Source of the DNA: Arcobacteraceae bacterium
GTDB lineage: Bacteria > Campylobacterota > Campylobacteria > Campylobacterales > Arcobacteraceae
NCBI GenBank assembly: GCA_021107755.1
Contig: JAIOSF010000030.1
Span: forward strand, 1-44,061
Direction: 5' to 3'
DNA: 44,061 bases
In this document: positions 1 through 44,061 of the stretch, in pieces
Numbering within the stretch: the first letter of the stretch is position 1
How the letters are laid out: the number at the start of each line of letters is the position of its first letter
The notes under the pieces: model-generated
Told to the model about the DNA's origin: nothing
The model's input: only the letters and a program-made list of their open reading frames with translations
Database searches by the model: none
Made by a program: the position numbers and the translations under genes

Positions 1-259
1 AACTCATGATGTAGCTCTTGATACAGATAAGATTGCTAAACTTGTTGTAAGTGATGCTGATGCAAAAGAGTTTATTGGTAAAAACGAGGTAAAAGCAAAA
101 ACTATGGATAAACACCAAACAGCTTCCTCAACTACAACACCCAAAACTACTTCAACAAAAGAAGAGACACCAAAACCAGTATCACAATCTAAACCATCGA
201 AACAAATAGAACCTATTAAAGCTTCTAAAGATAATGATGATGAGTGGGCAAGCTTTTAG
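1..259 (+). CDS. Methyl-accepting chemotaxis protein, C-terminal end (partial)
   Basis: Only the last 85 codons are in the window; frame 2 is open from the left edge to a TAG stop. The encoded end starts [19 protein letters not shown], which closes an MCP signalling domain, then runs through a Thr/Lys/Pro/Ser-rich linker and ends in NDDDEWASF. The terminal EWASF fits the xWxxF pattern of the CheR/CheB-binding pentapeptide of E. coli receptors (NWETF). The first 58 bases match positions 2526-2583 of the next gene almost exactly, so the two are tandem paralogues. The sensor domain lies outside the window, so no ligand can be proposed. Confidence 0.9.
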   Translation, partial: THDVALDTDKIAKLVVSDADAKEFIGKNEVKAKTMDKHQTASSTTTPKTTSTKEETPKPVSQSKPSKQIEPIKASKDNDDEWASF

Positions 260-272
260 TAGCTTGTCTTTT
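248..272 (+). terminator. Hairpin after the first chemotaxis receptor
   Basis: CAAGCT (249-254) pairs with AGCTTG (261-266) around a 6-nt loop, and the stem can extend by G248 with T267. A short TTTT follows. It overlaps the stop codon, as does the hairpin at the end of the next receptor gene. Confidence 0.5.
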
Positions 273-390
273 CATATTTATTAAATTATCTTTTTTATTC
301 TCAAATCATATAATCTTCTTTTAGGTACAAAATAAAATTAACAATAAAATTATATATTAATTAATTTTTGGGTAAAATCAATATTATAAA

Positions 391-421
391 TGTGACATTT
401 TATATAAATTATGTGACATTT
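391..421 (+). promoter_or_regulatory. Direct repeat TGTGACATTT upstream of chemotaxis receptor
   Basis: TGTGACATTT occurs at 391-400 and again at 412-421, start to start 21 bp, about two helical turns. It ends 20 bp before the receptor start and lies just after an AT-rich stretch with -10-like sequences near 382-389. The regular spacing suggests binding of a dimeric regulator to one face of the helix. The half-site resembles the TGTGA of CRP/FNR sites, but no inverted partner is present. Confidence 0.4.
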
Positions 422-441
422 GAGACTTAAGAAGGAATAGT

Positions 442-2781
442 ATGAATTTAAATTCAATAAATAGAAAAATTGGGGTATCTGTAATTGCTATATCATTAAT
501 AGCACTCATTATAGGTTTTTTAGTACTAAAATGGTACGCAAATAAAAATGAACAAAATGTTTATGAAAAGGTTGCTATATCTTTAACAACTACTGTAGGT
601 CAAAAGCTTAATGCCAAAAAAGCTGTTGGTATATCAAATGCCGTAAGTATTGCAAATGATGGAAGAATCAAAAAGGCACTTAGAACAGATGAAAGAAAAT
701 GGGCAATAGTAACACTTGGATTTATTAGTGAAAAGATGAAAAAATCTACCCCATTTAAAAATATCAAAGTACATGTGCATACAAAAGATAATAAGTCTTT
801 TGTAAGAAGTTGGAAACTTGATAAGTTTGGTGACGATTTAAGTTCGTTTAGAGATAGTGTAGTAAAAGTAAATCAGACACAAACTGCTGTAAATACTTTT
901 GAAGTTGGAAATGCTGGTTTATCATTGCGTTCAGTTGCATGTGTAACAGATGATGATGGAACACACTTAGGTTCTTTAGAGTTTATGCAAGGTCTTAACT
1001 CTGTTGCAAAAAGTTTTGATAAATCAAAAGATGGCTTTTTACTCCTTATGGATGATAAGTTTTTAAGAGGTGAGTCCACTAACAAATTTAAAAACTATGT
1101 AATCTCACAAAAATTTATAAATAAAGATTTTTTAGCAGATGCAAACAAAATTAATATGCAACTACTATTAAAAGATAAAATATATATCACAGATAAATAT
1201 TTCTATACTTATGTAGATGTAAAAGATTTCAATGACCAAAAATTAGGAATCGCACTAGTTGCTTCACCTATGTCTAAAGTAGCCCATGCAATTGAAGCTT
1301 CCCAAGAGATGATTAATGTTGCACTTATTATTATTGTATTACTTGTATTATTTATCCTGATTGCATTGATGATCCTTTTAAAAAGAATCATTAGTAGCCC
1401 TTTAAAAAGTTTTGAAGATGGACTATTAGGATTTTTCAAATATCTAAACAAAGAGACAACTTCTGTACAAGAGCTTACAATACACTCAAATGATGAGATT
1501 GGTATCATGTCAAATGTTATTAATGAAAATATTAGAAAAACAAAGAATATTATAGATTTAGACAATAACTTTTTAAAAGAGGTAGAAGATATTATTCTGA
1601 CCATTAAAAATGGATTTTTAAATCAAAGACTTGAAAATAAACCAGCATCTGAGAATTTAGAAGAGTTAAGAAATCATATTAATGATATGCTTCTAAATCT
1701 CCAACTAAAAGTTTGTACAAATATCAATGACTTAAGTAGTGCCCTTGAAAAATATGCTAAACTCGATTTTACACATAGAATAGAGGGATGTAATAGTGAA
1801 GTAACTATGGGATTAAATAATCTTGCAAACATTATCAATGATATGTTAGTAGAAAATAAAGCAAATGGTTTAACATTAGGGGAGAGTTCAAGCATCTTAC
1901 TAAAAAATGTAGATACATTAAATAAAAACTCAAATGAAGCAGCAGCAGCTTTAGAAGAAACAGCAGCAGCTATTGAGGAGATAACAAGTAATATCTCTAG
2001 CAATACTCATAATATTGTTGAGATGGCACAAATAGCTTCAAATGTAACTGATTCTGCCTCAAAAGGTGAAACTTTAGCAACTCAAACAACAAAAGCTATG
2101 AATGAGATAGACCAAGAGGTAAATGCTATTAATGATGCTATTACAGTAATAGATCAAATTGCATTCCAAACAAATATTCTCTCTTTAAATGCAGCTGTTG
2201 AAGCAGCAACTGCTGGTGAAGCTGGAAAAGGATTTGCTGTTGTTGCTCAAGAGGTTAGAAATTTAGCTAGCAGAAGTGCTGAAGCGGCAAATGAGATTAA
2301 AGCTTTAGTGCAAAATGCAACATCAAAATCAAATGGTGGTAAAAAAATAGCAGATGAGATGATTAGTGGATATAGCACTTTAAATGAAAATATTTCTAAA
2401 ACAATAGAGCTTATCAAAGATGTAGAGATGGCTAGTAAAGAGCAACTTACTGGTATTGAGCAAATTAATGATGCTGTAAATAGTCTTGATCAACAAACAC
2501 AACAAAATGCAATGATAGCTTCTCAAACTCATGATGTAGCTCTTGATACAGACAAGATTGCTAAACTTGTTGTAAGTGATGCTAATAGTAAGAATTTTAT
2601 TGGTAAAGAAACTGTTCAAGCCAAAAATATGAAGCAAGCCCATCAATCTAATAGTGATTTAACAAAAACAATGGTACCAAACTCAAAAGCACCTAGTATA
2701 AAAAGTAATCAAAAAACTCAAAATACAATAAAACCTATTGTATCATCAAAAGATAACGATGATGAGTGGGCAAGTTTTTAA
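442..2781 (+). CDS. Methyl-accepting chemotaxis protein
   Basis: A 779-aa transmembrane chemoreceptor that would signal to CheA/CheW. One membrane helix lies near residues 10-29 and a second near 289-313, enclosing a periplasmic sensor region of about 260 residues of unrecognised type. A HAMP-like and helical linker follows, then the cytoplasmic signalling domain, whose conserved hairpin tip lies around residues 570-615 ([20 protein letters not shown], then [15 protein letters not shown]). Ala/Glu-rich segments before the tip look like methylation helices. The C-terminus is a flexible Ser/Lys/Thr/Gln-rich tail ending DDEWASF, a likely CheR/CheB tether. The start is supported by AAGAAGGAATAGT before the ATG. 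It is a tandem paralogue of the truncated gene at the window edge. Confidence 0.95.
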
Positions 2782-2789
2782 AACTTGCC
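2769..2789. terminator. Perfect inverted repeat over the receptor stop codon
   Basis: GGCAAGTTTT (2769-2778) and AAAACTTGCC (2780-2789) are perfect inverted repeats. They span the stop of the + strand receptor and lie 4 bp beyond the stop of the small minus-strand gene, so this may end transcription in both directions. There is no long T tract. Confidence 0.45.
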
Positions 2790-2793
2790 TCTA

Positions 2794-2967
2794 TTATCTA
2801 TTGTAAGGGATAAAACTATTCGGCATATTTGAATCTACACTATTTTTTATAAGAGTATATCCAAGCCCAATAGCTAATAATCCAGATACAACCATATAAA
2901 CGATCTTTCTTTTTTGTGGTGATTCATTTCCATTGTAATCATCAATTTGATTTAATGTTGGTTCCAT
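2794..2967 (-). CDS. Small single-span membrane protein (57 aa), divergent to the copper receptor
   Basis: A 57-aa reading frame starting MEPTLNQIDDYNGNESPQKR, with one hydrophobic helix at about residues 22-40 and a short C-terminal tail ending NSFIPYNR. The Lys/Arg pair just before the helix predicts a cytoplasmic N-terminus and a periplasmic tail containing one Met. The start has a clear ribosome site (AGAAGGA, about 6 nt upstream). Its promoter is well formed: on the minus strand two TTAAC half-sites 11 bp apart are followed 10 nt later by TATAAT (3003-2998). This mirrors the promoters of the neighbouring copper-locus genes. I recognise no family. Promoter sharing suggests an accessory role in that locus (inference). 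Confidence 0.75.
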   Translation of the reverse strand: MEPTLNQIDDYNGNESPQKRKIVYMVVSGLLAIGLGYTLIKNSVDSNMPNSFIPYNR

Positions 2968-2997
2968 TTTTTTCCTTCTAAAGTAAATTCAGATCAA

Positions 2998-3058
2998 ATT
3001 ATAAACCTCTTTTGTTAAGTAATTGTTAATTAACACATAATTAACAAAAGTCTATTAC
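2998..3058. promoter_or_regulatory. Divergent operator-promoter of the copper locus
   Basis: Four half-sites form an exact dyad centred between 3029 and 3030: GTTAA at 3014-3018 and 3025-3029, TTAAC at 3030-3034 and 3041-3045. Each same-orientation pair is spaced 11 bp, as in sites bound by tandem OmpR/PhoB-type regulators. Leftward, TATAAT lies at 3003-2998 (minus strand). Rightward, a -10-like TATTAC lies at 3053-3058. No good -35 is visible; the second half-site of each pair occupies the spacer side of the -35 region, as expected of an activator. Confidence 0.65.
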
Positions 3059-3095
3059 CATTTCAACTTAATTTCAAAACTTCAAAAGGACAAAT

Positions 3096-5108
3096 ATGAA
3101 AAAAAAGATAGTATTATCAATCGCTGCAGCTTTTGTAATAAGTGCACAGGCAGAAGATTTAGGGACTATAGAGATCAAAGAAGAAGTAAACACAAAAGTT
3201 GTTAATAATATCAGTACACAAGAGGTAAAAAATGCAGACCTAGCGGAAGCACTAGCAAAAAAATCTGCAAGTATCTCCCTTATAAGAAGAAGTGGTATTG
3301 CAAATGATATAGTTCTTAGAGGTCAAAAAAGAGATAACATCAAAGTAACTATAGATGATGGTATGGTTTGTGGTGCTTGTCCGAATAGAATGGATCCTCC
3401 AACTTCACATGTTATTACAACTATGGTTGATAGTGTAGAGATAAAAGAGGGTCCATTTGATGTAACAGAGTTTGGAACTCTAAGTGGCGGAGTAAAAATC
3501 AAAACTGTACAACCGCAAGAGGGTTTACATGGTGAAATTGGTACTACTATTGGAAGTTATGGATACAAAAAAGGTATTATAAGTGTAAGTGGTGGAAATG
3601 ATAAAATCAAAGCACTATTTACATACTCAAAAGAGGAAAGTGATCAGTATGAAGATGGTGATGGAAATACAATGGCTGAACAAACTGCATTAGCTCAAGA
3701 TCCTACTAAATACAATACTGGAACTGACAATAGATATTTAGATGCTTATAAGGATATGAAAGCTTACGAAAAAAGATCTATTATGGCAAAAGCTATTGCA
3801 AATATCTCAGATACACAAGACCTAGAAATAAGTGCTACACAAAATAGAAGTGATGATATACTTTATCCATCTAGTGGGATGGATGCACTTTATGATGATA
3901 GTAATTTATATAATGTAAAATATACTGCTAGAGAGTTAGGAAGTTTTTCAAAGAAACTTGAAGTGAAAGCTTATAGAACAGATGTGGACCATCCAATGTC
4001 AATTGATTATAGAATAAAAAATAATTTTGTTCCAGCAGCGATGAAAGGATTAACAAACCATCTTACTACAGATGTTACAGGTGCAAAAATTATTAATACT
4101 TTTGATGCATTAAGTAGAGAATTTACAATAGGTCTTGATAGCAGTAAGAGAAATTGGGATGGAAAATATTATAGCAATATGAATCCCTCTATAAGAAAAA
4201 GTATCAACGATACAGATACAAAAAACAATGCAATATTTATAAAGTGTAAAAATCAATTAGACAAATTAACTCTAGAATTAGGTGCAAGATATGACTCAAC
4301 AAAAATAGATACTAATGGCGCAGAGCAAGATAATAAATATACTGATTTTAGTGGAAATATTATGGCTACATATAATAGTGATGAAAATACAAAGTATTTT
4401 ATTGGATTAGGACAAGCTAGCCGTGTTCCAGATGCAAGAGAATTATATTTTGTAGCTTCAAATGGTACTAGCGTAGGAACAGAAGATTTAAAAGCTACAA
4501 CAAATAGAGAGTTAGACTTTGGAACAGAACACTATTATAAAGATGGAAAAATTAAAGCAAAATTTTTCTATAGTGATTTAAAAGACTATATCTACTATAG
4601 AGATACAGGTGCAGCAACTAATAAGTTTGAAAATATTGATGCTAAGATATATGGATTAGAGTTTAGTGGTTCTTATTATATCAATGAACAATTTACACTT
4701 GATGGTGGATATACTTACAAAATTGGTAAAAAAGATAAAGCCATAGCTGGTCAAACAGATACAGATTTAGCAGATATTACACCAGCAAAACTAACTCTTG
4801 CACTTAACTATGATTATAATAACCACACAAATGCAATGATAGAATTTATCAATGTATCATCATGGAATAAATATGATAGTGATAATGGAGAGCAACATAT
4901 ATCTGGATACAATATAGTTAATCTTAAAGCACAAACAACTGTTGCCAAAAATTTTGAAATCACTGTAGGGATTGATAACCTTTTTGACAAAACTTATGCT
5001 GTTTCAAACACATACAGAGACTTAACACTTTTAAGTGATGGAACAGAAGTTATGCTTTTAAATGAACCAGGAAGATATATCTATACTAGCTTAAAATATA
5101 AATTCTAA
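3096..5108 (+). CDS. oprC: TonB-dependent copper receptor, OprC/NosA type
   Basis: A 670-aa outer-membrane receptor with a signal peptide (MKKKIVLSIAAAFVISAQA, cut before EDLG), an N-terminal plug domain (about 35-140) and a 22-strand type barrel ending in aromatic YTSLKYKF. The plug contains GACPNRMDPPTSH, the signature of the OprC/NosA copper-receptor family. C95 and M99 form a CxxxM motif, and H299-P-M301 forms HxM in the barrel. In P. aeruginosa OprC these two motifs together bind copper. C92 is an additional nearby Cys. The start ATG is preceded by AAAAGGA. Role: energy-dependent uptake of copper into the periplasm, driven by the ExbB/ExbD/TonB genes nearby. Assignment to copper is firm at family level; whether Cu(I) or Cu(II) is taken up is not visible. 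Confidence 0.92.
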   Translation: MKKKIVLSIAAAFVISAQAEDLGTIEIKEEVNTKVVNNISTQEVKNADLAEALAKKSASISLIRRSGIANDIVLRGQKRDNIKVTIDDGMVCGACPNRMDPPTSHVITTMVDSVEIKEGPFDVTEFGTLSGGVKIKTVQPQEGLHGEIGTTIGSYGYKKGIISVSGGNDKIKALFTYSKEESDQYEDGDGNTMAEQTALAQDPTKYNTGTDNRYLDAYKDMKAYEKRSIMAKAIANISDTQDLEISATQNRSDDILYPSSGMDALYDDSNLYNVKYTARELGSFSKKLEVKAYRTDVDHPMSIDYRIKNNFVPAAMKGLTNHLTTDVTGAKIINTFDALSREFTIGLDSSKRNWDGKYYSNMNPSIRKSINDTDTKNNAIFIKCKNQLDKLTLELGARYDSTKIDTNGAEQDNKYTDFSGNIMATYNSDENTKYFIGLGQASRVPDARELYFVASNGTSVGTEDLKATTNRELDFGTEHYYKDGKIKAKFFYSDLKDYIYYRDTGAATNKFENIDAKIYGLEFSGSYYINEQFTLDGGYTYKIGKKDKAIAGQTDTDLADITPAKLTLALNYDYNNHTNAMIEFINVSSWNKYDSDNGEQHISGYNIVNLKAQTTVAKNFEITVGIDNLFDKTYAVSNTYRDLTLLSDGTEVMLLNEPGRYIYTSLKYKF

Positions 5109-5115
5109 TCAAAAT

Positions 5116-5136
5116 AAAGAGGACTTCTCCCTCTTT
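5116..5136 (+). terminator. Hairpin between copper receptor and exbB
   Basis: AAAGAGG (5116-5122) pairs with CCTCTTT (5130-5136) across a 7-nt loop. The T tract is short. It separates the receptor transcript from the operator-promoter of exbB just downstream. Confidence 0.5.
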
Positions 5137-5146
5137 AATTAACTAA

Positions 5147-5176
5147 TTAACAATTACTTAACACTTTTTTTATATT
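5147..5176 (+). promoter_or_regulatory. Operator-promoter upstream of exbB
   Basis: TTAAC at 5147-5151 and 5158-5162, spaced 11 bp, are followed 8 nt later by a -10-like TATATT (5171-5176). A further TTAAC lies at 5139-5143. The arrangement matches the sites before the copper receptor, the second receptor and tonB. Confidence 0.6.
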
Positions 5177-5201
5177 ATTTTCAAAATTTATGGAGAGTAT
5201 A

Positions 5202-5639
5202 GTGGATATAGAACTTTTAAAAAACATTGTTGATTATGGGATCATTGGATTATTAGGATTTATGAGCTTTTTATCTTTTTGGCTTTATATAGAACGACTT
5301 TTATTTTATAAAAATATTGATATAAAAAACTATTCAAAAAAAGAACAATTAGAGATTGATCTTACAAATAATATATCAATCATCTCTTCTTTTGGATCAA
5401 ATGCCCCATATATAGGACTTCTTGGAACTGTATTTGGTATCATTATCACATTTTATACTATGGGACAAAGTGGAGATATAGATGTAAAAACTATCATGAG
5501 TTCTCTAGGACTTGCTCTAAAAGCTACTGCAATGGGTCTAGTTGTAGCAATACCAGCTATAATGTTTTACAATCATTTAACTAGAAAAGTTGAAGTAAAA
5601 CTTGCACTATGGGATATGGAGTTTATAAGTGCAACTTAA
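5202..5639 (+). CDS. exbB: ExbB-type proton channel protein
   Basis: A 145-aa inner-membrane protein of the MotA/TolQ/ExbB family that with ExbD uses the proton gradient to energise TonB. Three membrane segments are visible: one near the N-terminus (GIIGLLGFMSFLSFWLYIE) and a pair in the second half containing the family motif GSNAPYIGLLGTVFGII and the Ala/Thr/Gly-rich ALKATAMGLVVAIPAIMFY. I prefer the GTG start at 5202, which has GGAG 6 nt upstream. The in-frame ATG at 5190 has no ribosome site and would add four residues that contain it. It overlaps exbD by 11 bases, so the two are translationally coupled. Confidence 0.9.
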   Translation: MDIELLKNIVDYGIIGLLGFMSFLSFWLYIERLLFYKNIDIKNYSKKEQLEIDLTNNISIISSFGSNAPYIGLLGTVFGIIITFYTMGQSGDIDVKTIMSSLGLALKATAMGLVVAIPAIMFYNHLTRKVEVKLALWDMEFISAT

Positions 5640-6009
5640 AAAATTCGATACTATCAATGTTGTACCATTTATAGATATTATGCTAGTACTTTTAGTAATA
5701 GTACTTACTACTGCATCTTTTGTAGCTAGAGGAATCATACCAGTTGATTTGAGCGAGGGGAAAAGTGCTACAAAACTAACTGAGCAAAAAATAGTCACAA
5801 TAACTATAAAAGATACCGGTGAACTTTTTTTTAATAAGATAGTTACAACACATAATGAAATCGAACAAAAACTTTCAAAGCTAAAAACCTCAACACCCAT
5901 TAGTATTAACTGTGATAAAAAAGCAAAATTTGAAAACTTTGTTAAAGTGATAGATATACTAAAACTTAAAAACTTCACAAATCTAAGTATAGTTACAAAG
6001 CAAGAATAA
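5629..6009 (+). CDS. exbD: ExbD-type biopolymer transport protein
   Basis: A 126-aa protein of the ExbD/TolR family, partner of ExbB in the TonB motor. It has a short cytoplasmic N-terminus with NVVPFIDIMLVLLVI, where the Asp in the single membrane helix is the proton-carrying residue of the family, followed by a periplasmic domain of about 90 residues. The start is GTG inside the end of exbB. It is followed by about 100 bases containing the operator of the second receptor gene. Confidence 0.9.
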   Translation: MQLKKFDTINVVPFIDIMLVLLVIVLTTASFVARGIIPVDLSEGKSATKLTEQKIVTITIKDTGELFFNKIVTTHNEIEQKLSKLKTSTPISINCDKKAKFENFVKVIDILKLKNFTNLSIVTKQE

Positions 6010-6047
6010 TAAACAAACGAATACTTTAATTTAAATTTAATCTTAAA

Positions 6048-6080
6048 TTTAACACCTAGTTAACACAGCTTAGCTACTAT
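6048..6080 (+). promoter_or_regulatory. Operator-promoter upstream of second TonB-dependent receptor
   Basis: TTAAC at 6049-6053 and 6060-6064, spaced 11 bp. The 18-base stretch 6048-6065 differs from the copper-receptor site (3029-3046) at only three bases. A -10-like TACTAT lies at 6075-6080. Confidence 0.6.
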
Positions 6081-6112
6081 TTCAAAATTTCAAACGATAA
6101 CAAAGGGTGTTT

Positions 6113-8287
6113 ATGAATAAAAAAGTATATATTTCGCTAATCACGGCATTAGTAGTTAATGCAAATGCAGCAGATTTAGGAACTATTAGTGTTGAGTCTT
6201 CAACTATTGGTGATGTAGGAACAATAAATAAAAAAACAGAGTCGTCTACTATAAATCATATTGACTCTGAACTCATAGAAACAATCAATCCAAAAAACAT
6301 CAATGAAGTACTACAAACTATTCCAGGAATTACAGCAGATGTACGATCAACAATTGTTGAAATCCATATAAGAGGTATAGCTCAGCAAGAATTTATGTGG
6401 GAAGATACAGGTGTTGCAATCCTTATTGATGGTGTTCCATTACTCCAAAATGGTGGAAAAGTTAGATTGAATCTAGATAATATTGAATCTATTAAAGTCA
6501 TAAAAGGAGGTGCAAGTTACCTTTATGGGAATAATGCAATGGCTGGTGCATTATTAATCACTACTAAAAAACAAAAGAATAAAAACGGGGGTAGTATTTC
6601 AGTTGAATATGGTAGCGAAAATTTTAAAAATATAAAAGGATCAATCTATAAAGGTACAGAAGACTACTCACTTAACCTTAATTCTAACTATAGAAGTACC
6701 GATGGATACTGGGAAAAAACTTATGTTCAATTAAAATCAATCAATGGTAAAGGGCAATACTATATTGATGAAACAAGTGATTTGACCCTTGGTGCAGATA
6801 TAACAAGAAAATATGATGAAACAACAGGAGGAAGTGTGACAGGTATGAGTGAAGCACTTTCTAATCCTACAGGTGAAGGTGATGGTAGTGTAGCTAGAAC
6901 TGCTGAGTTTTATACGGACCTTGATAAGTACTTTCTTACTTATAATAAAGACTTTAGTGATACAGCTAATCTAAAAGTAAACACTTATTACTATAAAGAT
7001 TTATATGATTATGTTGGAGGACCTGCAGATTTAAATGGAGATAATCTTAATGATACACATACAACTAAAACTGAAGAACTTATTAATCAATACGGTATTA
7101 AAACGGAGTTTAAAGATTCAATTGATCAATTAGCATATTTAATTGGAGTAGATTTAGGACAAAAAGAGTTAGAAACAGATACTCTTACAACTGTAACCTA
7201 TATGTATAGAGGTCCAGCTTCTTACCACCACAATGGAGAATTAGATAATTCCGTAACCGATGAAGACAACCAAGCGATTTATACAGAACTTCAATATAAT
7301 ATAACACCTAAATTAACGACAACTTTTAATGCAAGATTAGATCAAGACAAATATACCTATACAGTTAATCAACTTGATGCAGGAACGGCAATTGTACCTG
7401 TATGGAATAATGTATATATAAGTAGAAATAAAAACTTTACAAATGATTCATACAGAGTTGGTTTTGCTTATCAATTAGATGACGATCAAACTATTTACTC
7501 TAATATTTCAACAGGATTTAGAAACCCTTTAGTCTCAGATATATATAAAGGTGACTTTGACAGTGATTACACAAATAATACAGACCTTAAACCTGAAACT
7601 ACTCTGAGTTATGAATTAGGGATTAGAGGAGATTATCCATTTCTAGACAATAGCTTGGGCTATGAAGTAACCGTATTTCATACTGATACAAAAGATATAA
7701 TTGGAAGAAATGGTGGAACATACTATAGTAATAATGCAGATCTAATGATGGATAATGTTGGTGATGCAGTTAATAGAGGACTTGAACTTATGTTAAAAAC
7801 AGATACTAGCAAAACCCTCTCTGCGAATCTTTCTTATACTTATTTAGATTCATATTACACCTCTCATCAACCATTTTGGATTGACTTAGGAACACAAAGA
7901 AGTGCTGTAGGTGACCAATCATTTGATATTAAAGGTAATGAGCTTCCAAGAGTACCGCATCATAAATTAGATATTATGGTTAATTATAAAATCACTCCTA
8001 AACTAGACTTAATGACTGAATTTTATGCGCAATCAAGTTACTATGCAGATGAAACAAACTTTGTAAAAATGCCTGGATATGAAAAAATCAATATGAAACT
8101 AACTTATGAACATAATAGTCATTGGACATACTTTACTAAAATAGATAATATTTTTGATAAACAACATGTAAGAACAGCTTTTGCTACAAGTGATAGAAAT
8201 ACAAATGGTGTACTTGACATCGAAGATGTAACAATCACTGTTGATCCAGGTAGAGTATTTTATATGGGTTTACAATATAAATTCTAG
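6113..8287 (+). CDS. TonB-dependent outer-membrane receptor, ligand unknown
   Basis: A 724-aa receptor with signal peptide MNKKVYISLITALVVNANA, a plug domain (about residues 40-155, with PKNINEVLQTIPGI and YLYGNNAMAGALLITTKK) and a barrel ending VFYMGLQYKF. The overall form is that of the siderophore/FepA-like class. It lacks the CxxxM and HxM motifs of the copper receptor, so it probably takes a different ligand, perhaps a chelated metal. I start it at the ATG at 6113, placed 6 nt after AAAGGG, rather than the in-frame GTG at 6107 inside that ribosome site. The shared operator and downstream genes place it in the copper regulon, but the substrate cannot be read from sequence. Confidence 0.88.
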   Translation: MNKKVYISLITALVVNANAADLGTISVESSTIGDVGTINKKTESSTINHIDSELIETINPKNINEVLQTIPGITADVRSTIVEIHIRGIAQQEFMWEDTGVAILIDGVPLLQNGGKVRLNLDNIESIKVIKGGASYLYGNNAMAGALLITTKKQKNKNGGSISVEYGSENFKNIKGSIYKGTEDYSLNLNSNYRSTDGYWEKTYVQLKSINGKGQYYIDETSDLTLGADITRKYDETTGGSVTGMSEALSNPTGEGDGSVARTAEFYTDLDKYFLTYNKDFSDTANLKVNTYYYKDLYDYVGGPADLNGDNLNDTHTTKTEELINQYGIKTEFKDSIDQLAYLIGVDLGQKELETDTLTTVTYMYRGPASYHHNGELDNSVTDEDNQAIYTELQYNITPKLTTTFNARLDQDKYTYTVNQLDAGTAIVPVWNNVYISRNKNFTNDSYRVGFAYQLDDDQTIYSNISTGFRNPLVSDIYKGDFDSDYTNNTDLKPETTLSYELGIRGDYPFLDNSLGYEVTVFHTDTKDIIGRNGGTYYSNNADLMMDNVGDAVNRGLELMLKTDTSKTLSANLSYTYLDSYYTSHQPFWIDLGTQRSAVGDQSFDIKGNELPRVPHHKLDIMVNYKITPKLDLMTEFYAQSSYYADETNFVKMPGYEKINMKLTYEHNSHWTYFTKIDNIFDKQHVRTAFATSDRNTNGVLDIEDVTITVDPGRVFYMGLQYKF

Positions 8288-8301
8288 AATCAATATTATA
8301 T

Positions 8302-8961
8302 ATGCAATACACACCTTACATCTCTATATTTCTTATAGGGCTTAGTTTCGGAGCAACGGCGTGCATGTTTTCATGTATGCCGTTTCTTACGCCTATACTT
8401 ATAAAAAGCTCAAATAACATAAAACAATCATTAGCAGTAATGATCCCTTTTAGTTTAGGGAGAATTTTTACTTATACTATGATTGCTATGCTGGCATTTG
8501 GTAGTTCATTATTTATAAAAGAGCTTTTAAAAAACAATACACTTTTGAGTTATATTTTAGGAACAGTTACTATTATCTTAGGTATCACAATGCTTTATAA
8601 TAGTTACAAAAATAATAAAAGTTGCGGTATTCATAAACTTTTAGTAAAAGAACAAAGTTTTTCAAAACTAGGTTTTTTTACTATGGGTGCAACTATATCT
8701 ATAAATCTATGTACACCTGTAATTTCACTTATAACAATTTCAAGTAGCACTACTACAATCTATTCAGCAATTGCTTTTGGAATAGTTTTTGGTGTTGGGG
8801 CAGTTTTATTTACACTTTTATTTTATGGATTTTTCTTCTCTACACTTATTAGAGGATTGCTTGAACAATTTACTCAGTATAAAAAACCTGTAGAAGTTAT
8901 AGCTTCACTATTTTTAATATTGGTTGGTATTTTAATAATCAGTGGCAACATGTCACTCTAA
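8302..8961 (+). CDS. CcdA/DsbD-like transmembrane thiol transporter
   Basis: A 219-aa polytopic membrane protein of the group annotated as cytochrome c biogenesis transmembrane region or sulfite exporter TauE/SafE. The first helix holds C21-MFS-C25-MPFLTP and the fourth holds C137-TP. Paired Cys-x-Pro motifs in the first helix of each half match the CcdA/DsbD plan, in which those Cys residues carry reducing equivalents from cytoplasmic thioredoxin to the periplasm. There are about six helices. It starts 14 bases after the receptor stop with no clear ribosome site, so translation may be coupled. Related proteins occur near copper-handling genes of cbb3 oxidase assembly. A role keeping copper or Cys ligands reduced is inference. 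Confidence 0.75.
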   Translation: MQYTPYISIFLIGLSFGATACMFSCMPFLTPILIKSSNNIKQSLAVMIPFSLGRIFTYTMIAMLAFGSSLFIKELLKNNTLLSYILGTVTIILGITMLYNSYKNNKSCGIHKLLVKEQSFSKLGFFTMGATISINLCTPVISLITISSSTTTIYSAIAFGIVFGVGAVLFTLLFYGFFFSTLIRGLLEQFTQYKKPVEVIASLFLILVGILIISGNMSL

Positions 8962-8970
8962 AGGAACACA

Positions 8971-11691
8971 ATGGTTGATTTTATCAAAAGAGATAACAAT
9001 GATATGTTTAAAAACCCAATTTTTAGGTTTTTATTTAAAAACACAAAATTTCTTTTAGTTTTAAGAATAGCAGTTACCCTGCTTTTCTTTTATGCTGTTT
9101 ATTACGGATTTGTACATCCAACTCGTGATGAAAATATTTTCACTGGTGCAGTTTTTTGGGGAATATTCTGGGCACTTTTTATGGTAGTTACACTGTCTAC
9201 TTTTGGAAGAATTTTCTGTGGTATCTGTCCACATGGATTTTTAGGAAAATATATCACAAAATTTGGTTTGAAAAAAACCATGACTAAATGGATGCAAAAC
9301 AGATACATCGGTATTACATTACTTGTGATTGGTTGGTGGGGAATTTATTATACATTTCCTGGATTTTGGAGAACACCACTAGGTACTGCTTCTATGTTTG
9401 GTGGTATGACTTTAGTTGCATTTGTTTTTTATTTTATCTATAAAGAGATGAGTTATTGTAAATATATTTGTCCTATTGGAACACTTACAAGAGCTTATGA
9501 CAAATTATCATTTACAAAACTAGAAACCTATACTGACTCTTGTAAGGATTGTAGAACTTTTGAATGTGCTACTGCATGTGAATACGATTTAAAACCATTT
9601 ACATTTGCAAAGAAAAATCAAACTGATGATTGTACTTTATGTATGGATTGTGCAGTATCTTGTGAAGCTGTTAAATTTAAACTTACAAAACCAGCAGAAC
9701 AACTAGGAAGTAAACTGAAAATTTTAAGTGCTGAAGTTTGGACATATATACTTATATTTGCTTCTATTCCTGTATCTATGGGATTTGCACATGGTCTAAA
9801 TAGAACTAAAATAGCAGATGAATTTATCTGGAATAAAACTGCCGAATTTTTTGGTTTAACTCCATATGCGGGTGGATTTGCTTTTCTTTATGCTGTTATT
9901 TTTAGTGTATTCTTTGCTACATTTGGAATCTATATCGCTTCTAAAATATTAAAAAAAGAATACAGTTCTACCTTTACTAATTTAGGTATTGCTTTTATTC
10001 CACTTTTTATCTTTGCATCACTTGGACATACTTTAGAAACTTTTTTTATCAAAGATTATGTAACAATAGTAGATGGCTTTGCACAAGGTTTTGGTTTTAA
10101 TGTTGAAGTGGAAGCTTTGGCAAAAAGAGGTGATGGCTGGCTTCATTATTTTGGATTATTTAAATGGATAGGAATTATTTGGTCATTGATCCTTTTATAT
10201 AAACGAATGAAACTTATTGATGCTACAAAACTTCGTAAAACATTTGGATACTTTTTTGCCTCATTGATGATACTTTTCTATATAGGATTAAATATCTATA
10301 CAGGGTATGTATTCTCAAAATATGGTGCAAAATCACGAGGTGGACATTCTCATGGTGGAAATGGAAAAGCAATGTTCCAAACAGTACCATTTAAATCTGC
10401 AACTCTTTTACAAGCTGGAAAAGATAAAACAAGTGGCGTAGTATGTGGAATGAATCTCCCTATGTTCTATAAAACAAATCATAGTGCTACACTTGATGGA
10501 AAAGTAAGACAATATTGTTCTATTCATTGTTTAGCTGAAGATTTACGAATCAAAAAATTACCACTAGAAAATATGCAAGTGGTGGATGTGACTAGCTTAA
10601 AATTTATCTCTGTAAAAGATGCTTTTTATGTAGTGGGAAGTAAACAAGCTGGAACTATGAGTCGTACTAGTAAATATGCTTTTGCCACAGAAAAAGATGC
10701 TTTAGAATTTGTTAAAAAATATGGTGGAGAAATTGTAAATTTTAGAAAAGCAGTTTATTTTGCAATGCAAGATTTTTCAAAAAAACCTTATGGAACTCGT
10801 ACAGAAAAAACTGTTTTAGATTTAACCCAACCATTATATCTTACACTTAAAGACCCATCTACATCTAAAGAAAAATCAGGTGAACACATGCACGGTGGTG
10901 GTGGAAAACCAAAACCAAAAGGATATATACCTACACAAAAGGTTTATATTTCAACTCTTGAAAATAAAAGTGTGACTCCAAAAAATATAGAGTTTTTTTA
11001 CTATGATATAAAACAAATTAAAAAAGATATTATCAAAAATAGTTCAAGAGGAAAAGAAACATATAGTTTTGAAGTGCCAAATAATGGATACTATAATCTT
11101 TTTGCAGTAGCACAAAGTACAAAAGATGATAAAAAATTTTACAATGTAGCAAAACTAGAGTATCTTCAAGGGAAACATGGCATTGAAGATATTTATGATG
11201 AAGAACTTAAAAAAAATCTTGAACAAAACCTCAGTAAAATTGACTTAATAAGAATAAAAAATGAAGATGAAAATAGCTTTTTTTATAGATTTAAAATGGG
11301 AGATACTTTAAAATTTCAAGCAATGTTTAATCAAAAACCACTACCAAATGCAAAAGTAAATATCAAACTCCAAAGTGGTTGGGAAAAAACTTCTATTACT
11401 AATGAAAAGGGGGAAGTTGAACTTACTATCATAAGAGACTATTTCCCACCTTGGGATAAATTTGACAAGCGATTTAAACAAGATTTATTGATAACTTTAG
11501 AACATGATACTGCTTATACAAAATATACACTGACATACCCTGCATCTTTTTACCCAAATGAAAGTGACTACAAATCATACGCTTATGCATTGCTACTAAT
11601 AACTCTTACACTTCTTGTATCTGGTATAGTTATCTATAGATTTAGAAAAAATAGAACTGCACCTTTTTCAGAGGTGAAGTTCAATGAGTAA
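8971..11691 (+). CDS. Membrane polyferredoxin fused to NosL-like and C-terminal periplasmic domains
   Basis: A 906-aa protein with an unusual domain order. Residues 30-260: NapH/NosR/CcoG-like membrane part with C83-GI-C86-P and C163-KYI-C167-P, then two ferredoxin cluster sites (C191, C194, C199, C203; C221, C224, C227, C231). Residues 260-450: further membrane helices. Residues 459-461: HSH in a Gly-rich stretch. Residues about 490-600: NosL-like, with C492-GM and YC516-SIH-C520, as in the copper chaperone of nitrous oxide reductase. A second His-rich stretch has H639-M-H641. Residues about 655-865: a beta-rich domain resembling DUF4198 (low certainty). A final helix spans about 872-893. 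AAAGGA precedes the ATG. Likely role: electron transfer across the membrane to periplasmic copper (inference). Confidence 0.82.
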   Translation: MVDFIKRDNNDMFKNPIFRFLFKNTKFLLVLRIAVTLLFFYAVYYGFVHPTRDENIFTGAVFWGIFWALFMVVTLSTFGRIFCGICPHGFLGKYITKFGLKKTMTKWMQNRYIGITLLVIGWWGIYYTFPGFWRTPLGTASMFGGMTLVAFVFYFIYKEMSYCKYICPIGTLTRAYDKLSFTKLETYTDSCKDCRTFECATACEYDLKPFTFAKKNQTDDCTLCMDCAVSCEAVKFKLTKPAEQLGSKLKILSAEVWTYILIFASIPVSMGFAHGLNRTKIADEFIWNKTAEFFGLTPYAGGFAFLYAVIFSVFFATFGIYIASKILKKEYSSTFTNLGIAFIPLFIFASLGHTLETFFIKDYVTIVDGFAQGFGFNVEVEALAKRGDGWLHYFGLFKWIGIIWSLILLYKRMKLIDATKLRKTFGYFFASLMILFYIGLNIYTGYVFSKYGAKSRGGHSHGGNGKAMFQTVPFKSATLLQAGKDKTSGVVCGMNLPMFYKTNHSATLDGKVRQYCSIHCLAEDLRIKKLPLENMQVVDVTSLKFISVKDAFYVVGSKQAGTMSRTSKYAFATEKDALEFVKKYGGEIVNFRKAVYFAMQDFSKKPYGTRTEKTVLDLTQPLYLTLKDPSTSKEKSGEHMHGGGGKPKPKGYIPTQKVYISTLENKSVTPKNIEFFYYDIKQIKKDIIKNSSRGKETYSFEVPNNGYYNLFAVAQSTKDDKKFYNVAKLEYLQGKHGIEDIYDEELKKNLEQNLSKIDLIRIKNEDENSFFYRFKMGDTLKFQAMFNQKPLPNAKVNIKLQSGWEKTSITNEKGEVELTIIRDYFPPWDKFDKRFKQDLLITLEHDTAYTKYTLTYPASFYPNESDYKSYAYALLLITLTLLVSGIVIYRFRKNRTAPFSEVKFNE

Positions 11692-12673
11692 AATTAAAAC
11701 AATCGTAAATAATATGAATCTTACAAAAGTAAGATTTACTATTCAATTACTCACCTTTATACTTTTTGTATATGGTGGATATTTTGCTATTGATTTTGGA
11801 TCAAAACTTCCTATATTTGCCTGTCCATACAATGGAGAAGCTGCGGGGGCTTGTTATTTAATCCCTTTACAACATCAACTAAGTATGCCTGCACAAGTTT
11901 TACTAGGTGGTGCTGGGATTGCAGTTATAATAGGTTTTTTAACATTTCTTTTTTGGTTTATCTTTTTAAATAAAGCTTGGTGTGGATATGTGTGTCCATT
12001 TGGTACTTTTCAAGATTGGCTTACACTTTTACGAAAAAATATGGGGATAAGATTTTCAACCTATACTCAAACACAATTTGAAAAACTTTCAAAAATCAAA
12101 TATATACTTTTAACTATTGTAATACTTGTACCACTTCTTATGGGTGTTGGTGCATTATCAGCTGAATGGTCAGCTGCATTTTGTCAAATCTGTCCAGCAA
12201 GAATCATCTCTCCTATGTTTAGTGGAGATTTTTCTCAATGGACAATAGACTTTTCTACTAAAACAGCTATGGTATTAACAGCTATTGGGATGATATTTGC
12301 TGGACTTTTTTTAATTGGAAGTTTTGTTAAAAAAAGATTTTTTTGCTTCTTTTGTCCTATGAGTGCTTTGCATTATATTTTTTCAAAGTTCTCGATTGTA
12401 AGTTTACAAAAAGATGGAAGTAAATGTACTCGTTGTGGAGATTGTTATACTGTATGTGATATGCAAATAAAAGATATAGCAGATGATGTTACAAGTACAA
12501 ATATCTTAAGAGATGATTGTATTTTGTGTTTAAAATGTATAGCTGCTTGTCCTGAAGATGATGCACTTCATTTTGATATATTAAAACTCAAAACATTTAG
12601 CTCTACAAAGCAAGGTTTTGAAAAAAGAATGGGAATAGAAAGACCAGAAGGATTAAACAATGAGTCACATTAA
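11684..12673 (+). CDS. NapH-like membrane polyferredoxin
   Basis: A 329-aa integral membrane iron-sulfur protein. Three CxxCP-type motifs mark the NapH/NosR/CcoG fold: C100-GYV-C104-P, C167-QI-C170-P and C221-FF-C224-P. Near the C-terminus are two [4Fe-4S] ferredoxin sites, C248/C251/C254/C258 and C279/C282/C285/C289. Its start overlaps the end of the preceding polyferredoxin by 8 bases, and its own end overlaps the next gene by 14, so the three are translationally linked. In NapGH systems such proteins pass quinol electrons; CcoG is a cupric reductase. No nap or nos catalytic gene is present here, which favours a metal-handling role (inference). Confidence 0.85.
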   Translation: MSKIKTIVNNMNLTKVRFTIQLLTFILFVYGGYFAIDFGSKLPIFACPYNGEAAGACYLIPLQHQLSMPAQVLLGGAGIAVIIGFLTFLFWFIFLNKAWCGYVCPFGTFQDWLTLLRKNMGIRFSTYTQTQFEKLSKIKYILLTIVILVPLLMGVGALSAEWSAAFCQICPARIISPMFSGDFSQWTIDFSTKTAMVLTAIGMIFAGLFLIGSFVKKRFFCFFCPMSALHYIFSKFSIVSLQKDGSKCTRCGDCYTVCDMQIKDIADDVTSTNILRDDCILCLKCIAACPEDDALHFDILKLKTFSSTKQGFEKRMGIERPEGLNNESH

Positions 12674-13949
12674 TACAAACCAAAATCATAAAATAGAAAC
12701 ACCACATGAGAAACAAAATAGACATAAAGCTATGGAAGCTATTAAAGTTATCAATACTTTAAAAGAGGAATTTAAATCTCCAATAAAATCTATGGATTAT
12801 TTTTATACTTTATTTGAAGATGTGTATTGCCATCAAAAATCTCTTCACAATGATAAAGTAAAAGTTGGAACTATGTGTATTCAAATACCTAGTGAGATCA
12901 TCTATGCACTTGATGGAGTTCCTATTCGACTTTGTAATGGATTTTACACAGATGATGAACTAGGAAGTGATCTTATGCCATCAAAATCTTGTCCACTTGT
13001 AAAAGCGAGTGTTGGTCACTTATCAAGTCAAAATTTAAGTGATAAACCACATATGATCTATAGTCCAACAACATGTGACCAAAAAACAAAAGCTGGGGCA
13101 ACCATTGAAAGTTTTGGATACGATGTAGTTGATGTAGATTTTCCACGAACAAAAGAGAGTGAAATAAGTCGTGAGTTTTTTAGAAGAAGTATAAGAAATT
13201 TTGCCGTAGATTTATCAAAAAAAACTGGAAAGAAACTTACTAAAAAGAATTTAAAAAGTTCAATTGGAAAAGTTGGATATGCCCAATCTTTATATCATAG
13301 ATTATCAGATTTACGAAAGAACAAAAATGTCCCTATTTTAGGTGTAGATATGTTCTTGGTGACCAATGCTTTTTTCTTTGATAAGATTAACAACTGGATA
13401 GAAGCTACAGAACACTTACTTCAAGAACTTGAAACAAGAGTCAAAGAAAATATACATGTGGCAGGAAAAATTAGTCCTCGAATAGTCTATACAGGTTCAC
13501 CTCCTATTTTTCCAAACTATAAAATACCACTTTTAATCGAAGAATCAGATGCCATAATCGTAGCAGATGAAACTTGTAGTTCAAATAGAATGTTCAATGA
13601 TAGAGTTGCTGTGGATGAATGGTTTGTAAATAATATGTTGGATTCTATGGCTGATAAATATCTCAAATCTTGTACTTGTCCAATATTCTCAAAAAATGAT
13701 GACCGAATAAGAAGAATCATAGAACTTGTTCGTTCACACGATGCAGATGGTGTAGTCTATCAAGCTTTTGCTGGCTGTACAGTTTATGAACTAGAACAAA
13801 GAAGTGTTTTAGAAGCTATGGAGAAAGAGGGGATCTCAATTCTTTATTTAGAAAGTGATTATTCTCCTAGTCAAAGTGGACAGCTTAGCACTAGAGTTGA
13901 AGCATTTATAGAATCACTTAAAATGAAAAAACGAAAAAAAGGTAAATAG
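12660..13949 (+). CDS. 2-hydroxyacyl-CoA dehydratase family protein, double-cubane type
   Basis: A 429-aa member of the benzoyl-CoA reductase/2-hydroxyacyl-CoA dehydratase family. True dehydratases need two such subunits; here one subunit is followed directly by an activase. That is the arrangement of the double-cubane [8Fe-9S] cluster proteins (DCCP, E. coli YjiM-like), which perform ATP-dependent low-potential reductions and whose natural substrate is unknown. Cys residues available for the cluster include C92, C111, C139, C306, C338/C340 and C373, spread over both lobes. The first 40 residues are polar and variable. It overlaps the upstream polyferredoxin by 14 bases. Co-operonic position suggests that it exchanges electrons with the polyferredoxins (inference). 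Confidence 0.82.
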   Translation: MSHINTNQNHKIETPHEKQNRHKAMEAIKVINTLKEEFKSPIKSMDYFYTLFEDVYCHQKSLHNDKVKVGTMCIQIPSEIIYALDGVPIRLCNGFYTDDELGSDLMPSKSCPLVKASVGHLSSQNLSDKPHMIYSPTTCDQKTKAGATIESFGYDVVDVDFPRTKESEISREFFRRSIRNFAVDLSKKTGKKLTKKNLKSSIGKVGYAQSLYHRLSDLRKNKNVPILGVDMFLVTNAFFFDKINNWIEATEHLLQELETRVKENIHVAGKISPRIVYTGSPPIFPNYKIPLLIEESDAIIVADETCSSNRMFNDRVAVDEWFVNNMLDSMADKYLKSCTCPIFSKNDDRIRRIIELVRSHDADGVVYQAFAGCTVYELEQRSVLEAMEKEGISILYLESDYSPSQSGQLSTRVEAFIESLKMKKRKKGK

Positions 13950-13950
13950 T

Positions 13951-14754
13951 ATGAAATATTTTGCAGGTATCGATATAGGCTCAACTGCCATTAAAATCTC
14001 CATCGCTGATGAAAATAAAAATCTCGTAGGGCACAAAATTAGTGCTAGTGGAAGTATGTTTTATCAATATGCTCATGAAACTTTAGATGCACTTATTAGT
14101 GAGATAGGGATAAAGAAAGAAGATATTATCTATACAGTTGCCACTGGTTATGGGAGAAAAATATTTAAAGAAGCTGATGAAAACATTAGTGAGATAACGG
14201 CAAATGCAATTGGAGCTAGAGCTTCTGCAAAAGGTCATGGGGAGATTAAAACTATCATAAATATTGGTGGTCAAGATAGTAAAGCTATCTCACTAGATGA
14301 TGAGGGAAATGTAACAAACTTTGCTATGAACGATAGATGTGCAGCAGGAACTGGAAAATTTCTTGATGCCTGTGCTATGAATCTTGAAATTAGAGTTGAA
14401 GATTTAGGGGAGAAACATTTTGCCTCAACAGGAACTCCTTTGTCTATAAATAGTACTTGTGCAGTATTTGCAGAAAGTGAGATTATTGGACTTTTAGGAA
14501 ATAGTCATAATGTAGAAGATATTGTTTGTGGAGTTCATTACTCTATAGCAAAAAGAATTGTAAAACTTGTAAAAAGAGTTGGAGTTAAAGAGGGGATATA
14601 TTTTGATGGTGGTCCAGCACTAAATGGAGGACTTGTAAATGCAATTGAAAATGAACTAAGCAAAAAAATATTTATACCACAATATCCACAAATCACAACA
14701 TCTTATGGAGCTGCAATTATAGGTATAGATTCTTATAATTATGAGAATAATTAA
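13951..14754 (+). CDS. ATP-dependent activase/reductase of the double-cubane protein (BadF/BadG/HgdC family)
   Basis: A 267-aa ASKHA-fold ATPase. It has the phosphate-binding motif GIDIGST (residues 6-12), a second nucleotide motif GGQDSKAI (106-113), and the two Cys residues C130 (NDRCAAGTG) and C170 (NSTCAVFAESE). These correspond to the HgdC cysteines that hold one [4Fe-4S] cluster between two subunits. The family couples ATP hydrolysis to injecting an electron into its partner cluster. It begins one base after the stop of the double-cubane gene, so the pair is certainly co-expressed. E. coli YjiL is a related protein. It is the last gene before the separate tonB promoter. Confidence 0.9.
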   Translation: MKYFAGIDIGSTAIKISIADENKNLVGHKISASGSMFYQYAHETLDALISEIGIKKEDIIYTVATGYGRKIFKEADENISEITANAIGARASAKGHGEIKTIINIGGQDSKAISLDDEGNVTNFAMNDRCAAGTGKFLDACAMNLEIRVEDLGEKHFASTGTPLSINSTCAVFAESEIIGLLGNSHNVEDIVCGVHYSIAKRIVKLVKRVGVKEGIYFDGGPALNGGLVNAIENELSKKIFIPQYPQITTSYGAAIIGIDSYNYENN

Positions 14755-14755
14755 A

Positions 14756-14786
14756 ATTAACACATAATTAACACTTCTTTTATAAA
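14756..14786 (+). promoter_or_regulatory. Operator-promoter upstream of tonB
   Basis: TTAAC at 14757-14761 and 14768-14772, spaced 11 bp. The 18 bases 14756-14773 are identical to 3029-3046 upstream of the copper receptor, 11.7 kb away. TATAAA at 14781-14786 is the likely -10, 8 nt after the second half-site. Confidence 0.65.
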
Positions 14787-14819
14787 ATAGAAATATTAAT
14801 TTGAAAAAAGGGAGTAATT

Positions 14820-15539
14820 TTGAATATAAAAAGATATTTTAACTCATTGTTATTAACTTCTATATTCTATAGTTTCTTAAGTTTTACTCTTCTTTATTCA
14901 TTTAATGATACTTATACAACTCCACCTAAAACACAAAATTCAACTCAAAATGTAAAATTTACCCTTATAAATTTACCAAAACAAATAGAACAACCTAAAG
15001 TAGAAAAAAAAGAGATAAAACCTCAACCAAAAAAAATAGAAAAGAAAATTGTAAAAAAAATTAATCCTAAAAAAATAGCTCCAAAAAAAATAGTTAAAAA
15101 GATTGAACCATTATTAAAACCTAAGCCAAAAAAGATTGTAAAAAAGCAGATTGAAAAACCAATAAAAAAAACAAATCAAATTGTTGCCAATCAAATAAAA
15201 AAGAATAAATCTATTATAAAAAAACAAACTGTTCAAACAGATACAAAGCAATTACAAATTAAACAAAACAAATACTATGCACATATAAAAAAAACTATAG
15301 ATAAAAATAAATTTTATCCAAAAATTGCTGTAAGAAGAGGGATACAAGGTGATGTTAAAATAAAATGTGTCCTATCAAAAAAGGGAGATCTCATCTCTTT
15401 TAAAATAGTTGATGGGAGAAAAATATTTTTTAAATCTATTAACGAAGCTATTAATAACACTTTTCCACTTGCCCCACCAGAAAATATTTTTACAGCAAAT
15501 TTTGATATAGATCTTACTTTACAATATAAGCTATACTAA
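14820..15539 (+). CDS. tonB: TonB energy transducer
   Basis: A 239-aa protein with an N-terminal membrane anchor (about residues 9-28) and a long periplasmic Lys/Pro/Ile-rich spacer (about 50-145) of repeated PKKI/VKK units. The C-terminal TonB domain (about 155-239) contains YPKIAVRRGIQGDVKIKCVL and a final beta-strand segment. It would connect the ExbB/ExbD motor to the two outer-membrane receptors. The start is a TTG with AAGGGAG 6-7 nt upstream; no ATG fits. The gene has its own copy of the TTAAC operator, so it is controlled with the receptors though placed at the far end of the locus. Confidence 0.92.
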   Translation: MNIKRYFNSLLLTSIFYSFLSFTLLYSFNDTYTTPPKTQNSTQNVKFTLINLPKQIEQPKVEKKEIKPQPKKIEKKIVKKINPKKIAPKKIVKKIEPLLKPKPKKIVKKQIEKPIKKTNQIVANQIKKNKSIIKKQTVQTDTKQLQIKQNKYYAHIKKTIDKNKFYPKIAVRRGIQGDVKIKCVLSKKGDLISFKIVDGRKIFFKSINEAINNTFPLAPPENIFTANFDIDLTLQYKLY

Positions 15540-15613
15540 TACTAAATTCAACAAAATATAACCAAAATTATTGTATAAGACTTATAAATATACTAATTTA
15601 AAAGAGAACATTT

Positions 15614-17179
15614 ATGAACAAAGCATATAATATAAAAGGTGATATCTTTGGTGGAATCACTGCTGCTATTGTTGCATTACCTTTAGGGCTTGCCTTTGGA
15701 GTAGCGAGTGGATTAGGTGCAACTGCTGGAATATATGGAGCTATAATATTAGGTTTTTTTGCTTCTATTTTTGGAGGAACAAAAACACAAATATCAGGTC
15801 CAACTGGTCCTATGACTGTAGTTATAGCATCCTCTGTTGTAGTACTTCACTCAGATATAAATGCAATAGCCTCAGTAATTTTACTTGCAGGAGTCTTCCA
15901 AATAGCATTTGCTTTTTTTCAAATAGGTAAATATGTAAAATATATCCCTTATCCTGTAATATCAGGTTTTATGAGTGGGATTGGCGCAATTATTATCCTT
16001 TTGCAAATCAATCCTTTTTTAGGATTAGAAAGTCAAGCAGATATAATCTCTATTTTGCAAAAATTACCTTCAAACTTATTAAATACAAACTTTGAGGCAC
16101 TATTTCTTGCAACTACAACTTTACTAATTGTACTTTTTACCCCAGCAAAAATCTCTCGTGTTATCCCCTCACCCCTTATTGCATTAACTATATTAACAAT
16201 TATAAGTGTGATGTTTGGACTGAATGTTGAAACAATAGGCGAAATTCCATCCACCCTTCCTCATTTTGTAATCCCTACATTTAACTTTGAAAACTATAAA
16301 ACTATTATCACTTTAGCTGTAACACTTGCACTTTTAGGCTCAATTGATACTTTACTTACCTCATTAGTAGCTGATAATCTTACAAAGCAAAAACACAATT
16401 CAAATAGAGAACTTTTTGGACAAGGTTTAGGAAATACTCTATGTGCATTAACTGGTTCCCTTGCAGGTGCTGGGGCAACCATGAGAACAGTTATAAATAT
16501 AAAAAGTGGTGGTACTACCCAACTTTCAGGTGCAATTCACTCTATTGTACTGCTACTTGTAGTTTTATTTTTAGCACCTTTAGCAGCACAAATACCTCTT
16601 GCTGTTTTGGCTGGTATTTTAATAAAAGTTGGTCTTGATATTTTAGATTACAAGTTTTTAAAAGTTATTAAAACCGCCCCAAAAAATGATCTCTATGTTA
16701 TGATAACTGTATTTTTCGTAACAGTGTTTATTGACCTTATTACAGCTGTTGGTTTAGGTATTGTGTTAGCTGCTTTATTAATTGTGTATCGTATAACAAA
16801 AGCAACTAAGATAAGTACAACAAACTATAAACCTTCACAAATAGATGAGTATTTTGAAGATGATCCTTATATTCGTGTAGTAAAAATAGAGGGTGCATTA
16901 TTTTTTGGTTCAACTATTGCTTTTGAAAATGAGATTAACTCTTTATTAGATACTAAAACTCTTATTATTGACTGTATTGATGTCCCCTTTATAGACATCA
17001 CTGCTATATTTACTTTACAAGAACTTGTCACACATCTCAATGATCAAAATATAGAAACTATTTTATTATTAAAAAAAAGCCATCAAGAAAAACTTTTAAG
17101 TGTAGACAAAACAGAAATATTTGCAAATACAATTATCAGTGATTCGTTAAAAGATATACCAATTCAATGTAAGTTATAA
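15614..17179 (+). CDS. SulP family anion transporter with STAS domain
   Basis: A 521-aa inner-membrane anion permease. The N-terminal two thirds form the SulP core of 12-14 helices, with ITAAIVALPLGLAFGVASG and SGPTGPMTVVI, the conserved substrate-side motifs. The C-terminal part (about 410-515) is a cytoplasmic STAS domain. Members carry sulfate, bicarbonate or other anions, and this sequence alone does not settle which. AAAGAGAAC precedes the ATG. It follows tonB by 74 bases without a clear terminator, but it lacks the TTAAC operator, so a link to the copper locus is not shown. Confidence 0.9.
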   Translation: MNKAYNIKGDIFGGITAAIVALPLGLAFGVASGLGATAGIYGAIILGFFASIFGGTKTQISGPTGPMTVVIASSVVVLHSDINAIASVILLAGVFQIAFAFFQIGKYVKYIPYPVISGFMSGIGAIIILLQINPFLGLESQADIISILQKLPSNLLNTNFEALFLATTTLLIVLFTPAKISRVIPSPLIALTILTIISVMFGLNVETIGEIPSTLPHFVIPTFNFENYKTIITLAVTLALLGSIDTLLTSLVADNLTKQKHNSNRELFGQGLGNTLCALTGSLAGAGATMRTVINIKSGGTTQLSGAIHSIVLLLVVLFLAPLAAQIPLAVLAGILIKVGLDILDYKFLKVIKTAPKNDLYVMITVFFVTVFIDLITAVGLGIVLAALLIVYRITKATKISTTNYKPSQIDEYFEDDPYIRVVKIEGALFFGSTIAFENEINSLLDTKTLIIDCIDVPFIDITAIFTLQELVTHLNDQNIETILLLKKSHQEKLLSVDKTEIFANTIISDSLKDIPIQCKL

Positions 17180-17216
17180 TACAATACAATGATAATATGT
17201 TAAGTAAGGATATTTT

Positions 17217-18791
17217 ATGAATATAAAGAAATTAGTCAGATATAGTTTTCTAATAATATCTATATTAATATTTTTTATATTTGGTATTAATAGAATTATT
17301 TTATATCAATTCAAAGAAAATGATATTATTAAAGAACATATAACTACCCTTCTATCAACCCAAGAGAATATGAATAAACTAATAAAAAATATTGATAGAA
17401 CTAATACTGTTGACGAGTTAGAAAAAACTAGACATGAGTTTTTTACCCAAGAAAAAAAATTTGAAAATAGAAAAGATCAGTTATATTTAAAAAAATATAG
17501 CGATATTTTAGATTATTTTATTATCGAATTTAATGAAGAAAAGACAATTCAAAATAATATATCAGAACTTGTTAAAAATGAACACTTACTAGAAGAATAT
17601 TTTGATGCTATTTTTAAGATTCAATCTCAAAAAATAATAAAACAAAAAGAATTTGAGAAGCTTTATCCCCAAGAAAATAATATTCGAAAAAGTATTGAAG
17701 AAAAAATTATCTTACAAAACAACTTTAAGTTTTTACAAAAATTTTCTGATATAAAATATTATAGTAAAGAGGTATTATTTCAACATAGGAATCAAGAAAC
17801 TTTTAATAAATGGAAGGAGAAGATAAATCTTTTAATCAAAGATTATCCAATGCAAGAGCTCAAAAAATATTTAATAGTTACAGATAATATTGGTATGATT
17901 GTTCTAAAAATTGAAGAACTAAAAATGAAAGAGGAGGAGTTTATTAAAAAAATTTCTCAAACTATAGATTCAAGCAATACAATCAATACTCAAATAACAA
18001 AAGAGATTGAACAACTCTCTTTAGAGTTCCAAAATACTGTATTTACAATCAGTACCCTTTTGTTTTTACTATTAATTGTATTTATTATTCTATTAGCATA
18101 CAAAGTAAATAAAAATGTCTCAATGAGTGTAGATGAGATTGAACAAAAAGTTCACGATGGATTAGAGGAGATAAATAACCTCAATCAAGAGATATCAGAT
18201 ACTCAAAAAGAGGTTGTATTTACCATGGGTGCTATTGGTGAAAGCCGAAGTAAAGAAACAGGAAATCATGTGAGAAGAGTCGCTGAATATAGTAAGCGTT
18301 TAGCTTTGTTTTATGGATTAAGCCAAGAGGAAGCTGAGATGTTAAAACAAGCTAGTCCTATGCATGATATAGGAAAAGTTGCAATACCCGATGCTATTTT
18401 AAATAAACCAGGGCGTTTTAATGAACATGAGAGATTGATTATGAATACCCATGCACATCTTGGATATGATATGTTAAAACACTCAAGTAGAGAGCTTTTA
18501 AAAGCAGCAGCTATTGTAGCTTATGAACATCATGAAAAATGGGATGGAAGTGGATACCCAAGAGGCTTAAGTGGTGAAGATATACATATCTATGGAAGAA
18601 TTACAGCACTTGCTGATGTATTTGATGCTCTTGGAAGTGATAGATGTTATAAAAAAGCTTGGGATGATGAGAAAATATTCCAACTATTTAAAGAGGAAAA
18701 AGGGAAACACTTTGATCCAGCACTTATTACAATCTTTTTTGACAACTTAGATGAATTTCTCAAAATACGAGATACTTTTAAAGACACCTAA
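17217..18791 (+). CDS. Membrane-bound HD-GYP domain protein
   Basis: A 524-aa protein with one membrane helix at about 9-30, a long helical periplasmic sensor (31-275) and a second helix at about 276-296. A short coiled coil follows, then an HD-GYP domain (about 335-515). Catalytic motifs are intact: H383-D384 in MHDIGKVAIPD, HHEKWDGSG, and G446-Y447-P448 followed by RGLSGEDIHIYGRI. This predicts cyclic di-GMP hydrolysis controlled by an extracytoplasmic signal. The start has AAGGA 8 nt upstream. The sensor resembles helical chemoreceptor-type domains but is not one I can name. Confidence 0.9.
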   Translation: MNIKKLVRYSFLIISILIFFIFGINRIILYQFKENDIIKEHITTLLSTQENMNKLIKNIDRTNTVDELEKTRHEFFTQEKKFENRKDQLYLKKYSDILDYFIIEFNEEKTIQNNISELVKNEHLLEEYFDAIFKIQSQKIIKQKEFEKLYPQENNIRKSIEEKIILQNNFKFLQKFSDIKYYSKEVLFQHRNQETFNKWKEKINLLIKDYPMQELKKYLIVTDNIGMIVLKIEELKMKEEEFIKKISQTIDSSNTINTQITKEIEQLSLEFQNTVFTISTLLFLLLIVFIILLAYKVNKNVSMSVDEIEQKVHDGLEEINNLNQEISDTQKEVVFTMGAIGESRSKETGNHVRRVAEYSKRLALFYGLSQEEAEMLKQASPMHDIGKVAIPDAILNKPGRFNEHERLIMNTHAHLGYDMLKHSSRELLKAAAIVAYEHHEKWDGSGYPRGLSGEDIHIYGRITALADVFDALGSDRCYKKAWDDEKIFQLFKEEKGKHFDPALITIFFDNLDEFLKIRDTFKDT

Positions 18792-18801
18792 AATATTTAG
18801 C

Positions 18802-18813
18802 TATAATTAGACA
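18802..18813 (+). promoter_or_regulatory. -10 box placed for a leaderless murJ transcript
   Basis: TATAAT at 18802-18807 lies 6 nt before the murJ ATG (18814), so transcription from it would begin at or next to the start codon. No ribosome site is seen in the 20 bases before the ATG. No -35 is recognisable, which is usual in this phylum. Confidence 0.4.
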
Positions 18814-20121
18814 ATGATTAAACATATATTTACAAACAGTGCTGGTATTTTAGTTTCTAGAATTTTAGGATTTTTACGAGATCTATTAACCGCTTCTATT
18901 CTTGGAGCAAATATCTATAGTGATATTTTCTTTGTAGCTTTCAAATTACCAAATCTTTTTAGAAGAATTTTTGCTGAAGGCGCTTTTACACAGGTATTTA
19001 TCCCCGCATACGCAAAGTCAAACTATAAAATCAGTTTTAGTTCTGTTATATTTTTACAGTTTTTAGCATTTATTCTCATATTAAGTTTGGTTGTAACTCT
19101 GTTTGCCTCAATTATCACAAAAGTTATCGCTATAGGATTTGATAGTGCCACTATTGATTTAGCTTCCCCTTTAGTTGCAATTTGTTTTTACTATCTCCCT
19201 TTAATATTTGTTGTTACTTTTTTAGCAGCACTTTTACAATATAAAAATCATTTTGCAACAACTGCTTTTAGTACAGCACTTCTAAATATCTCTCTTATTG
19301 TTGCCCTTTTAATTTCTGCAAATATGGATAAATATACAATAACATTTTATCTTAGTTGGGGAGTTGTAGTTGGGGGTGTTTTACAAGTTATAGTACATCT
19401 CATAGCTATAAAAAAACTTCATATAAAATTCTTTACAACAAATATACGCAAAAAACAAAGAGACATAAAACAATCAAAATTTTATAAACAATTTTATCCA
19501 GCAGTTTTTGGAAGTAGTGCAGCTCATATTGCTGCTTTTTTAGATACTTGGTTAGCTTCTCTACTTGTTAGTGGGAGCATTAGTTATCTTTATTATGCAA
19601 ATAGAGTTTTTCAACTACCTCTTGCTTTGTTTGCTATTGCAACCTCTGTTGCACTTTTTCCTACTATTGCAAAAGCTATTAAAAACAATGATGAACAAAA
19701 AGCATTACGATTTATGAAGAAAGCGACAATGATACTTTTTGCACTTCTTGGAACTGCAACAATCATAGGGATAGTGTTTGATAATTTTATAGTATGGTTA
19801 CTGTTTGAAAGAGGTGCTTTTAGCTCTTCTGATACAACACAAACTGCCCTAGTACTATCAATGTATCTAATAGGATTATTACCATTTGGACTAGCAAAAA
19901 TATTTTCTCTTTGGCTTTATGCTCATGAAAAGCAAGGGGTTGCTGCAAAAATAACTATGAAGTCTCTTGGCTGGAATATTATTTTTTCTTTAGTTTTGAT
20001 ACTTCCTTATGGAATTGTAGGTTTAGCACTTGCTAGTAGTTTAAGTGGTTTTATACTATTATTCCTAACTTTAAAAGAGTTTGGATATAAAAATATCATC
20101 TTACTTTTAAAAACTCAATGA
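18814..20121 (+). CDS. murJ: Lipid II flippase MurJ
   Basis: A 435-aa polytopic membrane protein of the MurJ/MviN (MOP) family, which moves lipid II to the outer leaflet for peptidoglycan synthesis. The N-terminus carries SRILGFLRDLLTASILGA and the FKLPNLFRRIFAEGAFTQVFIPAY segment, the classic MviN signature with its conserved Arg residues. Central YYANRVFQLPLALFAIA and later FERGAFSSSDT are also typical. It is a little shorter than E. coli MurJ because it lacks the last helices, which is normal in this phylum. It follows the HD-GYP gene by 22 bases and may be read from its own promoter. Confidence 0.95.
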   Translation: MIKHIFTNSAGILVSRILGFLRDLLTASILGANIYSDIFFVAFKLPNLFRRIFAEGAFTQVFIPAYAKSNYKISFSSVIFLQFLAFILILSLVVTLFASIITKVIAIGFDSATIDLASPLVAICFYYLPLIFVVTFLAALLQYKNHFATTAFSTALLNISLIVALLISANMDKYTITFYLSWGVVVGGVLQVIVHLIAIKKLHIKFFTTNIRKKQRDIKQSKFYKQFYPAVFGSSAAHIAAFLDTWLASLLVSGSISYLYYANRVFQLPLALFAIATSVALFPTIAKAIKNNDEQKALRFMKKATMILFALLGTATIIGIVFDNFIVWLLFERGAFSSSDTTQTALVLSMYLIGLLPFGLAKIFSLWLYAHEKQGVAAKITMKSLGWNIIFSLVLILPYGIVGLALASSLSGFILLFLTLKEFGYKNIILLLKTQ

Positions 20122-20133
20122 TTTAATACAAAT

Positions 20134-20221
20134 AGACAGGTGTCTGAGAGGTCGAAGGTGCTTCGTTGGAAGCGAAGTGTAGCTAAAACTACCGTGGGTT
20201 CGAATCCCATCCTGTCTGCCA
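20134..20221 (+). tRNA. tRNA-Ser (anticodon GGA)
   Basis: A class II tRNA of 88 bases including an encoded CCA. The acceptor stem pairs AGACAGG (20134-20140) with CCTGTCT (20211-20217), G is the discriminator and CCA follows. The anticodon stem is CTTCG/CGAAG (20161-20165 with 20173-20177), with loop TTGGAAG and anticodon GGA at 20168-20170. A long variable arm follows (TGTAGCTAAAACTACC), and the T arm is GTGGG-TTCGAAT-CCCAT. It reads UCC and UCU codons. Confidence 0.97.
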
Positions 20222-20310
20222 TTAAAAAAGAAAAAACCTTTTAATAACATTCAAAATCCTTTAAAAATAAAATCAAAAAATTTATTCATCTCATATTAAA
20301 AAATTTTGGA

Positions 20311-20316
20311 TATAAT
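20311..20316 (+). promoter_or_regulatory. -10 box of the pyrD promoter
   Basis: TATAAT at 20311-20316, 34 bases before the pyrD ATG, with the ribosome site AGGA further down. The upstream region is A/T-rich with no clear -35. Confidence 0.5.
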
Positions 20317-20350
20317 CATCTACATTTGACTAAACATAGGATTTAAAAAT

Positions 20351-21409
20351 ATGATAAATTACGAAACTATAAAAAAGATTATGTTCAATTTCGAACCAGA
20401 AACTGCACATCATATAGCTTCATTTGGTTTAAAAGCACTTCCATACTGTAGAACTATAAACAACTATATGACTGAAAAAAACTTTGTTGATAATAGCATA
20501 TTAACACAAGAGGTTTTAGGGATAAAATTTCACAACCCTATTGGTCTAGCTGCTGGGTTTGATAAAAATGCAGATATGATAAAAGCTATGCCCTCCCTTG
20601 GGTTTGGATATACAGAGATTGGGACTATGACACCAAGAGCACAACCGGGGAATGATAAACCAAGGCTTTTTAGATATCCAGAACAAGAATCACTACAAAA
20701 TGCTATGGGCTTTAACAATGAAGGTGCTTTTGAAGTGATTACTAATCTTAAAAAAGTATACCCTTTTGCTATCCCCATTGGAGCAAGTATTGGAAAAAAT
20801 AAAACAACACCTGAAAATGAGGCTTTAAATGATTATGAAACGCTTATCAAAGGATTTAAAGATATTTGTGATTATTTAGTAGTAAATATCTCTTCTCCAA
20901 ATACACCAAATTTACGAGACCTACAAAATGAAGAGTTCATAAAAGCTGTATTTGGTATGGCTAAATCTCTTACAGATACACCTATATTATTAAAAATTGC
21001 TCCTGATATGGAAGCCCAAACTGCTATTACACTGTGTAAAACAGCAGTTGATGCAGGTGCTGATGGTATCATAGCTACAAATACAACAAATGATTATACT
21101 CTTTTACCAAATCCTCAAGATTTTGGTGGAATTAGTGGAAAAGTTATGAGTGAAAAATCATATAATCTTTTTAAAGCAATTGCCGCTGAACTACACGATA
21201 GAACCACACTTATAAGTGTAGGTGGAATTAGTGATGCAAAAGATGCTTATAGACGAATTAAAGCGGGTGCAAGTTTAATTCAAATCTATAGTGCTTTTAT
21301 ATTCCAAGGTCCTTCAATGTGTAAAAACATCAATGAAGAGCTAATAGCGCTAATTAAAGCTGATGGATATAACAATATAAGTGAAGCTATTGGAGCTGAT
21401 TATAAATAA
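20351..21409 (+). CDS. pyrD: Dihydroorotate dehydrogenase, class 2
   Basis: A 352-aa membrane-associated flavoenzyme that oxidises dihydroorotate to orotate with quinone in pyrimidine synthesis. The short amphipathic N-terminal extension typical of class 2 (FNFEPETAHHIASFGLKAL) comes before the barrel. FMN and substrate motifs are present: NPIGLAAGFDKNAD, GFGYTEIGTMTPRAQPGN, NAMGFNNEG, VNISSPNTPNLR with the catalytic Ser, and GVGGI-like SVGGISDAKDAY. It is followed after 9 bases by the M16 peptidase gene, an order also known in Campylobacter jejuni. Confidence 0.97.
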   Translation: MINYETIKKIMFNFEPETAHHIASFGLKALPYCRTINNYMTEKNFVDNSILTQEVLGIKFHNPIGLAAGFDKNADMIKAMPSLGFGYTEIGTMTPRAQPGNDKPRLFRYPEQESLQNAMGFNNEGAFEVITNLKKVYPFAIPIGASIGKNKTTPENEALNDYETLIKGFKDICDYLVVNISSPNTPNLRDLQNEEFIKAVFGMAKSLTDTPILLKIAPDMEAQTAITLCKTAVDAGADGIIATNTTNDYTLLPNPQDFGGISGKVMSEKSYNLFKAIAAELHDRTTLISVGGISDAKDAYRRIKAGASLIQIYSAFIFQGPSMCKNINEELIALIKADGYNNISEAIGADYK

Positions 21410-21418
21410 GGAGATAAA

Positions 21419-22729
21419 ATGAAACTACTATTATTTATCTTTTTAACTTTACAAGGAGTATTGATGGCAAATAGCCTACCAAAGTATTATGAGGAGACTT
21501 TAGAAAATGGTCTTAAAATTGTTGCAATCCCTATGGATAATGAGAGTAAAGTTATCACTACAGACATTTTTTATAATGTAGGAAGTCGTGATGAGATTAT
21601 GGGGAAAAGTGGAATTGCACATATGCTTGAACACCTAAATTTCAAATCAACAAAAAATTTAAAAGCTGGTGAATTTGACACTATAGTAAAAGGTTTTGGA
21701 GGGGTAAATAATGCTTCAACAGGATTTGACTATACACACTACTATATAAAATCAAGTAATAAAAATCTTGATAAATCACTTGAGCTTTATGCTGACTTGA
21801 TGGAAAACTTAACTTTAAAAGATGAAGAGTTTCAACCAGAACGAGATGTTGTAGCAGAAGAGAGAAGATGGAGAACAGATAACTCTCCTATGGGTTACCT
21901 TTACTTTAAACTTTTTAACAATACATTTACATACCATCCATACCATTGGACACCAATTGGTTTTATGTCAGATATTCAAAACTGGTCTATAGAAGATATT
22001 AGAGAGTTTCACTCAAAATTTTACACACCTGAGAATGCTATTATTGTAGTTGCTGGAGATATAACAAAAGAGGAAGTTTTCTCAACTGCCAAAAAACATT
22101 TTTCTTCTATTAAAAACAGTGAAAATAGTAAAGAGATTACAAAAACGCTTCACACTATAGAGCCAAAGCAAGATGGAGAGAAAAGAGTTGTTATACACAA
22201 AGATTCTCAAGTAGAGATTTTAGCTATAAACTTTCATATTCCAAACTTTTTAGATAAAGATCAAGTAGCACTTTCTGCACTTAGTGAGCTTTTAAGTAGT
22301 GGAAAAAGTAGTAGACTAAATGAACTATTAATAGATAAAAAGCAAATGGTAAACACAATATATGCTTACAACATGGAGTTAAAAGACCCCGGAGTTTATC
22401 TATTTTTAGCAGTTTGTAACCCAGGAGTTAAAGCTGTGGATGTTGAAAAAGAGATTTGGAAAGAGATAAAAAATATACAAAAAGGTGATGTGAAAAAATC
22501 TGAACTTGCAAAAATTAAGAAAAATACAAAATCAGATTTTATATTTTCTCTAGAAAGCTCTAGTAGTGTAGCTTCACTATATGGAAGTTATTTTATCCGT
22601 GGTGACATCTCTCCACTTATGGACTATGAAGAAGATATTAAAAATTTACAAACAAAAGATATAATAGAAGTTGCAAAAAAATATCTAACTAAAAACAACT
22701 CAACAACAATGATTTTAAAACAAGATTAA
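21419..22729 (+). CDS. M16 family zinc peptidase
   Basis: A 436-aa pitrilysin-type metallopeptidase. It has a signal peptide-like N-terminus (MKLLLFIFLTLQGVLMA), the inverted zinc motif H68-ML-E71-H72 and the third ligand region at E147/E148 in VVAEERRWR. Two M16 lobes follow; the second (about 200-430) lacks a zinc site, as is normal. The strong ribosome site AAGGAGATAAA precedes the ATG. It probably acts in the periplasm on peptides or damaged proteins. It is transcribed with pyrD. In many relatives dapA comes next; here a minus-strand pair lies between. Confidence 0.93.
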   Translation: MKLLLFIFLTLQGVLMANSLPKYYEETLENGLKIVAIPMDNESKVITTDIFYNVGSRDEIMGKSGIAHMLEHLNFKSTKNLKAGEFDTIVKGFGGVNNASTGFDYTHYYIKSSNKNLDKSLELYADLMENLTLKDEEFQPERDVVAEERRWRTDNSPMGYLYFKLFNNTFTYHPYHWTPIGFMSDIQNWSIEDIREFHSKFYTPENAIIVVAGDITKEEVFSTAKKHFSSIKNSENSKEITKTLHTIEPKQDGEKRVVIHKDSQVEILAINFHIPNFLDKDQVALSALSELLSSGKSSRLNELLIDKKQMVNTIYAYNMELKDPGVYLFLAVCNPGVKAVDVEKEIWKEIKNIQKGDVKKSELAKIKKNTKSDFIFSLESSSSVASLYGSYFIRGDISPLMDYEEDIKNLQTKDIIEVAKKYLTKNNSTTMILKQD

Positions 22730-22738
22730 GCCTGTGGC

Positions 22739-22763
22739 AACATCTCTTAACAAAAGAGATGTT
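22739..22763. terminator. Hairpin between convergent M16 peptidase and GGDEF/EAL genes
   Basis: AACATCTCTT (22739-22748) pairs perfectly with AAGAGATGTT (22754-22763) over a 5-nt loop. The T tract is weak. Its place between converging stops suggests a bidirectional terminator. Confidence 0.65.
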
Positions 22764-22775
22764 ACTCTTTATTAT

Positions 22776-25430
22776 TTAATCTAGCTCTGGCTTTGGAGCA
22801 CTAAAATAATAACCTTGTGAGTAATCTATCCCTAATTCATTTACAATTTTTAATATCTCTTCATTCTCAACAAACTCTGCAATTGTTTTCATATTCATCT
22901 TTTTAGCAAAGTTTACAATAGTTTCTACTACCATTTTAGCATTGTTATCAGTATCAATATTTTTAATCATAGAACCATCTATCTTGATATAATCTGCTTC
23001 AAGCTTCATAAGATATTCAAAGTTACTGTATCCTGTACCAAAGTCATCTATGGCAATTTTACACCCAAACTCTTTCACATTTCTAATAAAACTTACCACT
23101 TGATTAAAGTTTTCAATAGATTCTGATTCTACTATTTCAAATACAACTCGTTCCCCTATCCCATATTTATTGAGTAACTCAAAAATATAGTCTTGTATCT
23201 CAATATTTAAAATATCATCAATAGTGAGATTAACAGAGAATTCAAACTCTTTTTTGTGGAACATTTTAAAACTTTTTTCCAACATTATTTTTGTTAAGAT
23301 ATTATAATATTTTGTTTTCTTGGAAATTTCAAGGAAAAAATATGGTGAGATAACTTTATCATCTTCTAATATTCTTATAAGTGATTCATATTTTTCATTA
23401 CTATTAGTTAGATTATTTACAATTGGTTGGAAAAATGGAACTACTCTATCCTCTTCAATTGCAATTTTTATCTTTTTTGTCCATTTTAAGTTATTTTCAT
23501 ACTCTTTATTTAAAGAGTTATCTTCATTATAAATAACTATATCAATATTTTTCTTTCGTGCAATTTGAAGACCCATATCTGCAGTTTGTAAAATCTTATC
23601 ATTTGATTCAAATGAGATAGCTGCCGTTAACTTAACTGATAGTTGTTCTGTTTCAACTTCTATATTATCATGACTAATAAAATTAACTATATTTTTAATT
23701 CTTTCATAAAAAAGATCATTAGATTTTTGCTCTCCTAAAACTACAAACTCATCACCTTGTAACCGGTATAATTTATATTGATTGTGACTAGCGATTAAAC
23801 TTGAAAGTATTTCTGATATTTTTTTAATCAGCTTATCTCCAAATACATGTCCATAAAAATCATTCACTTGTCTGAAGTTGTCTACATTTAATATTGCTAT
23901 TGAATTTTTTGAACCCTTTTGTATATCATTTGTCAATTTAAATCTATTGCCAAGATTAGTAAGCAAATCTCTATTTACTAAGTCATCTAATTTTTCTCTT
24001 TGTTTGACAAGTTCAGTAATCTCATGACGCACAGCAATATATTCTATAATCTCATCCTTACTATTTAATATAGGTTGAATAACGATGTCTACCCAATAAA
24101 ATGAGCCATCTTTTTTTCTATTTTTCAGTATCCCTTTCCAAACTTTTTTTGACTGTATTGTTTTCCAAAGATTTTCAAATACACTTTTTGGAGTTTCTGG
24201 GTCTCTTACTATATTATGAGGAGTTCCTATAGTTTCATTTTTAGAATAACCACTTACTTTATAAAAATTATCATTGGCATAGGTAATGTTCCCTTTTAAA
24301 TCTGATTTTGTAACAATACTTCCCTCATCCATAACACCTTTATAACTATTTAAAAAAGAGATATTATCCTGTAGTGTTTTTGAGAGTTTATTAAAATCTT
24401 TTGTGATACTACTTATCTCATCATATTTATCAATTTTAATCTCATCATATTTATTATTTTTAATATTTTCAATACTCTCTTTTAAATTATCAAGAGGCTC
24501 TACAATTAATCTTTTTATAAAAAAGAATGAAACTAAAAAAGTAATTACTAATATTAAAATCCAAACAAAAAATACCTGTAAGTAAGTTTTAGTTAGCTGT
24601 TCATTTAATCTTTTTTGATCTAATAAAAACATCGATTTTAAACCAATATCAGCATCTATTACTGTGTACTCTTCTATAAAATAATCTTCTGAATTAAGTT
24701 TTTCATGTAACTCATCACGATCTATTGTAGTATCGTAAATATATTTATCTTGAGACTTTAAAACAACTAAAGTTCCTAACTTATTATTTAAATATGTTAT
24801 AAAATCACTATTTAAACTATACCCTACTCTAATATATCCTATAATATTATTATCTAATATTACTGGTGTAGTAAATTTAATATAATATTCATTATCTATG
24901 TGATAAAAATTAAAATCTATATCATTTATACTTAAAACAGATGGTGTTACTATATATTCTTTAGTGTAATAATCAATAAAATTTTTCACTCCATTATTAT
25001 AAGAAACATATCCCATATCTTTTTTCTTTTGATGTTTTCTATTTATCAAAATAAGATTTTTTTCTTTATCAAATATTGTTAATGTGTAGTTATCTGATTC
25101 TTTTATCCATTTTTGAGTATTTTCTAAAATTGATCTTTTCTCAAAATCATAAATTTCAGGAATATACTCTACTGGATTTTCATAATTAGTTATAAGGTTT
25201 AAAGAGTTTACAATATCTTTATCGTTGGCAATTTGCTTTGAAATTTTCAAAGTATTGTCTTTGATGTTTTTTATTGTAGCATCTATTATCCTTTTATCAT
25301 GTGCTATCTCTTTTAACCTTTGGGTATGAAAGATATCTTCTACTACTTCTAAAGTTATATAACTACTTATAATTAAAGCAATTGTAGAAAGTGAGATAAT
25401 AAGAAGAAATAGTTTATTTTTTAATGGCAT
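22776..25430 (-). CDS. Membrane sensor with PAS, GGDEF and EAL domains
   Basis: An 884-aa protein with a helix at about 7-28, a periplasmic Cache-like sensor (29-285), a second helix (286-306) and a HAMP-like segment. A PAS domain (about 365-475) resembles the Aer type, with NIVRDPETPKSVFENLW. The GGDEF domain (about 485-640) has its signature altered to QGDEF (558-562), so cyclase activity is doubtful. The EAL domain (about 655-880) keeps E682 (ESL), N734, D795-D796 in DDFGTGYS, K816, E852 and Q872, so it should hydrolyse cyclic di-GMP. It is coupled to the upstream periplasmic binding protein gene by a 15-base gap, which suggests that the binding protein presents a ligand to this sensor. 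Confidence 0.92.
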   Translation of the reverse strand: MPLKNKLFLLIISLSTIALIISSYITLEVVEDIFHTQRLKEIAHDKRIIDATIKNIKDNTLKISKQIANDKDIVNSLNLITNYENPVEYIPEIYDFEKRSILENTQKWIKESDNYTLTIFDKEKNLILINRKHQKKKDMGYVSYNNGVKNFIDYYTKEYIVTPSVLSINDIDFNFYHIDNEYYIKFTTPVILDNNIIGYIRVGYSLNSDFITYLNNKLGTLVVLKSQDKYIYDTTIDRDELHEKLNSEDYFIEEYTVIDADIGLKSMFLLDQKRLNEQLTKTYLQVFFVWILILVITFLVSFFFIKRLIVEPLDNLKESIENIKNNKYDEIKIDKYDEISSITKDFNKLSKTLQDNISFLNSYKGVMDEGSIVTKSDLKGNITYANDNFYKVSGYSKNETIGTPHNIVRDPETPKSVFENLWKTIQSKKVWKGILKNRKKDGSFYWVDIVIQPILNSKDEIIEYIAVRHEITELVKQREKLDDLVNRDLLTNLGNRFKLTNDIQKGSKNSIAILNVDNFRQVNDFYGHVFGDKLIKKISEILSSLIASHNQYKLYRLQGDEFVVLGEQKSNDLFYERIKNIVNFISHDNIEVETEQLSVKLTAAISFESNDKILQTADMGLQIARKKNIDIVIYNEDNSLNKEYENNLKWTKKIKIAIEEDRVVPFFQPIVNNLTNSNEKYESLIRILEDDKVISPYFFLEISKKTKYYNILTKIMLEKSFKMFHKKEFEFSVNLTIDDILNIEIQDYIFELLNKYGIGERVVFEIVESESIENFNQVVSFIRNVKEFGCKIAIDDFGTGYSNFEYLMKLEADYIKIDGSMIKNIDTDNNAKMVVETIVNFAKKMNMKTIAEFVENEEILKIVNELGIDYSQGYYFSAPKPELD

Positions 25431-25445
25431 AAGACTCTCTTTCTT

Positions 25446-26336
25446 TTAAAAAATTGGTTCAATTTTATTTGCATTTTCTTTTGTTACCATTATTGATTCT
25501 ACAATAATGTTCTTTGCAACTTTCTTTCCATTGATTATATCAACTATAGCTTGAACACCCTCTTTTGCAGAAGTTGGATACACAAAGCTTGCCATTTGAC
25601 TTCCCTCTTGGATTGCAGTTTTTGTTTCTTGGATATAATCTATACCAACCATCGGTATTTTTGTATTCTTTTGAAGTCGATTCATAACTTCTCTTGCACC
25701 TATTAACATACTATCGCTATGAGAATAAATAGCATCGAAATTGACTTTATCTTGATATATCTCCTCCATCACTTTTATAGCATCATTACGAAGATAGTTT
25801 CCTCTTCTTAAAACTATATTGATATTTGGATATTTTTTAACAATATCTAAAAAACCATTTTTTCTTTGTGTTGTAGAAGATGCTCCTTCAACCCCTTGCA
25901 ACATAAGAATAGTACCTTTTTTATTTAACTTTTTTACTAATAATTTTGCAGCATTTTGCCCTATTTTATAATTATCAGGAGCTATAAATACAGTATAATC
26001 ATCACTTCTTATTGTTCTACTTATCAAAATAACTTTGATACCCTTATCCATTGCTTTTTTTAATACAAGTGATGTGATTTGTGCATCTTTGGGACTTGCT
26101 ATAATAAAGTCAACACCTTGATTTATAAACTCTTCAATATCACGAATTTGCTTTGATACTTTTGCATTTGCATCTTTAACATAGAGTTTTAAGTTTGAAT
26201 ACTTATTAATTTCATGTTTCACTTGCTTTACTTGAGCTAGTCTCCAATCATTAGATAATGTATCTTGTGAGAATCCAACTACATACTGTTTTGAAAAAAG
26301 ATATATTGGAAATAATAACACTAAAAAAAACTTCAT
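25446..26336 (-). CDS. Periplasmic binding protein of the sugar-binding (RbsB/LuxP-like) type
   Basis: A 296-aa secreted protein with signal peptide MKFFLVLLFPIYLFS. The two-lobed type I periplasmic binding fold is shown by YVVGFSQDTLSNDWR, FIIASPKDAQITSLVLKKAMDKGIKVI, NAAKLLVKKL followed by GTILMLQGVEGASST, FDAIYSHSDSMLIGA, and MVGIDYIQE. No ABC permease or ATPase gene lies nearby. Instead the next gene encodes a membrane GGDEF/EAL sensor, so a role as extracellular signal receptor, as in LuxP/LuxQ or NspS/MbaA, is more likely than transport (inference). The ligand is not evident; the fold usually binds sugars or autoinducers. Confidence 0.88.
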   Translation of the reverse strand: MKFFLVLLFPIYLFSKQYVVGFSQDTLSNDWRLAQVKQVKHEINKYSNLKLYVKDANAKVSKQIRDIEEFINQGVDFIIASPKDAQITSLVLKKAMDKGIKVILISRTIRSDDYTVFIAPDNYKIGQNAAKLLVKKLNKKGTILMLQGVEGASSTTQRKNGFLDIVKKYPNINIVLRRGNYLRNDAIKVMEEIYQDKVNFDAIYSHSDSMLIGAREVMNRLQKNTKIPMVGIDYIQETKTAIQEGSQMASFVYPTSAKEGVQAIVDIINGKKVAKNIIVESIMVTKENANKIEPIF

Positions 26337-26472
26337 CCAATACCTTTATTATTTATATAATTTATTATTATACATAAATAAAAATAAATGTTCACAACTA
26401 ATTTTTATAATTTTATTATTATAAATATCTATTATCTATAATTTTATCATAAAACTTATTTAGGAGTGGGTT

Positions 26473-26625
26473 ATGGAACTAATATTTGCATTAATTATTG
26501 TTACATTTTTTGTGGTACTAAATCAAGTAAGAATTGCTCTTGTAGGTGATAACAATTCTGCTTCTGAAATTTTAATAGGTTTATCTACTATTTTATTTGG
26601 ATTTCTTTATTCTCTTTTTGTCTAA
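26473..26625 (+). CDS. Small membrane protein (50 aa)
   Basis: A 50-codon frame preceded by a strong ribosome site (AGGAGTGGGTT). It encodes two hydrophobic segments: residues 1-17 (ELIFALIIVTFFVVL) and 31-50 (EILIGLSTILFGFLYSLFV), joined by a short polar loop with VGDNNSAS. It lies between the divergent binding protein gene and dapA and ends 66 bases before dapA. I recognise no family. The ribosome site, compact frame and membrane topology argue that it is real. Confidence 0.65.
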   Translation: MELIFALIIVTFFVVLNQVRIALVGDNNSASEILIGLSTILFGFLYSLFV

Positions 26626-26648
26626 TATCATTATTATACAATCTTTGA

Positions 26649-26654
26649 TATAAT
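26649..26654 (+). promoter_or_regulatory. -10 box of the dapA promoter
   Basis: TATAAT at 26649-26654, preceded by TG one base upstream (extended -10), 37 bases before the dapA ATG. No clear -35. Confidence 0.5.
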
Positions 26655-26691
26655 CGCCAAATTATATTAAATATAGTAAGGGATAAAGTAA

Positions 26692-27582
26692 ATGACAATT
26701 GTTACAGGAGCTACTACAGCTATTATTACCCCATTTAGAAATGGACAATTAGATGAACAAAAATATGCTCAGCTAATACAAAGACAAATTGACAACGGTA
26801 TAGATGGAATTTGTCCAGTTGGAACAACGGGGGAGAGTGCAACACTCACTCATGATGAACACAAAAGATGTATTGAAATTGCAGTTGAAGTTACAAAAGG
26901 GACAACTTCTAAAGTACTTGCAGGTGCAGGAAGTAATTCAACAGCAGAAGCAGTAGAGATTGCAAAACATGCTCAAAAATGTGGTGTAGATGCACTTTTT
27001 TCTGTTAGCCCGTACTATAATAAACCATCTCAAGAGGGATTATATCAACACTACAAAGCTATTGCAAATGCAGTACCAGAGCTTGGTGTTATGCTTTATA
27101 ATGTACCAGGAAGAACTGGTGTTGATATCGAAGCTGATACAGTTATCAGACTTTTTGATGATTGTAAAAATATTTATGGTATCAAAGAAGCTACAGGAAG
27201 TTTAGAAAGAACTACACAACTTCTTTCACGAAGATCTGAACTAAAAGTCTTAAGTGGAGATGATGCTATTGATTTTCCAATGTTAGCAAATGGTGGTGCT
27301 GGTATCACTTCTGTTACTGCAAACTTATTACCTGATTTAAAAAGTAAACTCACCCATGAAGCACTAAAGGGTAACTTTTTAGAAGCTAGAGAAATCAACA
27401 ATATGTTGTATCCTATAAACAGTGTACTGTTTTGTGAATCAAACCCTATCCCTATAAAAGCAGCTATGTATATAGCTGGACTTATAGATACATTAGAGTA
27501 TAGACTTCCACTTACTGCTCCAAGTAGTGAAAATATGAAAAAAATTGAAGTAGTTATGAAAAACTACAACATTGTAAAGTAA
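26692..27582 (+). CDS. dapA: 4-hydroxy-tetrahydrodipicolinate synthase
   Basis: A 296-aa aldolase-fold enzyme that condenses pyruvate with aspartate semialdehyde in the lysine and meso-diaminopimelate pathway. Y136 and the Schiff-base K165 (GIKEATGS) are present, along with CPVGTTGESATL (residues 41-52), YYNKPSQEGLYQHY and LYNVPGRTGV carrying the conserved Arg. AAGGGATAAAG precedes the ATG. The next gene, for a zinc-ribbon protein, follows after 9 bases. Confidence 0.97.
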   Translation: MTIVTGATTAIITPFRNGQLDEQKYAQLIQRQIDNGIDGICPVGTTGESATLTHDEHKRCIEIAVEVTKGTTSKVLAGAGSNSTAEAVEIAKHAQKCGVDALFSVSPYYNKPSQEGLYQHYKAIANAVPELGVMLYNVPGRTGVDIEADTVIRLFDDCKNIYGIKEATGSLERTTQLLSRRSELKVLSGDDAIDFPMLANGGAGITSVTANLLPDLKSKLTHEALKGNFLEAREINNMLYPINSVLFCESNPIPIKAAMYIAGLIDTLEYRLPLTAPSSENMKKIEVVMKNYNIVK

Positions 27583-27591
27583 TCTAAATTA

Positions 27592-27891
27592 ATGTATACA
27601 ATTATAGCTATCTTACTTCTTTTTTTGATAGCTATATTTTCTATCCTTCTATATTTCAAATCAAAAAAATCAAGACAAGAGATGCTTGATAGTGGAACTT
27701 GTCCTTCATGTTTAGCCCAACCAAAAAGTTTTAAAGATGAGAATACCAATACATTTTTTAAAGTAGAGCCTATCAAAAAAAGAATATTAAAAAGCCATGG
27801 TTGTAGTGGTATAACTGAATTTGAATATATCTGTAATAACTGTGGACTTAAAGAGGTTCACACTAGTGTGGGTCAAAGTTGTAGTATTTAA
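27592..27891 (+). CDS. Membrane-anchored zinc-ribbon protein
   Basis: A 99-aa protein with an N-terminal membrane helix (about residues 3-22) and a cytoplasmic C-terminal domain holding two CxxC pairs, C37-PS-C40 and C81-NN-C84, which should bind one zinc ion. Two further Cys lie at C71 and C97. I recognise no named family and cannot assign a function. It directly follows dapA and probably shares its transcript. It converges on the histidine kinase gene, whose stop is 15 bases away. Confidence 0.7.
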   Translation: MYTIIAILLLFLIAIFSILLYFKSKKSRQEMLDSGTCPSCLAQPKSFKDENTNTFFKVEPIKKRILKSHGCSGITEFEYICNNCGLKEVHTSVGQSCSI

Positions 27892-27906
27892 AATAGTAGT
27901 TATATA

Positions 27907-29124
27907 TCATCTTATAATCTTTAATTCAATACTACTATCACTATAACTATATTCTAAAGCATAACCATTTAATGCAATAATATTTTTTATAATAAATAAT
28001 CCAAAACCATATCCCGTAGAACTTTTATGTCTTTGATTTTTATCTATTTTCCAATTCTTTAGATCTTGGGATAAATCAACTGGTAGTTTATCACCAATAT
28101 TAATAAATGAGATACTATTCTTTGAGCATTTTATAATTAATTTTTTATCATCTGCATATTTTAAAGCATTGTCAATTAAATTTTTAAAACATAATATCCA
28201 TAACTCTTTATCACCTTGTATTTCAAAATTATCACAATTTTCTATTAATATATTATTTTTGTTTTCCATGCCAACTTTTTCAATAGCTAAGGTTAAAATA
28301 TTATGGGTATTATGAGGTATTAGTTCTATATTATTTTGATATACGATTAAACTCTCAATTACTGAAAATTCATCTAGTTCATTATTCAATCTATTTAGTA
28401 AGATATTGAATTTATCATGTGTATATTTAGAAGGCTCTTGTTTTAGATAAAACATCCCTTTTGCAATTGGCATTTTCATCTCATGCATAAATATTTTATT
28501 GAACATCTCTCTAGTTTCTAAAATATATTTTATTTTTCCTATTGATTTATTATAAGAACTAATCATCTGTTTTATCTCGTCATAGCTAGAGTCTAATTGA
28601 AGAGGAGTTAAATCTCCATCTTCTAAATTATGTAATTTATTTTGCATTAAAGATAATGGATTTAAAGATTTTTTTACTCTAATATATAAAAGAATTTGAG
28701 AGATAAGTAAAACTAAAAATACTCCATGTATAATAATCATATTTTCATTTTTTTTAGTATCCTCAACAAATATTTCAGATATTGAGTTATATATATGGAT
28801 TACTTTTATGTTATTGAATTCTATTACCGTAAAGCCTTTGGCACTATTTCCTTTTTGGGTAACTATTTTATGCTGTTTTGGTATAGATTTTTTATAAACT
28901 TGCATATCTAAGATTTTTAAATTATCATTATTTATTGGGATAGATTGTACTAATAATGGTTGTAAAGAGCTAACAGCACTAAAATATCTAGCCATAGTAT
29001 GCTCTTTGTGCTGATGAATTTGTTGGATATAAAAAACAATCCATAATATAACAATAAATAAAAAAGATAAAACAAATAAAAAACTTGTTTGTGCTAAAAG
29101 TGAATTTTTAATTTTATTCAACAA
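27907..29124 (-). CDS. Sensor histidine kinase, ArsS-like
   Basis: A 405-aa two-component kinase with helices at about 13-33 and 128-148, a small periplasmic sensor between them, and a HAMP-like region. The H box is FMHEMKMPIAKG with phosphoacceptor H214; its MPIAKG context resembles the ArsS group of Helicobacter and Campylobacter. The ATPase domain has the N box NLIDNALKYADD and the G box GYGFGLFIIKN. It overlaps the response regulator gene by 11 bases, so the two form one unit. The signal is unknown. The genes that share its promoter element point to envelope or redox stress (inference). Confidence 0.9.
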   Translation of the reverse strand: MLNKIKNSLLAQTSFLFVLSFLFIVILWIVFYIQQIHQHKEHTMARYFSAVSSLQPLLVQSIPINNDNLKILDMQVYKKSIPKQHKIVTQKGNSAKGFTVIEFNNIKVIHIYNSISEIFVEDTKKNENMIIIHGVFLVLLISQILLYIRVKKSLNPLSLMQNKLHNLEDGDLTPLQLDSSYDEIKQMISSYNKSIGKIKYILETREMFNKIFMHEMKMPIAKGMFYLKQEPSKYTHDKFNILLNRLNNELDEFSVIESLIVYQNNIELIPHNTHNILTLAIEKVGMENKNNILIENCDNFEIQGDKELWILCFKNLIDNALKYADDKKLIIKCSKNSISFINIGDKLPVDLSQDLKNWKIDKNQRHKSSTGYGFGLFIIKNIIALNGYALEYSYSDSSIELKIIR

Positions 29125-29776
29125 TTCTATATCCTCTACCTCTTAGGGAAATTATATGTTTTCCCTCTGAATATGGTTTTATTTTTTGTCTTATTTTGCT
29201 GATAATCATCTCTAAAGAATTTCCATTATGTGAGTGTATTGATAGTGCACTACCTAGAAGTTGTTCTTTTGAAGATATTCCACCATAGTTTTTTACAAGT
29301 GTTTTACACACTTCAAATTCTGCTTCTGTTAAATAAAGTAGATTATCTTTATATTTTATATCTCTTGAGTTCTCATCTATAATAAAATCTCTTTGAGCTT
29401 GTTGATTTTCTTTTAGATTTTTTGTTCTTCTAAGTATGCTTGAAATTCTTGCGTATAATTCATCTGGGTCATAAGGTTTTGGAAGATAATCATCTGCCCC
29501 AATCCCTAAACCCAATACTTTATCAGATGTACTACCTCTTGCTGTTGAGATGATAATAGGAATATCACTTTTTTTTCTAAATTCTTTACAAACTTCAAGA
29601 CCATCAATCCCTGGAAGTCCTAAATCTAATAACACTAAATCATAATCATTTAGATTTAAAACCAAAGCTTTAAAAGGGTCATCACAAACTTCAGTCTGTA
29701 TATTTCTTGCTCCTAAAAAATCATCAATAAGTTCTGCAAATTCTAAATCATCTTCAACTAGTAGTAATTTTATCAT
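29114..29776 (-). CDS. OmpR-family response regulator
   Basis: A 220-aa regulator with a receiver domain (1-115): acidic pair E8/D9/D10, phosphoacceptor D51 (LLDLGLPG) and the Lys in PKPYDPDEL. A winged-helix DNA-binding domain follows (about 125-220), with LLYLTEAEFEVCKTL and SLRGRGYRIV. It pairs with the overlapping ArsS-like kinase and lies one base after the cytochrome c'-like gene, so it is probably expressed from that gene's promoter. It is the natural candidate to bind the 31-bp element found there and upstream of the Spy-like gene (inference). Confidence 0.93.
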   Translation of the reverse strand: MIKLLLVEDDLEFAELIDDFLGARNIQTEVCDDPFKALVLNLNDYDLVLLDLGLPGIDGLEVCKEFRKKSDIPIIISTARGSTSDKVLGLGIGADDYLPKPYDPDELYARISSILRRTKNLKENQQAQRDFIIDENSRDIKYKDNLLYLTEAEFEVCKTLVKNYGGISSKEQLLGSALSIHSHNGNSLEMIISKIRQKIKPYSEGKHIISLRGRGYRIVE

Positions 29777-29777
29777 T

Positions 29778-30242
29778 TTAATCCATTAAATATTTTACTT
29801 TATCTTTGTATGCTGTATGACAATTGATACAACTTGTACTAAATTCAGTTACAGCGTCAAAAGCTTTATTCCAATCTTTTGCATTAACAGCTTTTTCTAT
29901 TGCTTCAACATCTTCATCCATTTTCTTATCATAATAAACTAGCATTGATTTAAATCCTTCTTGATCCTCTTTTGCCATAATAACCCATGGTTTTTTTCTT
30001 GGAGCTGGATGAGTTCTAATCAAATCAATACCTCTATCAACTAAAAATTTATTCATACTAAGTATACCAGTTTGGATATTATTATTTGCCATTGCCATAC
30101 CACTCATAAGCTGTGTATAGCTTATATCTTCTTTCTTCATACTTTTTACTAAATCATCTGCTGTTTTTTCTTGTGCAAAAAGTCCACTTGTAAGTGATGT
30201 TGTTGCAACTGCTATTATTAATAGTTTATTTAATGTTTTCAT
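29778..30242 (-). CDS. Cytochrome c'-like periplasmic haem protein
   Basis: A 154-aa protein with signal peptide MKTLNKLLIIAVATTSLTSGLFA and a single haem c site at the C-terminal end, C138-IN-C141-H142. A C-terminal CxxCH after a mainly helical chain is the plan of cytochromes c' and c556, four-helix proteins that bind NO or transfer electrons. It heads the operon that continues into the response regulator and kinase. The ATG is preceded by AAAGGAAAGAAA. Its promoter shares a 31-bp element with the Spy/cytochrome b561 operon. The exact subfamily is uncertain. Confidence 0.82.
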   Translation of the reverse strand: MKTLNKLLIIAVATTSLTSGLFAQEKTADDLVKSMKKEDISYTQLMSGMAMANNNIQTGILSMNKFLVDRGIDLIRTHPAPRKKPWVIMAKEDQEGFKSMLVYYDKKMDEDVEAIEKAVNAKDWNKAFDAVTEFSTSCINCHTAYKDKVKYLMD

Positions 30243-30267
30243 TTTCTTTCCTTTGTTTTATTAAAGA

Positions 30268-30322
30268 AGTATATCAGTATAAGTTAATCAATATTTCAAG
30301 TAAAACTAAATGAACTTAAATA
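30268..30322 (-). promoter_or_regulatory. Promoter and conserved element of the cytochrome c'/two-component operon
   Basis: On the minus strand TATACT (30273-30268) is a -10 box. The 31 bases 30292-30322 match 31391-31421 at 28 positions, at the same distance (18 nt) from the same -10 hexamer. This looks like the activator site of the response regulator encoded downstream. Confidence 0.6.
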
Positions 30323-30348
30323 GAATAATACCTCTATATTATGATTTA

Positions 30349-30873
30349 CTATTTTTTAGTAAACCACATTCTACTTAAAATATTTTCTTTAGTCTTTAAC
30401 CTATAAGAGAATACACCTACTATATGCATTGCAATTAAAAATAATAATACCTTGGTAAGAATACCATGTGCTATTCCCATATTATAATCTTTAAAACTAT
30501 TATATATTTCACCATCCATACCAAAAAATATCATTTCTCCAATCCCTGAACCTTTGGATAATAATATACCACTTAATCCAACCAAAGTAAGCACTACATA
30601 TATTGCTATATGATTAAATTTAATCAATTTTTCTCTAAATGAACTTACCTTTAATGGTTCTAGCTTTGGATGTTTTCCAATATTTATAATTCTAATAATA
30701 GTTAAAACTAAAACTATTAATCCCAGTATCATATGTATTTTAAACGAACCAAATTTTTCTATTGTATTTGGTATTTCTGATAATACAAATGTGCCAGTTA
30801 CTAATAGAAATACAATCATTAAGCCTTGAACCAAGTGAAAAATAATTGCACTTGAGTTATATTTTGTTAACAT
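30349..30873 (-). CDS. Cytochrome b561-type diheme membrane protein
   Basis: A 174-aa inner-membrane protein with four helices. His residues at H13, H47, H88, H136 and H150 sit in or near the helices, as expected for the two b-type haems of bacterial cytochrome b561 or the cytochrome subunit of a dehydrogenase. It would move electrons between quinone and a periplasmic partner. It follows the Spy-like gene with no gap (start and stop adjoin), so the two share a transcript. The partner may be the cytochrome c'-like protein encoded next (inference). Confidence 0.87.
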   Translation of the reverse strand: MLTKYNSSAIIFHLVQGLMIVFLLVTGTFVLSEIPNTIEKFGSFKIHMILGLIVLVLTIIRIINIGKHPKLEPLKVSSFREKLIKFNHIAIYVVLTLVGLSGILLSKGSGIGEMIFFGMDGEIYNSFKDYNMGIAHGILTKVLLFLIAMHIVGVFSYRLKTKENILSRMWFTKK

Positions 30874-31335
30874 CTAGTTATTCTTTTGTAAAGATAACTT
30901 TTGTATTACTATCTTTTTTTGCTCTTCATCTAAAATATTGAGTATTTTCTCAATCATACTAGCTTGTACTTTAATCATTTGCTTAGAAAATTGAGCTCTA
31001 TTGTTTATAAAATCTTCCTTGTTAAACTTACCATCTTTTGTAAATGTTAGTGTTAAAGTTTTTTTATCTTCCATTGTTTCAATATTTTTTTCTTTTAAAT
31101 CAAACATAACTTTTCTTATCTCAACTCTTTGTACTCTTGTAAGATCTAACTCTGAAATAGTTGACATCAAACTATACATACTATTAGAACTTTTGTGGGA
31201 ATTAAACAGCATACCTCTTTTGTAATCGTTTGGAAAATCATCTCTACAACCTTGACCATCTCTCATACCAAATCCATAAGCTGTACTTCCAGCAACAAAC
31301 ACTGCTAATCCTAGTGTAATAATTTGTTTTTTCAT
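30874..31335 (-). CDS. Spy/CpxP-like periplasmic protein
   Basis: A 153-aa secreted protein with signal peptide MKKQIITLGLAVFVAGSTAYG. Two helical segments resemble the LTxxQ repeats of the Spy/CpxP family: LDLTRVQRVEIRKVM (about residues 64-78) and ILDEEQKKIVIQKL (about 135-148). Family members are envelope-stress chaperones or sensors that bind unfolded proteins and sometimes modulate a two-component kinase. An early Cys and a Gly/Asp/Arg-rich N-terminus are seen. Its promoter carries the element shared with the two-component operon, which fits a Cpx-like circuit (inference). Confidence 0.75.
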   Translation of the reverse strand: MKKQIITLGLAVFVAGSTAYGFGMRDGQGCRDDFPNDYKRGMLFNSHKSSNSMYSLMSTISELDLTRVQRVEIRKVMFDLKEKNIETMEDKKTLTLTFTKDGKFNKEDFINNRAQFSKQMIKVQASMIEKILNILDEEQKKIVIQKLSLQKNN

Positions 31336-31366
31336 AATATTCCCTTTTCTTTATTTTTGTAAGAGA

Positions 31367-31421
31367 AGTATAACGGTACAGCTTAACTGATATTTCAAGT
31401 GAAATTAAATGAAGTTAAATA
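31367..31421 (-). promoter_or_regulatory. Promoter and conserved element of the Spy-like/cytochrome b561 operon
   Basis: On the minus strand TATACT (31372-31367) is the -10 box. The 31 bases 31391-31421 are 28/31 identical to 30292-30322. The region between element and -10 is also partly conserved, and the spacing is the same. Confidence 0.6.
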
Positions 31422-31438
31422 AACTATCTAAAATACAC

Positions 31439-31467
31439 TTGACAAAGAAAGACTAAAGTGTTATAAT
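31439..31467 (+). promoter_or_regulatory. Consensus sigma-70 promoter of clpB
   Basis: TTGACA (31439-31444) and TATAAT (31462-31467) are both perfect and 17 bp apart, with TG one base before the -10. It is the only promoter in the window where I see a consensus -35. A promoter this strong fits a gene normally held down by a repressor. Confidence 0.85.
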
Positions 31468-31471
31468 TTTA

Positions 31472-31498
31472 TTAGCACTTAAAGTTTAAGAGTGCTAA
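31472..31498 (+). promoter_or_regulatory. CIRCE operator (HrcA site) upstream of clpB
   Basis: TTAGCACTT-N9-GAGTGCTAA, one mismatch from the CIRCE consensus TTAGCACTC-N9-GAGTGCTAA. It starts 5 bp after the -10 box and lies 22 bp before the ATG, so HrcA would block initiation. The hrcA gene itself is not in the window. Confidence 0.92.
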
Positions 31499-31520
31499 TC
31501 TTAACAAACAAAGGTATAAA

Positions 31521-34100
31521 ATGAGTAATAATATATTTGAAAAACTAACAAACCAAATGCAAGAAACAATAGAATCGGGATTGAGTTTAGCATTGCACAA
31601 TAAAAATCAAGAAGTAGAAGTGGTACATATACTTTGGGGACTTCTTACAAATACAAGTAGTGTATTAAATCAACTGCTAAATAAAATGAATTTAGATAAA
31701 ACAGCTATTGAATTAGAGGCTAAAAGTGTTGCAGGAAAACTTGTAACATCAAGTTCTGTTTCAAAAGAGAATATAAAAATAAGTAGAAATGTAGTAGATA
31801 CTTTAAACAATGCAAGTGGACTAATGGCAAGTATTGGAGATAGTTTTTTAGCTGTTGATACTTGGATAATAGCAAATTTAAATCATAAAACTTTTCAAGA
31901 TGTATTAGGAAAATATGTAGATTTAAAAGAGGTAAAAAAAGAACTAGAAACAATAAGAGGTGGAGCTAAAGTTGATAGTCAAAGTGGAGATGATAACCTT
32001 GAAGCATTAACAAAATATGGTATTGATTTAAATCAAAGAGCAATTGATGGAAAACTTGACCCTGTAATTGGACGAGATGAACAGCTAACGAGAATGATGC
32101 AAATACTTATTAGAAAAACAAAAAATAATCCTATTTTACTAGGTGAACCAGGTACTGGTAAAACTGCAATTGCTGAAGGTTTAGCACAAAGAATAGTAAA
32201 TAAAGATGTACCAACTTCACTAGCAAATAAAAAAGTGGTAAGTCTTGATATGTCAGCACTAATTGCTGGGGCTAAATATAGAGGAGAATTTGAAGATAGA
32301 CTAAAAGCTGTTATTAAAGAGGTACAAAAAGTTGGAAACATTATCCTTTTTATAGATGAGATTCATACTATTATAGGTGCCGGAGCAAGTGAAGGGTCAA
32401 TGGATGCTGCAAATATCTTAAAACCAGCACTAGCAAGAGGTGAGTTACATACAATTGGTGCAACTACACTTAAAGAGTATAGAAAATATTTTGAAAAAGA
32501 TGCAGCAATGCAAAGAAGATTTCAACCTATTAATGTAGATGAACCAAGTGTAAATGAAGCATTACAAATTCTTAGAGGTATTAAAGAAAAATTAGAAACT
32601 CACCATAATGTTACTATCAACGATAGTGCACTTGTAAGTGCAGCAAAATTGAGTGATAGATATATTACAGATAGATTTTTACCAGATAAAGCTATTGACT
32701 TAATCGATGAAGCAGCAGCTGAACTTAAAATGCAAATTGAGTCTGAACCAACAGTACTTTCTACAACAAAAAGAGCTATAGGAACTCTTGAAGTTGAAAA
32801 AGAAGCACTAAAAATGGAAAAAGGTGATAAAAATAAAACTCGCCTTGACGAGATAGAAAAAGAGTTAAGTGATCTAAAAGAGAAACAAAGAGGTCTTGAA
32901 ACTCAATTTAAAAATGAGAAAGAGACTTTTAATGCTGTTTCAACTATCAAAACTCAAATAGATGAACTAAGAGGAAAAGCAGAACGAGCAAAAAGAGAAA
33001 GTAAATTTGAAGAGGCAGCACAAATTGAATATGGACAAATCCCAGAACTAGAAAAACAGATAAAAGAAAACGAAGACAAATGGGCAAAAATGCAAGAACA
33101 TGGAACACTTTTACGAAATTTTGTAGATGAAGAGGCGATTGCTAGTATTGTGTCAAGATGGACTGGTATCCCTGTAAATAAAATGCTTAAAGATGAAAAA
33201 TCTAGAATTTTAGAAGTTGAAAATGTACTTAAAAAAGATGTTATTGGTCAAGATGAAGCACTCAAAGCAATATCTAGAGCAATCAAGAGAAACAAAGCCG
33301 GATTAAGTGATGAGACAAGACCAATAGGAAGTTTCTTATTTCTTGGACCAACAGGTGTTGGTAAAACAGAAAGTGCAAAAACATTAGCAAAATTTTTATT
33401 TGATGATGAAAAATCACTCATAAGATTTGATATGTCTGAATATATGGAAAAACATAGTGCAAGTAGACTTGTGGGAGCAGCACCTGGATATGTTGGTTAT
33501 GAAGAGGGGGGACAACTCACAGAAAAGGTACGAAGAAAACCATATAGTGTAATACTATTTGATGAGATAGAGAAAGCACATCCAGATGTATTTAATATCT
33601 TACTTCAAGTTCTTGATGATGGAAGATTAACTGATAACAAAGGTGTAACAGTTGATTTTAAAAATACTATTATTATTCTTACATCAAATATTGGAAGTAG
33701 AAAAATTATAGAGATTGAAGATAAAGAGCAAAGAAAAGAGGAGGTTTTAACTGAACTTAAAGGGCATTTTAGACCAGAATTTTTAAATAGACTTGATGAT
33801 ATAGTGATATTTGAACAACTAGGACTTGAAGCGATTGCAAATATTGTTGATATTATGTTTAATTCTATTGCTAAAAAAGTAGCAGCAAAAGCTATACTAC
33901 TAACTATAACAGATGAAGCAAAACATTATATAGCAGAAGCTGGATTTGATCCAGTATATGGGGCAAGACCACTTAAAAGAGCACTATATGAAATAGTTGA
34001 AGATAAACTAGCTGACTTGATACTTGAAGAAAAAGTTGAAGAGGGAAGTAGTGTAGAGTTTGATATAAAAGATGGAGAGATTGTTGTAAACATCTCTTAA
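31521..34100 (+). CDS. clpB: Chaperone ClpB (Hsp100 disaggregase)
   Basis: An 859-aa AAA+ disaggregase that works with DnaK to rescue aggregated proteins. It has an N-terminal Clp repeat domain (1-150), a first ATPase domain with Walker [10 protein letters not shown] (208-216), and a long coiled-coil middle domain (about 400-530, Lys/Glu-rich) that distinguishes ClpB from ClpA. The second ATPase domain has Walker [10 protein letters not shown] (609-617) and the pore loop GYVGYEEGG. Length is typical. The CIRCE element and consensus promoter show control by HrcA. The ribosome site is AAAGG. Confidence 0.98.
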
Positions 34101-34105
34101 TAACA

Positions 34106-34138
34106 ATAAAGTTTCCAAGAATACCTTGGAAACTTTAT
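34106..34138. terminator. Bidirectional terminator between clpB and cytochrome c
   Basis: A 14-bp perfect stem: 34106-34119 pairs with 34125-34138, loop AATAC. The core arms are AAAGTTTCCAAG and CTTGGAAACTTT. A and T runs in the arms serve both strands, and the two genes converge on it. Confidence 0.85.
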
Positions 34139-34147
34139 ACTAAAAAA

Positions 34148-34438
34148 CTATTTTATAGTTTGAACATAAGCAGCAACTGCAGCTATATCTGCATCGCTTA
34201 ATTTATTAGCTTGTGGTACCATAACAGCCTTCATAGCTCCACCATAGCTTCCATCTTTGTACCCTTTCATAGTAGATACAATCTCTGCTTCACTTAAACT
34301 TGCTAACACTTTTGATTTACCAAGTGCAACTTTTTCTGCTTTTGCACCATGACAAGTTTTACATGCACCATTATATATCGCTCCACCATCTGCAAACAAG
34401 CTCCCAGCAAATAGGGTAACTAAAATCAATTTTTTCAT
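34148..34438 (-). CDS. Cytochrome c553-like small class I cytochrome c
   Basis: A 96-aa periplasmic electron carrier. A signal peptide (MKKLILVTLFAGSLFA) precedes DGGAIYNGACKTCHG, with the haem c site C26-KT-C29-H30. The likely axial Met lies in MKAVMVPQA (around residue 73). The C-terminal helix (LSDADIAAVAAYVQTIK) is typical of class I cytochromes of the c553 group. It is a monocistronic minus-strand gene between clpB and rpmH and probably links a quinol-cytochrome c reductase to terminal oxidases. Confidence 0.93.
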   Translation of the reverse strand: MKKLILVTLFAGSLFADGGAIYNGACKTCHGAKAEKVALGKSKVLASLSEAEIVSTMKGYKDGSYGGAMKAVMVPQANKLSDADIAAVAAYVQTIK

Positions 34439-34541
34439 AACTTTCCTTTTTTAATATGATTATGAATTTTACTATATTTTATATTAGAAAATGCAATTTA
34501 AATTTAAATTACAACTAAACTAACCTTAAGGATTTTTTAAA

Positions 34542-34547
34542 TATAAT
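34542..34547 (+). promoter_or_regulatory. -10 box of the rpmH operon
   Basis: TATAAT at 34542-34547, 33 bp before the rpmH ATG. The rest of the 34439-34580 gap is A/T-rich sequence upstream of two divergent genes, and I saw nothing else in it. Confidence 0.55.
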
Positions 34548-34580
34548 CCCGAACTCAATTTAGAAAAAAGGAAATTAGGG

Positions 34581-34715
34581 ATGAAAAGAACATATCAACC
34601 ACATAACACACCGAGAAAAAGAACTCACGGTTTTAGAACAAGAATGGCTACAAAAAATGGTAGAAGAGTTATCAAAGCTAGAAGAGCTAAAGGTAGAAAA
34701 AGATTAGCTGTTTAA
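34581..34715 (+). CDS. rpmH: 50S ribosomal protein L34
   Basis: A 44-aa basic protein beginning [18 protein letters not shown] and containing [24 protein letters not shown], the full L34 pattern. The ribosome site is AAAAAGGAAATTAGGG, just before the ATG. It heads the rpmH-rnpA-yidD-yidC-jag-mnmE run. Its last codons overlap the presumed start of rnpA in another frame. Confidence 0.98.
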
Positions 34716-35038
34716 GCAAATCTCACAGAATAAATACTCAAAAAGAGTTTAACTACATTTATAAGAGCAACAAAAAGTGGCACACTAAAAGTTTTGTTGT
34801 TTTTTTTCAAAAGAGCGATTATTTAAATATCGCTTTTGTATCATCAAAAAAAGTTGGCAATGCAGTACATAGAAACAGAGCGCGTAGAGTATTGCGTGCT
34901 TTAGTTTTAGAAAAAGAAAAAGAGCTAACTAATGGGAAATATATATTTGTAGCAAAAAATGAACTCTTTCTTAGAGACCATAAAACTTTACAAAAAGATT
35001 TTAACTTTGCAATGAAAAAATTAGGTTTATATCAATGA
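34703..35038 (+). CDS. rnpA: Ribonuclease P protein component, non-standard start
   Basis: Frame 2 encodes about 111 residues, including [20 protein letters not shown], the RNR core [20 protein letters not shown] and a C-terminal [20 protein letters not shown]. This is clearly RnpA, the protein subunit that helps RNase P mature tRNA 5' ends. There is no ATG, GTG or TTG in frame between the upstream stop (TAG 34694-34696) and a TTG around 34891, which would lose the N-terminal half. I propose ATT at 34703, inside the end of rpmH and 9 nt after AAAGG; this gives the normal family length. The stop overlaps the yidD ATG. It fills the space between rpmH and yidD. Confidence 0.85.
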
Positions 35039-35367
35039 ATAGATTAGTACTTTTAGTTATAAAATTTTATCAAAAGTACCTCACAATATTATCTTTTGGA
35101 AGTTGTCGATACTATCCAACTTGCTCATCATACGCAAAAGTACAATTTGAACACAACAATTTTTTTAAAGCTATTTTACTTTCAACTTTACGAATACTAA
35201 GATGTAATCCACTTTTTGATGGAGGATTTGACTATGTTAAAACAAATTGCCCTACAAAAAACAAAATAAATCTAGAATTTAAAAAAATTAAGGTAAAATA
35301 CTGGCTCGTTCCAGTAAATACTAATCAATGCTTAATACTGAAACACAATACAAAATGGGATAAATAG
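35035..35367 (+). CDS. yidD: Membrane protein insertion efficiency factor YidD
   Basis: A 110-aa protein with an N-terminal amphipathic membrane-associated helix and the family motif SCRYYPTCSSYAKVQFEHN, in which the Cys residues are conserved, followed by RILRCNPLFDGGFDYV. It assists YidC-dependent insertion of inner-membrane proteins. It overlaps rnpA by 4 bases (ATGA) and abuts yidC, the usual gene order. The last 40 residues are a variable tail, longer than in many YidD proteins. Confidence 0.95.
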   Translation: MNRLVLLVIKFYQKYLTILSFGSCRYYPTCSSYAKVQFEHNNFFKAILLSTLRILRCNPLFDGGFDYVKTNCPTKNKINLEFKKIKVKYWLVPVNTNQCLILKHNTKWDK

Positions 35368-37011
35368 ATGTCAATAAACACAAACAATATGAACAAAGAG
35401 AAAACACAAAAAAAAATATTAATAGCAACAGCCTTATCATTTGCTTTTTTTATAGCGTATGATTTTTTATACTTACAACCAAAACAAGCTGCTGTAAATG
35501 AGATAAATAAACAAACTGCAGTACAACAAACAACTACACAAGCAACACAAAATAGTGCTCCTGCTACTATAAATAAAAGTGTAACAACACAAAACAGTGC
35601 TCCTGCTACAAACACTGTAGTAACATCAGATATTATTTCAACTATTGAAACAAAAAACAATATTATTAAAATTGATAACTTAGGTAGAATTTCACAAGTA
35701 ACTTTAAAAGAGGTACAGTATGTAGATTCTGACAATAAACAGATTCATCTTTTTGAGCAAAACCAGTTAAGACCTTTAGAGGTAAGATTTGCAAATGCAA
35801 CTATAAACAATGAGGCGTTTAAAGTAAATGTTGTAGCGAGTATGGATAAAATAGATGCTATTAATTCTGTACAAAAATTAACACTTACTCAAAACCTTAC
35901 AAGTACAACACTTACAAAAGTTTTAACATTTTACCCTGATGGACACTATGATCTCGAAGTAAGTAGTACAAATAAAGAGGAATTTTTTATCACTCCAGGT
36001 TTTAGACCTAATGTTTTAGCAGATATGTATGCGGATCATGGAGCATTATTAGCTTTAAATGATGGAACACTCAATATCATCGAAGATGAAGATATGGAAA
36101 AAAGTGCTGAACTCATTGGTGTAAATGTTGCTTCAGCATTTGATAGATACTATGCAACTGTTCTTTACAATTATGATGTAAGTATGGCTGTAAGTGTAAT
36201 GAAAGATATTAATGATTCACCAAATATGTTTATCCAAGCAAAAGATAATATTAAACTTCATGGATATATGGGACCAAAAAACTACAAATCTTTAGTAGCA
36301 CTAGATGAAAGATTATCTTCGGTTATTGAATATGGTTGGTTTACATTTATAGCAAAACCAATGTTTACTATGCTTCAATATATTCACGACTATGTTGGTA
36401 ACTGGGGTTGGACAATTGTTATAACTACAATTTTAATCAAACTTATATTATTTCCTTTATCACATAAAGGTATGGTATCTATGAATAGGCTAAAAGATTT
36501 AGCACCAAAAATAAAAGCTATTCAAGAAAAATATTCAAACGATAAACAAAAAGCATCTATGCATATGATGGAATTGTATAAAAAAGAGGGTGCAAATCCT
36601 ATGGGTGGATGTTTACCAATTATCTTACAAATACCTGTTTTCTTCGCAATCTATCGAGTTTTATTAAATGCAATTGAACTTAAAGGAAGTGAGTGGATTT
36701 TTTGGATTACAGACCTAGCAGAGATGGATCCATATTTTATACTACCAATTCTTATGGGTGCTACAATGTTCTTACAGCAAAAGATTACACCAAATACTAT
36801 GACAGATCCTATGCAACAAAAAATGTTTCAATTTTTACCTGTAGTATTTACATTTTTCTTTTTATGGTTCCCAGCAGGTCTTACACTATACTGGTTTATC
36901 AATAACTTATTTACAATTGCTCAACAATACTATGTAAATCATATATTTTCAAACGCTAAAGTTCAAAGACATGAAAAACATGTAGAAGAGAAAACACATA
37001 ACAAAAAATAA
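35368..37011 (+). CDS. yidC: Membrane protein insertase YidC
   Basis: A 547-aa insertase of the Gram-negative type. It has an N-terminal helix (about 16-33), a Gln/Thr/Ala-rich linker with a duplicated TQNSAPAT motif, and a large periplasmic domain (about 90-320). The conserved C-terminal membrane core has NWGWTIVITTILIKLILFPL, where the Arg/Lys-bearing helix segment lies, then LPIILQIPVFFAIYRVLLNAI and FPAGLTLYWFINNLF. The tail is basic. It begins at the base after the yidD stop. An in-frame ATG seven codons later has no ribosome site. Confidence 0.97.
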   Translation: MSINTNNMNKEKTQKKILIATALSFAFFIAYDFLYLQPKQAAVNEINKQTAVQQTTTQATQNSAPATINKSVTTQNSAPATNTVVTSDIISTIETKNNIIKIDNLGRISQVTLKEVQYVDSDNKQIHLFEQNQLRPLEVRFANATINNEAFKVNVVASMDKIDAINSVQKLTLTQNLTSTTLTKVLTFYPDGHYDLEVSSTNKEEFFITPGFRPNVLADMYADHGALLALNDGTLNIIEDEDMEKSAELIGVNVASAFDRYYATVLYNYDVSMAVSVMKDINDSPNMFIQAKDNIKLHGYMGPKNYKSLVALDERLSSVIEYGWFTFIAKPMFTMLQYIHDYVGNWGWTIVITTILIKLILFPLSHKGMVSMNRLKDLAPKIKAIQEKYSNDKQKASMHMMELYKKEGANPMGGCLPIILQIPVFFAIYRVLLNAIELKGSEWIFWITDLAEMDPYFILPILMGATMFLQQKITPNTMTDPMQQKMFQFLPVVFTFFFLWFPAGLTLYWFINNLFTIAQQYYVNHIFSNAKVQRHEKHVEEKTHNKK

Positions 37012-37021
37012 AGGATAAAGT

Positions 37022-37870
37022 ATGGCACAAGAGTTTCAAGGTAAAACTTTAGAAGAAGCATATGAAAAAGCAACTTCTACTTTAAAATGTTCCATAACTG
37101 ATCTTCAAATAGATATAATACAAGCTCCAAGCAAAGGATTTTTAGGATTCTTTGCAAAAGAAGCTATCATAAGTGCCATTCTGCACAAAGAAAAAAAACA
37201 CCAAAAAAAACATCATCAAGAACAACACAATGAAAGAAAAAATAAAAATACTGAAACATTAACCTCAAAATTAAATGCTTTAAGAGATGATGAACCAACT
37301 ATCAGAAGTACAAATGTTAAACAGATCGAAAAAGAGGAAATTTTTAGTGATTTTTATAATAATGAAGCACAAAAACTTCATAAAACACCTGTTATAAATA
37401 AAGCAAATCAAGAAACAATTCAAGAGATAAAAGAACAAGTTGAAAACCTATTTTCAAAAACTTGCTACCAAATTGATGATATACAAGTTGATATAATAGA
37501 TGAAGGGAAAACTGTTTATATTGAATTTAATGGTGAAGATAGTGCCTTACTAATAGGGAAAGAAGGATATAGGTATAAAGCTTTATCATATATCCTTTTT
37601 AACTGGATCAATGATAAATATAATATGATGTTACGACTCGAAGTTGCTCAATTTTTAGAAAATCAAGAACAAGCAATACACACATATCTTGAACCAGTAA
37701 TTCAAACTATACAAAAAGAAGGTTTTTATAAAACAAAACCACTTGATGGAATCTTAATACATATAGCTCTTACAAAATTAAGAGATGAATTTCCAAATAA
37801 ATATGTAGCTGTAAAAACAAATATCAAAGGAGATAAGTATATTTTAGTGAACGAATATCGTTCTAACTAA
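37022..37870 (+). CDS. jag: RNA-binding protein Jag/KhpB
   Basis: A 282-aa cytoplasmic RNA-binding protein. It has a Jag N-terminal domain (1-50, with APSKGFLGFFAKEA), a His/Lys/Gln-rich linker (about 55-78), a KH domain (about 135-215) with loop G179-KE-G182, and a C-terminal R3H-like region. In the last, the RxxxH signature reads G243-ILI-H247, so the Arg is lost while the His and the following ALTKLRDE remain. KhpB homologues bind RNA and affect cell division and the cell wall in other bacteria. It follows yidC after 10 bases with AAAGGATAAAG before the ATG. Confidence 0.92.
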   Translation: MAQEFQGKTLEEAYEKATSTLKCSITDLQIDIIQAPSKGFLGFFAKEAIISAILHKEKKHQKKHHQEQHNERKNKNTETLTSKLNALRDDEPTIRSTNVKQIEKEEIFSDFYNNEAQKLHKTPVINKANQETIQEIKEQVENLFSKTCYQIDDIQVDIIDEGKTVYIEFNGEDSALLIGKEGYRYKALSYILFNWINDKYNMMLRLEVAQFLENQEQAIHTYLEPVIQTIQKEGFYKTKPLDGILIHIALTKLRDEFPNKYVAVKTNIKGDKYILVNEYRSN

Positions 37871-37887
37871 TTATACTTGAAATTCTA

Positions 37888-39228
37888 GTGATAAATGAAG
37901 ATACTATAGTTGCTATTGCAACTGCAAATGGGATTGGTTCTATATCTATTGTTCGATTAAGTGGAGATGATGCACTTAATATTGCAAAAAAAATATCAAA
38001 ACAAACTACTCTAAAACCTAGATATGCAAAACTCTCACAACTATATGATAAAGATGATGAACTTATCGATGAAGCGCTACTTCTTTATTTTCAAAACCCC
38101 TCTTCTTTTACAGGAGAAGATATCGTTGAATTTCAATGTCATGGTGGAGTTGCAATTTCAAATATAGTTTTAGAAACTTGTATAAAATATGGAGCAAGAA
38201 TTGCAAATCCAGGGGAGTTTTCAAAGCGAGCATACTTAAATAATAAAATTGACCTCTCCCAAGCACAAGCAATATCTAAAATGATAGAGGCAAAAAGTGA
38301 AGATGCAGTAAAACTTCTTGCACGACAACTCAAAGGTGAACTCTCAAACTTTGTAGATGAGATAAGAAAAGATTTACTTTTTATGTTAGCCTATACTGAG
38401 GTAAATATTGATTATGCGGAGGAAGATTTACCAAAAGATATTTTTGAACAAATCAAAGAAAAGCTTGATTTTACACAAGTAAAACTAGAAAATACTTTGG
38501 AAGCTAGCAGAAGAAGAGAGGGTTTAATTGAAGGTTTTAAAGTAGCTATCGTAGGGAAACCAAATGTTGGAAAATCTAGTCTTTTGAATAAACTTTTAAA
38601 TTTTAATAGAGCAATTGTAAGTGATATAGCAGGGACAACTAGAGATACTATTGAAGAGAGTATTCGAATTGGTACACATATCATAAAAATAGTTGATACA
38701 GCAGGGATTAGAGAAGCAAGTGATGAGATAGAAAAGATAGGGATAGAAAAATCAAAAGAAGCTATTGAACAATCAGATATTGTAGTAGCACTATTTGATG
38801 GAAGTAGAGAGTTTGATAATGAAGATAAAAAAATATTAGATATTATAAATACAACAGATAAACAAACTATTGTTATCATAACAAAAGCAGACCTTATTCA
38901 AAAAATAAACCTATCAGAAATTAACGATTCCTACTTAACCCTTAATACAAAAGTTGATATCTCCCCTTTAATTAAAAAACTAGAAATGATATTAAATCAA
39001 AATACAAGTGGAGATGATATCACTTTGATATCAAAACAACAAATAGTAGAAGTTGAAAATACACTTTTAAATATACAAAAAGCTTACACACCACTCAATA
39101 GTGGTGAATTAGAGTTTTTTGCACACTATATTAATGAAGCAATTGAAAACATCTCAAATATCACTAGACCTTATGAACATAGTCAAATGTTAGATATAAT
39201 GTTTGGTGAATTTTGTTTAGGAAAATAA
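37888..39228 (+). CDS. mnmE: tRNA modification GTPase MnmE
   Basis: A 446-aa GTPase that with MnmG installs the 5-carboxymethylaminomethyl group on wobble uridine of certain tRNAs. The N-terminal folate-binding domain (1-120) has DTIVAIATANGIGSISIVRLSG and PGEFSKRAYLNNKIDLSQA. A helical domain is interrupted by the G domain (about 215-375), with GKPNVGKSSLLN at 223, DIAGTTRDT, DTAGIRE and TKAD. It ends in FCLGK, the functional C-terminal motif with C443. The start is GTG, since no ATG fits. Confidence 0.97.
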   Translation: MINEDTIVAIATANGIGSISIVRLSGDDALNIAKKISKQTTLKPRYAKLSQLYDKDDELIDEALLLYFQNPSSFTGEDIVEFQCHGGVAISNIVLETCIKYGARIANPGEFSKRAYLNNKIDLSQAQAISKMIEAKSEDAVKLLARQLKGELSNFVDEIRKDLLFMLAYTEVNIDYAEEDLPKDIFEQIKEKLDFTQVKLENTLEASRRREGLIEGFKVAIVGKPNVGKSSLLNKLLNFNRAIVSDIAGTTRDTIEESIRIGTHIIKIVDTAGIREASDEIEKIGIEKSKEAIEQSDIVVALFDGSREFDNEDKKILDIINTTDKQTIVIITKADLIQKINLSEINDSYLTLNTKVDISPLIKKLEMILNQNTSGDDITLISKQQIVEVENTLLNIQKAYTPLNSGELEFFAHYINEAIENISNITRPYEHSQMLDIMFGEFCLGK

Positions 39229-39229
39229 T

Positions 39230-39970
39230 ATGTTTAGAAATTCACAGGTTTTAGAGTTTTTAGAAGAGAATAAAGATTGTTCCTATTTTGATGATAAATC
39301 TTCAGATATACGATATAAGTATATGGAGCATTGCTCTTCAGAAGAACAGATGAAAATGTTAGAGCGTGGCTGGAGAAGGTTTGGAAATATGCACTTTGTC
39401 CCTGAGTGTAAAAATTGTAATGAATGTAAAACAATTAGAATAGATGTTAAAAATTTTAAATTTTCTAAAAATCAAAAAAGAATTATGAAAAAAAATATCG
39501 ATACACAAGTTTATATTCAAAAACCAACTGTAACTTATGAACATATTGATCTTTTTAATAAATATCATAGACATATGCAAGAGAAAAAAGATTGGCAAGA
39601 AAATATTATAGATGTACAAGAGTATCATAACTCTTATGTTAATGGAGCACATGATTTTGGGAAAGAATTACTTTACTTTAGAGATAACAAACTTGTAGCC
39701 GTTGCTCTAAGTGATATACTAAAGCATGGTGTTTCAGCTGTTTATTGTTACTATGACCATGAATATAAAGATTTATCTTTAGGGAAGTTTTCAATTCTTG
39801 CACAAATAAGTATTGCAAAACAAGCAAATATACCTTATCTTTATCTAGGATATTGGATAGAAGATCATTTTAGTATGGGTTATAAAGAGAGATACAAACC
39901 TTTTGAAGTATTAGAAAATAGACCAAAACTAACAGAAGAAACAATATGGAGTTACCATGAGCGAAAATAG
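39230..39970 (+). CDS. bpt: Aminoacyl-tRNA-protein transferase
   Basis: A 246-aa member of the arginyl/leucyl-tRNA-protein transferase family (ATE/Bpt), which adds an amino acid from aminoacyl-tRNA to protein N-termini for N-end-rule degradation. The N-terminal half has the family motif ERGWRRFGNMHFVPECKNCNECKTIRIDV with its Cys residues. The C-terminal half has the GNAT-like core with YCYYDHEYKDLSLGKFSIL and LYLGYWIEDHFSMGYKERYKPFE. AGGAAA precedes the ATG, one base after mnmE. It overlaps the next gene by 14 bases. Confidence 0.92.
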   Translation: MFRNSQVLEFLEENKDCSYFDDKSSDIRYKYMEHCSSEEQMKMLERGWRRFGNMHFVPECKNCNECKTIRIDVKNFKFSKNQKRIMKKNIDTQVYIQKPTVTYEHIDLFNKYHRHMQEKKDWQENIIDVQEYHNSYVNGAHDFGKELLYFRDNKLVAVALSDILKHGVSAVYCYYDHEYKDLSLGKFSILAQISIAKQANIPYLYLGYWIEDHFSMGYKERYKPFEVLENRPKLTEETIWSYHERK

Positions 39971-40415
39971 AAAAACAGAAATTGTAGAAGAAGAGATTGA
40001 AGATTTTGAGGAAGAGATAAAAACTTCTGACTCAATGTCAGAAGTAGGTTTATCGAATATAGATTCAACAGAGATTTTAAGAGATGAAGTATTTGAACAG
40101 TTTAAATTAGCACTACTAAACGAAGACCCTACAAGAATTCTTGGAAAATTTTATAACTATTGTTATCAATATACAAATTTTGAGTTTGATGAAAGTGCTA
40201 TGAATATGGATGAAGCAGATGATGTTTTACGAAAAGTAAATATCTTACGAGATAAGCTTCTAGAATCTTTAGAAGAGATACTTTCTTATAGATTTGAAGA
40301 TATAAAAACAAATACATTAGAATTTCAAATCTCTTTTACAACAACTATTGAAGATAATAAATATACTATTATTATTGAAGTATTTCCCGATAGTTTTGAT
40401 TTAGAGATAGAATAA
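39957..40415 (+). CDS. Conserved-looking acidic protein of unknown function
   Basis: A 152-aa, strongly acidic, cytoplasmic protein without signal or membrane segment. Residues 1-35 are Glu/Ser-rich and probably disordered. The rest is predicted helical ([40 protein letters not shown]) and ends in a beta-rich region ([20 protein letters not shown]). I recognise no family. GGAG lies 5 nt before the ATG inside bpt, and the coupled position between bpt and trmD argues for a real gene linked to translation or protein turnover (inference). Confidence 0.8.
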
Positions 40416-40423
40416 GTTTTACT

Positions 40424-41101
40424 ATGAAATTCTCTTTTGTTTCCCTTTTCCCAAATCTAATCAAACCTTATTTTGAAGATTCAATTCTTAAAAAAGCGAT
40501 AGAAAAAAATCTCATTAATATAGATTTTTATAACCCAAGAGAGTATTCAAAAAATAAACACAATAAAGTAGATGATACACTTTGTGGAGGGGGAGCTGGT
40601 CAACTTATGTTTCCCCAGCCACTTTTTGATTTGCTTGATGAGATAAAAACAAAAGATAAAGATGCTTATATTATCTTTCCACTAGCAGCAGCAAAACCTT
40701 TTAAACAATCAGATGCTATACGATTAGCTAAAAAAAAACATATTGTGATGGTAAGTGGTAGATATGAAGGAATTGATGAAAGAGTCATAGAAACTTATGC
40801 CAATGAAGTTTTTAGTATAGGTGACTATATCTTAACGGGAGGTGAGTTAGCATCAACTGTGATGGCAGATGCTATAAGTAGAAACTATGATGGTGTACTT
40901 GGAAATAATGAGTCCTTAGATGAAGAAAGTTACAACCTAAATGAAGACAATAAACTCACCCTTGAAGCTCCATCTTTTACAAAACCTATAGATTTTAACA
41001 ATTTAAGAGTGCCTTCAGAATTATTAAAGGGAAATCACGCTAAAATTCGCAACTTAAAATCAAAACTGTCTAGGTGCAAAACTAAGTACTTTAGACCATA
41101 A
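40424..41101 (+). CDS. trmD: tRNA (guanine-N1)-methyltransferase
   Basis: A 225-aa SPOUT-family enzyme that makes m1G37 in tRNA and so prevents +1 frameshifting. The trefoil-knot motifs are present: [24 protein letters not shown] and [14 protein letters not shown]. The C-terminal dimer domain ends [15 protein letters not shown]. There is no strong ribosome site. It is followed by rplS, the common pairing, but rimM and rpsP, which often precede trmD, are not found upstream in this window. Confidence 0.97.
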
Positions 41102-41155
41102 ATGGGGCACTTTGGGTATTGAAAAAGACACATACCCCCGACATAAGGAAAAAAA

Positions 41156-41512
41156 ATGAAAAACAAATACATTGCAGCTTTTGAAGCAGCACAGATTGAA
41201 TCTAAAGAAATACCACAATTTAGAGCGGGTGATACACTAAGACTTGGTGTTGAAATTAAAGAGGGTGAGAAAAAAAGAATTCAAAATTTTGAAGGAATTG
41301 TTATTGCTTTAAAAGGTGAAGGTGTATCTAATACTTTTACAATCAGAAAAACTGGTGCAAACGGTGTTGGTGTTGAGAGAATTTTCCCATTATACTCTGA
41401 GAGTTTAAAAACAATCGAAGTATTAAGAAGAGGTGATGTAAGAAGAGCTAAGTTACATTACTTAAGAGGTCTTAAAGGTAAGGCTGCAAAAATTAAAGAA
41501 TTAAGAAAATAA
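41156..41512 (+). CDS. rplS: 50S ribosomal protein L19
   Basis: A 118-aa ribosomal protein at the 30S-50S interface. It has [34 protein letters not shown] and [20 protein letters not shown], then [20 protein letters not shown] at the C-terminus, which is full length. The ribosome site is AAGGAAAAAA. It lies 54 bases after trmD and is followed by a strong terminator that ends the long co-directional run beginning at rpmH. Confidence 0.98.
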
Positions 41513-41534
41513 TTTTTTATATCTTAAATTTTTG

Positions 41535-41568
41535 AAAGGTAAGTATCTTTTGATACTTACCTTTTTTT
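41535..41568 (+). terminator. Rho-independent terminator after rplS
   Basis: A perfect 13-bp stem: 41535-41547 pairs with 41552-41564, loop TTTT, followed by more T to 41568. Core arms AAAGGTAAGTATC and GATACTTACCTTT. Confidence 0.95.
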
Positions 41569-41575
41569 ATATCTT

Positions 41576-42451
41576 ATGAATAGTATAACTAACTCACCCG
41601 TACAACAAATAACTTTTCAAAATCAATCTTTTTTAATCAAAAGAGATGATCTATTGCATAAAGATTTTAGCGGTAATAAAGCACGAAAATTTTACTACTA
41701 TTTTATCAATGATTTTCCAAATATAGACACAGTTATCAGCTATGGTTCAAACCAATCAAATGCAATGTATAGTTTATCAATATTGGCTAAATTAAGGGGC
41801 TGGAAGTTTCTCTATTATGTAGATCATATTCCATCTTTTTTAAAAGAGCATCCACAAGGAAACTATAAGTATGCTATAGCAAATGGTATGCAAATAATCG
41901 AAGATAAAGAGTTTAATAAAGAAAATTTACAGCTAAAAAATAATGAACTTTTTATAAGTGAAGGTGGTGCAGTAAAAGAAGCACAATTTGGACTTAAAAT
42001 ATTAGCAAATGAGATTAAAGAGTATCAAGAACAACATAATATAAAAAATTTAAAAATCTTTCTCCCAAGTGGTACAGGTACAACTGCCCTATTTTTACAA
42101 AAGTTTTTAGATTGTGAAGTTTTAACTTGTCCTTGTGTAGGAGATAGTGAATATTTAAAAAAACAATTTTTAAAACTAGAACAAAAGGAAAAAATACATC
42201 CAACTATTATACAAACGGATAAAAAATACCATTTTGGAAAACTTTACAAAGAGAATTATATTTTATGGGAAAAGTTAAAAGAAAAGACAACTATAGAATT
42301 TGACCTGTTATATGACCCAGTAGGATTAAAAACATTTTTAAGCCTACCAAAAGAGAAAAACTTCACTTACCTTTATATCCACCAAGGTGGTCTAAAAGGA
42401 AATGAAACTATGATTGAACGGTATCTTTACAAATATAAAGATTTAGTTTAA
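41576..42451 (+). CDS. PLP-dependent ACC deaminase/D-cysteine desulfhydrase-like protein
   Basis: A 291-aa enzyme of the tryptophan synthase beta superfamily. The N-terminal [18 protein letters not shown] contains the PLP Lys K35. [14 protein letters not shown] is the substrate-binding loop, and [12 protein letters not shown] is the phosphate-binding loop. The family splits amino acids such as 1-aminocyclopropane-1-carboxylate or D-cysteine, releasing ammonia; the specific substrate is not settled here. It is somewhat shorter than the usual 320-340 aa. Its end overlaps the convergent argH end by 9 bases. Confidence 0.85.
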
Positions 42452-43831
42452 ACCATCTAACCACTCTTGGAAATATTTTACTTGTTCTTGCGTTCTAGCT
42501 GTACTTGTACCACCAAAACTTGTCCGTGCATTCATAGAATTTCTAAGATTTAAATACTCTAAAATATCATCATTGATTGAAGCTACTTCGCTATTTGCAC
42601 CTCGTATCTCTTCTATTGTTAATTCACTCATATCTTTCCCTAGTTTATTTGCAACAGCAACTACATCTTTAGTAATATAATAAGCTGTTCTAAAAGGAAG
42701 ATTTGCTTTTTGCACTAAATAATCAGCCAAATCTGTAGCACTTAAATGCCCTACTTTACAAGCATTTTCCATAGCATCAACATTAATAATCAGTGTATCC
42801 ATCACAGAAGTTAATATATCTATAGATATTTCAGCTGTTGCGACACTATCAAAGACACCTTCTTTATCCTCTTGTGTATCTTTGTTGTATGCTAGTGGTA
42901 AACCTTTCATAACTGTTAATAGCCCCATTAGATTTCCATAGACTCGTCCAGTTTTTCCTCGAAGTAACTCAGGAACATCTGGATTTTTCTTTTGTGGCAT
43001 AATAGAACTTGTAGTTGCATACTCATCACTCATCTTTACAAAACCAAACTCATAACTTGACCATAAAATCAACTCTTCAGAGATTCTACTTATATGCATC
43101 ATAGTTGTTGAGATATTAAAGAGTATCTCCAAAGCAAAATCTCTATTACTACTCGTGTCAAGTGCACAAGCAGTTGGTGCATCAAAACCTAAAAGTTCAC
43201 TTGTTTTAAATCTATCAATATTATGTGGAGTTCCTGCTAGTGCTGCACTTCCTAGTGGACAGTTATTGTTTCTCTCATAACTGCTTACAAATCGTTCATA
43301 GTCTCTTTTAAACATGTTTGCATAAGCTAACATATGAAAACCAAAATTTACTGGCTGTGCATGTTGTAGATGTGTCATACCAGGGATTAAAGTTTCTGTA
43401 TGTTTTGAAGCTATATCTACAAATGTTTTAATAAGATTTTCTAACTTCTCTTTTATCACTATAGTTTTATCTTGTACATATAAAGCAAAGTCCGTTGCTA
43501 CTTGGTCATTTCTACTTCTTGCAGTGTGCAACCTTCCTCCAGCATCCCCGATATATTCTGTAAGTTTTGATTCAATAGCCATATGTACATCTTCATGTTC
43601 TATTTTCCATTCAAACTCTCCAGCTTCTATCTCACTTTTGATTCGTAATAGTCCAGCTTCTATTTTCTCTTGATCTTCAACAGTAATAATCCCTTGTAAA
43701 GCTAACATCTTACTATGAGCGATGCTCCCTTTTATATCTTGTGCATATAGCTCTTTATCGAACATAACCGAAGCATTGAATTGATCTAATAATTTTGCAT
43801 TTGTATTTTTTAGTATCTGATCTTTTGACAT
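42443..43831 (-). CDS. argH: Argininosuccinate lyase
   Basis: A 462-aa enzyme that cleaves argininosuccinate to arginine and fumarate, the last step of arginine synthesis. The fumarase/aspartase superfamily regions are present: [27 protein letters not shown] and the signature [13 protein letters not shown] with the catalytic Ser loop. The length is normal. The ribosome site on the minus strand is AGGATACTT just before the ATG, with a TATAAT at 43869-43864. Confidence 0.98.
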
Positions 43832-43863
43832 AAGTATCCTAATATTTGTGATTGATTTTTGGA

Positions 43864-43869
43864 ATTATA
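43864..43869 (-). promoter_or_regulatory. -10 box of argH
   Basis: TATAAT read on the minus strand, 32 bases before the argH ATG and directly downstream of the terminator of the preceding minus-strand gene. Confidence 0.5.
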
Positions 43870-43875
43870 ACATAA

Positions 43876-43905
43876 AAAAAGGTAGAGTCAAAACTCTACC
43901 TTTTT
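43876..43905. terminator. Terminator between nifU-like gene and argH
   Basis: A perfect 13-bp stem, 43876-43888 with 43893-43905, 4-nt loop. Core arms AAAAAGGTAGAGT and ACTCTACCTTTTT. It lies 29 bases past the stop of the minus-strand nifU-like gene and would end that transcript. Confidence 0.9.
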
Positions 43906-43934
43906 ATCTAACTCTATTAGAGATTAAACGCTTC

Positions 43935-44061
43935 TTAAACCGGTAAAACTCTAATATTTTCATCCACTTTTTGTTTCAGCGTAGACTCAATAGCGTATAG
44001 TGTTCCTGTACTTCCTGTTGCACAAGAGCTACAAGCTCCCAAGTATCTAATATAGATATCA
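43935..44061 (-). CDS. NifU-like Fe-S scaffold protein, C-terminal end (partial)
   Basis: The last 41 codons before a TAA stop are visible; the rest lies beyond the window. The sequence YIRYLGACSSCATGSTGTLY, then AIESTLKQKVDENIRVLPV, is the C-terminal NifU domain, with the CxxC pair that holds a transient [4Fe-4S] cluster for transfer to apoproteins. The window does not show whether the N-terminal IscU-like and central ferredoxin domains are present. Confidence 0.9.
   Translation of the reverse strand, partial: DIYIRYLGACSSCATGSTGTLYAIESTLKQKVDENIRVLPV

Follow-up and report, generated by a model that had tools for sequence, protein, structure and literature searches.

A conserved double-cubane locus of Campylobacterota and its possible role in copper-chelate uptake with ATP-boosted reductive copper release

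Uptake systems that join an outer-membrane receptor to an inner-membrane reductase are known for iron, as in FpvA–FpvG and FoxA–FoxB, in which a ferrisiderophore receptor is paired with an inner-membrane reductase and the ligand is recycled by a pump. For copper, the Bordetella receptor CrtA imports the chelated metal, and CrpH, encoded in the same operon, is a putative periplasmic copper reductase; the pair, sometimes accompanied by ExbBD–TonB and PCuAC/SCO genes, serves haem-copper oxidases (PMC12914433, PMC13038864). Cupric reduction is also the function of CcoG, a polytopic polyferredoxin with links to copper and to cbb3 oxidase (PMC13038864), and the Pseudomonas aeruginosa receptor OprC binds copper through C143, M147, H323 and M325 (PMC8610252). 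Double-cubane cluster proteins (DCCPs), regarded as the archetype of the benzoyl-CoA reductase/hydroxyacyl-CoA dehydratase family, have an unclear physiological role (PMC11971306).

Here we analysed a 44,061-nt stretch of DNA (hereafter the window) from contig JAIOSF010000030.1 of an Arcobacteraceae bacterium (GCA_021107755.1; genome 2.62 Mb). A sequence-only reading had singled out a compact locus in it as a candidate copper acquisition and reduction system; every gene on its list was found at the same coordinates, ten on the + strand and one small and divergent, with the overlapping or abutting frames that it had described (Table 1). The locus resembles CrtA–CrpH in setting a presumed TonB-dependent copper-chelate receptor beside a putative inner-membrane copper reductase, sometimes with the same accessory genes. 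CrpH is a haem-type PepSY_TM protein, whereas the reductase proposed here would be built from iron–sulphur polyferredoxins, a double-cubane protein and an ATPase, and the regulation differs; a Pfam search found no PepSY_TM protein in the locus. FpvA–FpvG and FoxA–FoxB share with it the receptor-plus-reductase logic and ligand recycling by a pump, but differ in metal, reductase chemistry and energy source.

Table 1. Genes and operator–promoter sites of the locus, in window coordinates.
Feature	Coordinates	Strand	Evidence or remark
Small divergent gene	2794..2967	-	57-aa ORF; predicted single-pass membrane protein
Operator + -10 box of divergent gene	2998..3029	-	Exact full pattern; operator itself 3013-3029
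Operator + -10 box of OprC gene	3030..3061	+	Exact full pattern; 66 bp upstream of start codon
OprC-type TonB-dependent copper receptor	3096..5108	+	TIGR01778 E 3e-58; PDB 6fok E 4.5e-32
Operator + -10 box of exbB	5147..5178	+	Exact full pattern
ExbB	5190..5639	+	TIGR02805 188 bits, above cut-off
ExbD	5629..6009	+	PF02472; TIGR02804 just below cut-off
Operator + -10 box of second receptor and core genes	6049..6080	+	Exact full pattern
Second TonB-dependent receptor, siderophore-type, core	6107..8287	+	Plug and barrel; in-frame ATG at 6113
CcdA/DsbD_2-like membrane protein, core	8302..8961	+	PF13386
Membrane polyferredoxin with NosL and DUF4198-fold domain	8971..11691	+	Fer4_5, NosL PF05573
NapH-like polyferredoxin, core	11684..12673	+	Fer4_5, Fer4_10
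Double-cubane cluster protein (HGD-D family), core	12660..13949	+	NF040772; PDB 6eno, 7yyl
ATP-dependent activase (BadF/HgdC type), core	13951..14754	+	TIGR00241 219 bits, above cut-off
Operator + -10 box of tonB	14757..14788	+	Exact full pattern
TonB	14820..15539	+	PF03544 E 1e-8

The double-cubane protein is by its sequence clearly homologous to NF040772 (E 1e-94 over the full model), and its 317 bits lie below the cut-off of 350 for the named equivalog. It matches the DCCP of PDB 6eno and 7yyl (E about 1e-60), and the eight cysteines aligned with that protein were kept in 99–100% of 69 relatives, C73, C111, C139, C306, C338, C340 and C373 being invariant and C92 conserved in 99%. The activase gene adjoins it, as in DCCP, and the cluster cysteines C130 and C170 of the activase are invariant (n=67). 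A 2-hydroxyacyl-CoA dehydratase or benzoyl-CoA reductase was rejected, because there is a single HGD-D gene in place of two different D subunits and HadC and BzdN fell far below cut-off. Unlike other DCCPs, the protein belongs to a clade of its own that is bound to a metal-receptor locus and whose members share 53–86% identity with the window protein and about 30% with others of the phylum.

The NapH-like protein scored 81.7 bits against TIGR02163 (NapH/MauN; cut-off 213) and carries C47, C57, H64, C167 and C170, invariant in 75/75 sequences, in predicted periplasmic loops. In the product of the preceding gene, the membrane polyferredoxin (residues 1–465) has all its ferredoxin cysteines as well as H274 and H353 invariant (n=42), and is followed by a NosL domain (residues 485–592; PF05573, 55 bits, cut-off 24) that is predicted to be periplasmic. 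Beyond this lies a further predicted periplasmic domain (residues about 620–875) with a DUF4198-type metal-binding fold, which the sequence-only reading had missed. Its match to PF10670 stayed below cut-off; the structural model (pLDDT 89.8) had as its best PDB matches Zcp, of which Zn, Co and Cu structures exist, and a Ni-bound DUF4198 protein, at a TM of about 0.5, and among 65 relatives the domain showed no invariant His, Met or Cys. The CcdA-like protein has four invariant cysteines (C21, C25, C108 and C137; n=57). CcoG, although likewise a polyferredoxin tied to copper and cbb3 oxidase, differs from these proteins, which have NapH-type clusters, extra periplasmic Cys/His, periplasmic metal domains and a proposed ATP-driven donor, and its model was absent among the NCBIfam matches of the locus.

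Like OprC and NosA, the first receptor has the copper ligands noticed in the sequence-only reading: all four are kept, in the CxxxM and HxM motifs (GACPNRMD unchanged, DHPM opposite DHIM in the alignment), and the CxNRMD motif occurs in 30/30 relatives of the OprC class. Unlike them, it stays below the curated TIGR01778 cut-off (198 against 472 bits), and in most relatives it is encoded outside the locus. The second receptor has siderophore receptors as its nearest PDB entries and a siderophore-like look; H87 and M97 of its plug were kept in 95% of 38 relatives, and no OprC-like set of copper-binding residues was seen. A substrate scan of TonB receptors from several core loci reached no named model.

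A core made up of the siderophore-type receptor, the CcdA-like protein, the DUF4198-fold domain, the NapH-like protein, the double-cubane protein and the activase recurs in 72 loci, many of them from related metagenome bins, so that the counts given here are not independent. These loci lie mainly in sulphur-associated Campylobacterota, with a few in Gammaproteobacteria. The 32 long loci contained a NapH-like gene in 32 cases, CcdA in 31, the activase in 30, a TonB receptor in 29, and the DUF4198-type domain and the operator described below in 27 each, whereas eight distant double-cubane proteins had none of these features beyond an activase. The survey (65 recovered loci; 32 long loci) ruled out chance clustering: the genes are linked in relatives and not scattered, with the double-cubane and NapH-like genes together in 32/32 long loci. 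Two parts of the earlier interpretation gave way here, as OprC adjoins the core in the window and in just 3/65 recovered loci and the NosL fusion occurs in about 13/65; its copper theme and the linkage of the genes held. NosL genes follow ExbBD–TonB in some loci. In a 150-genome sample, OprC was present somewhere in the genome in 8/8 core-bearing genomes against 28/142 others (Fisher p 6e-6, relatedness ignored). A general tie of the core to N2O reductase was discarded, NosZ being found in just 4/8 core genomes.

The repeated operators noticed earlier proved real: the genome has five exact copies of TTAACA-N5-TTAACA, all of them in the locus and each paired with a -10 box at fixed spacing; the position ahead of the second receptor is common to other core loci. 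Across 83 unique sites the -10 box lies 26 bases from the operator start, at a median of 61 bp upstream of the start codon. The exact operator plus -10 pattern gave 8 sites in this genome against 1 for the reversed control, five in the locus and three upstream of NosL or NosL-like genes, and 46 against 7 across 12 genomes. With one mismatch allowed, the operator was no commoner in this genome than its reversed control (65 against 84), and for this reason only exact and promoter-extended matches were used. Sites at ccoN (C4) and at an OmpR-type regulator gene (C23) of this genome, first counted in the regulon, have no -10 box at the fixed offset and are now doubtful; the ccoN of other genomes lies behind an OprC or DsbD_2 gene with the full pattern. 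A 69-aa homologue of the 57-aa divergent protein likewise lies downstream of the operator in G134 (L129).

Elsewhere in the Campylobacterota, the operator stands upstream of OprC, NosL, PCuAC–SCO1, cbb3, NosZ and DsbD_2 genes as well as the same core, and the identity of the OprC, PCuAC, SCO1 and NosZ targets was confirmed with HMMs. Upstream of OprC receptors the exact operator was present in 16/30 cases, against 1.6% of random windows, and with at most one mismatch in 24/30, against 4.5%. Because the operator precedes copper genes elsewhere, the copper theme of the sequence-only reading gains support that is independent of the locus, and copper probably governs its expression; common regulation is no proof of a common metal. 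In two genomes (L124, L146) the operator also stands upstream of membrane cytochrome-like gene pairs, candidate copper-free oxidases, for which Pfam gave a c-type domain and no further identity.

We propose, with a probability of about 0.5, that the locus takes up copper chelates and releases the metal reductively in the periplasm through an ATP-boosted, iron–sulphur-wired route. Copper, probably on small organic ligands, would enter the periplasm via the siderophore-type receptor, and ionic copper via OprC where present, both receptors being energised by the dedicated ExbB–ExbD–TonB. In the cytoplasm the activase would spend ATP on charging the double-cubane protein with electrons, which could then pass to the NapH-like polyferredoxin in the inner membrane, whose invariant Cys/His in predicted periplasmic loops may form an exit or metal site. 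In loci that have it, the first polyferredoxin could be a helper or a parallel route. On the periplasmic side, Cu(II)-chelates, or copper-holding disulphides and thiols, would be reduced, possibly with thiol reducing power from the CcdA-like protein, and the DUF4198-fold and NosL domains may hold the freed Cu(I) and hand it over to cuproenzyme assembly. A regulator, probably of the OmpR family, would switch on the promoters jointly with other copper-supply genes; its closest copy in this genome lies at C18:3906-4571, and in G134, G145 and L183 it has an operator of its own. More tentatively, ATP hydrolysis by the activase may drive electrons through the double-cubane protein and the transmembrane wire to release copper from chelates whose stability defeats ordinary reductants, which would be the first natural role of a double-cubane protein. 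Because free Cu(II) is easily reduced, an ATP-boosted donor exceeds the need unless the chelate is extremely stable. The second receptor with no OprC-like ligand set and the DUF4198-type domain with no invariant His, Met or Cys also speak against copper-chelate uptake, as does the ccoN site of this genome with no -10 box at the right offset.

Low-potential electrons might instead serve a copper-regulon module that imports the chelate of another metal (Fe, Co, Ni or a corrinoid) under copper scarcity, sparing copper and freeing the metal from a very stable complex. Ferric catecholates and corrinoids do require very low potentials, the second receptor is of siderophore type, DUF4198-fold proteins have structures with Ni, Co and Zn besides Cu, and the operator stands before the possible copper-free oxidase pairs in two genomes. 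Every well-identified gene of the regulon handles copper, however, and NosL is joined to the polyferredoxin in some loci and follows the Ton genes in others, which leaves this explanation rather unlikely. The presence of a TonB receptor next to the core in most long loci, and of NosZ in only part of the core genomes, speaks against a core devoted to cuproenzyme assembly or maintenance and not to uptake, whose electrons would hold periplasmic copper chaperones, thiols or the copper sites of cbb3 oxidase and N2O reductase in the reduced state during assembly. We judge this unlikely, although the core is co-regulated with NosL, PCuAC–SCO1, cbb3 and NosZ genes, the locus itself has a CcdA-like thiol protein and a NosL domain, and NosR and NapH relatives serve respiratory enzymes.

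Electrons might also flow inward, from the quinone pool or the periplasm through the polyferredoxins to the activase, if the double-cubane protein acted on a cytoplasmic substrate. The quinol potential is far too high for activase reduction without an energy source, and the receptors, the periplasmic metal domain and the invariant periplasmic Cys/His would be left unexplained. A polyferredoxin beside the activase could nonetheless serve as electron donor, and reduced ferredoxin is the donor of related benzoyl-CoA reductases (PMC11971306); on balance we hold the inward direction to be very unlikely. Detoxification of copper or sulphide, with periplasmic copper lowered by reduction and export, would account for the RND pump gene that follows the activase gene in about 15/65 loci, but this pump is better matched by drug-efflux RND models than by CusA/CzcA, TonB-dependent receptors import, and the co-regulated genes are those of copper supply, so that this idea is highly improbable.

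In open-access papers, searches on double-cubane and TonB, on polyferredoxin, copper and TonB receptor, and on Campylobacterota, NosL and TonB turned up no account of this gene set. As one clade of double-cubane proteins has almost fixed partners and a copper-type promoter, its role is directly testable, and because common promoter sites tie the set to copper, the locus offers a first testable job for the ATP-driven reductase family. If reductive release of copper from imported chelates is indeed its task, the double-cubane protein would have its first natural role and periplasmic work a new way of being energised. A missing piece of copper nutrition would then be in place as well, namely how bacteria of sulphidic, copper-poor habitats supply cbb3 oxidase and N2O reductase, of which the second removes a greenhouse gas. 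The operator itself points to candidate copper genes across a whole class of bacteria.

The ten plus-strand genes and the small divergent gene that the sequence-only reading had placed at window positions 2794–15539 were confirmed by open reading frames and family models, in a genome of 2.62 Mb with about 29% G+C. The first, OprC-type receptor aligns with P. aeruginosa OprC; both contain GACPNRMD, and DHPM occupies the position of DHIM in OprC, so that all four copper ligands of the solved structure (C143, M147, H323 and M325; PMC8610252) are kept. The second receptor is siderophore-type by family models and structure matches, neither of which named a substrate. The double-cubane protein matched solved DCCP structures at E of about 1e-60. 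All the cofactor ligands that were examined are retained: eight cluster Cys in the double-cubane protein, two Cys in its activase, all ferredoxin Cys in both polyferredoxins (the first with a NosL domain, the second NapH-like) and four Cys in the CcdA-like protein.

Among 150 genomes sampled from the class, 8 encode a double-cubane protein sharing 58% or more identity with that of the window, with the same partners in all eight. Eight distant double-cubane proteins of the class (about 30% identical) have an activase as their only partner. Scanning 85,000 species genomes yielded 65 loci, chiefly in Sulfurimonas, Sulfurovum, Sulfuricurvum, Arcobacteraceae, Hydrogenimonas and Nitratifractor bins, with a few in Gammaproteobacteria (Sedimenticola and others) and one bin each labelled Methylococcales, Polarisedimenticolaceae and Petrimonas, some possibly mis-binned; the closest named relatives of the core from the window's genome are Campylobacterota. 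The 32 loci of at least 19 kb, which are non-independent samples, many from metagenome bins, with wide sequence spread (NapH-like down to 33% identity), contain the NapH-like protein (32/32), CcdA-like protein (31), activase (30), a TonB receptor (29), a DUF4198-type domain (27, fused to the first polyferredoxin or a separate gene), the first polyferredoxin (20) and ExbB and ExbD (16). Together, these counts and the distant proteins without such partners define the core as receptor, CcdA-like protein, DUF4198-type domain, NapH-like protein, double-cubane protein and activase. The earlier list of defining parts has to be revised; OprC adjacency (OprC motif in 2/32) and the NosL insertion (6/32) are optional.

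The locus contains all five exact genomic matches to TTAACA-N5-TTAACA, an 11-bp direct repeat of the form bound by OmpR/PhoB-type regulators. At 83 unique sites from related loci, a TATAAT-like box begins 26 bases downstream of where the operator begins, and the start codon lies at a median of 61 bp, a layout that would suit an activated promoter. The pattern extended by this box had 8 matches in the window's genome versus 1 for the reversed control: five in the locus, two before NosL genes (contig 16) and one on contig 19, before a gene that has no Pfam match, is NosL-like by eye and has a DsbD_2 gene after it. Over twelve genomes, it had 46 matches versus 7. Operator targets elsewhere were OprC receptors (two followed by ccoN), NosL, ExbB-ExbD-TonB-NosL, PCuAC-SCO1, NosZ, DsbD_2-ccoNO and an OmpR-type regulator with its kinase. 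Upstream of OprC genes, the operator was exact in 16/30 and within one mismatch in 24/30; the corresponding shares among random windows were 1.6% and 4.5%. One OmpR-type group (44–55% identical), with the operator in its own promoter at seven loci, several adjoining the core, is the leading candidate for the regulator; the nearest copy in the window's genome (contig 18) lacks its own operator.

Further features of the window and related loci (L, extracted locus; G, sampled genome, G000 being the window's own; C, contig)
Position	Strand	Feature	Observation
Window 2794-2967; L129:206-415	- (window)	Small membrane protein, 57-69 aa	Conserved; same regulon
Window 27907-31335	-	Separate two-component system	Neighbours cytochrome c'-like, cytochrome b561-like and Spy-like proteins; operator absent
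L114:10125-12079 (G000:C16)		Tandem NosL genes	Two NosL domains in one; separate operator each
L066:4225-15546 (G139)		Two tandem receptor, metal-domain and NapH-like sets	Double-cubane pair after one only
L064:7004-9083 (G134); L069:10462-12643 (G053)		Second receptor in several ORFs	Possibly decayed, mis-sequenced or mis-called (simple gene caller)
L209:12090-15170 (example)		RND pump, about 1026 aa	3' of activase in about 15/65 core loci; often precedes tonB; might recycle a copper ligand
L124:234-2770; L146:359-3036; L192; L197		Paired membrane proteins with c-type haem domain	Behind operator; similar to cytochrome bd-like oxidases; possibly oxidases without copper within the copper regulon

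In the NapH-like protein, C47, C57, H64, C167 and C170 are invariant in 75 sequences, in loops predicted from hydropathy and charge to be periplasmic, opposite the ferredoxin clusters; the NapH-like protein of the same genome's nos cluster has no Cys in the corresponding loops. For the first polyferredoxin's C-terminal domain an external location is predicted; the domain's model (pLDDT 89.8) matches Zcp, which has been solved with zinc, cobalt and copper, as well as a DUF4198 protein with bound nickel. Both features point outward. A plausible mechanism predicted from sequence is that electrons likely pass from the activase through the double-cubane protein and NapH-like clusters to the periplasmic Cys/His site and a metal complex. 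In the related benzoyl-CoA reductases, spending one ATP per electron could theoretically bring potentials down toward -1 V (PMC11971306). Such a potential would be of use only for a very stable chelate, and this requirement is the weak point of the copper reading, as reducing free Cu(II) is easy. A variant without ATP-driven electrons seems to exist, because the first polyferredoxin adjoins TonB receptors without double-cubane protein or activase in L071–L074 (G146, G143, G127 and G060), some with the same operator; ExbB-ExbD-TonB accompanies it in G146 and G143, the latter also with an RND pump.

The operator targets and extended-pattern counts tie the locus to copper without use of its own annotation; the copper interpretation thus gains strong independent support from an operator shared with copper genes. 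We found no description of this gene set in the open-access papers searched. The second receptor suggests a chelate as cargo, and a close functional analogy to receptor and candidate reductase is CrtA of Bordetella, an importer of chelated copper adjoining a putative copper reductase (PMC12914433, PMC13038864).
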